NCBI GenBank assembly: GCA_021014325.1
Contig: CM037461.1
Coordinates: 11,499,501 to 11,563,500, forward strand
Source: Plazaster borealis
Taxonomy: Eukaryota > Echinodermata > Asteroidea > Forcipulatida > Labidiasteridae
Reading direction: 5' to 3'
DNA: 64,000 bases
The notes beneath the pieces are model-generated. The model ran no database searches and was not told where the DNA came from. It saw nothing but the letters and a program-made list of their open reading frames with translations. A program made the position numbers and the translations under genes. Shown in pieces: positions 1 to 64,000 of this stretch (position 1 is the first letter of the stretch; the number at the start of each line of letters is the position of its first letter).

Positions 1-455
1 TTTCGATTTCAATTTGCAAATTTTCGGACTATTATGACAATTTTAAGCTGTATATTTGAAAAAAATCAAATATGAGGAAATGCAGTAAAATATGAACCTG
101 TTTTCCTTTCTCTTCCTGCAAAACACAGCTGCCATGTAAGAAAAAAAGTTGCCTCAGACCATAAACATTATCATCTTGACCAATTATTATCTGCCGACAA
201 ATTATAATATTATAATAACATTGACAAATTACCAACCTGTTCCTCACATATGAGATTTGCTATTGTTTCTTTCAAAAAAATGTCGGTAACAGCATCATTG
301 CTCCTGCCATCTTAACGTATGTGGGGGGAAACAAAAATAACTTCTTAATGAAAATAAAATTATGAAAATATAACAGAAACAATTTCATTTCCATCAAGAA
401 AAATCAACCATAATGCCATACGAAGAACAACCAGAAACAAAATTGGTGCATACCT

Positions 456-456
<1 letters not shown>

Positions 457-487
<31 letters not shown>
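457..487. repeat. (TAA)n microsatellite
   Basis: About ten TAA triplets in a row. An 8-bp inverted repeat (GTGTTTGT / ACAAACAC, 499-516) follows directly. Confidence 0.9.
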
Positions 488-488
<1 letters not shown>

Positions 489-860
489 TAGACATTAGGT
501 GTTTGTGAACAAACACAAAGCTGTTATGTGTTTTTTTTTACATGCTCAAAGGTTTTAAACTAAAAATAATTCAAAAATTTGCCGTGTAGTTCTTGAGATA
601 TGGTCCCACTTCCGGTTAACCCAGAAGTAAAGGTCAACATGGGGTCACGGTAACCCAAGTTCAATCTTAAATGCTCAAAGGGTCTATAACTGAAAAGAAA
701 TTGCAAATCGGGTGTGTACTTCTTGAGATATGGTCCCACTTCCAGTTGACCCGGAAGTAAAGGTCAACATGGGGTCATGGTAACCTAAGTTCAATGTTTA
801 ATGCTCAAATGATCTATAACTGAAAAGAAATTGAAAATCGGTTATGTAATTCTTGAGATA

Positions 861-1576
861 ACATAACATAACATAACAATTAAAATTTATAAGGCGCTAT
901 TCCATCAAGATCATAGCGCACTAGAAAGAAACTAACATGGAAAAAGGTGAGTCTTAAGGACTTTACGAAATGTAGATAGAGTATTAGATTCCCTAATGAC
1001 AGTAGGGAGATTGTTCCAAATCATTGGCCCAGCCACAGTGAAAGCCTTTTGACCCAGAACTTTGTTTGCTCGGGGAACATTCAAGCGAGTGATGTCAAGT
1101 GTGGACCGAAGGAATCGTGGAGGAGTGTAATGTGACAGTAAAGTGGTAATATAACGAGGTGTAGTTTTGTTCAAGCATTTAAAAACTAGAAGAGCAATTT
1201 TAAAATGGATACGTTCTCTAATTGGTAGCCAATGAAGTTCCCTAAGTGATGGGGTAATATGTTCTCTTAAGGGTGTGGAACATATTAAACGAGCTGCACT
1301 ATTTTGTAATCGTTGAACTCTGTCCAATTCATATGACGTGGCACCAAATAAAAGGAGATTGCCATAGTCAATACGAGAGAGGACTAAAGCTCTTACAACA
1401 TGATGGAGAGTATCCTTATCAAGGTACCGTTTGATTCTCCATAAGTTACGTAATTGAAAATTTATTGATTGGCAGAGGCTAGAAACCTGCTTGCTCATTG
1501 TCATGTGAGAATCAAATTTTATTCCTAAATTGCGGACAGAATCAGTAGGGTCAATCGATGTATCACCCAAATGCAA
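861..1576 (-). mobile_element. 5'-truncated L2/CR1-like LINE with target duplication
   Basis: The insert is bracketed by AGATA (856-860 and 1577-1581), and the 130-bp array continues in register on both sides, so this is a clean insertion. On the minus strand the element ends with a GGCGCCTTATAAA-type 3' tail followed by repeated TTATG pentamers at 861-877. The 3' tail resembles that of the larger LINE near 33.9 kb. Only the end of the reverse transcriptase frame is present. Confidence 0.88.
932..1576 (-). pseudogene. LINE reverse transcriptase, C-terminal part only
   Basis: The minus-strand frame is open and ends in a stop at 932. It carries the region downstream of the catalytic box in L2/CR1-like reverse transcriptases: LGIKFDSHM, then SRIDYGNLLLFG, QRLQNSAARLICS, LRELHWLPI and FTVAGPMIWNNLP. 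The YADD catalytic motif and everything before it are missing, as expected for a 5'-truncated LINE copy. Residues before about HLGDTS are read from the flanking repeat and are not LINE protein. It cannot act as an enzyme. The family is clear; the exact clade (L2 versus CR1) is a judgement. Confidence 0.85.
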
Positions 1577-2325
1577 AGATATGGTCCCACTTCCGGTTGA
1601 CCCGGAAGTAAAGGTCAACATGGGGTCAGAGTAACCCAAGTTCAATCTTCAATGCTCAAAGGGGCTATAACTGAAAAGAAACTGAAAATCGGGTGTGTAC
1701 TTCTTGAGATATGGTCCCACTTCCGGTTGACCCAGAAGTAAAGGTCATCAAGGGGTCACGGTAACCGAAGTTCAATTTGTAATGCTCAAAGGATCTATAA
1801 CTGAAAAGAAATTGAACATTGGCTGTGTACTTCTTGAGATATGGTCCCACTTCCGGTTGACCCGGAAGTAAAGGTCATCAAGGGGTCACGGTAACTGAAG
1901 TTCAATCTTTAATGCTCAAAGGATCTATAACTGAAAAGAAATTGAAAATCGGTTGTGTAGTTCTTGAGATATGGTCCCACTTCCGGTTGACCCGGAACTA
2001 AAAGTCAACATGGTGTCACGATAACCCGAGGCTAATCTTCAATGCCCAAGGAGTCTATAACTGAAAAAAATTTGAAAATCGGCTGTGTACTTCTTGAGAT
2101 ATGGTGCTGCAAAGATTAACTAATTAAAGCTTTTACTTACCGTAATTTGACACCTGATGACGTCACAGTAACAAAAATGTGTTTTTTATACTAATAAATT
2201 TGATAAGGTACACGATGGTATGTAACTTATCCCAATCCAATGCCTTTTAACGAAAACCCTATTAGAACGTGCGTATATCCTCTCTCGGTTAGGATTCCAC
2301 TATCACGGCAGTCTTTGACGCCTAT

Positions 2326-2345
2326 CCGTGATTGCGCAATCACGG
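2326..2345. repeat. 20-bp perfect palindrome
   Basis: CCGTGATTGC followed by its exact reverse complement GCAATCACGG. A further ATCACGG lies at about 2302-2308. Confidence 0.85.
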
Positions 2346-2912
2346 CACAATTTGCCAGCTAGCCATGGGGTCCGATTTGTCACTTTATTGTTAATTATCT
2401 TGGAAATACATTGTACCTTGATTAGTTTTAATGGTCTGGAATAACTCTTAGTGAAAGCATTCGTGTTTAAAAAAAAAATCTTTCTTTTAGGTCACTAAAA
2501 TGTTACTTAATTGAAATATTATGTTTCTGAAAGTCAGATTTGTTTTTCACTTTCTCCTATGTGTTTTGTACACGGGTGAAAATGCCCAATAAATGACGTC
2601 ATGTTGACGTCGTTCTGCATTTTAGGCCGGCAAATTCATCTTCATTATCCCAGAAGTCTAAAACTGAAAAAAATTTGACGATCGGGGGTGTATTTTTTGA
2701 GATATGGCGGTAATAAGATTTGCTAATTAAATATTCATATCATTATAAATAAGTAAACTAATTAATTAATTTAAGCTAATTAGATTTTACAATAACTTCA
2801 TGGCTTAAGCTTCCATATGATATAGGATTTAAGTCCTTAATATTCACTAAGTTTTTTTAAAGATTTAAACTAAATTGTGTAAAAAAGCTATGAGGATTTA
2901 GGCAGATAGAAA

Positions 2913-2913
<1 letters not shown>

Positions 2914-2948
<35 letters not shown>

Positions 2949-3004
2949 TAATAAAAATCTTGACCAAAACAATAGCTGTTCCGACTACTATGTCGGAACA
3001 GCTA
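2914..3004. repeat. (AAT)n microsatellite with 13-bp perfect hairpin
   Basis: An AAT run at 2914-2956 is followed by TAGCTGTTCCGAC (2973-2985), a 6-nt loop, and the exact complement (2992-3004). Confidence 0.88.
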
Positions 3005-5648
3005 ATAATAAGACTTGTTTATGACTTTGAAGTTTTTCCAGACTATATCAACAGAGATTGATTGAGTTATAGGCCGATTGAATTTCTAATTGCTCTTGAA
3101 TTGATAACTTCAACGTTTGATCGTCTTTGTTCTTGTAGCGATAATTTAGTATCACTCTAAAGTGAAAGTGAAGTTCGTCATGTTTTCCATGCATGTTTCA
3201 ACATCTACTCTTGAATCAGCAATTCTGTTGAATTCTTCCATCATCTGTAATTAGAAAAGAGTCAAACAAATTGAAATATTTTCGGTTTTCTTTGTTGTGG
3301 AAACGTGATTTAAAAGAATAATGCCACAATTTGATATTTTGTACGATCGTCTGTATGATTTAGATAGGTGGCAGAAAAATACAACAGAATTAACAGTTTG
3401 AGGGATTTGCGTTTTGTAGTAGGCACTATCGTATGCCCTATGTGTAGAGAGTTTAGTTTTTGTACACGAAGTTCACCTTTAAATAACACATTCTTTAATA
3501 ATACTGTAATCGCAGCATGACATAATATCACCGCTACAATTGTAATCATACGTCAAGTCAAGGTAGTTCGTCATTTGTGAAATAATTCTTATTCAAACCA
3601 TGCTAAGTTTCTCAAGTTTATCTATGCTATTAAAGGGTTTTAAATAGCTGAGTAGCAGGTGCTCATATTCTAAATAACATTTCATCCCCATCAGGCCCGT
3701 AACCAGGAATGTTTAACAATTTTGAAAAGAAAGGCCCAAATTCAAGCCAATATAGGACCATTTTTGCGCTGATTTTTGTTTTTTAGGTTGCTTGGGGGTA
3801 GACTTTTCCTCTTTGTTTTGATTTTCGGGGACTTTCCTCTTTTGGACTTGAAGATGCCCCCACCCTCCCCCTAGTTACGGGCCGCCGTTGCCAAGGCGTA
3901 GGGTAGGAAATCTGAACATGGGTAAACAAACTTTAGATTTACAAAGGCTTTCAACTGAAAAGATCGATCATTGAAAAGGGAAACAATTTCATCCTTTCAT
4001 TCCTATTCCCAAGAAAGGTTAGATCGTATAACATATTGCAGGTGTTCAACCTTTTATCGAAGAACAGTTTGGATGAGTTTTACAGTTTAGATTACTATTG
4101 TATTTGCTAAACATTTGATACAAGCATGTCAAACTGTTCACAACAATAATGGCGATGAAGTAATCAACTGTAGTGTTGATTGATACGAGTGTCCAATGTT
4201 GATGGCGAGTTGTTGACGCTAAGAAACAGTCGTTTGCACGCACACGTTGTGTTGCCGTGTACAGGCTTCGGCGGTGCGTGTGGGTGGATTGCTCAACATC
4301 TCATGGCTGGTATGGGTAGTGGTAGTGTTTTGAACCATGCATTATGTCTTATCGGTGCAGGGGAATTATAATTAGGCCTATGGCTGTAGATTATGATTAC
4401 AATATTCGTTTATTTCCAATAACATTAATAAGATTAAAATGGGTACATTGTAGCTGTATTTGATTTTTTTTTTGCCATTACTAGGTCATGTGACTGCCTA
4501 CTAAGTGGTTGACCATCATTAGTCAATTTACCAGTGTCACTCTGATGTGCAAGGGTAAGATTTTTGTCGGATGCTTACATTAGCTTCAGTAAAGAATAAG
4601 CCGTTTTTAAAGACATTCAAGTTTTGTCAAACTTCTTATCCATCACCCGCAAGTTTTATTCTTTTCCGCTCATTCCGAAACTTGTCCGACAGTCGCCTCT
4701 TCCATATGTCCTTGGAGAAATGAGGAGGAATAAACTAAAATTAATGTTTGTTAACTTAACAAAAACCATGAAGGTTGCGTGAAAGTAAATTGTAACTATA
4801 AAAAAAGGTCGTATGGGCAAGCACAACAAATTTCATACATTGTGCAATTTGTGATGAAGGCCCTACCTCTGGCACCATCACAAAAGTAGACAAACACAGT
4901 TTTGACAAATGTCTTCACTGTCTCCAAGTTTCATTTGTTAGATTTTACTCACGTGTGGCTTGCAAAATGGTGCTTTGTCGTCCAGATGAGGAAACTCTGT
5001 AATTATTGCGATTGCTGCGTCACTATATTGATATGGCTGTGGTGTCCTATATCAAAATGTTGGGAGAGAGGAAGCAAATACAAGTCAGAAGAAACGCAAT
5101 TCCATTAACGATTTTTGGAGAATGATGCCGCAATATTGAGTATTGAGTTTCTCCTCATTCACAGACTTCTCCAAACTGATTTACACCTTGTGATACATAG
5201 AGCGTTATAAACTCACCATGTAACCTTCTTTATTTCGTCAAACAATGCATGTACCAATTTCTTCTGAAGTCTTGGTTCAAGGTATGCCTTTTCCTTCAAG
5301 GCAATCTTTAAATCGGGTGGAAAACACTGCCAAGGTAACTTAAATTGGGAGGGCCATTTACGGTTGCCAACAACCTATACTGGGTAGCAACTTAAATAAC
5401 ACATTATTGATATATATAAATTTATTATACATTGTTTTACAACTGTCTGTTAGCACATAGGCTAAGGGCACACCCCCCTTATATTGTACCAACAAATCTC
5501 CATGACAAATTTTGAAAACCAAATGAATATCTTGACCAATAAACACATGCGCAGATGCAAGGTATACATGTATAGGTTCAAGTGTTTTTCAAACCTTATT
5601 CTTGTAAACCAGGTTGCTAATAGCACATGAACATGTAAATTTCCTCAG
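3005..5648. other. No gene recognised
   Basis: AT-rich sequence. The small open frames here (for example 3310-3549, 4180-4371, 4902-5108) have no recognisable motifs, splice context or composition bias. I see no repeat array. Confidence 0.6.
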
Positions 5649-5750
5649 TCATTCTCTATAAATTATCTGATTATGTGTTGTTTGACTAAAGTGTATATAA
5701 CTAATTGCAATGCTTAGTATGAACTTAGTATTATATTTTACATGCCTCAC

Positions 5751-6122
5751 ACTTGGGACTCCACTTTCTGCAGATTGAGATGATTCTTCTGGTACGGGTA
5801 AATGTATGTCACTTGTGTCACTGGTATAAGAAATAAACTGTTCTATTGCAATAGTTGACAGTTTATTTGGGTCAACCACGTTTGATGGCAGCAGCACGGA
5901 GAGAGTTTGGTCCTCACAGGTGATCACATTCAATTTGTCGCCGTTTTTCAGTTTACTAGATTCAGTATCAATGAATTCTCCCCACTCTTCATTAAATGCT
6001 TTAATAATGAATTTGTTGTTTTGAGGAATATCAAACGATTTATGAATTTCTGTTTCAAGCTGAGAGGTGTCTACAACTTCAATAACTTTTCTGGGCAACC
6101 CACATGTCACTAGAAACTCCAT
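5751..6122 (-). CDS. Possible first exon of a host gene, beta-grasp (PB1-like) start
   Basis: The minus-strand frame starts at an ATG at 6122, and residues MEFLVTCGLPRKVIEVV begin a domain of about 70 residues with alternating hydrophobic positions, then KFIIKAFNEEWGEFID and LKNGDKLNVI. This pattern recalls PB1 or CIDE-N type ubiquitin-like folds found at the start of many uncharacterised invertebrate proteins. A good splice donor (AGT|GTGAGG) on the minus strand lies at 5751/5750, so I end the exon there; residues beyond it look like intron. The segment after the domain is acidic and serine-rich (PVPEESSQSAESG). No later exon was identified. Function is unknown, and the fold call is an inference from pattern only. 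Confidence 0.5.
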
Positions 6123-6240
6123 GATTGAATGGGAGGGACCTGCAACTTCAGAAAAATAACCATTGACATGTTCACATATAAATTATTCACTTTACTTGTT
6201 AATTTTTTTTTTTGCAAAATTGCCCAAATCAAGACTTAGA

Positions 6241-7238
6241 AGCCCCTCTTGGTAAAGGGGCTACAAGAAGAAAAATGATTAATTGTGAAAATAACTCAGG
6301 AGAGCTGGAGGTAGGAAATGATATTCCTCTTAAAAACAGTCTAGATTGTTGGACGGATAGAAACATGCACCAGGCAAGGAGTTCCAAACAGATGCAGTGC
6401 GTGGAATAAAGCTGTTAGAATGGCTCCTTGTTCTACATCTCAGCAAATTAAAAGTGTATGGGTGAGAAGAATCAGAAAGTCTGGTTTCACGCTCAAACAT
6501 TGTGATAGGAGGAACTAGGTCGCACACACTGGTGGCACATTTACCATGAAAATTACTGTAGAAAAGACAGAGGCTGGCTACAGACCTACGGTGGCAAAGA
6601 GGTTGTAACATTGATCCCAACACTTCACCAAAAAGATTAACAAAACGCTTCAGCACCCTATCTATAGTAAAGATAAATGACAGGCAGAAGCTCCGACCCA
6701 ACTTAGTGTGACAACAGTACTCCATTAGGGGACGTATAGTTGTCTTATACCTGTACAGGTATAGAGAGTAGCATCAGCAGGTAAGAACTTCCGAGCTCGG
6801 TAAAGACAACCAACTCGCATGGAGGCACTCTTTGCAATGGCCGAGATATACCTCTCCCAACTGGCATTGGTGGAGACATCTAGTCCAAGAAGGCGAAAAT
6901 CTGCTACCTTAGGCAAAGTCAATGGACCCATATGAATAGTTGGAAATGTATCATCTCTTGAGCAAGACAGACACAGAAGATTAGTTTTCTTTGCATTGAA
7001 GGTTACTAGCCAACCATTCCCCCACTTAAGCACATTCTCTAAGTCACTGTTTAGTGAGAACGAGCTGAGACAAAACTTCATCAGGCAGATCATTAATGTA
7101 AACAAGAGAGAGTGTGGGACCAAGTACTGAGCCTTGTGGAACTCTGGAATTGATAAAACCGGTACGAGAAGATTTACCCTCAAGGGCAACCTTCAACTTG
7201 CGGTTGGAAAGGAAAGCAGATTGTAGATAACACTCCAA
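6241..7238 (-). mobile_element. Broken non-LTR retrotransposon copy
   Basis: A minus-strand LINE fragment in three overlapping frames. A 7-bp stem hairpin (AGCCCCT / AGGGGCT, 6241-6262) sits at what should be the 3' end of the element, a common place for a structured 3' tail. The flanks show no clear target duplication. The copy is old: it has several frameshifts and an internal loss. Confidence 0.75.
6330..7238 (-). pseudogene. LINE reverse transcriptase remnant lacking the catalytic box
   Basis: Three minus-strand frames join into one reverse transcriptase remnant. The first (from 7238) carries SRVPQGSVLGPTLSLVYIND, the template-grip region before the active site. The second (from about 7060) carries WGNGWLVTFNAKKTN and FRLLGLDVS, which normally follow the active site. 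The F/YADD box expected between them is absent, so a short stretch has been deleted near 7055-7075. The third (6330-6725) carries MEYCCHTKLG, the cysteine-poor linker, and the typical ending FIPRTASVWNSLP. Family: Jockey/CR1-like non-LTR element. It cannot be active. Confidence 0.78.
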
Positions 7239-7240
7239 GA

Positions 7241-7747
7241 GTAACTATAGAAGGCATGTACAAATTAGCAGAGTTGGTGAAATGTAATGGGAATTTTTTA
7301 TGAACATGTCAATTAGGTAGGAAATATTTTATTATAATATGGTATATGAATATCAAAGCTTTGAAATGTTCAACTTCTTTTCTGAACAGGATGCCCAGGT
7401 CAAATGACGTCACGCTATTTGTTTTGTTTGATAAGTTTTGCATGGTTCACGAGTTAAGTTCAAATATTTAACTTAGATGAATGTAATTCAACACCTAATG
7501 ACGTCATCATAACGTCACTATAGCGGTGTCTGCTATGAGTGAAGATCTAATATTGTGTGTGAAGTTTGAAGTTTGTGTACTGTACATGTACTTTAAACTT
7601 GCACTATTTTATGTGTTATCAATTTCATGGGTCAAAACATACGTGCGCTTTAACTTCCAGTTTTGACCAGAATTAAAGATCAAACTGGTGCAACTTTTGT
7701 GTAGAAGTCTGAGCAGGACCTCAACTTGATGTAAAAATGTTGATAAG
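7241..7747. other. No gene recognised
   Basis: Non-coding, AT-rich sequence between the LINE remnant and a transposon end. It contains scattered ATGACGTCA-like boxes (for example near 7497-7515) but no array. Confidence 0.6.
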
Positions 7748-7935
7748 GGACCTTGTCAAAATTAATCCCGGACAGCCATTGGACGGCTCCGATCCAGGAC
7801 CAGGTTTCTCGTCCCATGTCGAAATCCCTTGTAGTGATTACTTCATCGGATGGGCCATGGGATGAGTTTACAGTGACTGGCGTTCAGCAGAGATTGTTTG
7901 TTTACAAACTGCAGAGTCTTTAGATCGCTATCTAC
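7748..7935. mobile_element. One end of a Harbinger-like non-autonomous element
   Basis: TAA (7745-7747) is followed by GGGACCTTGTCAAAATTAAT, which closely matches the terminal repeat of the complete element at 47135-49339 (GGCACCTTGTCAAAACTATC). About 175 bp inside both copies is GATCGYTATCTACTGGAA. Together these show the same family. The matching second end was not found, so this copy is truncated or has decayed. Confidence 0.6.
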
Positions 7936-9150
7936 TGGAAAACAAGCAGGGGGTCTCCCAAGGGCCTCAATGACCCTGAGTATTACTAAAGACAAAGTGG
8001 TCATATCATAGATGATTGAGTTCTCTGTGTATATCGTGAAGTTGTAATTTTGGAAAAGGGTGTGTTTCAACGTTTTTATTTCAGTCTGTGGTCACTTGCA
8101 ATTGTTATTATTTTCTATGTTGTTATTCTACGTCATTACAGGATTATTGGATTATTTAAGATCATAGGGAATCATTACCAAAGTATTATCAAGAAAGGTT
8201 TTTGAACAAACGGGGTACCTTGAGGCAGATCCGATTCTTGTATCTTTTAACAAACCGTCAACTTAAACTTGGAGGCACTCGGGTGTATTTGTTGTTCATC
8301 ATGACGCTTCGTGGGTTTGGGGTTTGGTATCTGTCCATGCAAGTCGTTATGATACGGTTTGTTGTCCAGACTACTGACGACCCAAAAAATTACGATCTCA
8401 AAAGGGACTGTCGTCGTGATTTGACACAAATACTACCCTTCTTTCCAGATCCAGACTACACTGTTATTTTTATTAGTAAGAAAAACATGCTACATAGATG
8501 GCAAGCGATCTACTTGTCTGTGACCGTGCTTGCGGGTTAGTGCCATTAAATTTAGTGGGACAACACCTAATTTAAGACTGAAAGATTATTTGATCTAAAT
8601 GGGAAACCAAGTTATCAAACAGCACCTTTACAAAAATGTACCCCTCTTGATGTATTGTGATTGAATAGAAATTATCCTTAAGTTGATTTAGAAAATGAAT
8701 AACTTTGGAAACATCACCCCACAATCTAACACGTTTGGAGTTTTATGGTCAATATGGAACTCAAACGTATTTTTTGAGGGCATGAATTTGAATGGAATTT
8801 CCTGCGTGTTGAACGGGTGGCTGTGATTAGCATACAGTTTTTCATAAAACGATGAAAACTTTCATCAATATTGCAATAAGTTTTCATTTGATGCTTACAT
8901 TCCATTAGTTTAATTATTAACTGGTCACCTATAAAATTTAAGAATGGAGGAAGGGAACACAAGCGATTTACAGGAACTGGGTCAATAATTTTGTCTATTG
9001 CAAAAAACAATGGCTTAAAAACTCCACCACACTACAGTGACCTCAAAACGGTCAGACCAGACTCACTCCAAACCGCAAACCGCAAGTTTGTTTATATTAG
9101 TGCTTAATCAGCCAGTGAAACAGCAGAGCGCTTGGTGGGGTGCCTTGGGT
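7936..9150. other. No gene recognised
   Basis: The frame at 8202-8540 is open for 112 codons but has no motif, splice context or homologous pattern that I can recognise. The rest is AT-rich. Confidence 0.5.
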
Positions 9151-9470
9151 ACTCCCAGGTAACACACTGACGTCGACCCAACGTCGGGTTTTGATCGGCA
9201 ATTGACGTGGGATTGATGTCGGTAGGCGGGGCATTTGCAAAGGCCGCCTTCGAGTCGGCCCCGACATCGGCAAGGGCCGCTCGACAGCAACATTGGTCCG
9301 GTGTGGCGTCATCAATACGACGTCTTACGGCCGACTGTTTCCCGATGCCTTGCCGAAGTCTTCCGGACCAAATGCCGACTTCCAACGACTGAACTGAAAA
9401 CAATAATCCTACGTAGGCAGCATGTCGGCTCAATGTCGGTACAGCCGCTTTGGGCCACGGTGTAATCAAT
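9151..9470. repeat. GC-rich block with many CGTCGG / CGACATCGG boxes
   Basis: This block is locally GC-rich and dense in variants of ACGTCGG, GATGTCGG and TGCCGA on both strands. Several overlapping open frames here are by-products of its GC content. It resembles the box-rich repeat at 10.15-10.68 kb and is probably part of the same repeat family. Confidence 0.55.
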
Positions 9471-10154
9471 ACTGCAATTAACATTATTTAGTGTGTAATT
9501 AATACATTAATGACAACTTAATCTACCTATACATGTGATTAAATCTACTACTAAATACACCAACAATTTAGCCTATCTACAACCTAATGTACTACCTATG
9601 TACTGTATAATACACACCGTGTGTTATATATGTAGTTCAACTTCTGCTAAATTTGTACTCATGGTTGTGATAATGATTATTAATTATGCTATTTTAATAA
9701 ACTTTTTGCAATCAAAGTAAAACAAAAAATTTGCACGGAAATTAATATTTACACTTTTCTTCGATAATTTATAGCAACAAAAATCCAAACAAATTACATA
9801 ATTGTCAGATTTCATAAATTTGTCACAATTTTAACCTCTATTTAAAACAGCTTTGACGCTCTGCCTTCAACTTTGCATATTATGATCAACATCGATCCTA
9901 CGCCGGCCCAGCGTCGGTATACTAATTTTTTCGAAAGCCAAGACAAAACTTGCAACACATCCCTAACAAGTTTACACGCTGGTTGTTTAGCGTAAATAAG
10001 AATAACCGTAGGCGGGAAACCAATAAATATTACGTCGGTGTGACATAAATTCAGGAGTTGTTCGTCTCTGGTAGGCTATGTCAGTTATAATATTGCAAAA
10101 TTACGTCAGCAATACGTTCATAACACAATGTTTGTAAGATGTGGGGGGGGGTGG
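9471..10154. other. AT-rich, no gene; isolated CGTCGG boxes
   Basis: Mostly AT-rich with isolated boxes of the neighbouring repeat (CCAGCGTCGGTA near 9909, TACGTCGGTG near 10031). Confidence 0.55.
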
Positions 10155-10677
10155 CTACGAACCATGGGCCCTATTTCTATACGGAGTTAATTTTAATAAG
10201 TCGGTTGGTGCAATAAGGACCGTCAGCAGTATACCATTAAATATAACGTCTGTGTAAAATGAATTACCAACGTAAGTTGACCATCCCTTGTAGGGCTTGT
10301 CGAATGTCATCTGCTCAGCCTCCATCACCAAGACGTTCACATCCACAGCCCAACTTTGGTAAGACTGTACTCATGAACCACAACCCAACGGAGTTAATTG
10401 GATACATCGGTTGTTTCGTGTACAAGGACCGTCGGTAAGAAATCAAAATATTTATGACGTCGGTTGTCCGTCTGCTGTAGACCTTGTCGTATATTACCCC
10501 TAAACCTACATCGGCAAGACTTTCCCAGCCCATCCTTGGCAAGACCGTGAACCACGGCCCAACGTCGGTTGTTTGGTGTATCAAGGAAAGTCGGTAGATT
10601 CAAGAAAAATGGCGTTTCGGGCAGGAATTAAATTACCGACGTAAGTTGTCCGTCTGCTATAGGCCTTGTCGGGTAGA
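10155..10677. repeat. Degenerate tandem repeat, period about 180-210 bp
   Basis: The phrase ACGGAGTTAATT / ACGTCGGTTGTTT recurs near 10181, 10389 and 10560. The phrase GTCCGTCTGCT-TAG-CCTTGTCG recurs near 10270 (worn), 10462 and 10645. Three degenerate copies are visible. The array abuts the helicase fragment, and the helicase frame runs out exactly where the repeat begins (CCCGACAAGG on the minus strand). Confidence 0.65.
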
Positions 10678-10935
10678 CCGATTTTCCAAACTCTGTCCAA
10701 CTGGTCAATTACAAGGGCTTTCAGGGGAAGGACATTGATTACGAGAGGCTTCTCAGCATCTTCAGCCTGGTCGGCACATCTCTCGTTAACAAAATCTAAA
10801 ACTATCGGCGCCGCTTGAAAAATCACACTTTTTCCAAACCCCGTAGGTAAGTTCACAAATAAATCGTGACCTTCAACAAACTGTTTGAGAGCTGACGATT
10901 GCTGGCTTTTCAATCCTTCTCGAAGACTTTTTGTC
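10678..10935 (-). pseudogene. RecQ-like DNA helicase fragment (Walker A region)
   Basis: The minus-strand frame encodes LREGLKSQQSSALKQF, then DLFVNLPTGFGKSVIFQAAP, then VINVLPLKALVIDQLDR. PTGFGKS is a Walker A ATP-binding loop and LPLKALVIDQ corresponds to helicase motif Ia. This order matches RecQ-family superfamily 2 helicases, of which divergent copies are abundant in many invertebrate genomes and are often carried by mobile elements. Motifs II to VI are absent: the frame continues into the CGTCGG repeat. No start codon with good context and no convincing splice sites are visible, so I call it a fragment. It may have been captured by the element that carries the repeat. Confidence 0.72.
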
Positions 10936-11737
10936 AACACACAACACAACATGCATAGTATGTACAGTATATCATAATGCACTAATACTACATGTAATAC
11001 TACGCGTCCGCCTGGGAACAAGACATTGCTAAATCTTCATATTCATCAAATTTAGCATGTTCAAGAAAAGCTCTGCACATTCAATAGCAATCCATGACGT
11101 GTACATCAATTATGCAAATATATCTTACGAGAGTGCCAAGACTCTCTTGTGATAGCGAACTCCCGTGATAGCGGTCTATGGTGAGAGCGCGCCCTCGTGT
11201 GGCGATGGATCGTGGGATAATATTAATCACAGGAGAGTCTTGAACCAAGACTATGGGTGCGTCAGCTAGCTAGGTACATACACTTGCAAAGGAGGGAACT
11301 ATACCAGTAATGTATAACTTATCATCAGCATGCTGTATCGATCACACAGCCACAAGCGATTCATTCTTGCAAATTACAAGACGAGAATTGATGTAGTTTG
11401 AACAATGGAGGAATACATGTTAACTGTGGACAACGAAATTGAACTGACATTAAAATGTATGGCTCTATTTTATGTTTGGAAGTCCTCCGTAAATTATGTT
11501 ATTTAGCAACAGACAGAAAGCAGGCACAATTGCAAAGACACACAGGATAAGTGAACACCACCCCCGTTTCTAAATCTCGGCAATATTGTTGGTGGTTTTA
11601 TATTAACCCTACACTCTTCATAACAGTACCAAATAAAGAGCCTCATGTCAATTATAAATGAAAGATGTGCCATCGCAAGGAATATGGACATGGGAGGACA
11701 ATTTAATTGACGATCGACAACATAATTGAGTTATAAT
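10936..11737. other. No gene recognised
   Basis: It contains short repeated GTGATAGCG-like phrases (11140-11190) but no array and no coding signature. Confidence 0.55.
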
Positions 11738-11812
11738 ATAATAATAATAATAAGACTTGTAATGCGCACATATCCACCCTGCTGGGTGTTCAAGGCGCAG
11801 AGTTGAGGAAGA
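11738..11812 (-). repeat. LINE/SINE 3' tail remnant
   Basis: Read on the minus strand, a GGCGC-box and TGTGCGCATTACAAGTCTTA lead into an (ATT)n run. This is the standard look of an L2-type 3' tail, as seen at 33.9 kb. The body upstream is not recognisable. Confidence 0.6.
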
Positions 11813-12245
11813 AACACAGGAAAGGAGATGAATTCGAACTTTAATGTCATCAAAAGATCATCCTCCCGATCCTCCCGACCGTCGGTTAAGATTATCGCAA
11901 CTAAGAAAAGAACTGCTTAGCAGTAACAGGTTACCAGCCAAAATTACTTGAAGTTTGCTTTGTTGTGACTGGTGCCCCACTCAATTTTTGCTTAGCAAAG
12001 AAATTTGTCAACTGTCATTTTCTGCTTAAAAGCTTTATGAAATTGGACCCTGCTGACATGATAAGTACATGTACAACAAAAGACATAAACAATGTTACTA
12101 TAGACCCACTGCATATGACGTCAGACTCTCAAAAAGGAGGCAGATCATTGGACGATAGCTGTTCTCTGTGCGTAAAAACGCGCGCGTGACCACAGCGGTA
12201 TGTAGCGTTTCGCATTATGGAAGGGGGATATACCGAACAATGCGC
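11813..12245. other. No gene recognised
   Basis: Small open frames only, with no recognisable motifs. Confidence 0.5.
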
Positions 12246-12310
12246 GTCATTTTGGGTGTCAAAACTCTCTTTTGTGCATGTTTGTATACGATTTTGACAC
12301 CCAAAATGAC
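12246..12310. repeat. 19-bp inverted repeat with 27-bp spacer
   Basis: GTCATTTTGGGTGTCAAAA at 12246-12264 is matched by its reverse complement at 12292-12310. It could be a small MITE end pair or a stable hairpin. Confidence 0.85.
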
Positions 12311-12448
12311 ACCCAGGATAGGCGCATGTGAGTACGCTGCGCGTTGTGCAAGGGGTCTATATAGTGGGGCAGATAAGTGCAAAAATTGTTCACTTTGTGA
12401 TACAAGCACGAAAATTTGAATGTATGCTCTTCTTGGGTCAGTAAACGA

Positions 12449-12860
12449 GAAAATCCTGGTAGCCACTCAAAAAATCCAATATGGCCGCTATTTCCAAGAT
12501 GGCCGCCATTATTGTCTTTTTAAGTACCTTTTTGCTCTACAAACATATAGAAGCACTTGAGTGTTGTTGCATTAGAATCACTTGAAACATTTATAACCAC
12601 ACACAACATTTGAATTTGGGATCACTAATTAAGAAAATCCCATTAGCCACTCAAAAATTCCTAATGGCTGCCATTTCAAAAATGGCCGCCATCATTTTCT
12701 CAGAAATTTTCTCCTTATAAATTGCTAGGATCGATTGATATTACTGTATTAGGATAAATTAGTACATTTTTAACCATTTGAAACTCAAACTTTTCAGTCA
12801 AAAAAAGTGGGCCAGTTAGCCATTTAATAATTCAAGATGGCTGCCAATGTTACCATGGAA
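12449..12860. repeat. Degenerate tandem repeat with ATGGCCGCCAT boxes
   Basis: Three copies spaced about 175-183 bp share GAAAATCC-N-TAGCCACTCA followed by pairs of ATGGCCGC / AAGATGGCCGCCAT boxes (near 12481, 12496, 12663, 12682, 12835). AAGATGGC resembles the core of the YY1 site. Confidence 0.7.
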
Positions 12861-13302
12861 TTGTTTATCCCACTAATAGTTCGCAACAAACTTGAATGAA
12901 TGAAAATTTACATGAACTTATAATCATTCAAAGACTGCTGATCAAACAGATCTTGAGTGAAAACTGTCTGCGACTCAACATTTAAAATGGCTAGCGTTTA
13001 CTATCACAAAAATGCTAATTTGCCCCAAAAATGTACAAACACTGTGGTAGGAATGGCATTAAGCTCAAATATTAATACTACTTTGACCCAGCATAACCCC
13101 AGTTTAAAGCGCAATCAATTCTCTTACATTTTTGGTCTTTTTTCTGCATGCATTTTTTGCAGAACAATGGGGAAACTGACATTAAGTGACATACAAGCAG
13201 ACTGTTCAGGTTATTCATTTGTACGAAAAGATTACTGTTAAGATTGGTCATCTGTTCACTGTATCATTTCATGACCATGTTCAAAAATGTTCTCTCTGTA
13301 AT
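12861..13302. other. No gene recognised
   Basis: The frame at 12957-13241 is open for 94 codons but has no recognisable motif. It may be chance in AT-rich DNA. Confidence 0.5.
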
Positions 13303-13577
13303 CTTCAACTTTGACAAGTGCAGCTGCACAGGGCTGTGCAACTTAGACCATATCGGTAGCATTTGCATCTTCTGCAACACTCCATCTTGCAGCCACACTT
13401 CAACAGCTGTTGACAACTCTCTGCAATGGGTGGAAGTGTAGTCCAGCATAACTTCCACAAGTCACCATGCCAGGTCCATCCCCAGTCTATAGGACTTTGT
13501 GTTTCAGGCTGACAAACTATCGACTGGCTCCATATGCAGCCTACCTGGTATGCTGCCCACTTGGCATGCTGAATGAA
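13303..13577 (-). pseudogene. C-terminal cysteine-rich (CXC-type) tail of an uncharacterised protein
   Basis: The minus-strand frame reads AKWAAYQVGCIWSQS, IDWGWTWHG, WTTLPPIAESCQQLL, then a cysteine cluster KCGCKMECCRRCKC and LSCTALCSCTC before the stop. A WGW box followed by a two-part CXC-like cluster is the standard ending of a multi-copy family of long uncharacterised proteins in invertebrate genomes. Only the last 80-90 residues are present. Upstream, the sequence changes abruptly into a Gypsy element near 13577. No function can be stated; the cysteine cluster probably binds zinc. Confidence 0.6.
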
Positions 13578-14697
13578 TGCGTTCATCAGTGGACAATTTG
13601 ATGTCATGTACTCCGGCCGTCGTCTCACCAGGCAAATCAGTTAAGATGTCACTGTAATTTCCCAATAATCGTTTGACTTGCTGGGTCTGCTCAGGAGTGA
13701 GGTCAGGAGAGATGACACATCATGGACTGTCTGGGTAGCCTTCAATATAGGAAACTCTATGGCACTGGTTTTCCCTGGATTAAAGCTTTCCTCGTCCAGG
13801 TTGTTGTCTTCATCTTCAATGGTCGCAGTACACGTGACCTCTAATGCACCACTGTCGAGACTAACTTCGTTGAGAAGGCTAGCTTCCTCTCGCTGCACAT
13901 AACATTTCAACAAGTTTGCGTGGAAGGTCTTTGTTTTACCATTCAGATCGAGTCGATACTCACATGTCCCAATCTTTGCTAGAACCTCGAACGGTCCTTT
14001 CCACTGGAGGAGTAACTTGTTCTTATCTGTAGGAAGAAGAATCAATACTCTGTCACCCGGTTTAAAACTCCTGTCTTGGCTTTTCTTGTTGTAATACATC
14101 TTGTTTCTCTTCACTGATTTCGCCAGCTCTTTCTGCGCCAGATTGCATGTATTCTCCAACCTCTCTTTGAGATCAATCACATACTCGTACGTTGTTTTGA
14201 CTTGGGGGTCTGAATCGACCTTTCCAGTCCATAGTTCTTTCTGACAGTTCTTCTGTAGAGTAATTCAAATTGAGCAAATCCGGTGCTGTCATAAGGCGTC
14301 TCTCTGTAGGCGAAAAGGAGGGGGTTGATATATCTGTCCCAATCTGTTGGTCGTTCTGCACACATTCGCTTTAACATGTTTTTCAGACTAGCATTAAACC
14401 TTTCAACCAAGCTGTTGCAGGCTGGGTGGTACGGGGTGGTCGTAAGTTGACGAACAGACAACAACCGGCTGACTTCTCTCATCACTCCAGATGTAAACTG
14501 GCTTCCTTTCTTGAGGTATGCCTACTCGAGTATACACTTCAACCAAGGCCTCTGCCACTCACTTTGCCTCGATGCTGGGAAGAGCAATGGCTTCTGGATA
14601 CCTAGTAGCATAGTCCACTATCATGAAGATGTATCTATTCTTCTGGTGAGTCATAGGGTAGATGGGGCCAACGATATCAACTGCATCAATTTTCCCG
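13578..14697 (-). pseudogene. Gmr1-like Ty3/Gypsy fragment: integrase followed by RT leader
   Basis: On the minus strand from about 14697: VDIVGPIYPMT and FMIVDYATRYPEAI (integrase core with the first Asp), an in-frame TGA, a small deletion that removes the second catalytic Asp just before GSQFTSG, then TTTPYHPACNSLVERFNASL with the catalytic Glu. A GPF module follows (LLQWKGPFEVLAKIG, near 13985). Further on, after a frameshift near 13700, comes LLGNYSDILTDLPGETTAGV, the leader that in Gypsy elements stands directly before reverse transcriptase. So integrase lies upstream of reverse transcriptase, the order known for Gmr1-like deuterostome elements. Both ends are truncated and no LTR is seen. 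It is non-functional. Confidence 0.72.
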
Positions 14698-14745
14698 TGT
14701 AAAAAAAAAATATTCACTAAAATAAGAGATTTTCAAGTCTTAAAC

Positions 14746-15160
14746 TTCCGTCCGACATGTTCCAGATTCCTAAAAACTTTTTTTTATCTTGGTAAAATAA
14801 AAGTGAAAACATTGTCAACTATCAAAAAACAGCACAAGCAATAATTTTATTCAAAATTTTTAGGTTCAATTGTTTTCCAAAAAAAATATAGCATAGGGAA
14901 ATATTTTCTATCCGACATGATTTGAGCATGTCGGACGGAACTGTGCATGTCGGATGGAATTGTTTGTTTGTGCGCACCCCAAAAAGCTTCACCCAGAGAA
15001 AAATATTTGGTGTACAACAAAACAACCCTTTAAGAAAGTGAACTTGAAAAGAACAGATAAATTTTGAAAGTTTTCAAAACAATAAAACACATGTTTTGTT
15101 AATTTATTTACCCTAAAAGAAAGCCCTCATTATGTAGTATTCCGTCTGACACGATTATCT
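14746..15160. repeat. Cluster of CATGTCGGACGGAA boxes
   Basis: TTCCGTCCGACATG at 14746, a worn copy at about 14909, CATGTCGGACGGAA at 14928, CATGTCGGATGGAA at 14947 and a worn reverse copy at about 15139. A second cluster of the same box is at 27533-27745. The DNA between boxes is AT-rich and not coding. Confidence 0.75.
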
Positions 15161-15310
15161 GGTTAATGTCACAGACTAGATGGTCCAGCATCATAATGTT
15201 CAATATAACACACAACTCACACAGGCATTTGACTCCCCAGATTGATAGAGATTTACCCACTTGTTGTACAGCACATAGTATTGTTCATGTGAAACACATG
15301 TGATACAAGT

Positions 15311-15341
15311 TGTAGCACATGTGGAAGTCACATGTGCTACA
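15311..15341. repeat. 13-bp perfect hairpin with CACATGTG core
   Basis: TGTAGCACATGTG (15311-15323), loop GAAGT, exact complement (15329-15341). An outer ACAAGT/ACTTGT pair could lengthen the stem. Confidence 0.85.
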
Positions 15342-15878
15342 CACACTTGTGGGTCTGCCATTTTGACATACTGCATCTACCAGTGTCAGATCTCCTGCAG
15401 CATTTCCAGTTATACATACCTTGAGTATTGATATTATAATTTTGGTCACTTTACTACTTTGATAATACCCCGTTTCCAAACTAGCCTGAACGTTATATAT
15501 AAAGATGTGTAACATGTTACTTATTTTATCAAATAAACAAACTTGTTAATGCTTTGCCTAGTACTAGTAGTAGTATAAATACAAACATATTCCTAGCCTA
15601 AAGCTAATAATAGGCCTCAGCCTATGCTACCTATGAGTAAATAATTGATAAGAGTGTAATTTAATTAGTGATTACAAATACAATTACATTGTAGTAGGCT
15701 TTAAGTTACTTGCTTTCATCTTCCTTATATGATACATTTTTTTAAATAGGGGACCTACATGTAAGCTTTCTGAATTTATACTTAACACGTCTAGTCATAG
15801 TAGTAGGCCCCAAGTAGTTAAACCATCAAATGTTTCAATTGTTAACTAGGCCAATTTTTGGTGTGTGGTCAAAGTGAT
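15342..15878. other. No gene recognised
   Basis: AT-rich sequence without arrays or coding signature, lying outside the 3' LTR of Gypsy-1. Confidence 0.55.
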
Positions 15879-16069
15879 TGTTATGTCCTAATCCCTAAAA
15901 TGACTGACGCAAGTATTGATGTACGTTTATAACATTTAATGTCAACTTCTTTGCTCCATAGCGGGAACGAACTCTTACCCACAACTCAACTCTTAGAACT
16001 GATTACAACAACTCAACAGCGCGTGCGCAAAGCTTAAAGTGGCACGCGACTTAAAGCGACTACACTACA
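15879..16069 (-). repeat. Probable 3' LTR of Gypsy-1 (191 bp)
   Basis: On the minus strand a purine tract AAAAAGGGAGGAA (a polypurine tract) is followed directly by TGTAGTGTAG, the same LTR start seen in Gypsy-2 (TGTAGTAACC). The LTR probably ends at ATAACA (15879), also as in Gypsy-2. I could not find a matching 5' LTR above 24.16 kb, so the right boundary rests on the tract and the left one on similarity of the terminal bases. Confidence 0.6.
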
Positions 16070-16343
16070 TTCCTCCCTTTTTAGATAAAAGCAGGGCAAA
16101 AAGCAACCTATATTTTTTTTTTTTTTTCAAAACAGCAACTTTGTTTTTTAAAACCGCAACAATGCAATAACTAATCAACAATTTATCAAAATTACACTAA
16201 ACCATAACTTGGGTTGTGCAAGAAGAAATTCTGCATAATGTTTGGCTTTAACTTCTTATGTAGAAAAAAACTTTTGGCAAAAGGTTTGACCATGAATAAT
16301 AATAAAACTCATTTAAACTGCAGATCTGTGTGTGTGTGTGTGA

Positions 16344-19301
16344 TTACTTGTACAAAATGTAATCTTTCAGATGTTCTGGGGAACGTCTGGCTCTAGCAGA
16401 GACTCTTGGTGAAGGAGAGTGTAACTGCTGATCTGACTGATCCGGCTCAACAGGAGTAGGATCACAATCCACTTGTTGTTGTACAATGATTTGGCTTTGA
16501 ACTGTGTCAGTAGTACATATGGGCAGTTCTGGGATTGGCAGTTGTGTGGTTTCTTCTTGATAGACCGGAATAATGACTTCAGGTTGGTTTGTTTGAGTTG
16601 GGTTATACCCATATCTCATGTGATCAATGTGGCGTCTCACTGATCGACCATCATCCAGCTGTATCTCAAATAGGCTAGAGCTGATGACACCTTGAACATA
16701 ACCACGCAGCCAGGTAGGACCAGCTCCGAAGTTCTTAACCAAGACATTGTCTCCAGTCTTGAGAGTTCTCGGTCTAGTTCCTCTATCTGCTTGATCTTTC
16801 ATCTGTTTTTGTTGTCGTTTTACCTTCTTGGCAAGGTTGGGGCGTAACATGTCTAGTTTGGTGCGTAGTTGTCGTTTATACAGGAGTTCACTTGGACTTT
16901 TTCCTGTACTTGTTTGTGGTGTTACTCTGTACTGAAGTAGAAACTTCTGCAGTCTAGACTCCAAGTCACCTCCTCTTATCTTCCGAATTCCATGCTTAAC
17001 TGTCTGGACAGCTCTTTCAGCTAAGCCGTTACTGGAAGGGTGCTTTGGTGCAGTCTGTATGTGTTCCACTCCATTGTTAGAGAGAAAACAAAAGAACTCC
17101 TCTGCTACGAATGGTGTACCATTATCACTTGCGATGGTTTCTGGAGTACCATGGGATGCAAACAATCTCCGCATCACCTTGACGGTAGACTGAGATGAGG
17201 CAGAGTGGACTGGTATTGCATCTATCCACTTGCTGTAAGCATCAACCACTATCAGCACTTCATGACCTTCAACTAAGGCATAGTCGATGTGCAAGCGTTG
17301 CCACGGACCCTCAGGGAACTCCCATGGATGTATCAGGCTATGTGGTGGCAGCTTCTGGTTTTCCTGGCAATTTGGGCATTCATTCACTACGGTTTCCAGT
17401 TCTTTGTCAACTCCTGGCCACCAGAAGTATGATCGGGCTAGCATCTTCATTTTCACAATTCCTGGGTGGGTAGCATGCAACTCTTGCATTAGACGCTGAC
17501 ATAGCTTTGAATCTTGTGGGATCACTACCCTTGAACCCCATAGCACAACACCATCTTCAAGGCTGAGCTCTTGTTGTTTGCTGCTGAATGAAGACAACTC
17601 TCCTTTGGCGTTATGTTTGTCTGGCCATCCCCGCAGGATGTAGCTTCGCACTTTAGATAGTAGGGGGTCTTTGTCGGTCAAGACCTTTAACTCCTGGGCA
17701 TCTACTGGTCGGCTTTCAACTTCAACCAGCAAGTTGATTCGTGTCTTTTCGACGGAGTTATCCAATTCGTCGTGTATCCAAGGGGCTTCCTCTTTCAAAG
17801 TGCTTACTGGCAAGCGTGACAAAGCATCTGCATTCGCATGTAGTTTGCCGGCTTTGTGAACAATGGAGTATTCATAAGCTGAGAGTAGCATGTGCCATCG
17901 GGCTACTCTTGCTGAAGACATAGGACTGGCTGGTTTGTCTCCAAAAAGTGATACCAACGGCTTATGGTCTGTCACTATGCAGAATCTGTTACCATGGAGA
18001 TACTTATGGAGTTTCTTCAATCCGAAGACTATAGATAGACTTTCCTTCTCATACTGTGCGTAATTTCGCTCACTTGGCGTAAGTGTTCTGGAAGAAAAAG
18101 CTATAGGCTGGTCTGTCCCATCTGGCATCTCATGGCTGAGAACGGCACCCAATCCATAAGGGCTTGCGTCTGCTTGTAGCCACAGAGGTTTCTTGGGGTC
18201 AAAGTGCACCAGTAGTGCATCACTCTCCAACAACTTCTTAGACTTATCAAAAGCTTGTTGCTGTGCTGGACCCCACTTGAAATTTGGGTTGATTGAAGTC
18301 TTCGAGCTTGCTTTAGACTTCTTTCCACTTTTGTATTCAGCTTTCAGCAACATTGTCAGTGGTGCTATCTGAGTAGACAAGTTGGGTAGAAACTTGCGAT
18401 AATACCCCAAGAGACCCAGGTATGCTTGCAACTCTTCCTGGTTCTTTGGCTCGGGCGTATGTCGAATGGCTTCTACTTTATCTCCAACTGGTCGTGTACC
18501 TTCTGCGTCAATGCGATGACCAAGATATGTCACCGACTCTTTCAGGAACTCGCACTTTCCTTTTCTGATTCTCATCCCATGTTCTTCTAGGCGCTGGAGC
18601 ACTGCTTTTACATTTTCCAGATGCTCTGTATCAGTACGACCTGTAATTATGATATCATCTAGATATGGGCGGCACATTGGGATGTCTGCTATCAATGACT
18701 CAATTGTTCGTTGGAATAAGGCCGGCGCTGAAGCAAGACCAAATGGCACTCTTGTATATTGGTACAGTCCACGATGAGTATTGATAGTTGTATATTTGCG
18801 GGCTTCTTCATCCAATTCAATTTGGTGGTAGGCGTGAGACAAGTCGATCTTTGTATATTTCTGACCACCTTGAAGATCCTGCATCATGTCCTCCAAAGTA
18901 GGAAGGGGATACTGTTCTAGGCGAAGAACTTTGTTTGCCGTTATCTTGTAGTTCCCGCAGATGCGAATCTGTCCATTAGGCTTAGGGGCAACTACTAACG
19001 GGCAGGCGTAGTCAGAGAATTTAACAGCTTCAAGTACCCCTTGCTCTAGCATTTCATCGAGGCATTTGTCGATCTTTCGTCTAGTAGCATATGCAACTGG
19101 TGTGGCTTTGAAGAATTTGGGCTCTTCCTTCACTGGGTACACTTTAGCCTTGAAACCTTGCAGACGTCCAAGGGTGCTGTCGTCAAAGACTTGCTCATGT
19201 ACTTTGAGTATCTTTCTCAACTCGGCTGTTGTGTCAATGTTAGTGTCAACTGATGCTTCAGTGTTGTCACTAATGGCGTGGCAGGGTAGTATCTCTGTTA
19301 A
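16344..19301 (-). CDS. Gypsy-1 pol part: RT, RNase H, integrase (interrupted gag-pol)
   Basis: This continuous minus-strand frame is the pol half of one gag-pol polyprotein. In order: RT with HAYHQIELDEEARKY and the catalytic YLDD (PYLDDIIITG); RNase H with LQADASPYGLGAVL, a catalytic Glu in YEKESLSIV and Asp in VTDHKPL; the integrase zinc region HPGIVKMKML ... CPNCQ; the integrase core with VVDAYSKWIDA, ASDNGTPF and SNGLAERAVQ, so all three catalytic residues are present; and a C-terminal tail. No stop or frameshift is seen. The apparent start Met at 19340 and the first 13 residues are piggyBac sequence; the true frame enters from gag at the TTAA (19298-19301). With gag the frame would be 1,393 codons including stop. 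Expression is cut by the piggyBac. Confidence 0.93.
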   Translation of the reverse strand, partial: LTEILPCHAISDNTEASVDTNIDTTAELRKILKVHEQVFDDSTLGRLQGFKAKVYPVKEEPKFFKATPVAYATRRKIDKCLDEMLEQGVLEAVKFSDYACPLVVAPKPNGQIRICGNYKITANKVLRLEQYPLPTLEDMMQDLQGGQKYTKIDLSHAYHQIELDEEARKYTTINTHRGLYQYTRVPFGLASAPALFQRTIESLIADIPMCRPYLDDIIITGRTDTEHLENVKAVLQRLEEHGMRIRKGKCEFLKESVTYLGHRIDAEGTRPVGDKVEAIRHTPEPKNQEELQAYLGLLGYYRKFLPNLSTQIAPLTMLLKAEYKSGKKSKASSKTSINPNFKWGPAQQQAFDKSKKLLESDALLVHFDPKKPLWLQADASPYGLGAVLSHEMPDGTDQPIAFSSRTLTPSERNYAQYEKESLSIVFGLKKLHKYLHGNRFCIVTDHKPLVSLFGDKPASPMSSARVARWHMLLSAYEYSIVHKAGKLHANADALSRLPVSTLKEEAPWIHDELDNSVEKTRINLLVEVESRPVDAQELKVLTDKDPLLSKVRSYILRGWPDKHNAKGELSSFSSKQQELSLEDGVVLWGSRVVIPQDSKLCQRLMQELHATHPGIVKMKMLARSYFWWPGVDKELETVVNECPNCQENQKLPPHSLIHPWEFPEGPWQRLHIDYALVEGHEVLIVVDAYSKWIDAIPVHSASSQSTVKVMRRLFASHGTPETIASDNGTPFVAEEFFCFLSNNGVEHIQTAPKHPSSNGLAERAVQTVKHGIRKIRGGDLESRLQKFLLQYRVTPQTSTGKSPSELLYKRQLRTKLDMLRPNLAKKVKRQQKQMKDQADRGTRPRTLKTGDNVLVKNFGAGPTWLRGYVQGVISSSLFEIQLDDGRSVRRHIDHMRYGYNPTQTNQPEVIIPVYQEETTQLPIPELPICTTDTVQSQIIVQQQVDCDPTPVEPDQSDQQLHSPSPRVSARARRSPEHLKDYILYK

Positions 19302-19508
19302 CCCTTTAGAGACCACACTCTGTTTCATAAACAACACCATACACCCAAGCTGTTATCTGATTTTACTGATTTTGCTGTAATTTTATTCAAGTGCAGATAA
19401 CTCAAATGTTTTTATACAACACCATCTGGTTTTATTTCAAACTTTGTAAGAGGACATTGGAAAGAAATTTTTAAAAATAAAATTGAGGTCATCCAGTGAC
19501 CCTGGGTG

Positions 19509-20035
19509 TGACCTTTGACCTCTAAAGTCTCATCATTTGCATAATTTACATGTTTGTTATTACTTTGTGGTGGTTCAAACCAATCAAGACTTGGATAGTA
19601 CTTACATTTACAAATACTTTAAAATTACGATCTCTGGAATAATTTAGGGTCAATGACTAGTGACCTACGCTATGACCCTTGACCTTTATAATTATGTTTA
19701 TTCCTTGTTTGTGTTGTTTTGACAACTTTTTGTGAACTTTTTGAGAAAGTTGTATAGTTTATGGGAAATAATTGTATCAACAATGGTCAATGTCAAAACC
19801 ATACCAATTGATTTGAATAAAATCACGTGACCTTTATTTTGACCTTTGACCTTTTGTTATAGAAATGCTGTTACTTTGGTTTATTCAGATTTTCATACAA
19901 ATTTTGGTAGAATGGTTATGCTTCAGGTTATAACATTTCTATAAAATTGTCATCACTAAAGCACAGGTATTTTTTTTAAATGTGAAAGGTCATTAGGTAA
20001 CCAATAGTGTACCATTGCTTTATGACATTCGACCT
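19509..20035. repeat. Degenerate repeat with TGACCTTTGACCT boxes
   Basis: Boxes at 19509-19521, 19673-19685, 19840-19852 and a worn one at 20023-20035, spaced 164, 167 and 183 bp. TGACCTTTGACCT is two nuclear-receptor half-sites with one base between them (DR1). The array lies in the untranslated part of the piggyBac. Confidence 0.75.
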
Positions 20036-20178
20036 CTTTACTTTGGAGTGTTTCTACATACATGCAGCATTCTCATTAAAACAATTCTGTTTTTGGGGTC
20101 TGGATAGCGCAAAGGTAAATTTTCCCCAATCATACATCAATAAATGCATAATACTAACAGTTCAAGCAAGTTTAGAAT

Positions 20179-22559
20179 TTACTGTTCATTGTTCAGAAGT
20201 CCATGAAATTCATGAAAGCAAGCACCTTTTCTGCAAAGGTACACTTGGCACAGGGAGCATGCGTAACTGGTCTCGACACAGCGACCAGAGGGTGTGCGAC
20301 GAGCCTTCATGATGCAGGCTTTACATGCCCGTTTTCGACCATCAAGATGCACCAATGAGTGGCCAGGGAGGATATTTCTGTTCACCACACTCAGAATGTC
20401 GAGTCCTGTGCTTGAGGATGACCGCTTCCTGGATGAAAAATTATCTACTAGTTGATGTATTAGTGCCAGTTTGAAACTTTTGAGAGAGTATCTTCTTTTG
20501 TCAGCTGGAAGGGGCATATGAGACTGTGAATGAAGAATGCGAGCGTTGACAATGGCAATATTTAGCAGTCCCCACATAATAAATTTCCACCACTTTTTGC
20601 CTGACCGACCAACATTGTAGTAGGCACGAAACTGATCATTGTGATCCACACCACCCATGTATTTATTATACTTGATGATCATGTCCGGTACTTTGATGAT
20701 TTCTTGGCTTGCCTTTGTTCTGGGTTTCTGAGTGTCTCCTCCGTCACATGAAGTTGAAATCATACGAACATCCCGCTTGTCCTTCCACTTGCACACTATG
20801 ATTTTGTTCTTGTTGATCATTTGTTTCTTCTCGCCCTTTTTCAATTTCTTATTGATGACCTCCTTTGGTAGGCCTTTACTGTTTTGACGGAACAGTTCCA
20901 CAGTAATATGTGCTTGACTCTAACAGTTTCTCTACAAGACCCAGAGAAGAAAAAAAGTTGTCTGCATAGATATGGCGGTTTGTGTTTAGAAACTTGTTGG
21001 AAAGTTTCATAACGACATCATGTCCCAGTCCCATACCGCTTCGCTCGGTGTCTTTTCCAGTGTAGACATTGAATGCAGCACAATAACCAGTTAGCGAGTC
21101 ACACAGACACCATAGTTTGATTCCCCATTTGATGGGCTTTTTTGGCATGTATTGTTTCCAGCCAAGTCTGCCGTCAAACTGAATCATGGCTTCGTCCACT
21201 GATACATTGGGCCCAAGAGTATAGCTGGTGTGGAATACATTCTCAAATTTAGTAAGTAAAGATCTAACTTTGTACAGTTTGTCACTTGCATCAGGTGTTG
21301 TTGGGTCGCTTATGTGCAGATAACGGCTCAGTTTTTCAAAGCGATTTCTTGAGAAACGCGTAGCCACATAATGATTATGGAGTAATTGATCTGAGCTCCA
21401 GTAATCTCTACCTTCAGGAAGCTGGGCAATACCCATCAATATGTTTATTCCAATGTAAGCTTTCATTTCAATTGCTGTGGTAGCATACCAGTGTTTATCA
21501 GAAGTAGCAAGACGGTCAGCGGCGTTGGGATGTGCAGGTGGACACTTGAAGACAGCGTAATTATTTGTACTATCTGCGAGGTTATCAAAAAAATCTTCCC
21601 CAACTTCACAGAAAAAATAATCAAGCTCTTTGGTACCATAGGGTAAATTGACGGTTGGGCCCGATGGACCTTGATAAATTGGAACATCTGATGGTGGAAT
21701 TATCTCGCTCCAATCATTATCAATCGGACTCTTATCCTTCTTCTTTGATGTTACATTTTTCCTTCTTGGAGCCGACGCTTTACTTGTTGAAGGTTGGTTG
21801 TCCTCATCTTCTGAAGAGGAAGTGTCATCTGAAGCGCTATCAAGTTCATCATGTACAGATTCTGAATCCTGAAAAAAAATTAATAACATAAAAATGACTT
21901 GCACTATTTCTTATCAACAGAGTTCACTATATATAAACAATAACAATAACATGGGTTTGTGTTAATTATTATTGTCAAACACCAAGTTTGTCAGATGAAG
22001 AGGTGTGTTGATAATATTATTGACTGTTGTAAATGTATGCAGTCATTATGACAGGCACATTAGCGAACCAACACAACAGAGTTTTTGGAAATTAAAAATT
22101 TACTTAGTATAGGTAAGACAGGGCGGTTTTGTTTATATATTTCTGTATGTTTGGTGTTTGTAATATGTAATATTTTGAGGGGACTTTTCCGACAAAAGAG
22201 TTGACAAAAAAACCCTTTTACAATTCATTGAATCTTTCTAATTCTAGTGACACAAATTATAACGTATTTATAGGCTAATAATGTGTACAAAACTCGCACG
22301 ATAATGCAGTCCTCGGATTACAAACTTTTTATTGTAAACAGGATGATTTTGTTCATGGGCGCCGCCATTTTGCATTGTAATGTAACAACAAGCTTCAGCC
22401 ATATCGAAGTTTGGTTTAGAGAAATAATGTCAAACTAACCTGCAATTCCACTTCAATATCAGAGTCTTCTTCATCAGAGAGTGATTCTCCATCCATCATA
22501 TCAAAAAATATTGCAGATGCCTCACTGTAATCAAGCCTTTTACGTTTGTTTGAAGCCAT
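20179..22559 (-). pseudogene. piggyBac transposase, two exons, one frameshift
   Basis: Exon 1 (22559-22440) encodes MASNKRKRLDY and an acidic run, ending at donor CAG|GTTAGT. Exon 2 starts at 21868 after a T-rich tract and CAG, giving a 571-bp intron. Exon 2 carries an acidic, lysine-rich N-terminal region, then the DDE-type core: first Asp in VSVDEAMIQFDGR, second in IYADNFFSSLGL, third in YMGGVDHNDQFRAYY. It ends with a cysteine-rich zinc domain (CKACIMKARRTPSGRC ... CSLCQVYLC). Length and domain order match piggyBac transposases. A single extra C near 20886-20890, just after STYYCGTV, shifts the frame; the core is otherwise free of stops. The protein cuts and joins DNA at TTAA in active relatives. 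This copy should not make a full protein unless the extra base is a sequencing error. Confidence 0.93.
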
Positions 22560-22934
22560 GATGTTGCGTGAACGATGTATGAAAGACGAACAGCAGACAA
22601 CGCTCGAACACGGTTGTTGTACACATTGTATGTACAGTGCACATTGTATTACATGTACATGTCGTGTACACGGAACATAACACAAACAAACGTGTAGAAC
22701 ATGTAAAGTCGTTTCGCTGGTTACCAACTGAAAAAACTCAAACTTCGTACAAAACAACATACACAAAAAAGTACCAGTATCGAAAGATCAGTGCATGAGG
22801 TACACGCTCATGCTTTTAAAGTACAATGTTTGTGTGCAATGCCTGTACACGAGCAGGTTAAAGTTGGCGGCCGTCGGCGGCCGTTACGGGCGTTTTGATC
22901 AAAGCCGTTCGCGGCCGTTCTGGTCTCTAAAGGG

Positions 22935-24159
22935 TTAAAGACAGTGGGATTTGCTCAATCCACTCTCTTCCAATCAGACTTACTCCTTCATCTACAACTA
23001 ACAGGGGCAACTGCTTGGCTGGTTGAGATGCATGTTGAACAGAAACCATGGCTTCACCTGCAATAGGAACTTTGTTTCCTGTATACGTCTTAAGTCCAGC
23101 TTGGCTCGGCATTAGCTCACTTAACCTCCCGACCTTACTATAGGTCTCCGATGAAATAATAGTCCAGGGGCTTCCTGTGTCCAACTCCATGTTGACTGCA
23201 TGACCATTTATTTTCATCATTAAGTGATAGGGCTTAGACTTCGTCAACTTGTTGAGAGTGCAACCCTCCAGGTGGCTGAAAGCGGCAAGTTCCATTTCTT
23301 CCAACTGGTCTTCCTCTTCTTGCAAGTGATGAGCCTGTGGCTTAAACTGTCTTTTGCTGTAGAAGGCAGCAACCTTCTCACATTGACTCTTCGTATGGCC
23401 TTGGCGTTGGCACTTGTAGCATTGCTCTGTTTTGAAGCGGCACATTACTGGGGCATGCGATCCACCACAACGCCAACATTTGCGGGTGCTAGCGTCATAT
23501 GTGTTGGTACTCTCAGTACTTTGTTGTCTGGGCTGTTGATCACCATTAGGCTTGACAAATGGCTTGCTTGGCTTCGTCTTCTTCGGATACATTTTGTTGA
23601 CCGTTGTGCTCTCGGCTGGATTATTTATCTGCTTGATGTTTTCCAGACCTTTGTTAGCCATTTCCATTGCTGTTGCTAGTTGCAGTGCTCTCTCAAACGT
23701 CAAACTGGCTTCTCCGAGAAGTTTTCGTTGAATGGCTGGCTCTCGACATCCAACTACAAGACAATCTCTTAGCATATTATTCAGCTCTTTGAAATTACAA
23801 TGCTCACTATGCTGACGAAGACCAGCAACAAACTCAGCAACAGTTTTATTTGGCTTTTGTGAGCGTGTATAGAAGCGATAGCGTAATACAGTTTCACTAG
23901 GCTTTGCTGCAAAGTGACGTGTCAATAAGTCAATACAATCCTGGTACGACTTTTCTGTCGGCTTGTGGGGCTGCAGAAGGGCTCTGAGTGTATGATAACC
24001 CTTACTCCCAAGGCTTGTCAACAAGACTGAACGCTTCTTTTCTTCGGTAGCAACATTATTAGCATAATACCAAGCCTCTAGCAACTCAATCCATTCTTCG
24101 ATTTGCGTTGAATCGAACGGAGGGATGACACCTATGGTACCACTAAGCGTGGTTGTCAT
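22935..24159 (-). CDS. Gypsy-1 gag and protease part
   Basis: This minus-strand frame starts at an ATG at 24159 (MTTTLSGTIGVIPPFDS). It holds a gag of about 250 residues (ALLQPHKPTEKSY, YRFYTRSQKPNKTVAEF), then two zinc knuckles (CWRCGGSHAPVMC and CYKCQRQGHTKSQC), then an aspartic protease with the active site ELDTGSPWTI and the flap and C-terminal part LLVVDEGVSLIGREW. At 22935-22938 the frame meets the TTAA and crosses into the piggyBac, where it stops after three codons. Gag packages the RNA and the protease cuts the polyprotein. No damage other than the insertion is visible. The leader is short, and no primer binding site or 5' LTR was found. Confidence 0.92.
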
Positions 24160-24540
24160 TTTGGAAATAAGGATATACCAGCATAAAGGGAATCAATATT
24201 TCACAAAAATTAACTATGCATTTCAAATACACCATAGATCAGTTATTCCTTGTACAGGAAGCAATTTTTTGGCAGCAAGCAATTGCACCAACTCAATTGT
24301 AAGGCGATACAGTTACAACTGAGACAGCAACTTAATATCTTTTTAAATTACTGGCAACACAAAGTAGCATACATTATGCTGAACCGTTAAACGCTTAAAA
24401 ATAAAAGGCAGCAAACGTTCGAAGGCAGCACTTCCCTATTAAAACAAGATAATAACTGTCTATATAACTTTGGCATTATGAATATCATTTTTCAGAAATC
24501 TAAAAGGTTAATTTATCTTTTTATTTTTATTTATTGTTTT
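24160..24540. other. No gene; 5' LTR of Gypsy-1 expected here but not found
   Basis: I compared this stretch by eye with the putative 3' LTR (15879-16069) and saw no match. The Gypsy-1 5' end appears lost or replaced. Confidence 0.55.
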
Positions 24541-24550
24541 AAGGAACAAG

Positions 24551-26875
24551 ATGTTGCTGGTTCCGTCAAAAAATGCCTCAAGGTGCAAGTGCTACCGTGC
24601 ATCACTAGGTAGAGACGCTTACCTCGAAAAAGAAAGACTGCGAAAGAAAAAACAAAGAGAACAACTGAAGAAAAACAAGGATGTGTATGAACAGATCAAG
24701 ATAAAGGATAGAGCAAGAAAACGCAAGTCTAAATATAAAAATGGTCAAAAAACCTGTGCATCAAACTCCACAAGTACCCCCACCAGTTCCTGAGGCCTCA
24801 ACCATGTCAAATGCATCCCCTCCTACAAAACCCTGATGACGGACAACCTTCATATTCAAATGGTTTGGCCTCGCCTTCGGGCACTGCCCCCTCTGCTAGT
24901 ACACCATCTCCAGATCCAGTGTCTCCATGCGCCTTTCCTTTCAGCACTAAGCAGGCCCTCTATAGGAGCATGTGCAGAGCTGAATTGACACTGCCAAAGG
25001 ATAAAGACCAGCGAGTGTTTGTCCTTTCTAACAGAGTTCAAAACCTGACTCCAACAAGAAAGAGTTCATTTCTGAACAATATTGGCCGAAAAAGTCTGTC
25101 AATAAGAAAAGGGCGTCTATAGGAGCATGTGCAGAGCTGAATCGACACTGCCAAAGGATAAAGACCAGCGAGTGTTTGTCCTTTCTAACAGAGTTCAAAA
25201 CCTGACTCCAACAAGAAAGAGTTCATTTCTGAACAATATTGGCCGAAAAAGTCTGTCAATAAGAAAAGGGCGTCCACTGGCACTAAATAAGGAACACAAA
25301 GAGTTCCTTCTCAACTTCTTGGAACAACCTGGCATAAGTTATACAATGCCAGGGAAAAAAGATCAAAAATACATTGAAACAAGATATGTCTGGAGAAAAG
25401 ATATATAAGGCCAAACACTACCTGCTTTGGAACCTAAGAGATTTGTTCCAAATGCTAAATAGGGACAATGACCTAGATGCCATAACAACAAGCTTCAAAT
25501 CGAAGTTCAATGAGGAGATTAAATTCTCTACCCTTTATCGATTTGTGAAGGTAGAGAAACACATATTGTTCCAGCAAGATGTACCAGAAGTAAGTTGTCT
25601 GTCAAAAATGTGAGAATCTTGAACTCCTCATACATGGCATCGGCATCAATGTCCCTGACTTGCAATTACCAAGTAATGCCTATGATGTAGTTCATTCAGT
25701 CACTTGTGACATTAGTAAAAGATCATGTGCTTATGGGGAATGTATAAATTGCCCACAGTATGATTCAACTGGGTTGGGTGACCATGAAGAAATTAATTAT
25801 TTCCAATGGGTGAGTGGAGTAGATGGAAGGCGATTTCCTGAAAAGGTGCAAAAAGTTTTTACAGGTGAGGAGGCAGGTGAAATACTTGATGATCATATTG
25901 ACAAAATCAAGGTTCTTTTTTTTCTTAAGCAAAACCAGTACAAGACGTACCAAGAGGTAAAGCAGAACCTCAAAGCCAATGAGATCCTAGTTCATGTTGA
26001 TTTTTCCGAGAATTATAATAACAAACAACAGCATGCCATACAGAGTGCTTACTTCGTATACCAGTCATTCTCACTATACACAGTGTCTATTTACCATGTG
26101 GAGAATGACAAAGTAAAAACACAAAGTTATGTGCTGGTAACAGAGTCTACTGCACACAACAGCATTGTTGTATTTTGCCTGAATAGGTATCTACTCAGCA
26201 TGTTGAAATCCAAGTTTTCATTTGACACTGCATTTTTTTCTGATGGTTGTGCAGCACAGTTTAGAAGCAAGCACACATTTCAAATCCTCACTAAGTTTGA
26301 CACTTCAGTTCAGCTGTATTGGCACTACTTTGAAACAAGTCACGGTAAAGGGCCAGTAGATGGGGTAGGAGGAACAGTCAAATCTGCAGTGTACCGAAGA
26401 GTCCTAAGCAAACAAGTTATAATAGGAAGTCCAAAACAGTTTGCTGAGTATGCAAACAGCATTCTAAAAGGCATTGATGTGCTGTATGTTGCAGATGATC
26501 ACATGTCTGTTGAAATATGCACATCTGATTCAGTTCCAATCCCTGGAACACTGAAAGTGAGGTATGTTGAACGGTTGGTGAAGAAAGACAAAGTTCTTCT
26601 GAAGTTCTATGCAATAAGTCCCCAGGGGAACACATGTAACACTGCAGATACACACACTACACCTTTCCGTGAAATAGATTACAGTGTTCAGAACTCCACA
26701 GATTCTCTTTGGTATGATCATTCGGTTGGACGAAATCACAGGCAAAGTCAAACTTGACTTCCTCCAGCAAAATGGAATCAACAAAAACATCTTCAACAGA
26801 AACACCAGTGACGAGTCATGGGTTGACAAGGATGATATCTTCCACAAACTCACAGAATCTCCTTCTCCACTCTAA
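24551..26875 (+). pseudogene. Transposase-like gene of an uncharacterised multi-copy family, broken
   Basis: Four plus-strand frames make one gene. The start (24551) is very basic: RLRKKKQREQLKKNKDVYEQ and RARKRKSKY. A 157-bp tandem duplication (see 24958-25271) breaks the next part. From 25660 a long frame has a cysteine pair (CAYGECINCPQY) and conserved acid-centred blocks: LVHVDFSENYN (Asp near 25999), FFSDGCAAQFRSK (near 26242) and ETSHGKGPVDGVGGTVK (near 26358). These blocks are typical of a family present in many copies in invertebrate and fish genomes; three well-spaced Asp residues suggest a DDE/D nuclease, but I cannot name the superfamily. A frameshift near 26720 moves the C-terminal part, ending TESPSPL, to another frame. 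Not functional as it stands. Confidence 0.68.
24958..25271 (+). repeat. 157-bp direct tandem duplication inside coding sequence
   Basis: The block from TATAGGAGCATGTGCAGAG recurs 157 bp later (24961 and 25118) with one visible difference (GAATTGACA / GAATCGACA). As 157 is not a multiple of three, it ends the first frame at GRL-stop. Confidence 0.92.
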
Positions 26876-26919
26876 TTTTCAAGAGCATCAACTCTGATAA
26901 TGAGTGAGGCTGATTTCAA

Positions 26920-27141
26920 TCAAGTGAAATTTACTTTTGAATCAAAATGCATTAACACAGAGTGATGGCATAGTAAATGAACATAAAGTACATGAGAGAA
27001 AATGAGAGAAATAGGTACATGCACTACCCATGTGAACCCAACATGACCATCCTCGGTGTATAAATTATAAAGATCATTATAATTAACTAGTGGGTTATCA
27101 CTAGTGTTTCTGTTAAAGATGTTTTTGTCATATGATGTCAT
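26920..27141 (-). pseudogene. Inverted second copy of the transposase-like C-terminal part
   Basis: On the minus strand this frame begins MTSYDKNIFNRNTSDNPLVN. The stretch KNIFNRNTSD is identical to the plus-strand gene's C-terminal region near 26786-26815 (NKNIFNRNTSDESWVDKDD). The DNA is clearly diverged, so this is an older, inverted relative and not a recent hairpin. Only about 35 residues can be aligned. Confidence 0.6.
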
Positions 27142-27145
27142 TTAG

Positions 27146-27532
27146 CATCAACCTTGTATTTTTCTTATAAGGAACCAACAATTCAATGTTATGTAAATGT
27201 TTGTACAGTAGACATCTGATACAATGTTGTTCATTTAATAGTGTAGACCCATACACACAAAGCTTGGTACATGTAAATATCGAAAGCCTAGTTTTTGCAT
27301 ACTGATTACTGCGTGTGTCACAATTTTTGCCCACACTGCAAGAAAAATGACGTCCCACTGTTCATCGTTTTTCAAACTGTTGAGCCAGACTTCAAGCTTA
27401 TCTAATTAAAGTGAACCTAAGGCCCTATGAGCGATTCAAAAATTCAATATGTTCAATACTCAATTCAATATTTGGCCCTGTGATGGTCTTTTATAGTTTT
27501 AACGTTGTGTAATTCATATTTTACTCTTGACC
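27146..27532. other. No gene recognised
   Basis: AT-rich sequence with no array; ends at a cluster of CATGTCGGACGGAA boxes. Confidence 0.55.
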
Positions 27533-27745
27533 ATGTCGGACGGAAGAAAGCATGTCGGACGGATTTTTTTCCAAACTTTCAAGCATAATTTGTTATTTGC
27601 CAGGCATTTTTTCTTGTTCATGTCAAAATAGTAAGCTCACACAAATTACTTAAAAATGATATAAAAAAAACTAGAGTTCAGTGATTTTGTTGGGGTGGTC
27701 TGAACATTATAATTCCGTCCGACATGTTCCATTCCGTCCGACATG
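27533..27745. repeat. Second cluster of CATGTCGGACGGAA boxes
   Basis: CATGTCGGACGGAA at 27533, CATGTCGGACGGA at 27553, then TTCCGTCCGACATG at 27714 and 27731 in reverse orientation. Two boxes face two boxes across about 150 bp of AT-rich DNA. Confidence 0.85.
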
Positions 27746-27987
27746 GTGTTTATTTCACTGCACCTTTTTAATTAGCAAATTATAAAACTTGCAATTGTGC
27801 ATATGGAGAAGTTGTCTCATTCATGCTCATCATGTTATTGAGCCCCCCCCCCCCACAGCAAGTTATTTTTAGCAGTATACGCAACGTTGTATTGTCCAAT
27901 GAGCTATTGATGTCGTCATTGTTTATTGACAACCGGCACACGCGCACGGGTGGTACGATGTACACCGGGCTAATGTGCTGGAAAACC

Positions 27988-28545
27988 ATGGAGGAAGAAA
28001 AGTCCGTGCACAGAGATCAGCTGAGGTAAGGCCCTTTTATGCATATTATTTTTTTACGCAAATCATGAACTATAAGGATCGTAACGCATCTAGATGATTC
28101 CATAGTTCTTCTGTGGTTTCAGGTTAGATATAAAATAAACGTTAGGGTTATCTTAAATCCTGTAAACTAAATCAGGCTGTGATTGACATACGAGTGTTTT
28201 TCCAAAGCTTTGATTATCGTGAGGACCGTAACAGTTTGTATTGGGTATGTAATTGTTGGTGCATGTCGATGATACATAACCGCCGGCGTACACAACTCGT
28301 ACCGATCGTACGGCGTAAGATTAGCCTAGCGTAGTTCTTCTTCATGTAGTTTCGCGACACCGACAGGGAGCGTAGAACCCGTAATGTTTCTTGCTAACCT
28401 GTCGTTTAATGTTACACTTTTCAGGGTGTATCAAACTCAAGGTGGCCTAAAAAAAAAAGGATGGAATGCTTCAACGGGGGCAGAGAATGTTGCTATGTTA
28501 TTCCAAATACAGCAGTCATTTCCCTTCAAAAACATCGGCCATTCA
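27988..28545 (+). CDS. Two tentative exons of a host gene
   Basis: Exon 1 (27988-28025) starts MEEEKSVHRDQLR and ends at a good donor, CTGAG|GTAAGG. Exon 2 (28425-28545) follows an acceptor TTTTCAG and, in the joined phase, reads VYQTQGGLKKKGWNASTG and MLFQIQQSFPFKNIGHS, ending at donor TCA|GTGAGT. The joined phase is open, which is the main support. A competing frame through exon 2 (28462 onward, MECFNGGRECCYVIP) is also open to 28614, so the choice is uncertain. No domain was recognised. The Tudor-knot-like exons at 34.05-34.35 kb could belong to the same gene, with the LINE lying in an intron; this is an inference from order only. Confidence 0.35.
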
Positions 28546-30440
28546 GTGAGTTTGACATAGACGGGAAGGAAATAGTCAGCCATAAAGGTTACTTTATGAA
28601 ATTCCAATTTGTTTGAGGGGATGCTACAAGGTGATCTTCCATGGTGACAGTAAGTTGGGCCCTTTGCATGAATTCATGAAAGTTTTCCAATGTGTTAATT
28701 TTTTAAAGCAGTGTACAAGTACAAAATAATTCTCCCTCTGCATGCAGGCAAATTTGAAAACAAACATAGAACAGGGAGAAGGAATTTAACAATATTATTA
28801 TAAAAGCATTTATCCTTGTAGAGAGTCTGGCACTTTTTGTATTTTTTCACAAAAACCTAACAGGTTTGGTACCATGGGAAAGAGGATTGCAAAAGAAATT
28901 CAACAGTGTTTATTTCACTTCAATAGCTTATAGTATAGGGGAGTTATGCTCATTTAAAGGTGGCAGGAGGACGTTTTGAGTCTGTCAATTTCTTAGTGAT
29001 AAAAGGGCTAGGCGTGGAAACTGCTCCTGATTTATTATTAAGAATAGATCAGACTTGATATATTTGATATAATTGTAAAGAAGAATTTACAAAACAAAAG
29101 CAAAAACAGAAACCAAATTACTGGAATATTAAATAATGATCTCAATACATGTCTCCTTTTCTGTAATCTTCACAGAGCTTGTAAAATGTAAACGAAGCAA
29201 TCAATTCACGACTCTAAAAATCTATCTGTCTATTAGGCCTATATCTATACGTAGAGAGTGCGGCACTTTTTGCATTTTTTCACAAAAACCTAACAAGTTC
29301 ATTTTTCATAGAAAATATTCAATGCAACTAGTACAGAGTAGTATAATAATAAATATATGATACCATAAAATTGTTAAAATACTGAAAGAAAATCACTACA
29401 TTACCAACCCAAATGGGCTTGATACAACATAAGTGATTAGAAAACCATATGTACCTACTACACCATCAACCCGATTTTGATGGCATTTCTGGAAGCACCT
29501 TTCTCTATAAATTTGCTTTGCGATCATTCGCGATAGTTCATAATAAAAAACAAATCACATAGACACTTGGCTAAGAGTCTAACCTTTTAAATAATTAACT
29601 TTCAAAGAACTGTAATGACCTATGTATATGTCATTTCTAAGCATTTTCACAAGAAAAATCTACATAAAATGTCCGTATTTCAAGGGTTCAAAAAATTGGG
29701 CAAAAATGACATTTTTACTCACCTGAATTCTATTAAACTTGGTGTCACTGCAAAGCTGATAAAATTATACGCCACATGGTTTTGTTTTCTCGTGTTATCT
29801 TGAAAGAAAGAGCGCCCTCCAGTGCCCAAGAGAATATACTTTTTGTAGCAGTCGACAAAATGGACGTTGTGAAGTTTAGACGCGTCAATATCTGGTCCCG
29901 AAATACGCTAAATTAAACTACATTTTTCACAAATTTACAGCATCTTTTTCTGAGATATTTTTGTTTCTTTAGAATTATAAATATTTCTTCTTCTGGAAAA
30001 CTGAATCCTTGATTGATTTGGACAAGGTTAACATTCACAAATGGGGAGTTATTCACAGCTACTTTTCACACACAAACAGATTAGTTTTAAGAAATTGCCA
30101 TTTTGCCAGACTCGCTAGTCCTTGACCGTCAAACAAAATATGTCAGATGCGCCAGACAGCAGCTCTGACCCTCTCTCGGAAATTGCACTTTTTCTTGGTC
30201 ACCACCTTGAGTCATTTCATGATTTTACTACCAGAGTGCTTTATCAGACATAGTGACACTGCTAGACCATTTTGAAGCAATATTTCATTCAGGTTATTGC
30301 TGAAATTTCGGACTTAGTTTCACATTTCTACTGTGCTATCACAAGCAAGTTGTGGACATCTTGGACTGGTCATCTTAATCCCGACCCACTCAACTATGCA
30401 CACACAAGCGGGATTTAGCTTATTCAAATCATCCGCCACT
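28546..30440. other. No gene; one 45-bp direct repeat
   Basis: GTAGAGAGT-N-GGCACTTTTTG-ATTTTTTCACAAAAACCTAACA occurs near 28818 and again near 29251. Otherwise the sequence is AT-rich with no coding signature. Confidence 0.6.
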
Positions 30441-30460
30441 CTCCCTTGGTAATCGGCACA

Positions 30461-30625
30461 ATGGAGCTCTTTCATCTGCTTCTGATCGGTCTTTTCAGTG
30501 GGATTTGTACAGCCAACAATGAACTCCAGTGTACAGCACCACCTATATACATGCACTTAATAGAGGCTAAGCAGCAGCCATTTTACGCTACTCCGGTTCC
30601 AGGACACTCCTCTACAGCAACGTAA
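30461..30625 (+). CDS. Short frame with signal-peptide-like start, at the LINE 5' end
   Basis: A 54-codon frame begins MELFHLLLIGLFSGICTANN, a hydrophobic run typical of a secretory signal, and stops at 30623-30625. It overlaps the start of the next frame (open from 30571), which contains the 2A-like motif and has no ATG of its own before it. A single frameshift would join the two. Some metazoan LINEs are known to start with a signal-like stretch followed by a 2A peptide; whether this copy once did so is an inference. Confidence 0.4.
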   Translation: MELFHLLLIGLFSGICTANNELQCTAPPIYMHLIEAKQQPFYATPVPGHSSTAT

Positions 30626-33600
30626 ACTGTGCTGAAACTTTCCAGATTCAACTTCTAGTCGCTGGGGACATCAACCCAAACCCCGGACCCGACACCTGCA
30701 ACCAGCCGAAGGAACCTTACGCCGTGCAACTTCTACCACGGAATCAACCTTCGCTCACCAGAGACGAGCTTCTTGGCCTAAACTCAAAGCAGCATCGCTT
30801 ATCTCCTTCAACATGGTTACACATCAGATCGCTAGGAATAAACCAGCAGCTGCCCACCAAGAGGGGGTCCAAGAGAAGGCTCCAAAAGGACAAACCATCA
30901 TCATACATGCTAACTATGCCACCATCCCAGCGATGCAGCTTCGCCTTATGGAACTCTCGCTCCATAAATCATAAAACTCATGCTCTCTGTGATGCTGTCA
31001 TGGAGAGATCCATCGACATTTGTGCAATCACAGAAACATGGCTTACCGGAGACCACCGAGACAACCACACCTTAGCCGACCTCCAAAACACGCTACCTGA
31101 CTACAAGATACTCCACTCTGCTAGACATATCAGAAGAGCTGGTGGAATCCTCATATGTCTTAGAAAGACGTTTGATGTTAAATTACACAATTCAAACAAC
31201 TTTGAGTCATTTGAACACATGGACCTGACTTTGGACAACCATTCCGGCTTCCCTGTTCGGCTTATAGTTATATATAGGCCACAACTGATGTCAGAAAAAC
31301 GCTCAACTGTTCCTACGTTCTTTGAAGAATTTTCATCACTTCTTGAAGATGTGGTCTCGCATCCAGGACACGTCATGATATGCGGCGACTTCAACTTCCA
31401 CGTGGATAATGCTACCAATCACTACGCTATGGCTTTTCACGAACTTATCAGCTCTGTTGACCTCCAACAACACGTAGAGGGTCCAACCCATCAAGCTGGT
31501 CACACGCTTGATCTCATCCTGACACGTGCTTCTGAGGACTTTGTCAAGGAAGTCACTACATCGAATCCACTGCCATCAGATCATGCTTTGGTGGAATGTC
31601 GCCTTAACTTAATGCAACCAAAACCTAGCAAGAAAAGAATAGTTTACAGGAAAACTCGTGACATTGATCTGATCCAATTCAAGGACGATGTTGTCAAGTC
31701 AAGGCTCTCAGCACCAGTGGGTCCTCATCCTGCTCCTCTTACCGCGTCTGCTGTTGTGGATCGTTACAACTCCACTTTAACACAGCTCCTTGACAAACAT
31801 GCTCCGGTAAAAAAAACAACAGTGGTATCATTGAGACCACACGCGCCATGGTACACAAACATCGTAAGAGAAGCGAAAAGACTGAAAAGGCGCGCTGAAC
31901 GTCGTATGATGAAGTCCGATTTGGAGGTTCATCGTCAAATGTATCAAGATCAATGCAAAGCTTATCATCAATCACTTGACAGTGCCAAGTCAGAATACAT
32001 CAAATCAGAGATTGCAAATTGTAACGATAAGCAGCTCTTTAGATACGTCCAAAAGCTTTCCTCACCAAGAAACGACTTAGTTTTACCCGACCACGACTCT
32101 GATCAAAATCTCGCTAATGACTTTGAAAGTTTCTTCAAGGAGAAGGTCACCAAAATCACCACTGCCCTTGAAGATGTTGAGCCAGCACAACCCGAGGGTA
32201 ACAGCGTTCCAACATGCACCAGTAAGCTTCCCTCGTTTGAGCCTGTCTCCAAAAATCAAGTGAGGAAAGTAATCGGACAGTGTGCATCAAAGTCATGCAA
32301 CCTTGACCCCATCCCAACCTGGCTCCTGAAGGCTTGTCTCGACGAGCTTCTTCCTACAATCACGCACATCATGAACTTATCACTGTCATCGGGCTCTTTT
32401 CCAGGATCCTTCAAACTATCACATGTGATTCCTGTGCTGAAGAAACCTCACCTTGATCGCAATATTTTCTCGAACTATAGGCCAATTGCAAACATCTCGT
32501 TTCTAGGGAAGGTTCTAGAGAAAATTGTCTCTGCCCAACTCCGAGTTTAACTTGAACAACATAGACTCCTACCAGAAATGCAGTCAGCCTATCGTAAATT
32601 TCACTCTACGGAAACAGCACTTGTTCGAGTCTGCAACGACCTCCTTCTTGCAATTGATAGAGGCTTCAAAGCTATTATTGTCCTTTTAGACTACTCATCG
32701 GCATTCGACACTATTAATCACACAGTTGCCTTGGAGAGGCTCAAGCGGTCATACGGCATAGATGGTCTGGCTCTCCAGCTACTCAGCTCGTATTTAAAGG
32801 GATGGACTCAAGTTGTAAAGGTGAATGAATCCTTCTCCAGACCATCTCCACTATCGTCTGGAGTCCCACAAGGATCAGTCATGGGTCCGTTGGAATTTAT
32901 CCTCTACACTGGCCCTTTATGCGACATCATCAAAGCACATGAAGGTGTTCATCACGTAGTATACGCTGACGACACACAGCTTTACGTCATACTAAAGCAG
33001 AGTGAGCACACGGAGTCTATAAAGCAGCTATCAGACTGTGTTGCTGATATTCAGACATGGTCAAGCCAGAACAGTCTGCAGCTAAACGCATCTAAGACTG
33101 AAGTACTCCATGTCACCTCACAGTTCCGAACACCACAACCTATCGCACACATCTCCATAGACCATGACAACATCACCCCTTCAAAGACGGTTAGAGATCT
33201 TGGAGTCACCCTCGATCACCAATTAACGCTACAACAACACATCAAGAACACATGTCGTTCCGCTGCCTTTGGAATCCACAAGATCGGAAAGCTGAGACGC
33301 TACTTAGACCAAAGTACCACTGAACGACTGGTTCATGCATTCACTACTTCTCACCTTGATTACTGTAACAGTCTTTACATCAACCTTCCTCAATCCCACA
33401 TTGCTCCCCTCCAACGAATACAGAACTCGGCAGCCCGTCTGGTTTCCCGCACAAGGAAATCAGATCACATCACTCCCGTTCTGCGCTCCTTACATTGGAT
33501 CCAATTTAAAGTTCTTACTCTAGCTTACAAAGTTAAATATGGCCTAGCCCCTAAATATATCTCAGAATTACTTAATCCCAAAAAGCAACCATCGTCTCGT

Positions 33601-33789
33601 GTTCTTCGATCATCGTCTACCGCCCACCTAGAATTCAACACTGGTCCTACCCCCCGCACTCGCTACGGAAAACGCGCCTTCTCAATTGCCACACCCACTC
33701 TCTGGAACAACCTTCCCGTCCACATCCGTGCCTCCACTACACTGGACTCATTTAAGACAGAACTCAAAACTCAAAACCCACTTATTTAG
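30571..33789 (+). pseudogene. LINE ORF2: endonuclease and reverse transcriptase with one nonsense codon
   Basis: One frame runs from 30571 to 33789, broken only by TAA at 32548-32550. The N-terminal part has an AP-type endonuclease: AITETWLTGD, MICGDFNFHVD, GHTLDLILTR and PSDHALVECRL. The reverse transcriptase follows: SNYRPIANISFLGKVLEKIV just before the stop, then QSAYRKFHSTETAL, VLLDYSSAFDTINH (catalytic Asp), SSGVPQGSVMGPLEF, VYADDTQLYV (catalytic YADD) and the C-terminal QRIQNSAARLVSR. Domain order and size match L2-type LINEs. In the grip region an LLF-type triplet appears as LEF, a likely extra defect. Otherwise the copy is well preserved. Confidence 0.9.
30652..30690 (+). other. 2A-like ribosome-skipping motif
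   Basis: In the LINE frame, LLVAGDINPNPGP ends in the invariant NPGP preceded by GDI. 2A peptides follow the pattern D(V/I)ExNPGP; here Glu is replaced by Asn. Skipping would separate the N-terminal leader from the endonuclease part just before the last Pro. Confidence 0.7.
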
Positions 33790-34051
33790 ATCAATCTAAG
33801 CATGTTTACAGTGTAAGCTATATCATCTCACTTCTGCAATTAATTATTATTAGTATGTATCAGCGCTTAGAAACCCTGTATTAAGCGCTTTATAAATGCA
33901 AATTATTATTATTATTTATTATTATGGGTGGTCCTACTTTTTATTTTTCCCCCAGATATGGCATTGCAAGGTGGAGCTTCTAAGACAAAGAGAAATTGTG
34001 CTATAAAGCCAACCGGCTTTTGCAAGAAGCTTGCTTCTTGTGACTTGACTG

Positions 34052-34345
34052 ATGTTCAAGGTGGAGGAAGACAGCATCAGGACTGTAAAAAAAACTTGGA
34101 AAGAAGGGCAGTTATTTGATATTGAGGTGAGTGAAACTTTAGTTTAGCCCTTGTTTTTATGTATTGGCAGTGGCATAACTAGTTACATGTTTGACGTGGA
34201 TATATATTTTTATTTTCAGGTTTTAGAAGAAGCAGATGGCAAGGTCTTTGTAACCTACCCAGGATGGAACTCTAGGTATAATGAATGGTTGCCCAAATCC
34301 CACTATTTGCAAAACTCACTATTTGAAGACACAATAAAGTTGTAG
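34052..34345 (+). CDS. Tudor-knot / chromo-barrel-like domain, two exons
   Basis: The exon ending at 34126 reads SIRTVKKTWKEGQLFDIE and meets a consensus donor (GAG|GTGAGTG). The next exon starts at 34220 after TTTTCAG and reads VLEEADGKVFVTYPGWNSRY, then NEWLPKSHYL, stopping at 34343-34345. The 93-bp intron keeps the frame. The pattern hydrophobic-V-x-Y-x-GWN-x-RY-x-EW-L matches Tudor-knot (chromo-barrel) domains of chromatin proteins such as the ARID4/MRG group, which bind methylated histone tails or nucleic acid. An ATG at 34052 is in frame, giving 66 residues, but the gene may start further upstream. The final exon is the seed of the tandem array that follows it. Confidence 0.6.
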
Positions 34346-34680
34346 CTATGCTCACAGAAATGTCTTACAATACTAGGACATCTCAATACCACTAACGAAA
34401 GACAAAATTAAGTTGTAGTTGAGCTTGTAATAATGTCTTACAATACTAGGACATCCCATTATTTGCATAACTCACTATTGGAAGACACCATGAAGTTGTA
34501 ACTGTGCCTGCACTAATGTCTTACAATACTAGGACATCTCAATACCACTAACGAAAGACAAAATTAAGTTGTGGTTGTGCTTGTAATAATGTCTTACAAT
34601 ACTAGGACATCCCACTATTTGCATAACTCACTATTGGAAGACACAATTAAGTAGTAACTGTGCTTTTAATAATGTCTTAT
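34290..34680. repeat. Higher-order tandem array (73 + 83 bp) growing out of the last exon
   Basis: TGTCTTACAATACTAGGACA starts at 34361, 34434, 34517 and 34590 and a worn copy at 34673, spacing 73, 83, 73, 83. The 83-bp type contains CACTATTTGCA-AACTCACTATT-GAAGACAC, which in the first copy is the coding end of the Tudor-knot exon, including its stop codon. The array is therefore B-A-B-A-B. Confidence 0.88.
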
Positions 34681-34689
34681 GGTACTAGT

Positions 34690-35577
34690 TTTGGATTGTC
34701 CCATATTATATTCTGGACATCTTGTTAACATTGTTAATCACGTGTGTACATGTTATACGGCGCTATACGATCTTTTGTACGTACGCATGCCCTTGCAGCA
34801 CTAACCAAGCAGCAGTCATTGATGTTTGCTACATTTCTAACTTTGATGCGGGAAAAGATCAATGACATCGAAATATTGATGAGCAAATTCTAAGGTGAGC
34901 AAACTGTGATTTGGTTTATTAATTTTTTAACAGGATACAAATTGCAAAAGCCGATTAAAACTGTACAACCGTCCTACACTTTAATTTATAACTATGCATG
35001 CTTACATTAGGTACATGTACATGATGTAGTACAACGATTTGTAGGTCTATACAGATTACATTACGCATTGTTGTATTTGCGATATTGTACATAGTACTTG
35101 CAATATGATGGAAGTATTTGGAATTTCTCAGGCAAGGAATATTTTTACCAGCTTAAAAAAGATGAATGACAAATCAGGGGTGAAACTAAAGGGTCGGCGT
35201 GTAGCGCTTCTTAAAATGGAAGTGTATTTTCAATAGTCTCTGGTTAGGGCCTATAAATGTTAAAAATCAGTCCAACTCTTAATCATGTTAATTAATAAAT
35301 TACTGTACACACAATGGTACACATATATATCTCTGTGCATTCACTACAAAGTACAAGCCTTATAAATTAATTCAATAAAAAATGACTAACTGCTATGCCT
35401 AAACTAGAAGTCGAGTCGATTTATTTGAAATAAATGTGACCACAAAATTGTAGGTGTGGTTAAAAATATAGACTTGTCATGTTTGTAGTCATGCAAACCT
35501 TTTGCATTATGTTAACCAATTCACTGTTTAGCACTGCTCATTCTTCTTTCATCTACAAACAGGGGTTTAGTTGGGCT
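34690..35577. other. No gene recognised
   Basis: AT-rich, with no array and no motif-bearing frame. Confidence 0.55.
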
Positions 35578-35731
35578 ACACCCCTATGTTCCGACACCCC
35601 TATGTTCCGACAACCCTGGTGTATTTTCCTATTCCTAACCCTAACCCTAACCCTAACCCTAACGCTATGTAAATCATGAGGAGGTTGTTGGAACATAGGG
35701 GTGTCGGAATATAGGGGTGTCGGAATATAGA
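35578..35731. repeat. Inverted repeat enclosing five telomeric CCTAAC units
   Basis: The left arm (35578-35615) has ACACCCCTATGTTCCGAC, repeated. The right arm (about 35683-35731) has GGAACATAGGGGTGTCGG, repeated, then a worn copy. Between them, 35634-35663 is exactly five CCTAAC units. Confidence 0.9.
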
Positions 35732-35940
35732 GCAGTCACCGTTAAGTTGCCATCAGTTCAGTATGTCATTATCAGGCAAAGGAAACAATCGCAAGTGTAA
35801 ATGCACCATGCATAACCCTGCTGAAGATCCTGCTTATGCTACAGGTCCATTTTACAAGCTGTCAAAGGATGGCAAAATAATCAAACGAGAACATGCACGC
35901 ATCCTGGTGGAGCATGCCCTCACCAAAGTGAAGGCATTAA

Positions 35941-37645
35941 CTAAGCAGTTGATAAGCAGTCTTATAAGCAGTCTTATAAGCAGTCATAACAAGCATTTTT
36001 AAGCAGTCAATTTTTTTGCCTTCATTTGTCCGAACAGGGCTTCGAAGGCTAAAATAGGCCTTCGAAGCCCTATAGTCATTCGCTAAGCCCTCCCACAGCC
36101 CGAAATATTTAAATGAGCTAAGCCTTCATTTTACGCTAAGCAGTCGTAGAGGCTGCTTGAAGCTCTATATTTTTAAGCAGTTGACCACTTCTATGAAGGC
36201 TTAATATAAGCAGTTAAATGTCTAAATGAAGCTCTATATGTTGCTTTTTTGAAGGCTTAATAAGCAGTTAACTGTCTAAATGAAGCTCTAATATGTTGCT
36301 TCTATGAAGGCTTAAAGCAGTTGACTGTCTAAATGAAGCTCTGTTCATAAACCTGAGGGAGGGCCCAATTTCATGGCTCTGCATGGTGCAATACAGTGCT
36401 TGGGATCACCATTATACACTTACAGAGCATGTGCAAGTGTAACTGTAGCAAAGAATATAACAAGAAGTTTGCAATATATAACAAAATTCCCCGGTGAAAA
36501 ACAGGCATACAATTCCCTGCTTCCGTGGCGTTGATTCAAATGCTTCCATTTTCATTACTTGAAGACTGATACTTTCAAATAACTGTCGACGATGAATCTT
36601 GCACTTGCAGGCTAAATAACTTCACAAAATATCCATTGTACTTTATAAAAGGAAGCACATCTTCTTCAACCTTCCTTTGAGCAATTAGTGTGTTTGAGCT
36701 TGACTTGAAGTACTTAGTAGTGCTGCCTCCAGACTCAATAGCCATGCTGCACCATCAATCATATAAACTGTTGCATCTGATGACAATTATTGTCTCTCCT
36801 TTCGAGCAAAAATTCAGCACACACTGTGCATTAAAGCTTGTACCTGGCAGTCCATGATGATTTAATGTTACAACTACCATTCACATTGTTGAGAAACAAA
36901 TCCATGGTATCTCCATATCATGCATCAAAGGAAAATAACCTCCATGCTCTGATACGTTGACAAAAACAAAGTGATGTTGATACACAGACTGTATTACTAT
37001 TACAAGTCATACAGTGTAGGGCCTGTACAACAGAAAACAGCTTACCATTTGTTCTTGCTATCAAACGTCCATGTTCTGTCATGTTTGTTTCTGTATATGT
37101 CTTGTTTAGTGTCCACTGAGTATAGAATATAACTTCCATTGCTTGCAAGTGTTTTTTACTTATTAAATTGTGGTATAATACCATAGAAGCATAAACACCA
37201 ACACCTTCAACACAAGCAGTGCTTCCAGTAGCCATTGAACTTTCATTATGAGTGCCAGTTGGAATTCAAACCTACCACACAGGAACGGTTATGCAATTGA
37301 CAGTGTCAAGTTACACTGGTTGGGTCTCTGGTGTACTTAAGCCTTCATATGCAACTAGTCCCCCTCAGCCTTCATGTCTTCAAACTCTTTAGAATTAGCC
37401 TTCGACTGCTTAGATGAAAAAGTTGTGGATTTGTTGACTGCTTAATTCCAACAAAAACTCATGACTGCCTATGAAAATGCCTTTGATATCGAATGACAAC
37501 TTTTGGACTGCTTATTAAGCAGTCTCTGTCTCCAACTGCTTACAGGCTGCTTAATAATTCCAATGGACTGCCTATTTAAGCAGTCAAAAGCAGTGGACTG
37601 CTTACAGACTGCTTACAGACTGCTTAATAAGCAGTTTTCTATGGT
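35941..37645. mobile_element. Non-autonomous DNA element with TAAGCAGTC repeats facing inwards
   Basis: TAAGCAGTC boxes are clustered at the left end (35945-36010, with AAGCAGTT variants to 36320), and their reverse complement GACTGCTTA is clustered at the right end (37390-37640). Near the left end are three 68-70-bp repeats (AAGCAGTT ... TGAAGCTCTATATG, 36175-36345). A 14-bp hairpin lies at 36036-36071. No transposase was recognised. Exact ends and target duplication are unclear because the boxes run into each other. Confidence 0.65.
36036..36071. repeat. 14-bp perfect hairpin in the TAAGCAGTC element
   Basis: AGGGCTTCGAAGGC, 7-8 nt loop, then GCCTTCGAAGCCCT. Confidence 0.88.
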
Positions 37646-39073
37646 AAGGGTGGCTATGTTGATAGGGCAGATAGAGGGTATTTGTGTGGACCTTGTTTAG
37701 ACATGGGTTTCCCTGAACAAAATTATGGCATCAGGACTAAGAAACCAAAATTGACCGGCATCAACAATGTAGCTACCATTCCAGGTCCCTCTACTGGAGA
37801 CAGTAACTGCGATTTACCACCGGAGAATTGTAAGATCAACATGGTCAAGGAAAAAGATGTACCTAATCCTACATGTACCATTCCAGGTCCCTCTACTTCT
37901 GATAGTAGCTGTAATGTATCAGCAGAGACTTGTAGGTATAAGGAGCTGCTTGAGCTGTTGGTCAAGCAAGATACAACTAAGCTTCATAAACAAGGGAGAC
38001 CAAGTCTTGATACTCTTGTCGAATACAGTGCAAAGCAGTGGCTTCAGGACCGCCCAAAAGCCTTGATCGATTTGCCGAAATCCATATGCGGAATTAATAC
38101 ATTAGAAGATGACAAAAAATCATACCTTCTTGCCAAGGTAGTTGAACAAATGTACTACATCAAGAACTCCAAACTTATCCTGCCACTCTCATTTAGGGAG
38201 TGTATTGTGCTATACTCATTTACTTACAGCAAGCAAGCTATTATGTTAAGTAGCAAAACTAGTCCAAGCTCATCATACCGCACGATTAACCGATTTCTTT
38301 CGGATGAAGCTGCACATCCAGTACAAATGCCAAGTGGAAGTATGAGAGTAGCCTTCGATAACAACCAAATCATCCGAAGAACGTATCTTATTAAAGGAGA
38401 CAACAAAGTGCCGTCTAGCGTTATGACTAGTACATCGTATGTTCAGCTGAATAACAGTGATGTACAAGTTAAAAACAATCTAAAACCGGAACACTGGTCA
38501 TGGACAGAACTTTCCAAAGAACAAAAAGAGGAAATGGAGCTTGCTGACAAGCCACATCTCCAAACCATTTTCCGAGCAACACGAAATACTCAAATAGGTC
38601 ATCATTTGAAACAATTCAGCGACAATTGGATGAAAATCATTTGGACTATGTGGACAAACATATAACAAAAGAAAATGAGAGTGCAGAGGAGAAACTATAC
38701 ACAGACTGTGGGGCAGAAAATTATGTAACATACAAGTCATGCCGAACATGCAAAGGACCTCTCCAAAAGCAAGACCCTCATGATATTAGGGATGAAGCTA
38801 CAAGGAAAGAAAATTTTGACAATCACATCTCATATACAAAAGACAAACCCATCCGACCCAACTCTGCAAATGTCCAACCTGGTGAACCTGGATTCGTCAA
38901 TCCAAATTCTTTTGAAACCATCACCAGTGTTCTTCGGGAAATTGGACAACGAGCAGGTATCCACCGGTATGTAGGTGATGATAGGGAGTGGATGTTTGTG
39001 GAATGTGATGGACTCCCATACAAGATTGTCAGGGACCTATGTGATAATGTACTGTTGTGCCAATGCTGTAGAG

Positions 39074-40292
39074 TATCAACTTATTTGTTGTCCATTTGTC
39101 TTCTTTTTTTACATATTGGCATCTCACTTTCAGTCTGGGTCCATTGTGAAGTGTCTTATAATCATGTCCTGTGTACAAAAATAAATAAAATAATATACAA
39201 AAATTATATATACGTACACAAAATGTGTGTATTCAATGTATCCACCCCTAGTGTTCTTTAGTTAAAGGTCATCACGAAAGCCAGAGTCGACACCCGTACC
39301 CCGCGTACACATGAATCCCCACACATGGAATGAACTGGTCCAACGAGCCACGCGAACCTACATTAAATCGTGGTGGGCTAACAACAATTTATGCGGTTTT
39401 CAAACGGCTGTTTTCTCATGTTCTCTTCATCATTGTTTAAACAAACTGAAATTTCCACAGACAAAAGCTAAATATTTGTTTGTTAGTTTGCCGTTTGAAC
39501 GAAAGAAATGCAAGTTCAGGTTTTTGAGTTGTGTGACAAAATGTCCCATTTTCCAACACAATTTGCAATTTTTCTCCACATTTAGAGCGCTCCGCTGATT
39601 TAAACGTTAGCTTGACGGGAAGAATTCATATGCTTGGGAGAAACAAATTATGTGTGCACTTGTGACTGCCGCTACTTGCCATACGTCCACCAACCACTTA
39701 AAAATAACAATTATTAATAGGACTTTTACTTTTGAGCATCGCTCATCAAACGGAAAATTAAAATGAGCCACTGGCATGCATACAGTAGTCAGACAGCCCG
39801 ACATTTACAAAGACTAAAACAAATAAAATAATAATAATCAATTGTCATTATGACAACACAAAGAAGACCAGAATAATGAGAAACCAAGAATTAACAGATA
39901 ATAATTGTATAAAGAAATTTATTACAATAACAAACTGAACGTAAATACATACAATATTATAAGTATATATGTAGCTAAAAACATTATCTCATGTGTATTA
40001 TTAGCTAGCTCCGCCCTCCGACACCACCCCACCCTATCCCCAATCAACCCAACTATCGTAAAACAACAATAAAGACGTTTATTATAACCTCAGACCATAA
40101 GCTGATCGTCATTTACAAGAATTCACCTTATTTTTCAACGTAATTTTTTCTACTTTACACCGGAAGTTGCATTATTGTGAAACTGATTGCACAATACTGC
40201 AACGTTGCACTATATGCACTTTGCGCGGACTGATTTACAAAAGGGGACAACTCCAAATTACAAAATGTTTACTTGTGAAAAATTTGATAAAA
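39074..40292. other. No gene recognised
   Basis: The frame at 39311-39598 is open for 95 codons, but its composition is not protein-like and no motif is seen. The rest is AT-rich. Confidence 0.5.
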
Positions 40293-40297
40293 AATGT

Positions 40298-40459
40298 TGT
40301 AGTAACCTGACGTGGATTATTGTTATAGCGCCCTCTGTTGATTAGTTGTGTTTAGGACATGTGTTGTAGTTGATGGCATCCATCTTTGTTGCAGTTCATG
40401 ACAGTGTATTTAGTAAAGAGTTAGATAGGATCAGACTGTCAGTTATCCAAGTTATAACA
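40298..40459 (+). repeat. Gypsy-2 5' LTR (162 bp)
   Basis: It begins TGTAGTAACCTG and ends AAGTTATAACA. It matches 44317-44477. Confidence 0.95.
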
Positions 40460-40518
40460 TCTTGGCGACGAGGATGGGATCCTGCTAAACAGGGAGAACA
40501 TCCAGAAGGAATTTCAAT

Positions 40519-41291
40519 ATGAATACCTTTGGGCATATCGATGAATTTCAAGCTGAAAAGGACTCTGAAGCATGGCCTCTGTGTGTGGAACGATTGAAGC
40601 AGTTTTTTGAGGCAAACGATGTAAAGGATGCTGGTAAGCAGAGAGCTATTCTGTTAAGTGTTTGTGGTGCTGATACAAACAAACTGATATCAAGCCTTGT
40701 AGCACCAGCTAAGCCAGGAGATAAGAAATTTGATGAACTAATATTGATTGCTAAGGATCATTTCAATCCACTACCGTCAGTAATCGTTCAGCGATATAAG
40801 TTTAACACCCGCTTTCAGCAACAAGGAGAGACAACCGCAGAATTTGTTGCTGAATTACGCCGGCTCGCACAACACTGTGAGTATGGGGCTACACTAGAGG
40901 ACATTTTGCGTGATCGCTTAGTATGTGGCATAAGGACGAGCGTGTACAGCGAAGGCTGTTATCAGAGACTGCCCTTAAATTCAAGAAAGCGTGGGAAATT
41001 GCACAAGCCATGGAGCTAGCCATGAAGAATGCCAAAGACCTTCAAAGAAACCTGGAGTCTTTGCCCATGCCAGTAGTAGCTGGACATATGCAGCAAGCCA
41101 ACAAAGTCGCTAGTAGTACCATCACCAGGGGCCCTAGTCAGACAAGGACATACCCACACGCACAGCCCCACAAACAAGGTGCACATTTCACTAAATGTTA
41201 TCGTTGTGGACGCACTGATCACTCTGCAAATGAATGCAGGGTACGTTTGATATTTGTCATATCTGTCTCCATCATGAGTGAGACCATATGA
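40519..41291 (+). pseudogene. Gypsy-2 gag remnant
   Basis: The first frame (40519) starts MNTFGHIDEF and carries the gag body (YKFNTRFQQQGETTAEFVAE, LEDILRDRLVCGI), the same layout as Gypsy-1. A frameshift near 40935 moves the rest to another frame with ALKFKKAWEIAQAMELA and one zinc knuckle CYRCGRTDHSANEC. The frame then ends at 41289. The second knuckle and the N-terminal half of the protease, including the DTG active site, are missing or scrambled between 41240 and 41335. Confidence 0.85.
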
Positions 41292-41335
41292 TTCCGTATT
41301 TAAGCACCAGAAACCTATTTTCATGCAGAGAAACA

Positions 41336-44186
41336 CGTAGAGTTGCAAACTTATACAGGCCAGAAAATACCTATGGTTGGTAGTTGTTTAGTCACGGTAG
41401 AACACAATAGCCAGAAGACTCAACTTCCACTTCTCAATGTGTCTAGTCAAGACCAAATCTTCATGGGCGAGGTTGGCTGCGCCATCTAAAGTTAGCATGG
41501 CAAGAAATTCACCATGTTCAGGCATGCTTCTTCGACTGCTGAGATTATGAATCAATATGAGGAGTTATTTCGTGATGACCTAGGTGATTTAAATGGACAA
41601 ACTGTACAAATAAAGATCAAGTCAGATGCACAGCCCAAGTTCTGTAAGGCAAGAACTGTACCGTCCGCCATGAAAAAACAAGTGGAAGATGAACTCGATA
41701 GGCTCCAAAAAAGTGGAGTCATTGAACCAGTGACATTCTTGCATTGGGCAGCCCATTGTTCCAGTGTTGAAAGAAAATGGGAAAATCAAAATCTGTGGAC
41801 ATTACAAGGCCACAGTAAATCAGGCTGCAAATGTTGACTCATACCCTCTTCCTCGAGTGGAGGAATTGTTCGCAGAAATGTCTGGTGGTCGGACATTTAG
41901 CAAGCTAGATCTTAGTCACGCTTACTTGCAACTTGTGCTCGATGAAGCATCGCGTGAACTTGCAACAATCAATACGCACCGTGGCCTTTTCCAGTATACG
42001 AGAATGCCTTTTGGAATTTCAGCTGCACCCGCCATTTTTCAATGGACCATTGAAAGTTTGTTAGCTGACATTCCCCAAGCAGTGGCATTCCTTGATGATA
42101 TCCTTGTTACAGGAAATTCCGAAACAGAGCACATCGCTAATCTTGATCGGGTACTTACCCGACTACAAAGTGCAGGCCTTCGACTGAAGTGAGAGAAATG
42201 TAAGTTTTTTGCACCAGAGGTAGTTTACCTTGGACACCGCATAAAGGCAGCAGGCTTGCATCCCACAACAGAGAAAGTGCAAGCAATAAAGGATGCGCCA
42301 GTCCCCCGTAATGTCACCGAGTTAAAATCCTACCTGGGTATCCTCAACTTTTACGCCAAGTTTTGCCCAACTTGTCATCGCTCATAGCCCTGTTGCACCG
42401 TTTGTTGTGGAAAACCACCCATTGGTCATGGGACGCAGCCCAGGAGGAAGCCTTCCTCAAATCTCTGAACTGTTAGTGTCAGCTCAAGCTCTTGTGCACT
42501 ACAACCCAGAGAAGGAGTTAGTGCTATCATGTGATGCCAGTCCGTATGGTGTGGGCGCAGTACTAGCCAACCGGATGTCCAATGGAACAGAACATCCAAC
42601 TGCATACGCATCACGATCCCTGTCTCCGCCAGAGCATAATTACTCGCAACTAGACAAGGAAGGATTGGCAATGGTATTCGCAGTGAAAAAGTTTCACCAG
42701 TATGTATATGGTAGGAAGTTTGAGATATCTACCGATCATAAGCCATTGTTTGGTTTATTCAGTGAAGGGCGAATGATACCCCCCATGGCATCATCCAGGA
42801 TTCAGCGATGGGCACTTACACTTTCCGCTTACAATTATCGGTTGGTCTACAAGCCAGGGTCATTAAATGGTAATGCAGATGCGCTGAGCAGATTACCATT
42901 ACCCCACACGCCTTCGCATGTGCCAGTTCCAGCGGATTATGTCATGGTCATGGATCACATGGAGTCAACGCCAGTCAGCCCAGAGAAAATTAGTCTCTGG
43001 ACAGGCCGAGACCCAATGCTGTCACAAGTGCGGTCATTTGTGATGAATGGTTGGCCAGTACAATGTGCGAACACAGCAATGAAACCAAACATCTGTCATC
43101 AAAAAGAATTAAGCATCCAAGATGGCTGTATCATGTGGGGGTCACGTGTTGTTATTTCCCCACAAGGCCGGCAGCGTATTGTGGAGGAATTACATGAATC
43201 ACATCCTGGAGTCTCACATATGAAATCGTTGGGTCGCAGTTACATATGGTGGCCCTGCATGGACAAAGATCTTGAGAATAAAGTCAATCAGTGTTCCACA
43301 TGCCAAACCTCACAAAAATTGCCACCAGTCACACCACCTCACCCATGGGAGTGGCCCCGGCGTCCATGGTCACGCCTTCACATGGATTACGCAGGTCCAT
43401 TTATGGGCTGAATGTTTCTCGTAATTGTTGATGTGCATAACAAATGGCTGGATATACATGCTATGTATAGTGCAATGGCATCGGCTACAGTGGAAAAGCT
43501 GCGTCAGACCTTCGTGACACATGGATTGCCAGATATCATTGTCTCTGATAATGGCAGTAATTCCACCAGTGCAGAGTTTGAGGAGTTCTTGAGAAGGAAT
43601 GGCATTAAACATGTCCGGTCTGCCCCATTCCACCCATCATCCAACAGTTTGGCCGACCGTGCAGTTCAGTTATTCAAGGCAGCGATGAAACGTATGGATG
43701 ACGGGACTGTTGAGACAAAGTTATCGCAATTTAATGACATATCGCACCACGCCCCATGCTACGACAGGATTTTCCCCTGCTCAATTGTTGATGAATCGTC
43801 AACCGCAGACGGAACGCACAGAAGGAACATCATGATAAACATGCAAAACCTCGCTCGTTCAATGTGAACGACACTGTCTATGTGCATAACTATGCTCATG
43901 GCCCTAGATGGATGGCAGGGCATGTAATAGCGTTGTGTGGCCATCTTATGTACACAGTTCATCCGCACCCAGTATGGAGCCACATTGCCCCATTCCTTCA
44001 CCAGAGAGAGAGGAAATGGTTGGTGAACAACCGGCTGTACAGATTGAGATTGCCCCTTCAGTGGAAGAGCCAAGTGCAATGCCAGTGGAGCAGACTTGTT
44101 CAAAGAACACCGAACCAGACATTGAGCTTCGCAGATCTACACGCGTTTGTACCAAACCTAACCGCTACGGTTTTCCAGATCTGTGA
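41336..44186 (+). pseudogene. Gypsy-2 pol remnant (protease end, RT, RNase H, integrase)
   Basis: The C-terminal half of the protease is readable from about 41338 (VELQTYTGQKIPMVG). The RT spans two frames: ARTVPSAMKKQVEDEL, then INTHRGLFQYTRMPFGISAA and AVAFLDDILVTG (catalytic FLDD). A TGA at 42190-42192 and another shift near 42370 follow. RNase H (LSCDASPYGVGAVLA, STDHKPL) and the integrase zinc region (CSTCQTSQKL) are in a frame that stops at 43409-43411, in front of MFLVIVDVHNKWLDIH. The integrase core has Asp in VVDVHNKW and VSDNGSNS, but the catalytic Glu is Asp (NSLADRAVQ). The C-terminal ending is RSTRVCTKPNRYGFPDL. It cannot be active. Confidence 0.9.
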
Positions 44187-44316
44187 CTCTAAAAACACAG
44201 TTCTTCTTGTGTTTCCATGACGACAGTTGTTAATTTTGTATACTCAGTCTTTACAATGTTGTGTTGATATTAATCATGTTCCCTTAAAATTGTTGTATTA
44301 AGTGAGGGGGAGGAGT

Positions 44317-44477
44317 TGTAGTAACCTGATGTGGATTATTGTTATAGCGCCCTCTGTGGATTAGTTGTGTTTAGGACATGTGTTGTAGTTGATGGCATCC
44401 ATCTTTGTTGCAGTTCATAATGTGTATTTAGTAAAGAGTTAGATAGGATCAGACTGTCAGTTATCCAAGTTATAACA
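44317..44477 (+). repeat. Gypsy-2 3' LTR (161 bp)
   Basis: It matches the 5' LTR with about three substitutions and a 1-bp indel seen by eye. Confidence 0.95.
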
Positions 44478-44482
44478 AATGT

Positions 44483-45224
44483 GAACGTAATTTCCTGCAT
44501 TAGTGCAAAAAGACTGCCATTCAAATTTTGAACTAGAAATCTAAAAAATAGAAATCCGTTGCTTAAAAAAAAAAATCACCCTGCATGAAAAAAAAAATGC
44601 GTTGGATGGATAAAAATATCCCGCTGAAAGAAACATTGCTTATTGAAAAGAAATAAAGATTCTTAAAGTCTGGCTCCGCAGAAATTTTGACACGCACAAA
44701 AGCATTACACAGTCCAGACACAGACTGTTCTCCTCGTACAGCATACCTTCAACACTAGTCTGGCTCCGTAGTGTTTTTATGCTTTTTGGCGCGACGGGAA
44801 CCAGATGCTGTAAGAGTGCAAGTGAACTACACGCGATTGATAGGTGTTTGTTTGATGGCGTCCACTAGGAAATACATCGTTTATCGCAATCAAGGACAAG
44901 ACTTGACAAAAACAACTGATAAAGGCATGTATTAAGAATAATGAGAATCCCAATAAAAAGCATATAGAATGTCTCCAAAACATCCTGTCAACTGTTATCG
45001 AATTGGCTTTGCGTTTACCATTGTGCTTGTTGCAATTTTCCTATATTTTTTCGGCTGAAGAGTTGCACACCTGATATTCTCACACAAACTTACCGTCGGC
45101 CACCGGCACTGACACAGTCGAATGTGAAATATGGGTACAGAACAAAGTTGTTTAAGGGAGAAACAACGGAAGTGTATAAAGGACATGGCTAACGGGCGGA
45201 TTACTATTCCGCCCAGGCGGATTA
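44483..45224. other. No gene; short repeated phrase
   Basis: GTCTGGCTCCG-AG occurs near 44668 and 44757. No coding signature before the integrase-core exon. Confidence 0.5.
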
Positions 45225-46112
45225 GTGCTCAACAGACTTCAAACAGTGCACGGCATTCATATTCGTGCGAGTTCACCTGTCAATATGGATCGGCAGCTTA
45301 TGATAAAGTTATGCTTTCAGCTTGGTTTTACTCAGAAAGAGATGATTTTATGCCTAGCTTTGAATCATGGAATAGTTACCAGTGAAAGACATCTACGCCG
45401 GCTTTCAAAGAAGTATGGCTTTTACAGGTGGAAAGGACATTCAGACATGAGGATTGCAGCATTCATTGAGGACCAGTTACAGACATCTGGCCAATGTGAT
45501 GGCTACCGCTGGATGCACGTCAGATGCATAGAGGAGGGGTTTGTTTTATCACAAAACACCATTCATATGTTACAGCATTTGCTAGAGCCTGAAGGTGTTG
45601 CAGCAAGGAGGAGACATCATTTGAGATGTCGCACGTACATCAGCTCTGGCCCGAACTTAACATGGCACATGGACGGTTTAGAAAAGTTAAAACCATTTGG
45701 TATTGCTATCAACGGATGTATTGATGGCTATTCAAAGCATTTGATTTGGTTGGAAGCTTATACCACCAACAATGATTCTAAAGTTATACTGGGATATTAT
45801 TTGGCAATAGTTTGTTCTGGAAAGGGATGCCCACGCAGAGTCATGGCAGATATGGGTACCGAAAACGGCCATGTAGAGCAAGTGCAAACTTTTCTCAGAC
45901 GAAATCATGACGACAATATGGCTGGAGCTAAAAGTTTTCTTTATGGAAAAAGCATAACTAATCAAAGGATTGAGGCCTGGTGGAGCTTTCTCAAGAAACA
46001 ATGCTGACAATATTGGATAGATATCCTGCACACACTAAAAAAGGGTGGATTGTTCAGTGGGGATGAATTAGATAAAAGTTTGGTGCAGCTTTGTTTCATG
46101 AGACTAGTACAG
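45225..46112 (+). pseudogene. Integrase-core (rve-like) gene exon with one nonsense codon
   Basis: The frame reads MDRQLMIKLCFQLGFTQKEM and HGIVTSERHLRRLSKKYGFYR, a helical N-terminal domain, then an integrase-like core: first Asp in LTWHMDGLEKLKPFG (near 45672), second in RVMADMGTENG (near 45849) and Glu in NQRIEAWWSFL (near 45972). The D-59-D-41-E spacing fits an RNase H-fold integrase. This is a family of integrase-core proteins found in many copies in fish and invertebrates and often spliced. A TGA at 46005-46007 replaces an expected Trp codon, yet the frame stays open beyond it to a strong donor CAG|GTAAGA at 46112, so the exon seems to have been intact until recently. The start codon is uncertain; an ATG at about 45285 (MDRQ) is the best candidate. 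Its cellular role is unknown. Confidence 0.72.
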
Positions 46113-47131
46113 GTAAGATACTAAAACCTAGTGTGACTTTTTGAGTTATTTTTGAGAGAAAACCCCCCAATTTTATCGAGTAAACGATTCTTTATACTCG
46201 GCACATTACACCCGTTTTGCCCCTGGGTTAGCTCTCGTGAGTCATGGTAAGACTGATTTGCCAGTCTAGGTTATCTCCTGTGGCTTTACACTGTTGCGTG
46301 TTTTGTGCGTTAGAGTTCTCAGTGTGTTACCTGTGAAGTCATGTATAATTTATATAGGTAGTGAAGGATTCAGGACAACCAATGAGAGCAAGGTTTACGT
46401 AAGTTTGTTTTGGCTTGATTAACAAGGTTGACCAATAAGGATTGGCCTTGCAAATGGCTGAAAGTTTGGTGGGAGCAAATATTGTCACTTTGTCACAGCT
46501 GATGCTTGCAGAAACTTTTCAAGAAATTCTGCTTTAAAATTTTTGGTTTTACGTTCAGGATAAAAGTGATTCAATGTTGGTTTTTGTCAACATGCAGTCA
46601 CATTTTTGTTTAGTCATTATTTCTATGCCAGAATGTTCTTCCCAGTGAGGGCTGTGGTGTTTAATATCCGATCATTTCACTAGATTTTGGGATTGGACTT
46701 GGACGGAGGTGACATGTAAATTTAACTACCGTTAACATTATGTATGGTCTTGATGGTGTAGGCCTACTGTACGGACATGACGGATGCCACCAACCGTTTT
46801 CACCACGCTGCAGCTGCCGGGAGTATTTTACATTTCAGGACATCTGAGCTAGTTAGTTCAAGATGAAACCCGGCCATAATCAGATAAATGCTATATTGTT
46901 TCGGCTGCGTTTCGGCTGCAACTTACCTTCTCTAACTGGGATCACAACTTTATGACAATACACCAACGTACATGTACATTTTAGTATGAAGACTACAACA
47001 AGTACAACAGCAAGTTTTACGTCAAGATTGATGGTCGTCAAGGTTGCAGTTTATATCGGCCTTCCCCATTTTCGTGGACATGCCAATGTTAGACATAGAA
47101 TCGTTGAACGATTGTTTTTTACTTCTCGACG
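46113..47131. other. No gene recognised
   Basis: I looked for a following exon of the integrase-core gene (a continuation after the donor at 46112) and did not find one. Confidence 0.5.
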
Positions 47132-47134
47132 TAA

Positions 47135-49339
47135 GGCACCTTGTCAAAACTATCCCCGGGAAAACACAGGGACATTCTAACCCGGGGACGTTTTTCCTCC
47201 CGCTCCAATTAGTTTAGCTTTCCAATTCACAACGGGACTATTCCGGGACACTTCACTGACAGCTGATCTGTATGTTTACATTCTTTAAGATTAGACCTAA
47301 GCACTGAGATCGTTATCTACTGGAAGCCTGGTTTGCGGTTACCACTGAGCGAGGTCACCTGTTTGTGGTTTTCTCAACCAGATAAAGCCAACACTGGGGT
47401 ATGGACTGGGATCTACAATATATACGTGTTTTATGCAGTTATCATTTAGCACTTTGATAAATTCTGTTTGACATCATGAAAACAATCTTCTCAAAATAAT
47501 GTTAAAGAACTATATGCGTGATGAAAACACTTAATTATTTTGCAGAGTTGTTTTGTTTTGTACTTTTGTGATATTGATTGTTACGTTGGAAAACTTAACT
47601 AACTTGGAGTTTAACTTTGAGTTTTATTTGCAGCGTTTTTTGTTTTTTTAATCCATAAAGGTAGACACTTCGGACACATTTCACATTTCTAACCTTTTAA
47701 CCAAACAAATTTCCACATAAGTCTCACACATAGACTGAAAAACACAATACAAATTACAGTTTTTATAATGTATTACCTCTTCTTTATTTTACCTCACAGT
47801 ACTTCAAACATGGTTACATTATTTCTGATGCACTGTACCTTTTTATATTTATTGTGTACTTGATTTTACTGTGGTGTTCTTTACACATTTATTTGGAAAA
47901 GTCGGCCACCCCTAAAAATGAACGCAACCTCTCCATCCCCCACCCGCCAGTGATTTAGCCGCCCTACCAATCATTTAACAATCTTGAATGAAAGCAACTT
48001 CGAACCTGATAACCACGAATTTAATAACAACAATGAGCATTTAAAGGCTCTGCTGCTTTCCGTTTTAGTTTTCGTTTGAAGAGTTTTTGAGCAAGATGAA
48101 CAATTGAAATGGATAATATACCTTGCCTTGCCCTCTCATAAATTCATCGCCCCTTTATAGCAACAAAAACAACTTCACCTTTCCAACTGAAAATATTTAT
48201 TCATAAATACCCCAGACAGTTTCGCTATTCCTATTGGTGGAGAGCACGTCACGTGGGGGTGTTTAAACGGATGATAATGCACGGCCAAGAGTGTTTATAA
48301 CCGGCTGGGCTTCGCGTATTGGACGCGCAAGCTCCGCCAATTTACTTACGCGGAACGCAATGCATGGCTATAGTTCCCGCGCGTAGCCTAATCTTTTTGT
48401 ATACGCGCGTACACACAACCCAACGCGCACAAAAAAGAATTTTACAAAAGTTTTTGAAAATGTACAAACTTCGATGTCAGAGATTGTCTTTTTACCACCG
48501 ATTTTCCTTATTCTTTCACTTTTTAACAAAAAGGCATTTATGAATGGGAATAAATGAGTAGTGTCTAGTTCTTAAACGGCCGTTTAAAACCATGCAGGTC
48601 GTGGCCGCGATAAAGGCCCTCGCCTTCGGCTCGGGCCTTTATCGCACGGCCATGACCCTGCCGGTTTTAAATGGCCATTTAAGAACTCGTCGCCACTCTT
48701 TTATTCCCTTATTTACTGTCGCTGTTTAAATAAAATAAATGGAGATGCATTTTCATTCTCCTAACATATAATTGAGTGATGGGTTTAAACATAATACATT
48801 GTAGTTTAAACAAAACCTGTGTGTGTTATTTTTTTTTTTTCATGAGTGAATGTGTCTACTGTTTATATATGTAGGTTTTCCATGCAGTCTTCTTCCATGT
48901 ATTTTTTCCAAGAAGGGTAAAAAAAACCTTCACGTGGGTAATAATTGTGCCACGATAATCATGATCGGGTTTGTTCACAATAAGGGATCAATTGTAATAC
49001 AAGTTATTTAAACACCATCCTACCATTCCAAAATAAGCAGCACAGATGGATGGATGTTTGGAACATAATTATATTGTGTTGGCAAAGGTTAATTATAAAT
49101 TGCGGTTGATAGATTTCAAGCTCTGTGTTGCTGAAAAGCCCTGGAGGGTGTGAGATCTTATCAGGGCCAAACCACAGAGAGCTCAGCAGGGGAGTATAAA
49201 CAAACTCAGGGAGAGTGTGGTCCAGCACCGGGAGAGAGCCGACCGGGAGAGAAACTAAATAACAATTCATCCCGACCAGAAAACCACGACCGGGACAGAT
49301 ATCCCTGAATATTCCCGGGGATAGTTTTGACAAGGTGCC
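47135..49339. mobile_element. Harbinger-like non-autonomous element
   Basis: Terminal inverted repeats of 28 bp, starting GGCACCTTGTCAAAACTATC, at 47135 and (inverted) ending at 49339, flanked by TAA on both sides (47132-47134 and 49340-49342). A TAA/TTA 3-bp duplication is typical of PIF/Harbinger. The 2.2-kb body has no transposase. It includes a palindromic element at 48546-48708. A worn relative lies at 7748. Confidence 0.85.
48546..48708. repeat. 163-bp palindrome with TTCG tip (MITE-like)
   Basis: The outer arms GGGAATAAA ... TTTATTCCC and the inner arms CTTAAA-CGGCC ... GGCC-TTTAAG enclose GCGATAAAGGCCCTCGCC / GGCTCGGGCCTTTATCGC. The centre is TTCG at about 48625-48628. Stem mismatches are few. 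Confidence 0.92.
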
Positions 49340-49342
49340 TAA

Positions 49343-50404
49343 CTTCGTTTCATGGTTTTAGTCAGCAACGTGGAGAGTTGCGGGTTATGCCTTTGCTTTA
49401 GCAGGCGATGGATGAACTGCTGGGTTCGGTAAAGAATGAACAACACTAACACTACAGTGCAACAGTAGTGAGTCGAGCATCTGTGAATCATCGACGACAA
49501 TACGGTATATGCATGTCACATTGTCAGGAGTGTGCCTCCGTACTGTAGTGCCATGACTCTAGAGTGAGGAGTGTCATAACTATAGGCGCCGTTCGTTATA
49601 GTGGTGACTGTTAACGTTTCATCTATTATTATTTTATTGGACTATGATGACTGAGTTGAGTGAGTGGCGGCAGTTCTCAGGACAGTTTGATCAGTACGAT
49701 CTTCACTTTCAGTTTTCAATTAAATCATTGTATAAATAATAATTGGACTGGGCATTGGTGATTTCATCGTTTTGCATATATTCCTATCGTACTTTTGATG
49801 ATGACGATAATGATTTTAGAAACAAAATATTGACGTTCAGCAATCAACTAGTTACTAGTTTCATACATGTACACGTCCTGTACCCATTCGATATGTTTTA
49901 GAGGGTCAGCAAACAATTTCTACAACAGGTACAATTGTGTAGTGTAAAATAATATTTACACTTTTCTTATTATAAATTAGTCTGAAGAGTTTTGCAGATG
50001 CATAGCATGTATAGTTCATACAAAGCAGAGTGTTGTATCTTTGGTGGCCCGTGTCAAATGTTTGGAGGGCCCGTGTAGCTGTTAATTGGCTAGCCATGGT
50101 TGGGTGCAATTGACCATGACGAGTGGTTGTGCTGAGTATCCTTCGTTGAACGGAGTGGCCAGTGGACTGCCCGCTCTCTAGTGAGTTTTATTTCAGTCTT
50201 CGTTCGGTCCCTTCTTTGTGCCATTTGCTTAGGTTACCCGTTTTTGAGCGGACAGGTTCGCAGTTTGACATGCTTTTGTATTGTATCTTTGCTTTGAAGT
50301 TGTTGGTTTACATACATTTTTTTCATCGCCGTCCTTGTTCTCTCTATGGTCAATACTTTAAATTGAATTTGATGATGGTGGAGGTAATGGATACCCAGTG
50401 GGCA
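49343..50404. other. No gene recognised
   Basis: Frames such as 50162-50458 lack motifs and overlap the start of a repeat array. Confidence 0.5.
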
Positions 50405-50935
50405 CATGACGGTTTAAAGACGTCATTTTATGGTTGTTATCTAGTCGCTTGGACTTGAGCGGTCGTTACCAAAAAACTTTAAGAAGTGTTTCTTCATATT
50501 TCGGAACTCAGTCTCTCACTTCAAAATAACACCCTCAAAATGACGTCTTTATGACGTCGTTTAAAGGTCGTTATCTAGTCGTCTGTATAACTTGTGGTCA
50601 TGGTCAAAAAACGACATCTTCAAGACGTCTTTCTTCCAACACAAAAATCATCTCCACCTGCCAAAAAACAAGAAACACGACTTATTAACAACCTTTTAAT
50701 TTGGTCGTTATCTAGTCGTAAATGTACTACTGGAGGTGGTGGTAAAAAAAAAAGACCTTTTCAAGACATCTTTCTTCCCATCCAAAACTCATTTCCACCC
50801 ACCCCCAAAACAACAAAAACACGACGTCTTTTTACGGTCGTTATCTAGTCGTATGTACTACTGGAGGCGGTGGTAAAAAACAACCGACCTTTTCAAGACG
50901 TCTTTCCATCCAAAACTAATTTAGTTTTTGTTTAT
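50405..50935. repeat. Tandem repeat, period about 134 bp
   Basis: GGTCGTTATCTAGTCG starts at 50432 (GGTTG variant), 50566, 50703 and 50836, spacing 134, 137 and 133. Between these, GACGTCTTT and TTTCTTCC-ATCCAAAA recur. The copies are diverged. Confidence 0.8.
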
Positions 50936-51229
50936 GGTGACTAAAGTAGTATGAGTAATGGTAGTTTGTAATGCAGGCTCACTTTCTGAGTCCATAGTTT
51001 GTGTGTGCAATTGCTATGCTGTTAGCTCCAGTTAATTATTGAATAGTTCAGAATTCATTGTGTTACTTCAATTGTTTAAGAGATTCAGTGTTGATCACAA
51101 TGTACAGTGCGTCTGTGTCTGTGTACTGAGTAGACATCTTTAGATACATCTGTACAGTGTCCGTTAGTCACCACCACCATGCCACACTACAGCGTACATG
51201 GTAAGCAGTTGGGGTCAGGGTCACAGGTC
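50936..51229. other. No gene recognised
   Basis: Unique-looking sequence before the left arm of the inverted duplication. Confidence 0.5.
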
Positions 51230-51646
51230 ATTATGGTCCAATTACACTGCTTGAAAACTGTATGGTAAGCCATTCGAAAACAAACGGCTTGGCTGATGCA
51301 CAGAGTACACCAAGATTAAAGAGTTGAGTGTGGTTATTTCTTCATGGTTGTGGCTGTGATCAGAATGAGTATCATCAGTTTTCCTGCAGCTAGTCAAGTC
51401 CAAGTTGGTCAAAGAACAATAGTTTGGTTACAGCATGGAGGTAGCATGGAGGTTACAGTACACTGGATTAAAAATAAGTTTCACTTCTTCCATGAATGAT
51501 CTGCATGATGAAAAAGTTGGCACTCTGATTTGTTAGTGAACAAAAAGAACACAACGTAAGCATTGCCAGATGTGCATTCTGATGACCGCATGGCTTTACT
51601 CACTGGTCAGTACAGGTGCACAGACATTATTTCGGACAATCGTACT

Positions 51647-52240
51647 TGTTAAGAAATTACAGCGAAAGTGCGCCACCACGCGGCAAGAAAAGCTGCTCTC
51701 ACCTGCTCGCCATCAAGGCTAAAATCGGATGGTGAGTTTCTCTAATTTAACGTAAACTTTTTGATTAATATAATTGTGTTACGATAAAACCTGGTCTATA
51801 ATTGTTTCTTATAAATGCTAAAGATTCTTAATCATTCAAATTCAGTGCATTACTGTTTTGTAATTATCGTGAATTTGCAGCCAAATCCGGTGATGTTTCT
51901 TTAGGTGTCGGAAATACATCCCTTTCCATATATGCACAAACCCTAAGGGAAATTTATTACGTTGCATTCCAATTAGTATGTCAATAGCCTTGTTAGTAGT
52001 AATCTTGTATGATTGATTCCTAATCCCTAAGTCTTTTCTTTGGTTTGTTTTGCAGACTAAATTACTAAATACACAACACCCTACCGAGTAATCCAATTAG
52101 CCTGAATATCACAAACCTACACGTTTAATACTGTTCCTGATTTCCTATTACCGATTGTGGTGAACTGATTACTGTGGTGAATAAACTGATTGAACTGAGA
52201 ATTATATCTGATAAATGCTGACTCCAGTGCTTATTTTTCA
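51647..52240 (+). repeat. Bel/Pao 5' LTR (594 bp)
   Basis: It starts TGTTAAGAAATTACAGCG and ends CTTATTTTTCA. By eye it differs from the 3' LTR at about 18 sites. Its antisense strand has an 84-codon open frame (52096 to 51842), also open in the other two LTR copies. Confidence 0.95.
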
Positions 52241-52267
52241 TGGTGACCCAGACGTGATACCAATAAC

Positions 52268-54200
52268 ATGGATGACCACGTACCCCCTCCAAGCCTCGCG
52301 AGCCAGCATTCAAAGAATTCAACTAAATCAATATTAAGCCGTCATTCCAAGAAATCAACCCAATCTGTATTGAGCCAACAAAGTAGCCTAAGTGTCAGTT
52401 TACTATCCGTGAGAGCCCGGATCCAAGTAGCTGCCAGAGAAAAGGAGCTAGCTGCCACCCGTAGGAAAGCAGAGATAGAAGAAAATGCTCGAGCCGAGAG
52501 AGAGAAGATAGAGCATGAGCTTTTGGCAGCACAAAGGACCCGTGAAGAATTTTGCCCTACACCAGAAAAGGTTGTACCTTCAGCGACAAAGAGAACAAGA
52601 GGATGAAGAATTGGCATTGGAACGTGCTCGTATGGATGCCGATCAGGAGGAACAACGGATTCTGACGAGAAAACGAGATTTCTCCAGCCAATTAGAACTT
52701 GAGAAACAAGGACAGAACTGAGACTTGCTCAAGCCAGAATTGAGTCTGCCATCCTCACTGAGACTGAGAACAATGATTTGCATTTTAATGATAGTGGCTC
52801 TTTAACAAATATTAGTGTTTCTTTGAACCCCACCACCGGGGTAAATTCCAATGACTACACTACCGTGAAGTCACCTTCCGATAAGCCGTATGAGCCGAGC
52901 ATGCGCTTTGTGCCTGCGCATTGCGTTTCCGCTGCACCTGTGCGCACGCTTGCCGCCAGCACGCCTGCTGTAAGCTTTGCGCCCTCTCAAACCATAACCG
53001 TTAAATCTGCTTTTTCCACAGCACAGCCCAGTGTCACATACGCAGTTGATGACACACCCCGTCTGTGGTCTGCCACCCCACACCTAGCATCCAAAGCCAC
53101 ACCCAGTACCGGCCCGACGCCAATTCCTGCTGCCGTTTCCTGCTACCCTAGCAATTCAGCTCCCTTGGCATACCCGGTGATTACTTAGACACACCCCATT
53201 GGACAACCTCCGTCTACTGCAGCTGCAGAGCACCCAGTTGTTCCATCCGTGTCAGATTCCGGCATAATTAATCAAATGATGCTCAGCTCCATGTTGGTGG
53301 CAACTGCAGGTGGACTGAACATGGAAGTCCCTCACTTCAGCGGAGGTGATCCGTCAGAATACCGGTGCTTTGAGACGATGGTTGATAGCTGTATAAGACC
53401 ACTAGTCCACCTTAGTGAAATTCAGAAATATTTCATTCTTAAGTCCAAACTGAGTGGTCAACCAAGTAAGGATATTAAAGGCCTCGAGCACGATGCACAG
53501 TCCTTTACCAAGGCTATGGCTGTGCTGAAGAAGTTGTATGGTGACATCGGAATCCTCATCAGAACCAAAATTGAAGAGATCACATCATGGCCGAAACTAA
53601 GAGCCCATGACTCCAAGGGGTTCGTTGAATTTGCATCAACGGTCTCAGCATTAGTAACTCAACTCCAGAGTGCTCCAGAGGGACAGGCAGAGTTAAAGGC
53701 TAACTCAACTGCTTGTATTCTGTATAGCAGACTTTCCCCTACTCACCAGACCACATTCTTGAGATGTATGCAGAAAAAAGATGTGACAAATTTCTCCCTC
53801 AAAGACATCAACAAATGGTTACAAGAAACGTCAGAAATATCTCGCAAAAAGATGCAATTGGAAGATAACATACCAACTGAGTCTCAGATGACCAACCGAG
53901 CCAAGCGAGGAAAAGGTGCAGTCGCATTCTATTCCAAAACCAGAACGAGCAGCGTTCAGTCCAGTACTGCTCTCTCATCAAAACCAGAAAAAAGCGATGC
54001 CCCCAAACACCGACAGCAAGACAGGAAGTTCATCCGGAAATGCCCTTATTGCGATGGGAACACTGGTTATCCTGGTGCTTTAATTTCAAGAAGCTTTCAC
54101 TTCCTGAGAGGTTGAGGTGGATTAAAGAAGGTCGTCGTTGTTGGAAATGTGCCCGTAAGCACAAAGAAGGTCAGGAGTGTGATCTGTGCAAGCCGTGCAG
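52268..54200 (+). pseudogene. Bel/Pao gag remnant
   Basis: It starts MDDHVPPPSLASQHSKNS, a serine-rich then highly charged coiled-coil region (AAREKELAATRRKAEIEENA). Frameshifts near 52530 and 52715 and a TAG at 53186-53188 break it. From 53249 the frame carries VPHFSGGDPSEYRCFETMVD and LSGQPSKDIKGLEHD, the DUF1759-like gag domain of Bel/Pao elements, then KFIRKCPYC. A shift near 54060 leads into the zinc-binding block RRCWKCARKHKEGQECD and CKPCRECDQTHLTILH. Gag would form the particle shell; this copy is broken. Confidence 0.85.
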
Positions 54201-57200
54201 AGAGTGCGACCAAACCCATCTGACCATCCTTCATGATCTTATTGTCCAGCCGGGGTATGGGGTCTATTATTCACGATTCGATCCCAACCTTTCCGTTTTC
54301 TATGGAGATGGCAACCCTTGGCTCCTCTGTGATGTTTGCATGAAAATTCTACCAGTCACCCTGCATAGTAAAGGTGCTAAGTTGGAAACCTACTGTTTAC
54401 TGGATGATGCATCCAATTTCACTATGATCCTCGATGAGGCTGCTGAGTCATTGGGACTCGATGGTCAGGATACTGTGTTGCCTATTGCTACTGCCAGAGA
54501 AGAATGTACACACTGCAAAGGCAAGATTGTCAAGCTTGATGTTTCACCGGCCGACGAACCAAGACATCGTATAAGTATCTCTGGTGTATTTTCATCCAAA
54601 ATGCTCAGACTGTCTGAACATTCTATTCCCGCACAGGCCTTGCGCCAGAGATGGGCTCATCTAAAGGATGTTCCCCTGCATGAGTGTAAAGAAGTACGAC
54701 CCCTTCTACTGATAGGCAGTGATCATCCTGAGCTGGTGGTTCCATTGGAGAGCCGCTTTGGTTCAGAAGGCACTCCAGTGGCAGTGCGAACTGAACTTGG
54801 ATGGGCGGTGCAAGGCCCCACCATGAATCACCGACATCGTGGTGAACTTAACTACATGTCGAGACCAACACCTTCTGATGCAACTTTACACGAAGGTGTC
54901 TGTAAGTTATGGCATCATGACTTCAAAATGTATGCTGAGAGGAAGCAAGTCACCCGGTCAAAGCAAGACCAACGTGCCATAGATCTCCTTGAAACCAAGT
55001 CCACTTATGTAGAAGTGGATGGTGCCCGCAGAGTGGCAACTCCACTCCTCTGGAGGCAGGATGATGAAAACCTCAGAAGTCCAGTAAGCTCTGTGATTCC
55101 CACTCTCCTTCGAAATGAGCAACGCCTTAAACGAGATCCGGAGCTTGCAAAGGTTCACTGTACTAAAATACAAGAACTGAAGGATCCAGGACTAGTTCGT
55201 ACGGTTTCTGACCAGGAGAAAGCGAATGATGCCAGGCGTCAGTGGTATATCCCTCATCATATTGTCAAACAATGACAAATGTCGACTTGTGTTTAATTGA
55301 GCCTTCAAGTACTGTGGCCACTCCCTGAATGATCGACTCCTACCTGGTCCCATACTTGGTTCATCCCTGATAGGTGTACTGTTGCGGTTTCGGCAACATC
55401 TTGTGGCTGTCTCAGGAGACATTAAGGCAATGTTTCACTGTGTCTATACCTTGGAGAGAGATCGCTGCATGCTGAGGTTCTTATGGAGGGCACTTCGCAC
55501 AGAAGACCAACCGGAGGAGCTCGAGTGGAACGTACTTCCATTTGGTACAACATGTAGCCCCTGCTGCGCTTCGTTCGCTTTACAAAAGCATGCCAAAGAG
55601 AATGTTGAAGACCCTGATGTACTACGAAGCGTCACAAGTGCATTTTATGTAGACAATTGTCTAGATGAAAAACAAATGTGCAAGAAGCAAAGGAACTAGT
55701 GCAAAAGCTGTGCAAATCCCTCGGAGAAGGAGGATTCCCTATCGTCAAATGGGCGAGTCACAAGCCTGAGGTCGTAGCAGATCTTCCAACTACAGCTAGA
55801 TCTGAAAGTACTGAGAGATGGCTTAATCTCAATTACACTTCACCAGAAGAGGCTGCCTTGGGCCCCAGATGGAATTTTGGATCCGACTCCTTTACGTACC
55901 AGTTGAAGCTCCATGACTGGCCTGTTCTCACCAGGAGATCTGTGCTAAGTGACGTAATGAGATGTGCAGGGAAGGACCCCTTGGGCTTCCTGATGCCCTT
56001 TATGGTGAGAGGCAAGATGCTGCTTCAGGAGCTGTGGAAGAGACCTTGGGGGTGGGACGATCCAATTCCGGACGAGGGTGAGGCGGGCATGAGTGCTCAG
56101 CATATGAGATGGCGAGCCGAAATTGCTGACCTTCCTCATGTTAGTTTTCCCCGCTGCTACCTGCCTGAACACTTCAACCCTGATGGAGTGACATACCAGC
56201 TCCACGTTTTTACAGATGCCTCGGAAAGAGCATATGGGGCAGTTGCCTACCTCCGATCCACTGCTACCAATGGTGAAGTGTCTGTGCGCTTTGTGATGTC
56301 CCGATCCCATCTTGCCCCAAAGCACGTTCAGACAATGCCACGGTTAGAACTCCTTGCAGCTGTCAGTGGAGCTGAACTAGCAGAACTGTTAGAGAGTGAA
56401 ATGAAGATGACGCTTTCAATCATCTGCTGGGGTGACAATACCACCGTCCTCACTTGGATCAAGTCGGAGTCTTGCCGCTACAACCGTTTTGTTGGTGCAC
56501 GTATCTCTGAAATTCAACGGCTAACAGATCATGCCACATGGCGGTATATTAATTCTGAACGAAATCCAGCTGATGACCTCACTCGTGGTCTGGAACTCAG
56601 ACTACTTGTCGAGACTAGCAGATGGCATGCTCCGCCCTTCCTTTATTACGGTGAAGACAGGTGGCCTGAGTGGCCAGCCCAACACGACCCGGAAGAAGCC
56701 AAGTCTGTGTTGAAACAACAGGGTGCAGTCACTCAAGTGGCTAAGAACAGTTGTCCGGAGATAGATGCTACCAAATACACCACATGGGATGAGCTTGTGG
56801 AGGCATCAGTTGCACCCCACTTCGGTGAAACCTGGGAGCGGGAGATCCGATCAGTGAAGAATGCCTTGTACGCCATCCTGGGGAAGCAGACGGTCACCCC
56901 TACTGTACTGTATACCATGCTTGTTGAGTTTGAAGGCCTTATGAATTTGAAACCCCTGGGTTACGTGTCATCAGATGTCTCTGATCCTGATCCAATCACC
57001 CCCTTTATGCTACTCATGGGGCGGCGAGACCATGCTCCCCCACAAGTTGTCTACCCTGGGGAGGACATTCTAAGCAGAAAGCGTTGGAGACAATGCCAAG
57101 TCCTGATGCAGAGATTTTGGAAAGAGTTTGTTCAATCCTACCTACCGGCTATGCAGGCACGCCAAAAGTGGCGAGGTGAGACTACAAACCTTTCGGTTGG

Positions 57201-57420
57201 TGATGTCGTCCTGATGATTGATCCCCAGCAAGTCAGAGCCCGTTGGCCAGTTAAAGTTATTGAGGTGCTTCCTGGTGAAGATGGACGAGTACGTGCTGTC
57301 AAGGTGCAGACCGACGACCGGGTACTCACTCGACCTGTGGCCCGTTTGATCAAGCTGCCAGTGGTACCAGACGAGGATGAACACACTGAAGTACCCATGA
57401 ATGATGATATCAAGAAGTAG
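54201..57420 (+). pseudogene. Bel/Pao pol remnant: protease, RT, RNase H, integrase with internal loss
   Basis: The protease has YCLLDDASNFTMI as its active-site region and TELGWAVQG downstream. RT follows (RRQWYIPHHIVKQ). A stop at 55273 and another shift precede VSGDIKAMFHCV (first catalytic Asp) and FYVDNCLDE; YVDN in place of YVDD occurs in relatives of this group. A shift near 55690 leads to the last frame: GGFPIVKWASHKP, RNase H with VFTDASERAYGAVAYL and CWGDNTTVLTWI, and the domain with WRYINSERNPADD. At about 56810 the frame jumps from TTWDELVEAS to APHFGETWEREIR, so the integrase zinc region and the first two catalytic acids are deleted in frame. The C-terminal part (SVGDVVLMIDPQQVRARWPV) is intact. 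Confidence 0.9.
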
Positions 57421-57616
57421 ACCCTTATGCATCTGCAGATCTTTCCTGCAGTAAAGCTCCAGTGTTACACCCTTAAAGGGGGCGGCCATTTTGTTTGAAA
57501 GTTGTTCCTGTTGTATTTGCAATTTATTCAAATTAACCTCATGATCAAAGTTTTGATTCACAATTTACTAATCCCCTTGTTATTTTGTAAACTATTGCGC
57601 ATAGTTTAGGGGCGGC

Positions 57617-58210
57617 TTTTAAGAAATTGCAGCGAGAGTGCGCCACCGCACGGCGAGAAAAGCTGCTCTCACCTGCTCGCCATCAAGGCTAAAATCGGAT
57701 GGTGAGTTTCTCTAATTTAACGTAAACTTTTTGATTAATATAATTGTATTACGATAAAACCTGGTCTATAATTGTTTCTTATAAATGCTAAAGATTCTTA
57801 ATCATTCAAATTCAGTGCATTACTGTTTTGTAATTATCGTGAATTTGCAGCCACAACCGGTGATGATTCTTTAGGTGTCGGAAATACATCCCTTTCCATA
57901 TATGCACAAACCCTAAGGGAAATTTTTTACGTTGCATTCCAATTAGTATGTCAATAGCCTTTTTAGTAGTAATCTTGTATGATTGATTCCTAATCCCTAT
58001 GTCGTTTCTTTGGTTTGTTTTGCAGACTAAATTACTAAATACACAACACCCTACAGAGTGATCCAATTAGCCTGAATATCACAAACCTACACGTTTAATA
58101 CTGTTCCTGATTTCCTATTACCGATTGTGGTGAACTGATTACTGTGGTGATTAAACTGATTGAACTGAGAATTATATCGGATAAATGCTGACTCCAGTGC
58201 TTATTTTTCA
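57617..58210 (+). repeat. Bel/Pao 3' LTR (594 bp)
   Basis: It starts TTTTAAGAAATTGCAGCG (second base mutated from the usual TG) and ends CTTATTTTTCA. It belongs to the left arm of the inverted duplication. Confidence 0.95.
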
Positions 58211-59348
58211 GTACTATTACTGGAAGTCATTCTATAGTTGGACAATTCCCAATTAGGGCACTGGGTTGCTCAGCTCACAATTATATGACTCCCGATGATA
58301 GTCGGACGAAGTGTAGTCTTCCGGTTTTGATTCGCTAGATTGTCTTACAATATTAAGGCATCGCTATATTTGAAGAAACATACCATTGTGCGACGTACAC
58401 ATTCGTTGATATGCTCGCTACTCTATCCGACAGTTTTGAGATCTCCCTGCGATTGCGTGAATCGTACAGTGCGACGACTCATCGTAAATAAAATGAAACA
58501 TCCGGGGTGGTTGGCCACGTCCACACGTGCGAACGTATCGTGTTGTGGCGGTAACTAGGCAATATTTTCGTCCGTAACTCTTGAGTCCCGTCTGCACGTT
58601 TGAGAAGCTTCGTGAGATATTTATTTCATGCTGCTGATCAGTTTTTGAATAGAATCACAGTGATGCGAACCTTAAACAACTTCTATACTGACCATGAGTG
58701 ACAGGTGACAATACCAAAGACTGAAGGTAAAGATGTACATGTATCTGTCATTGTCTGTGTTATGACTACGAGTACCTTATGACTCATGCATCTATGTAGG
58801 GCCTATACACACATCAGTGATGCGACAAGCAAGCTCAGGCCTGTAATCGTGGTAATGTAGGTGGGGTAAGATGCACAGTCTCAAGAGCAAGCTTATTTAA
58901 TGGCCATGCTGTCTAAATGTATTATTTTCCCAATACAAATCCTTACAAGTTGGTCCGTTAATTATCTGAACAGGAAAGCTCATCTTCCGTCACTGTCTCT
59001 GATTTGATGCAGACTATTTACTTACGAAAATCAAAAATCGAAGTGCACACTAGAGTAGGCTTATTGGTGATAATGATTTTATGAAGTTCAGACTACAGTC
59101 GGACAAATTTGGGCTCCTGCTCTAATTCAGAACATTGCAATACAATAGTAGGATATTACTGTATTCAAAGAAACATACCATCGTGTGAAAAGGTTGGTCC
59201 GTTAAGAGCAGTAACTACTTTGTTTTACAATTGTGAGATATCCCGTGAATCCTATATACAGTGCGAGGTAAGATTCATGTGACTTGCGAGGCAGACAATG
59301 GACATAAAGTTCATACCAAATCTCTCTCATCTAATTCTTTGCCTAAAG

Positions 59349-59732
59349 ATGCCGCCAAAACGCAAAGGCCAAGCCAACCCCCACAACAGTGCGTCATTAA
59401 ACATGTCAACTGGAGATAGTTTTATCAAAAGATGTGAAAATAATGAAAAGAGATCACACAACAACATTATTAGAGAAAGGAATAATAGAACGGGATAGGG
59501 TATATATTTGTGAATCTTGCCTAGACAACGTTTTCCCCAGCCACCAATACGGCAGCAGGAAAAGGGCTAAACTTCGAGGGACTGAACCTACAGGGACTGA
59601 ACCTGCATGGACCGAAGCTACAACCTCTACTCCCATAGTTCATGATCTTCAAACCGCCATTCAGAGAGATACCATTGAGCTGCTTAAAGAAGGACGACCG
59701 AGTTTAGACTAGCCCACCTTGTTGAGGTGTAA
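59349..59732 (+). pseudogene. Truncated relative of the DUF6589-like gene (left arm)
   Basis: It begins MPPKRKGQANPHNSASLNMS. A frame change near 59425 is needed to continue into LSKDVKIMKRDHTTTLLEKG, IIERDRVYICESCLDNVFPS and HQYGSRKRAK, then a TEPTGTEPAW-type linker and LLKEGRPSLD. These align with the first 150 or so residues of the gene at 35763-39073, including the YxCxxCLD block and GRPSLD. After a small indel a few more matching codons (HLVE) are readable; then the homology ends, close to the end of the palindrome arm. The core domain is absent, so it is a fragment. Confidence 0.65.
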
Positions 59733-59778
59733 TGGCTCTCTTTTAACACCGGTCTTTAACACTCACCATTACAGCCAT

Positions 59779-60389
59779 TTATTCATAAATTACTAAATTA
59801 TAATTTTACCTTGTTTAAATCAATAAATTACTACAATATACTAGCCGAACATTCATTGGGTCTAACAGCTAATGTATATACATACCGTGTTATTGTGCAG
59901 CGCCTGTTGTGAATCGTCCTCTAGAAAAAGCACACAGGATCCCGGGGATAATAACAATACCACGTTACGTGTAAAACTGACATGCATATTCATCACGGTG
60001 AGCGTCATGAGGCACAGCGCGACGTCATCTTATGCATATTCATGATGTCATACACACGCACGCGCACGCACGGACAGATCAGCCGGGCCCCCTGACTTTC
60101 TCACGACCAGCAGGCAGTGAATCATAAGTAAGATGGCGGCCCCGTTGCGGGACGAACCTCAATGTAATTTTTGTACACAATTTTTTTTGGCCATTTTCAA
60201 ATCATCACATCTGGACAAAGGCATCATTTGGTGAGCCCTGGAATATGTCACAAATATTGTAAGGATGTAAGGAACAAAGTGAGGTAGGTTGGAGTAGTAT
60301 GTGATGTTTATAAGTGGGAGAAATTTGCGATCAAACAGGTACGACTTGCTCGTACTTAAGAACTACGCGTTTAAGACATGTATGGATGG
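59779..60389. other. Unique spacer of the inverted duplication
   Basis: The 611 bp between the arms has no coding frame of note. It includes an AT-rich start, a CACGCACGCGCACGCACG stretch near 60055 and an AAGATGGCGGC box near 60131. Confidence 0.75.
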
Positions 60390-60435
60390 TGGGCTGTAAT
60401 GGTGAGTGTTAAAGACCGATGTTAAAAGAGAGCCA

Positions 60436-60819
60436 TTACAGCTCAACAAGGTGGGCTAGTCTAAACTCGGTCGTCCTTCTTTAAGCAGCTCAATGGTATC
60501 TCTCTGAATGGCGGTTTGAAGATCATGAACTATGGGAGTAGAGGTTGTAGCTTCGGTCCATGCAGGTTCAGTCCCTGTAGGTTCAGTCCCTCGAAGTTTA
60601 GCCCTTTTCCTGCTGCCGTATTGGTGGCTGGGGAAAACGTTGTCTAGGCAAGATTCACAAATATATACCCTATCCCGTTCTATTATTCCTTTCTCTAATA
60701 ATGTTGTTGTGTGATCTCTTTTCATTATTTTCACATCTTTTGATAAAACTATCTCCAGTTGACATGTTTAATGACGCACTGTTGTGGGGGTTGGCTTGGC
60801 CTTTGCGTTTTGGCGGCAT
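60436..60819 (-). pseudogene. Truncated relative of the DUF6589-like gene (right arm)
   Basis: Mirror image of the left-arm fragment. The predicted peptides (MPPKRKGQANPHNSASLNMS and the frame with VYICESCLDNVFPS) are identical in both arms as far as I compared them. It points towards the spacer, as does its partner. Same frame change, same truncation. Confidence 0.65.
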
Positions 60820-61956
60820 CTTTAGACAAAGAATTAGATGAGAGAGATTTGGTATGAACTTTATGTCCATTGTCTGCCTCGCAAGTCACATGAATCTTAC
60901 CTCGCACTGTATATAGGATTCACGGGATATCTCACAATTGTAAAACAAAGTAGTTACTGCTCTTAACGGACCAACCTTTTCACACGATGGTATGTTTCTT
61001 TGAATACAGTAATATCCTACTATTGTATTGCAATGTTCTGAATTAGAGCAGGAGCCCAAATTTGTCCGACTGTAGTCTGAACTTCATAAAATCATTATCA
61101 CCAATAAGCCTACTCTAGTGTGCACTTCGATTTTTGATTTTCGTAAGTAAATAGTCTGCATCAAATCAGAGACAGTGACGGAAGATGAGCTTTCCTGTTC
61201 AGATAATTAACGGACCAACTTGTAAGGATTTGTATTGGGAAAATAATACATTTAGACAGCATGGCCATTAAATAAGCTTGCTCTTGAGACTGTGCATCTT
61301 ACCCCACCTACATTACCACGATTACAGGCCTGAGCTTGCTTGTCGCATCACTGATGTGTGTATAGGCCCTACATAGATGCATGAGTCATAAGGTACTCGT
61401 AGTCATAACACAGACAATGACAGATACATGTACATCTTTACCTTCAGTCTTTGGTGTTGTCACCTGTCACTCATGGTCAGTATAGAAGTTGTTTAAGGCT
61501 CGCATCACTGTGATTCTATTCAAAAACTGATCAGCAGCATGAAATAAATATCTCACGAAGCTTCTCAAACGTGCAGACGGGACTCAAGAGTTACGGACGA
61601 AAATATTGCCTAGTTACCGCCACAACACGATACGTTCGCACGTGTGGCATGGCCAACCACCCCGGATGTTTCATTTTATTTACGATGAGTCGTCGCACTG
61701 TACGATTCACGCAATCGCAGGGAGATCTCAAAACTGTCGGATAGAGTAGCGAGCATATCAACGAATGTGTACGTCGCACAATGGTATGTTTCTTCAAATA
61801 TAGCGATGCCTTAATATTGTAAGACAATCTAGCGAATCAAAACCGGAAGACTACACTTCGTCCGACTATCATCGGGAGTCTTATAATTGTGAGCTGAGCA
61901 ACCCAGTGCCCTAATTGGGAATTGTCCAACTATAGAATGACTTCCAGTAATAGTAC

Positions 61957-62550
61957 TGAAAAATAAGCACTGGAGTCAGCATTTATCCGATATAATTCTC
62001 AGTTCAATCAGTTTAATCACCACAGTAATCAGTTCACCACAATCGGTAATAGGAAATCAGGAACAGTATTAAACGTGTAGGTTTGTGATATTCAGGCTAA
62101 TTGGATCACTCTGTAGGGTGTTGTGTATTTAGTAATTTAGTCTGCAAAACAAACCAAAGAAACGACATAGGGATTAGGAATCAATCATACAAGATTACTA
62201 CTAAAAAGGCTATTGACATACTAATTGGAATGCAACGTCAAAAATTTCCCTTAGGGTTTGTGCATATATGGAAAGGGATGTATTTCCGACACCTAAAGAA
62301 TCATCACCGGTTTTGGCTGCAAATTCACGATAATTACAAAACAGTAATGCACTGAATTTGAATGATTAAGAATCTTTAGCATTTATAAGAAACAATTATA
62401 GACCAGGTTTTATCGTAATACAATTATATTAATCAAAAAGTTTACGTTAAATTAGAGAAACTCACCATCCGATTTTAGCCTTGATGGCGAGCAGGTGAGA
62501 GCAGCTTTTCTTGCCGCGTGGTGGCGCACTTTCGCTGCAATTTCTTAACA
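61957..62550 (-). repeat. Solo Bel/Pao LTR (594 bp)
   Basis: A single LTR in reverse orientation, flanked by AGTAC on both sides (61952-61956 and 62551-62555), the reverse complement of the GTACT around the full element. It lies in the right arm at the mirror position of the full element. It carries 5'-LTR variants at its start and 3'-LTR variants over the rest. Its antisense strand, read here on the plus strand at 62101-62355, is open for 84 codons. Confidence 0.95.
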
Positions 62551-62974
62551 AGTACGATTGTCCGAAATAATGTCTGTGCGCCTGTACTGACCAGTGAGTA
62601 AAGCCATGCGGTCATCAGAATGCACATCTGGCAATGCTTACGTTGTGTTCTTTTTGTTCACTAACAAATCAGAGTGCCAACTTTTTCATCATGCAGATCA
62701 TTCATGGAAGAAGTGAAACTTATTTTTAATCCAGTGTACTGTAACCTCCATGCTACCTCCATGCTGTAACCAAACTATTGTTCTTTGACCAACTTGGACT
62801 TGACTAGCTGCAGGAAAACTGATGATACTCATTCTGATCACAGCCACAACCATGAAGAAATAACCACACTCAACTCTTTAATCTTGGTGTACTCTGTGCA
62901 TCAGCCAAGCCGTTTGTTTTCGAATGGCTTACCATACAGTTTTCAAGCAGTGTAATTGGACCATAATTATGGAG

Positions 62975-63510
62975 GACCAAAAGTGGACAACCCATTTTTC
63001 CAAAAATCTGGTGGAGTAAAAACAGAATTTATGTCCAAATACAGTCCCTTTTCAAAATTTTCATTTTCTGCTATCAGAAATTTGGATTTTTACATTTCAT
63101 CATACACCGGCGGTCTGAAAGTGAACAACGCAAATTTCAAAATTTCTACTAGCAGAAAATTGGAATGAACATTTCGGACCAAGCCAAATTTCAAAATTTC
63201 TAATAGCAGAAAATTGGAAAGAACATTTCGGACCAAACCAAATTTCCAAATTTTTACTAGCAGAAAATTGGATCAAACGTTTCAGAACAAACCAAATTTC
63301 AAAATTTCTTCTAACAGAAAATTGGTACGAACATTTCAGACCAAACCAAAATTCCAATTTTCTACTAGCAGAAAATTGGAATGAACGTTTCGGTCCAAAC
63401 CAAAATTCAAAATTTCTACTAGCAGAAAATTGGATCAAACATTTCAGACCAAACCAAATATCCAAATTTCTACTAGCAGAAAATTGGAATGAACGTTTCG
63501 GACCAAACAA
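62975..63510. repeat. 54-bp minisatellite
   Basis: AGCAGAAAATTGGA (with AACAGA in one copy) starts at 63151, 63205, 63259, 63313, 63367, 63421 and 63475, exactly 54 bp apart. One or two worn copies precede it (from about 63000). As 54 is a multiple of three, the minus strand stays open across it (63558 to 63100) as an 18-residue repeat (SASRNFEIWFGPKCSFQF type). Confidence 0.92.
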
Positions 63511-63731
63511 AAGCAGACTTCTGTCGGCACAAGAGAGAAGGTATTTCTTTGATGACATTCCGACTTTTGCTGGCTACCAATTATTACGAGCGCGCATCCG
63601 GAGCTCGCATCCGGGGAAAGGAAACGAGTGTCGAAGTTCATTGACACGGTCAGATACAGGTCCAAAAGCACAGGTTTTTAGTTTTGCAAGTGCACGGAAG
63701 AAGCAAACTGTGTAAAAACTCTTGGGCGAAA

Positions 63732-64000
63732 ATGGATTTCAGCGATGATGACTTTGTTGGTGGTGGCCTGCCTACGGATTTTACCGTTCAAATGGAAGGA
63801 AATGATAGGAAGTTTAAGCTGAAAAGAAGTCAAATGACAGCTGAAACTTTAGGCAAGATTTTTAAGCTTGTACCGCTATCTATTATCCTGTACGGATCAG
63901 ATGACACGGTTATTGTACCAAACAGTAGCGGGATGTTCACTGGAATTGGATTCCATGATACTAATACTTGGACAGTATCTGGCGATGATCTTCCTCCTGC
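63732..64000 (+). CDS. Start of an unidentified gene, running off the window
   Basis: From an ATG at 63732 the frame stays open to the end of the window (89 codons). It starts MDFSDDDFVGGGLPTDFTVQ, then FKLKRSQMTAETLGKIF, IILYGSDDTVIVPNSSGMF and TWTVSGDDLPP. The spacing of hydrophobic residues, with LYGSDDTVIVPN after a helix-like stretch, recalls CIDE-N/PB1 type ubiquitin-like domains, as does the exon at 5751-6122. The two are not close relatives. No function is assigned. Codon use and an acidic start support a real first exon. Confidence 0.5.
   Translation, partial: MDFSDDDFVGGGLPTDFTVQMEGNDRKFKLKRSQMTAETLGKIFKLVPLSIILYGSDDTVIVPNSSGMFTGIGFHDTNTWTVSGDDLPP

Follow-up and report, generated by a model that had tools for sequence, protein, structure and literature searches.

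Full proviruses and solo LTRs are known as two states of one insertion site in the human endogenous retroviruses HERV-K, HERV-H and HERV-W, in which the solo form derives from recombination between the two LTRs; for human proviruses this recombination is described as possible long after insertion (PMC6298018). Human fold-back inverted duplications with a disomic spacer consist of inverted copies around a short single-copy spacer, which measured 766-70,466 bp (median 3,428) at 21 of 21 sequenced junctions; the cases described are large duplications beside terminal deletions, translocations or rings, and fold-back of a broken end is the explanation given for the single-copy spacer (PMC3907307). 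Inverted repeats are also described at inversion breakpoints: the 2Rj breakpoint of Anopheles gambiae features 5.3-kb inverted arms that are more than 99% identical around a 4-kb spacer, made of remnants of transposable elements (PMC1952172), and the distal O7 breakpoint of Drosophila subobscura features highly identical arms of approximately 1.1 kb around a spacer of 250-407 nt, the orientation of which varies between lines (PMC7584159).

Positions 51230-62967 of the window (the whole 64,000-nt stretch of Plazaster borealis DNA that was analysed) form an inverted repeat in self-comparison. The locus is considered, with a probability of about 0.62, to be a real, young, interstitial inverted segmental duplication in which the right copy has lost the interior of a Bel/Pao retrotransposon. 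As with HERV-K, HERV-H and HERV-W, a single site is seen in a full and an LTR-LTR-recombined solo state; unlike the human dimorphism as presented in PMC6298018, both states lie in cis on inverted copies and not as alleles, and the element belongs to Bel/Pao. The inverted copies and the short single-copy spacer, here of 615 bp, are similar to those of the fold-back cases in PMC3907307, from which the locus differs in having a copy of 2.6-8.5 kb, bordered left and right by unique sequence; microhomology for a spacer fold cannot be scored, because complementary spacer ends would count as arm. The arrangement of arms and spacer also resembles that reported for 2Rj (PMC1952172) and O7 (PMC7584159), whereas those repeats lie at inversion breakpoints and no chromosomal inversion is known here. 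An inverted duplication that carries the full element in one arm and the solo LTR in the other was not described in the titles and abstract openings listed by searches of open-licence PMC papers. The features are listed below, each with its basis.

51230..59776, plus strand: left arm of the inverted repeat (self-comparison, alignment)
51642..51646, plus strand: target-site duplication (TSD) GTACT, left of the full-length element (sequence)
51647..52240, plus strand: 5' LTR, 594 bp, TG...CA (self-comparison, alignment)
52241..57616, plus strand: Bel/Pao interior with DUF1759, RT fragment, Peptidase_A17 (Pao) and DUF5641 (Pfam, ORFs)
57617..58210, plus strand: 3' LTR, 594 bp, starts TT not TG (self-comparison, alignment)
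58211..58215, plus strand: TSD GTACT, right of the full-length element (sequence)
59777..60391, no strand: 615-bp spacer (unmatched in the rest of the window at E 1e-8)
60392..62967, minus strand: right arm of 2,576 bp, in opposite orientation to the left arm (self-comparison, alignment)
61952..61956, minus strand: TSD (AGTAC on the plus strand; sequence)
61957..62550, minus strand: solo LTR, 594 bp, mosaic (alignment with the left-arm LTRs)
62551..62555, minus strand: TSD (AGTAC on the plus strand; sequence)

The arms are defined by inverted matches between 57616-59776 and 62552-60392 (99.3% over 2,162 columns) and between 51230-52240 and 62967-61957 (98.6% over 1,011 columns), both with a BLAST E-value of 0.0 and therefore not due to chance. 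The left arm measures 8,547 bp with the element, or 2,577 bp with a single LTR standing in for it. These matches, with the LTR and TSD coordinates, bear out the sequence-only reading of an inverted duplication with near-identical arms of about 2.58 kb, a full Bel/Pao element in one and a solo LTR in the other; its spacer of 611 bp is corrected to 615 bp. Outside the LTRs, the arm flanks (417 + 1,566 bp) differ by eight substitutions (51617, 58286, 58518, 58669, 58712, 59342, 59727 and 59749) and one 1-bp gap (58520) over 1,983 bp, a divergence of 0.40% (95% Poisson interval 0.17-0.79%); this count leaves out nine substitutions from 59777 on, which fall in the spacer, and a one-base gap at 51649, which is a product of unequal slice lengths. 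With an arm of 2,576 bp and flanks that are 99.6% identical, the two inverted copies have the length and identity of an inverted segmental duplication, for which at least 1 kb and at least 90% are required (as quoted in PMC1952172). Visible homology stops at 51230, at 59776/60392 and at 62967. At E 0.05 nothing left of the palindrome or in the right outer flank matches the spacer, the only internal exact inverted matches of which, at 11 bp or longer, are two 12-bp self-palindromes. Neither Rfam (gathering scores) nor ARAGORN gives a match anywhere in the window, and a search of plasmid sequences for the outer arm flank gave no hit.

The Bel/Pao retrotransposon of the left arm is 6,564 bp long and its coding region is broken. 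Elements of this type have LTRs of the form TG...CA and TSDs of 4-6 bp; here the direct LTR pair is recovered by self-comparison at 51645-52240 and 57616-58210, and LTRs of 594 bp are accompanied by the 5-bp TSD GTACT, with the 3' LTR starting TT. Directly after the 5' LTR the interior opens with the primer-site-like TGGTGACCC, which we take to resemble the 3' end of tRNA-Trp; a short G-rich stretch, not a clean polypurine tract, lies just before the 3' LTR. The interior contains six stop-to-stop pieces in two alternating frames (52247-52606, 52703-53188, 53189-54115, 53881-55275, 55301-55699 and 55669-57420), the second and third being separated by an in-frame stop; scanned separately, three of the six have Pfam matches at E 0.01. 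DUF1759 is found in 53189-54115 (E 2e-13), and Peptidase_A17 (E 3.5e-38) and DUF5641 (E 2.2e-24) in 55669-57420; together these are Pao-type coding domains, DUF1759 and DUF5641 presumably being markers of the family. The RT fragment in 55301-55699, where the coding frame is broken, scores 25.6 bits, below the Pfam cut-off of 29.6; no integrase core is matched at E 0.01 in the six pieces of this broken frame, and the pieces starting at 52247, 52703 and 53881 have no Pfam match at that threshold. The left-arm copy is full in length and not intact, so that the initial description of a whole 6.5-kb element holds for its length and fails for its intactness, the coding region being split between two alternating frames.

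The piece with Peptidase_A17 and DUF5641 has at least 92 relatives at E 0.001 among the 7,995 candidates with the most words in common that were scored; the nearest show 67-77% identity over 31-49% of the query. Of the named relatives, the sea star Patiria miniata has the top identity (72% over 23%; 55% over 66%); the ranking by E-value is headed by fishes, and relatives are also present in the crinoid Anneissia and in molluscs. For a piggyBac piece in the window, the best named relative among the matches listed (to E 1e-60) is from the sea urchin Lytechinus pictus (50% over 80%), ahead of a ribbon worm and a limpet. By these relatives the host is likely to be an echinoderm or some other marine invertebrate.

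The right arm carries a single LTR with the original TSD on both sides and no interior, and the mapped TSD coordinates agree with the proposal that both arms share one insertion site and the same GTACT/AGTAC duplication. A solo LTR formed by homologous recombination necessarily starts with 5'-LTR sequence and ends with 3'-LTR sequence. The three LTRs, compared position by position over 594 columns without gaps, differ at 18 sites (5' vs 3'), 13 sites (5' vs solo) and 7 sites (3' vs solo). At six of the 18 informative sites the solo LTR is 5'-LTR-like (2, 20, 32, 34, 39 and 238), and at 12 it is 3'-LTR-like (13, 132, 240, 250, 310, 346, 384, 388, 439, 444, 535 and 563), including all ten from 240 on; site 312 is a private difference of the solo LTR. 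The order expected from recombination is found, a single 5'-to-3' switch suiting 16 of the 18 sites: a switch at LTR position 39-131 leaves sites 13 and 238 as misfits, and one at 238-239 leaves 13 and 132. In an exact permutation test, 153 of 18,564 label orderings fit a single switch equally well (p = 0.008); the sites are treated as independent, and the test was devised post hoc with its direction set by the mechanism. A likelihood model in which the switch point is chosen freely gives a log-likelihood of -94.5 with one crossover, against -101.5 (solo LTR as sister of the 3' LTR) or -105.1 (sister of the 5' LTR) with none; if the post-split rate is fixed at 0.002 per branch the values are -94.5, -104.4 and -116.5. 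The gain over the better model with no crossover is thus 7.0 with free rates and 9.9 with the rate fixed. The two misfit sites may reflect post-split changes private to the left-arm LTRs, of which simple arithmetic predicts approximately 1.2 per LTR. As it combines stretches like each of the two LTRs of the left element, the solo LTR is shown to be the product of LTR-LTR recombination in a copy of that element, and the mosaic also shows that this recombination came after the LTRs had diverged.

That the Bel/Pao insertion precedes the separation of the arms, as was first read from the sequence, is supported by the same site and TSD in both arms and by LTRs differing at 18/594 positions when the flanks differ at 8/1,983. 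Divergence of the LTRs before the split is 2.7% (16/594 sites, interval 1.5-4.4%; a few of these 16 fitting sites may be post-split changes), or 2.4% as estimated by the model. With 2.4-2.7% in the LTRs against 0.40% in the flanks, the insertion is several times as old as the split between the arms, provided that gene conversion has not kept the two arms alike; such conversion could make an older duplication seem young.

Under the preferred explanation of a real inverted duplication, a Bel/Pao element first inserted with a 5-bp duplication, to which its anatomy attests; its two LTRs then diverged by roughly 2.4-2.7%, as their comparison shows, and in parallel the coding region, visibly decayed in the left copy, would probably have decayed. 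The segment around the element would next have been copied in inverted orientation beside itself, with 615 bp left as a single-copy spacer; break repair involving fold-back or template switching is the most likely mechanism. The right copy would finally have lost one LTR and the interior through homologous recombination between the LTRs, which switched at LTR position 39-131 or 238-239. Fold-back, staggered breaks, unequal exchange or joining in trans could each yield the inverted-repeat structure; fold-back is the account offered for single-copy spacers in human inverted duplications (PMC3907307), and for inversions in Drosophila the other three have been considered, the in-trans joining being one of homologues (PMC7584159). 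The solo LTR may have formed after the inverted copying, during it, or before it on the homologous chromosome, each of which fits the mosaic. The earlier suggestion named a later origin or the other allele; either involves this recombination, and the mosaic is compatible with both.

The arms could also be two haplotypes of a single locus, the left bearing the full element and the right the solo LTR, which an assembler set head to head. A divergence of 0.40% is at the level of ordinary heterozygosity, which counts for such a join. Alleles with the full and the solo form of an insertion are moreover known, as described for human proviruses (PMC6298018). A join, however, requires non-homology at three places, namely both outer edges and the spacer, and homology does not run outwards from the arms: nothing in the nearest 10 kb on the left matches the 1,033 bp visible beyond 62967 (word 7, E 0.05), which against all 51,229 bases leftward give only two weak hits (48 and 51 bp, at 75% and 71%, in direct orientation at 40.2 kb) that come from the 54-bp minisatellite of this flank; the two halves of the spacer have no match to each other. 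An insertion allele just beyond the right arm could mimic the right-hand edge. Of the two possibilities raised at the outset, a young palindrome or an assembly join, the sequence favours the former, a real inverted duplication, because homology ends at both outer edges and the spacer halves differ; the haplotype join is weakened on the same grounds and is considered unlikely. A single-molecule fold-back artefact is rejected, since it does not account for the eight flank substitutions and the 5,970 bp absent from one arm.

It is similarly improbable that the inverted copy and the solo LTR were born in one event, either by a slip from the 3' to the 5' LTR during copying or by joining of full and solo homologues in trans. 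Such an origin predicts an identical mosaic and divergence, and for one inversion in Drosophila a repair in trans that involves the two homologues has been put forward (PMC7584159); a one-event origin requires, however, either a slip across 5,970 bp or an ancestor that was heterozygous, later LTR recombination is simpler, and no sequence feature was found that favours a single event. If true, it would tie solo-LTR formation to repair synthesis, and in its in-trans version both allelic states would be frozen next to each other in one chromosome. Foldback elements have long inverted arms around a spacer, and this likeness counts for regarding the whole palindrome, or each arm, as a transposon of foldback type or with long inverted ends that moved as a unit. 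Yet by eye the 20-bp outer flanks are unlike and show no TSD, and the outer and inner ends of the arms are also unlike; in neither arm does the longest stop-to-stop ORF of the inner flank (103 codons) match a Pfam family at E 0.01, and for the left copy of this ORF a search covering proteins of 0.55-1.75 times its length finds no homologue. A transposon is accordingly regarded as very unlikely.

The locus, read as a real inverted duplication, looks like a well-preserved example of known processes and not a new kind of element; the new points are the evidence from the mosaic, the ordering of the events and the correction of the edges. At 51230-62967, users of this genome may find copy number, haplotype purging and read mapping unreliable. 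Insertion, inverted duplication and LTR-LTR recombination can here be placed largely in order by sequence alone, and the crossover can be mapped to an interval.

The piggyBac element at 19298-22938 carries TTAA at 19298 and at 22935, and its inverted ends agree at 15 of 16 bases; as it sits between a PNMA/gag-protease ORF and a Ty3-like pol ORF, its position indicates a nested insertion. These and the other features placed in the window are as follows:

16344-19349: Ty3-like pol ORF, on one side of the piggyBac element
19298-22938, minus strand: piggyBac element, with TTAA, inverted ends and transposase pieces
20182-20919 and 20876-21910: piggyBac transposase pieces, within the element
22930-24192: PNMA/gag-protease ORF, on the other side
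30571-33786: LINE-like ORF pair, endonuclease domain then reverse transcriptase
40296-44477: Ty3-like element, direct repeats enclosing RT, RNase H and integrase pieces
45180-46004: additional integrase-core ORF
48546-48708: imperfect, MITE-like palindrome, 163 bp
50566-50906: tandem array, 141-bp period, about 320 bp from the left outer edge of the inverted repeat
63069-63566: tandem array, 54-bp period, 100-160 bp from its right outer edge

The direct repeats of the element at 40296-44477 (40296-40459 and 44315-44477) are 97% identical, and its domain order identifies it as Ty3-like. The LINE-like ORFs lie in a region where the GC skew is strongly negative.

Compared with its reverse complement, the MITE-like palindrome to the left of the inverted repeat shows 80% identity. 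The inverted repeat's right outer edge lies, perhaps by chance, within CCATAATTATGG (62961-62972), 12 bp that form a perfect palindrome; this palindrome is absent from the left outer edge. The nearness of the two tandem arrays to the outer edges may likewise be due to chance. Within the arm's inner flank, the non-LTR sequence between the element and the spacer, two weak, shorter matches are seen to sequence at 35.9 and 7.1 kb; furthermore, stretches of 48-66 bp (58323-58388) are 71-75% like a tandem array at 34297-34679, and because of this resemblance the arm may hold dispersed-repeat remnants.
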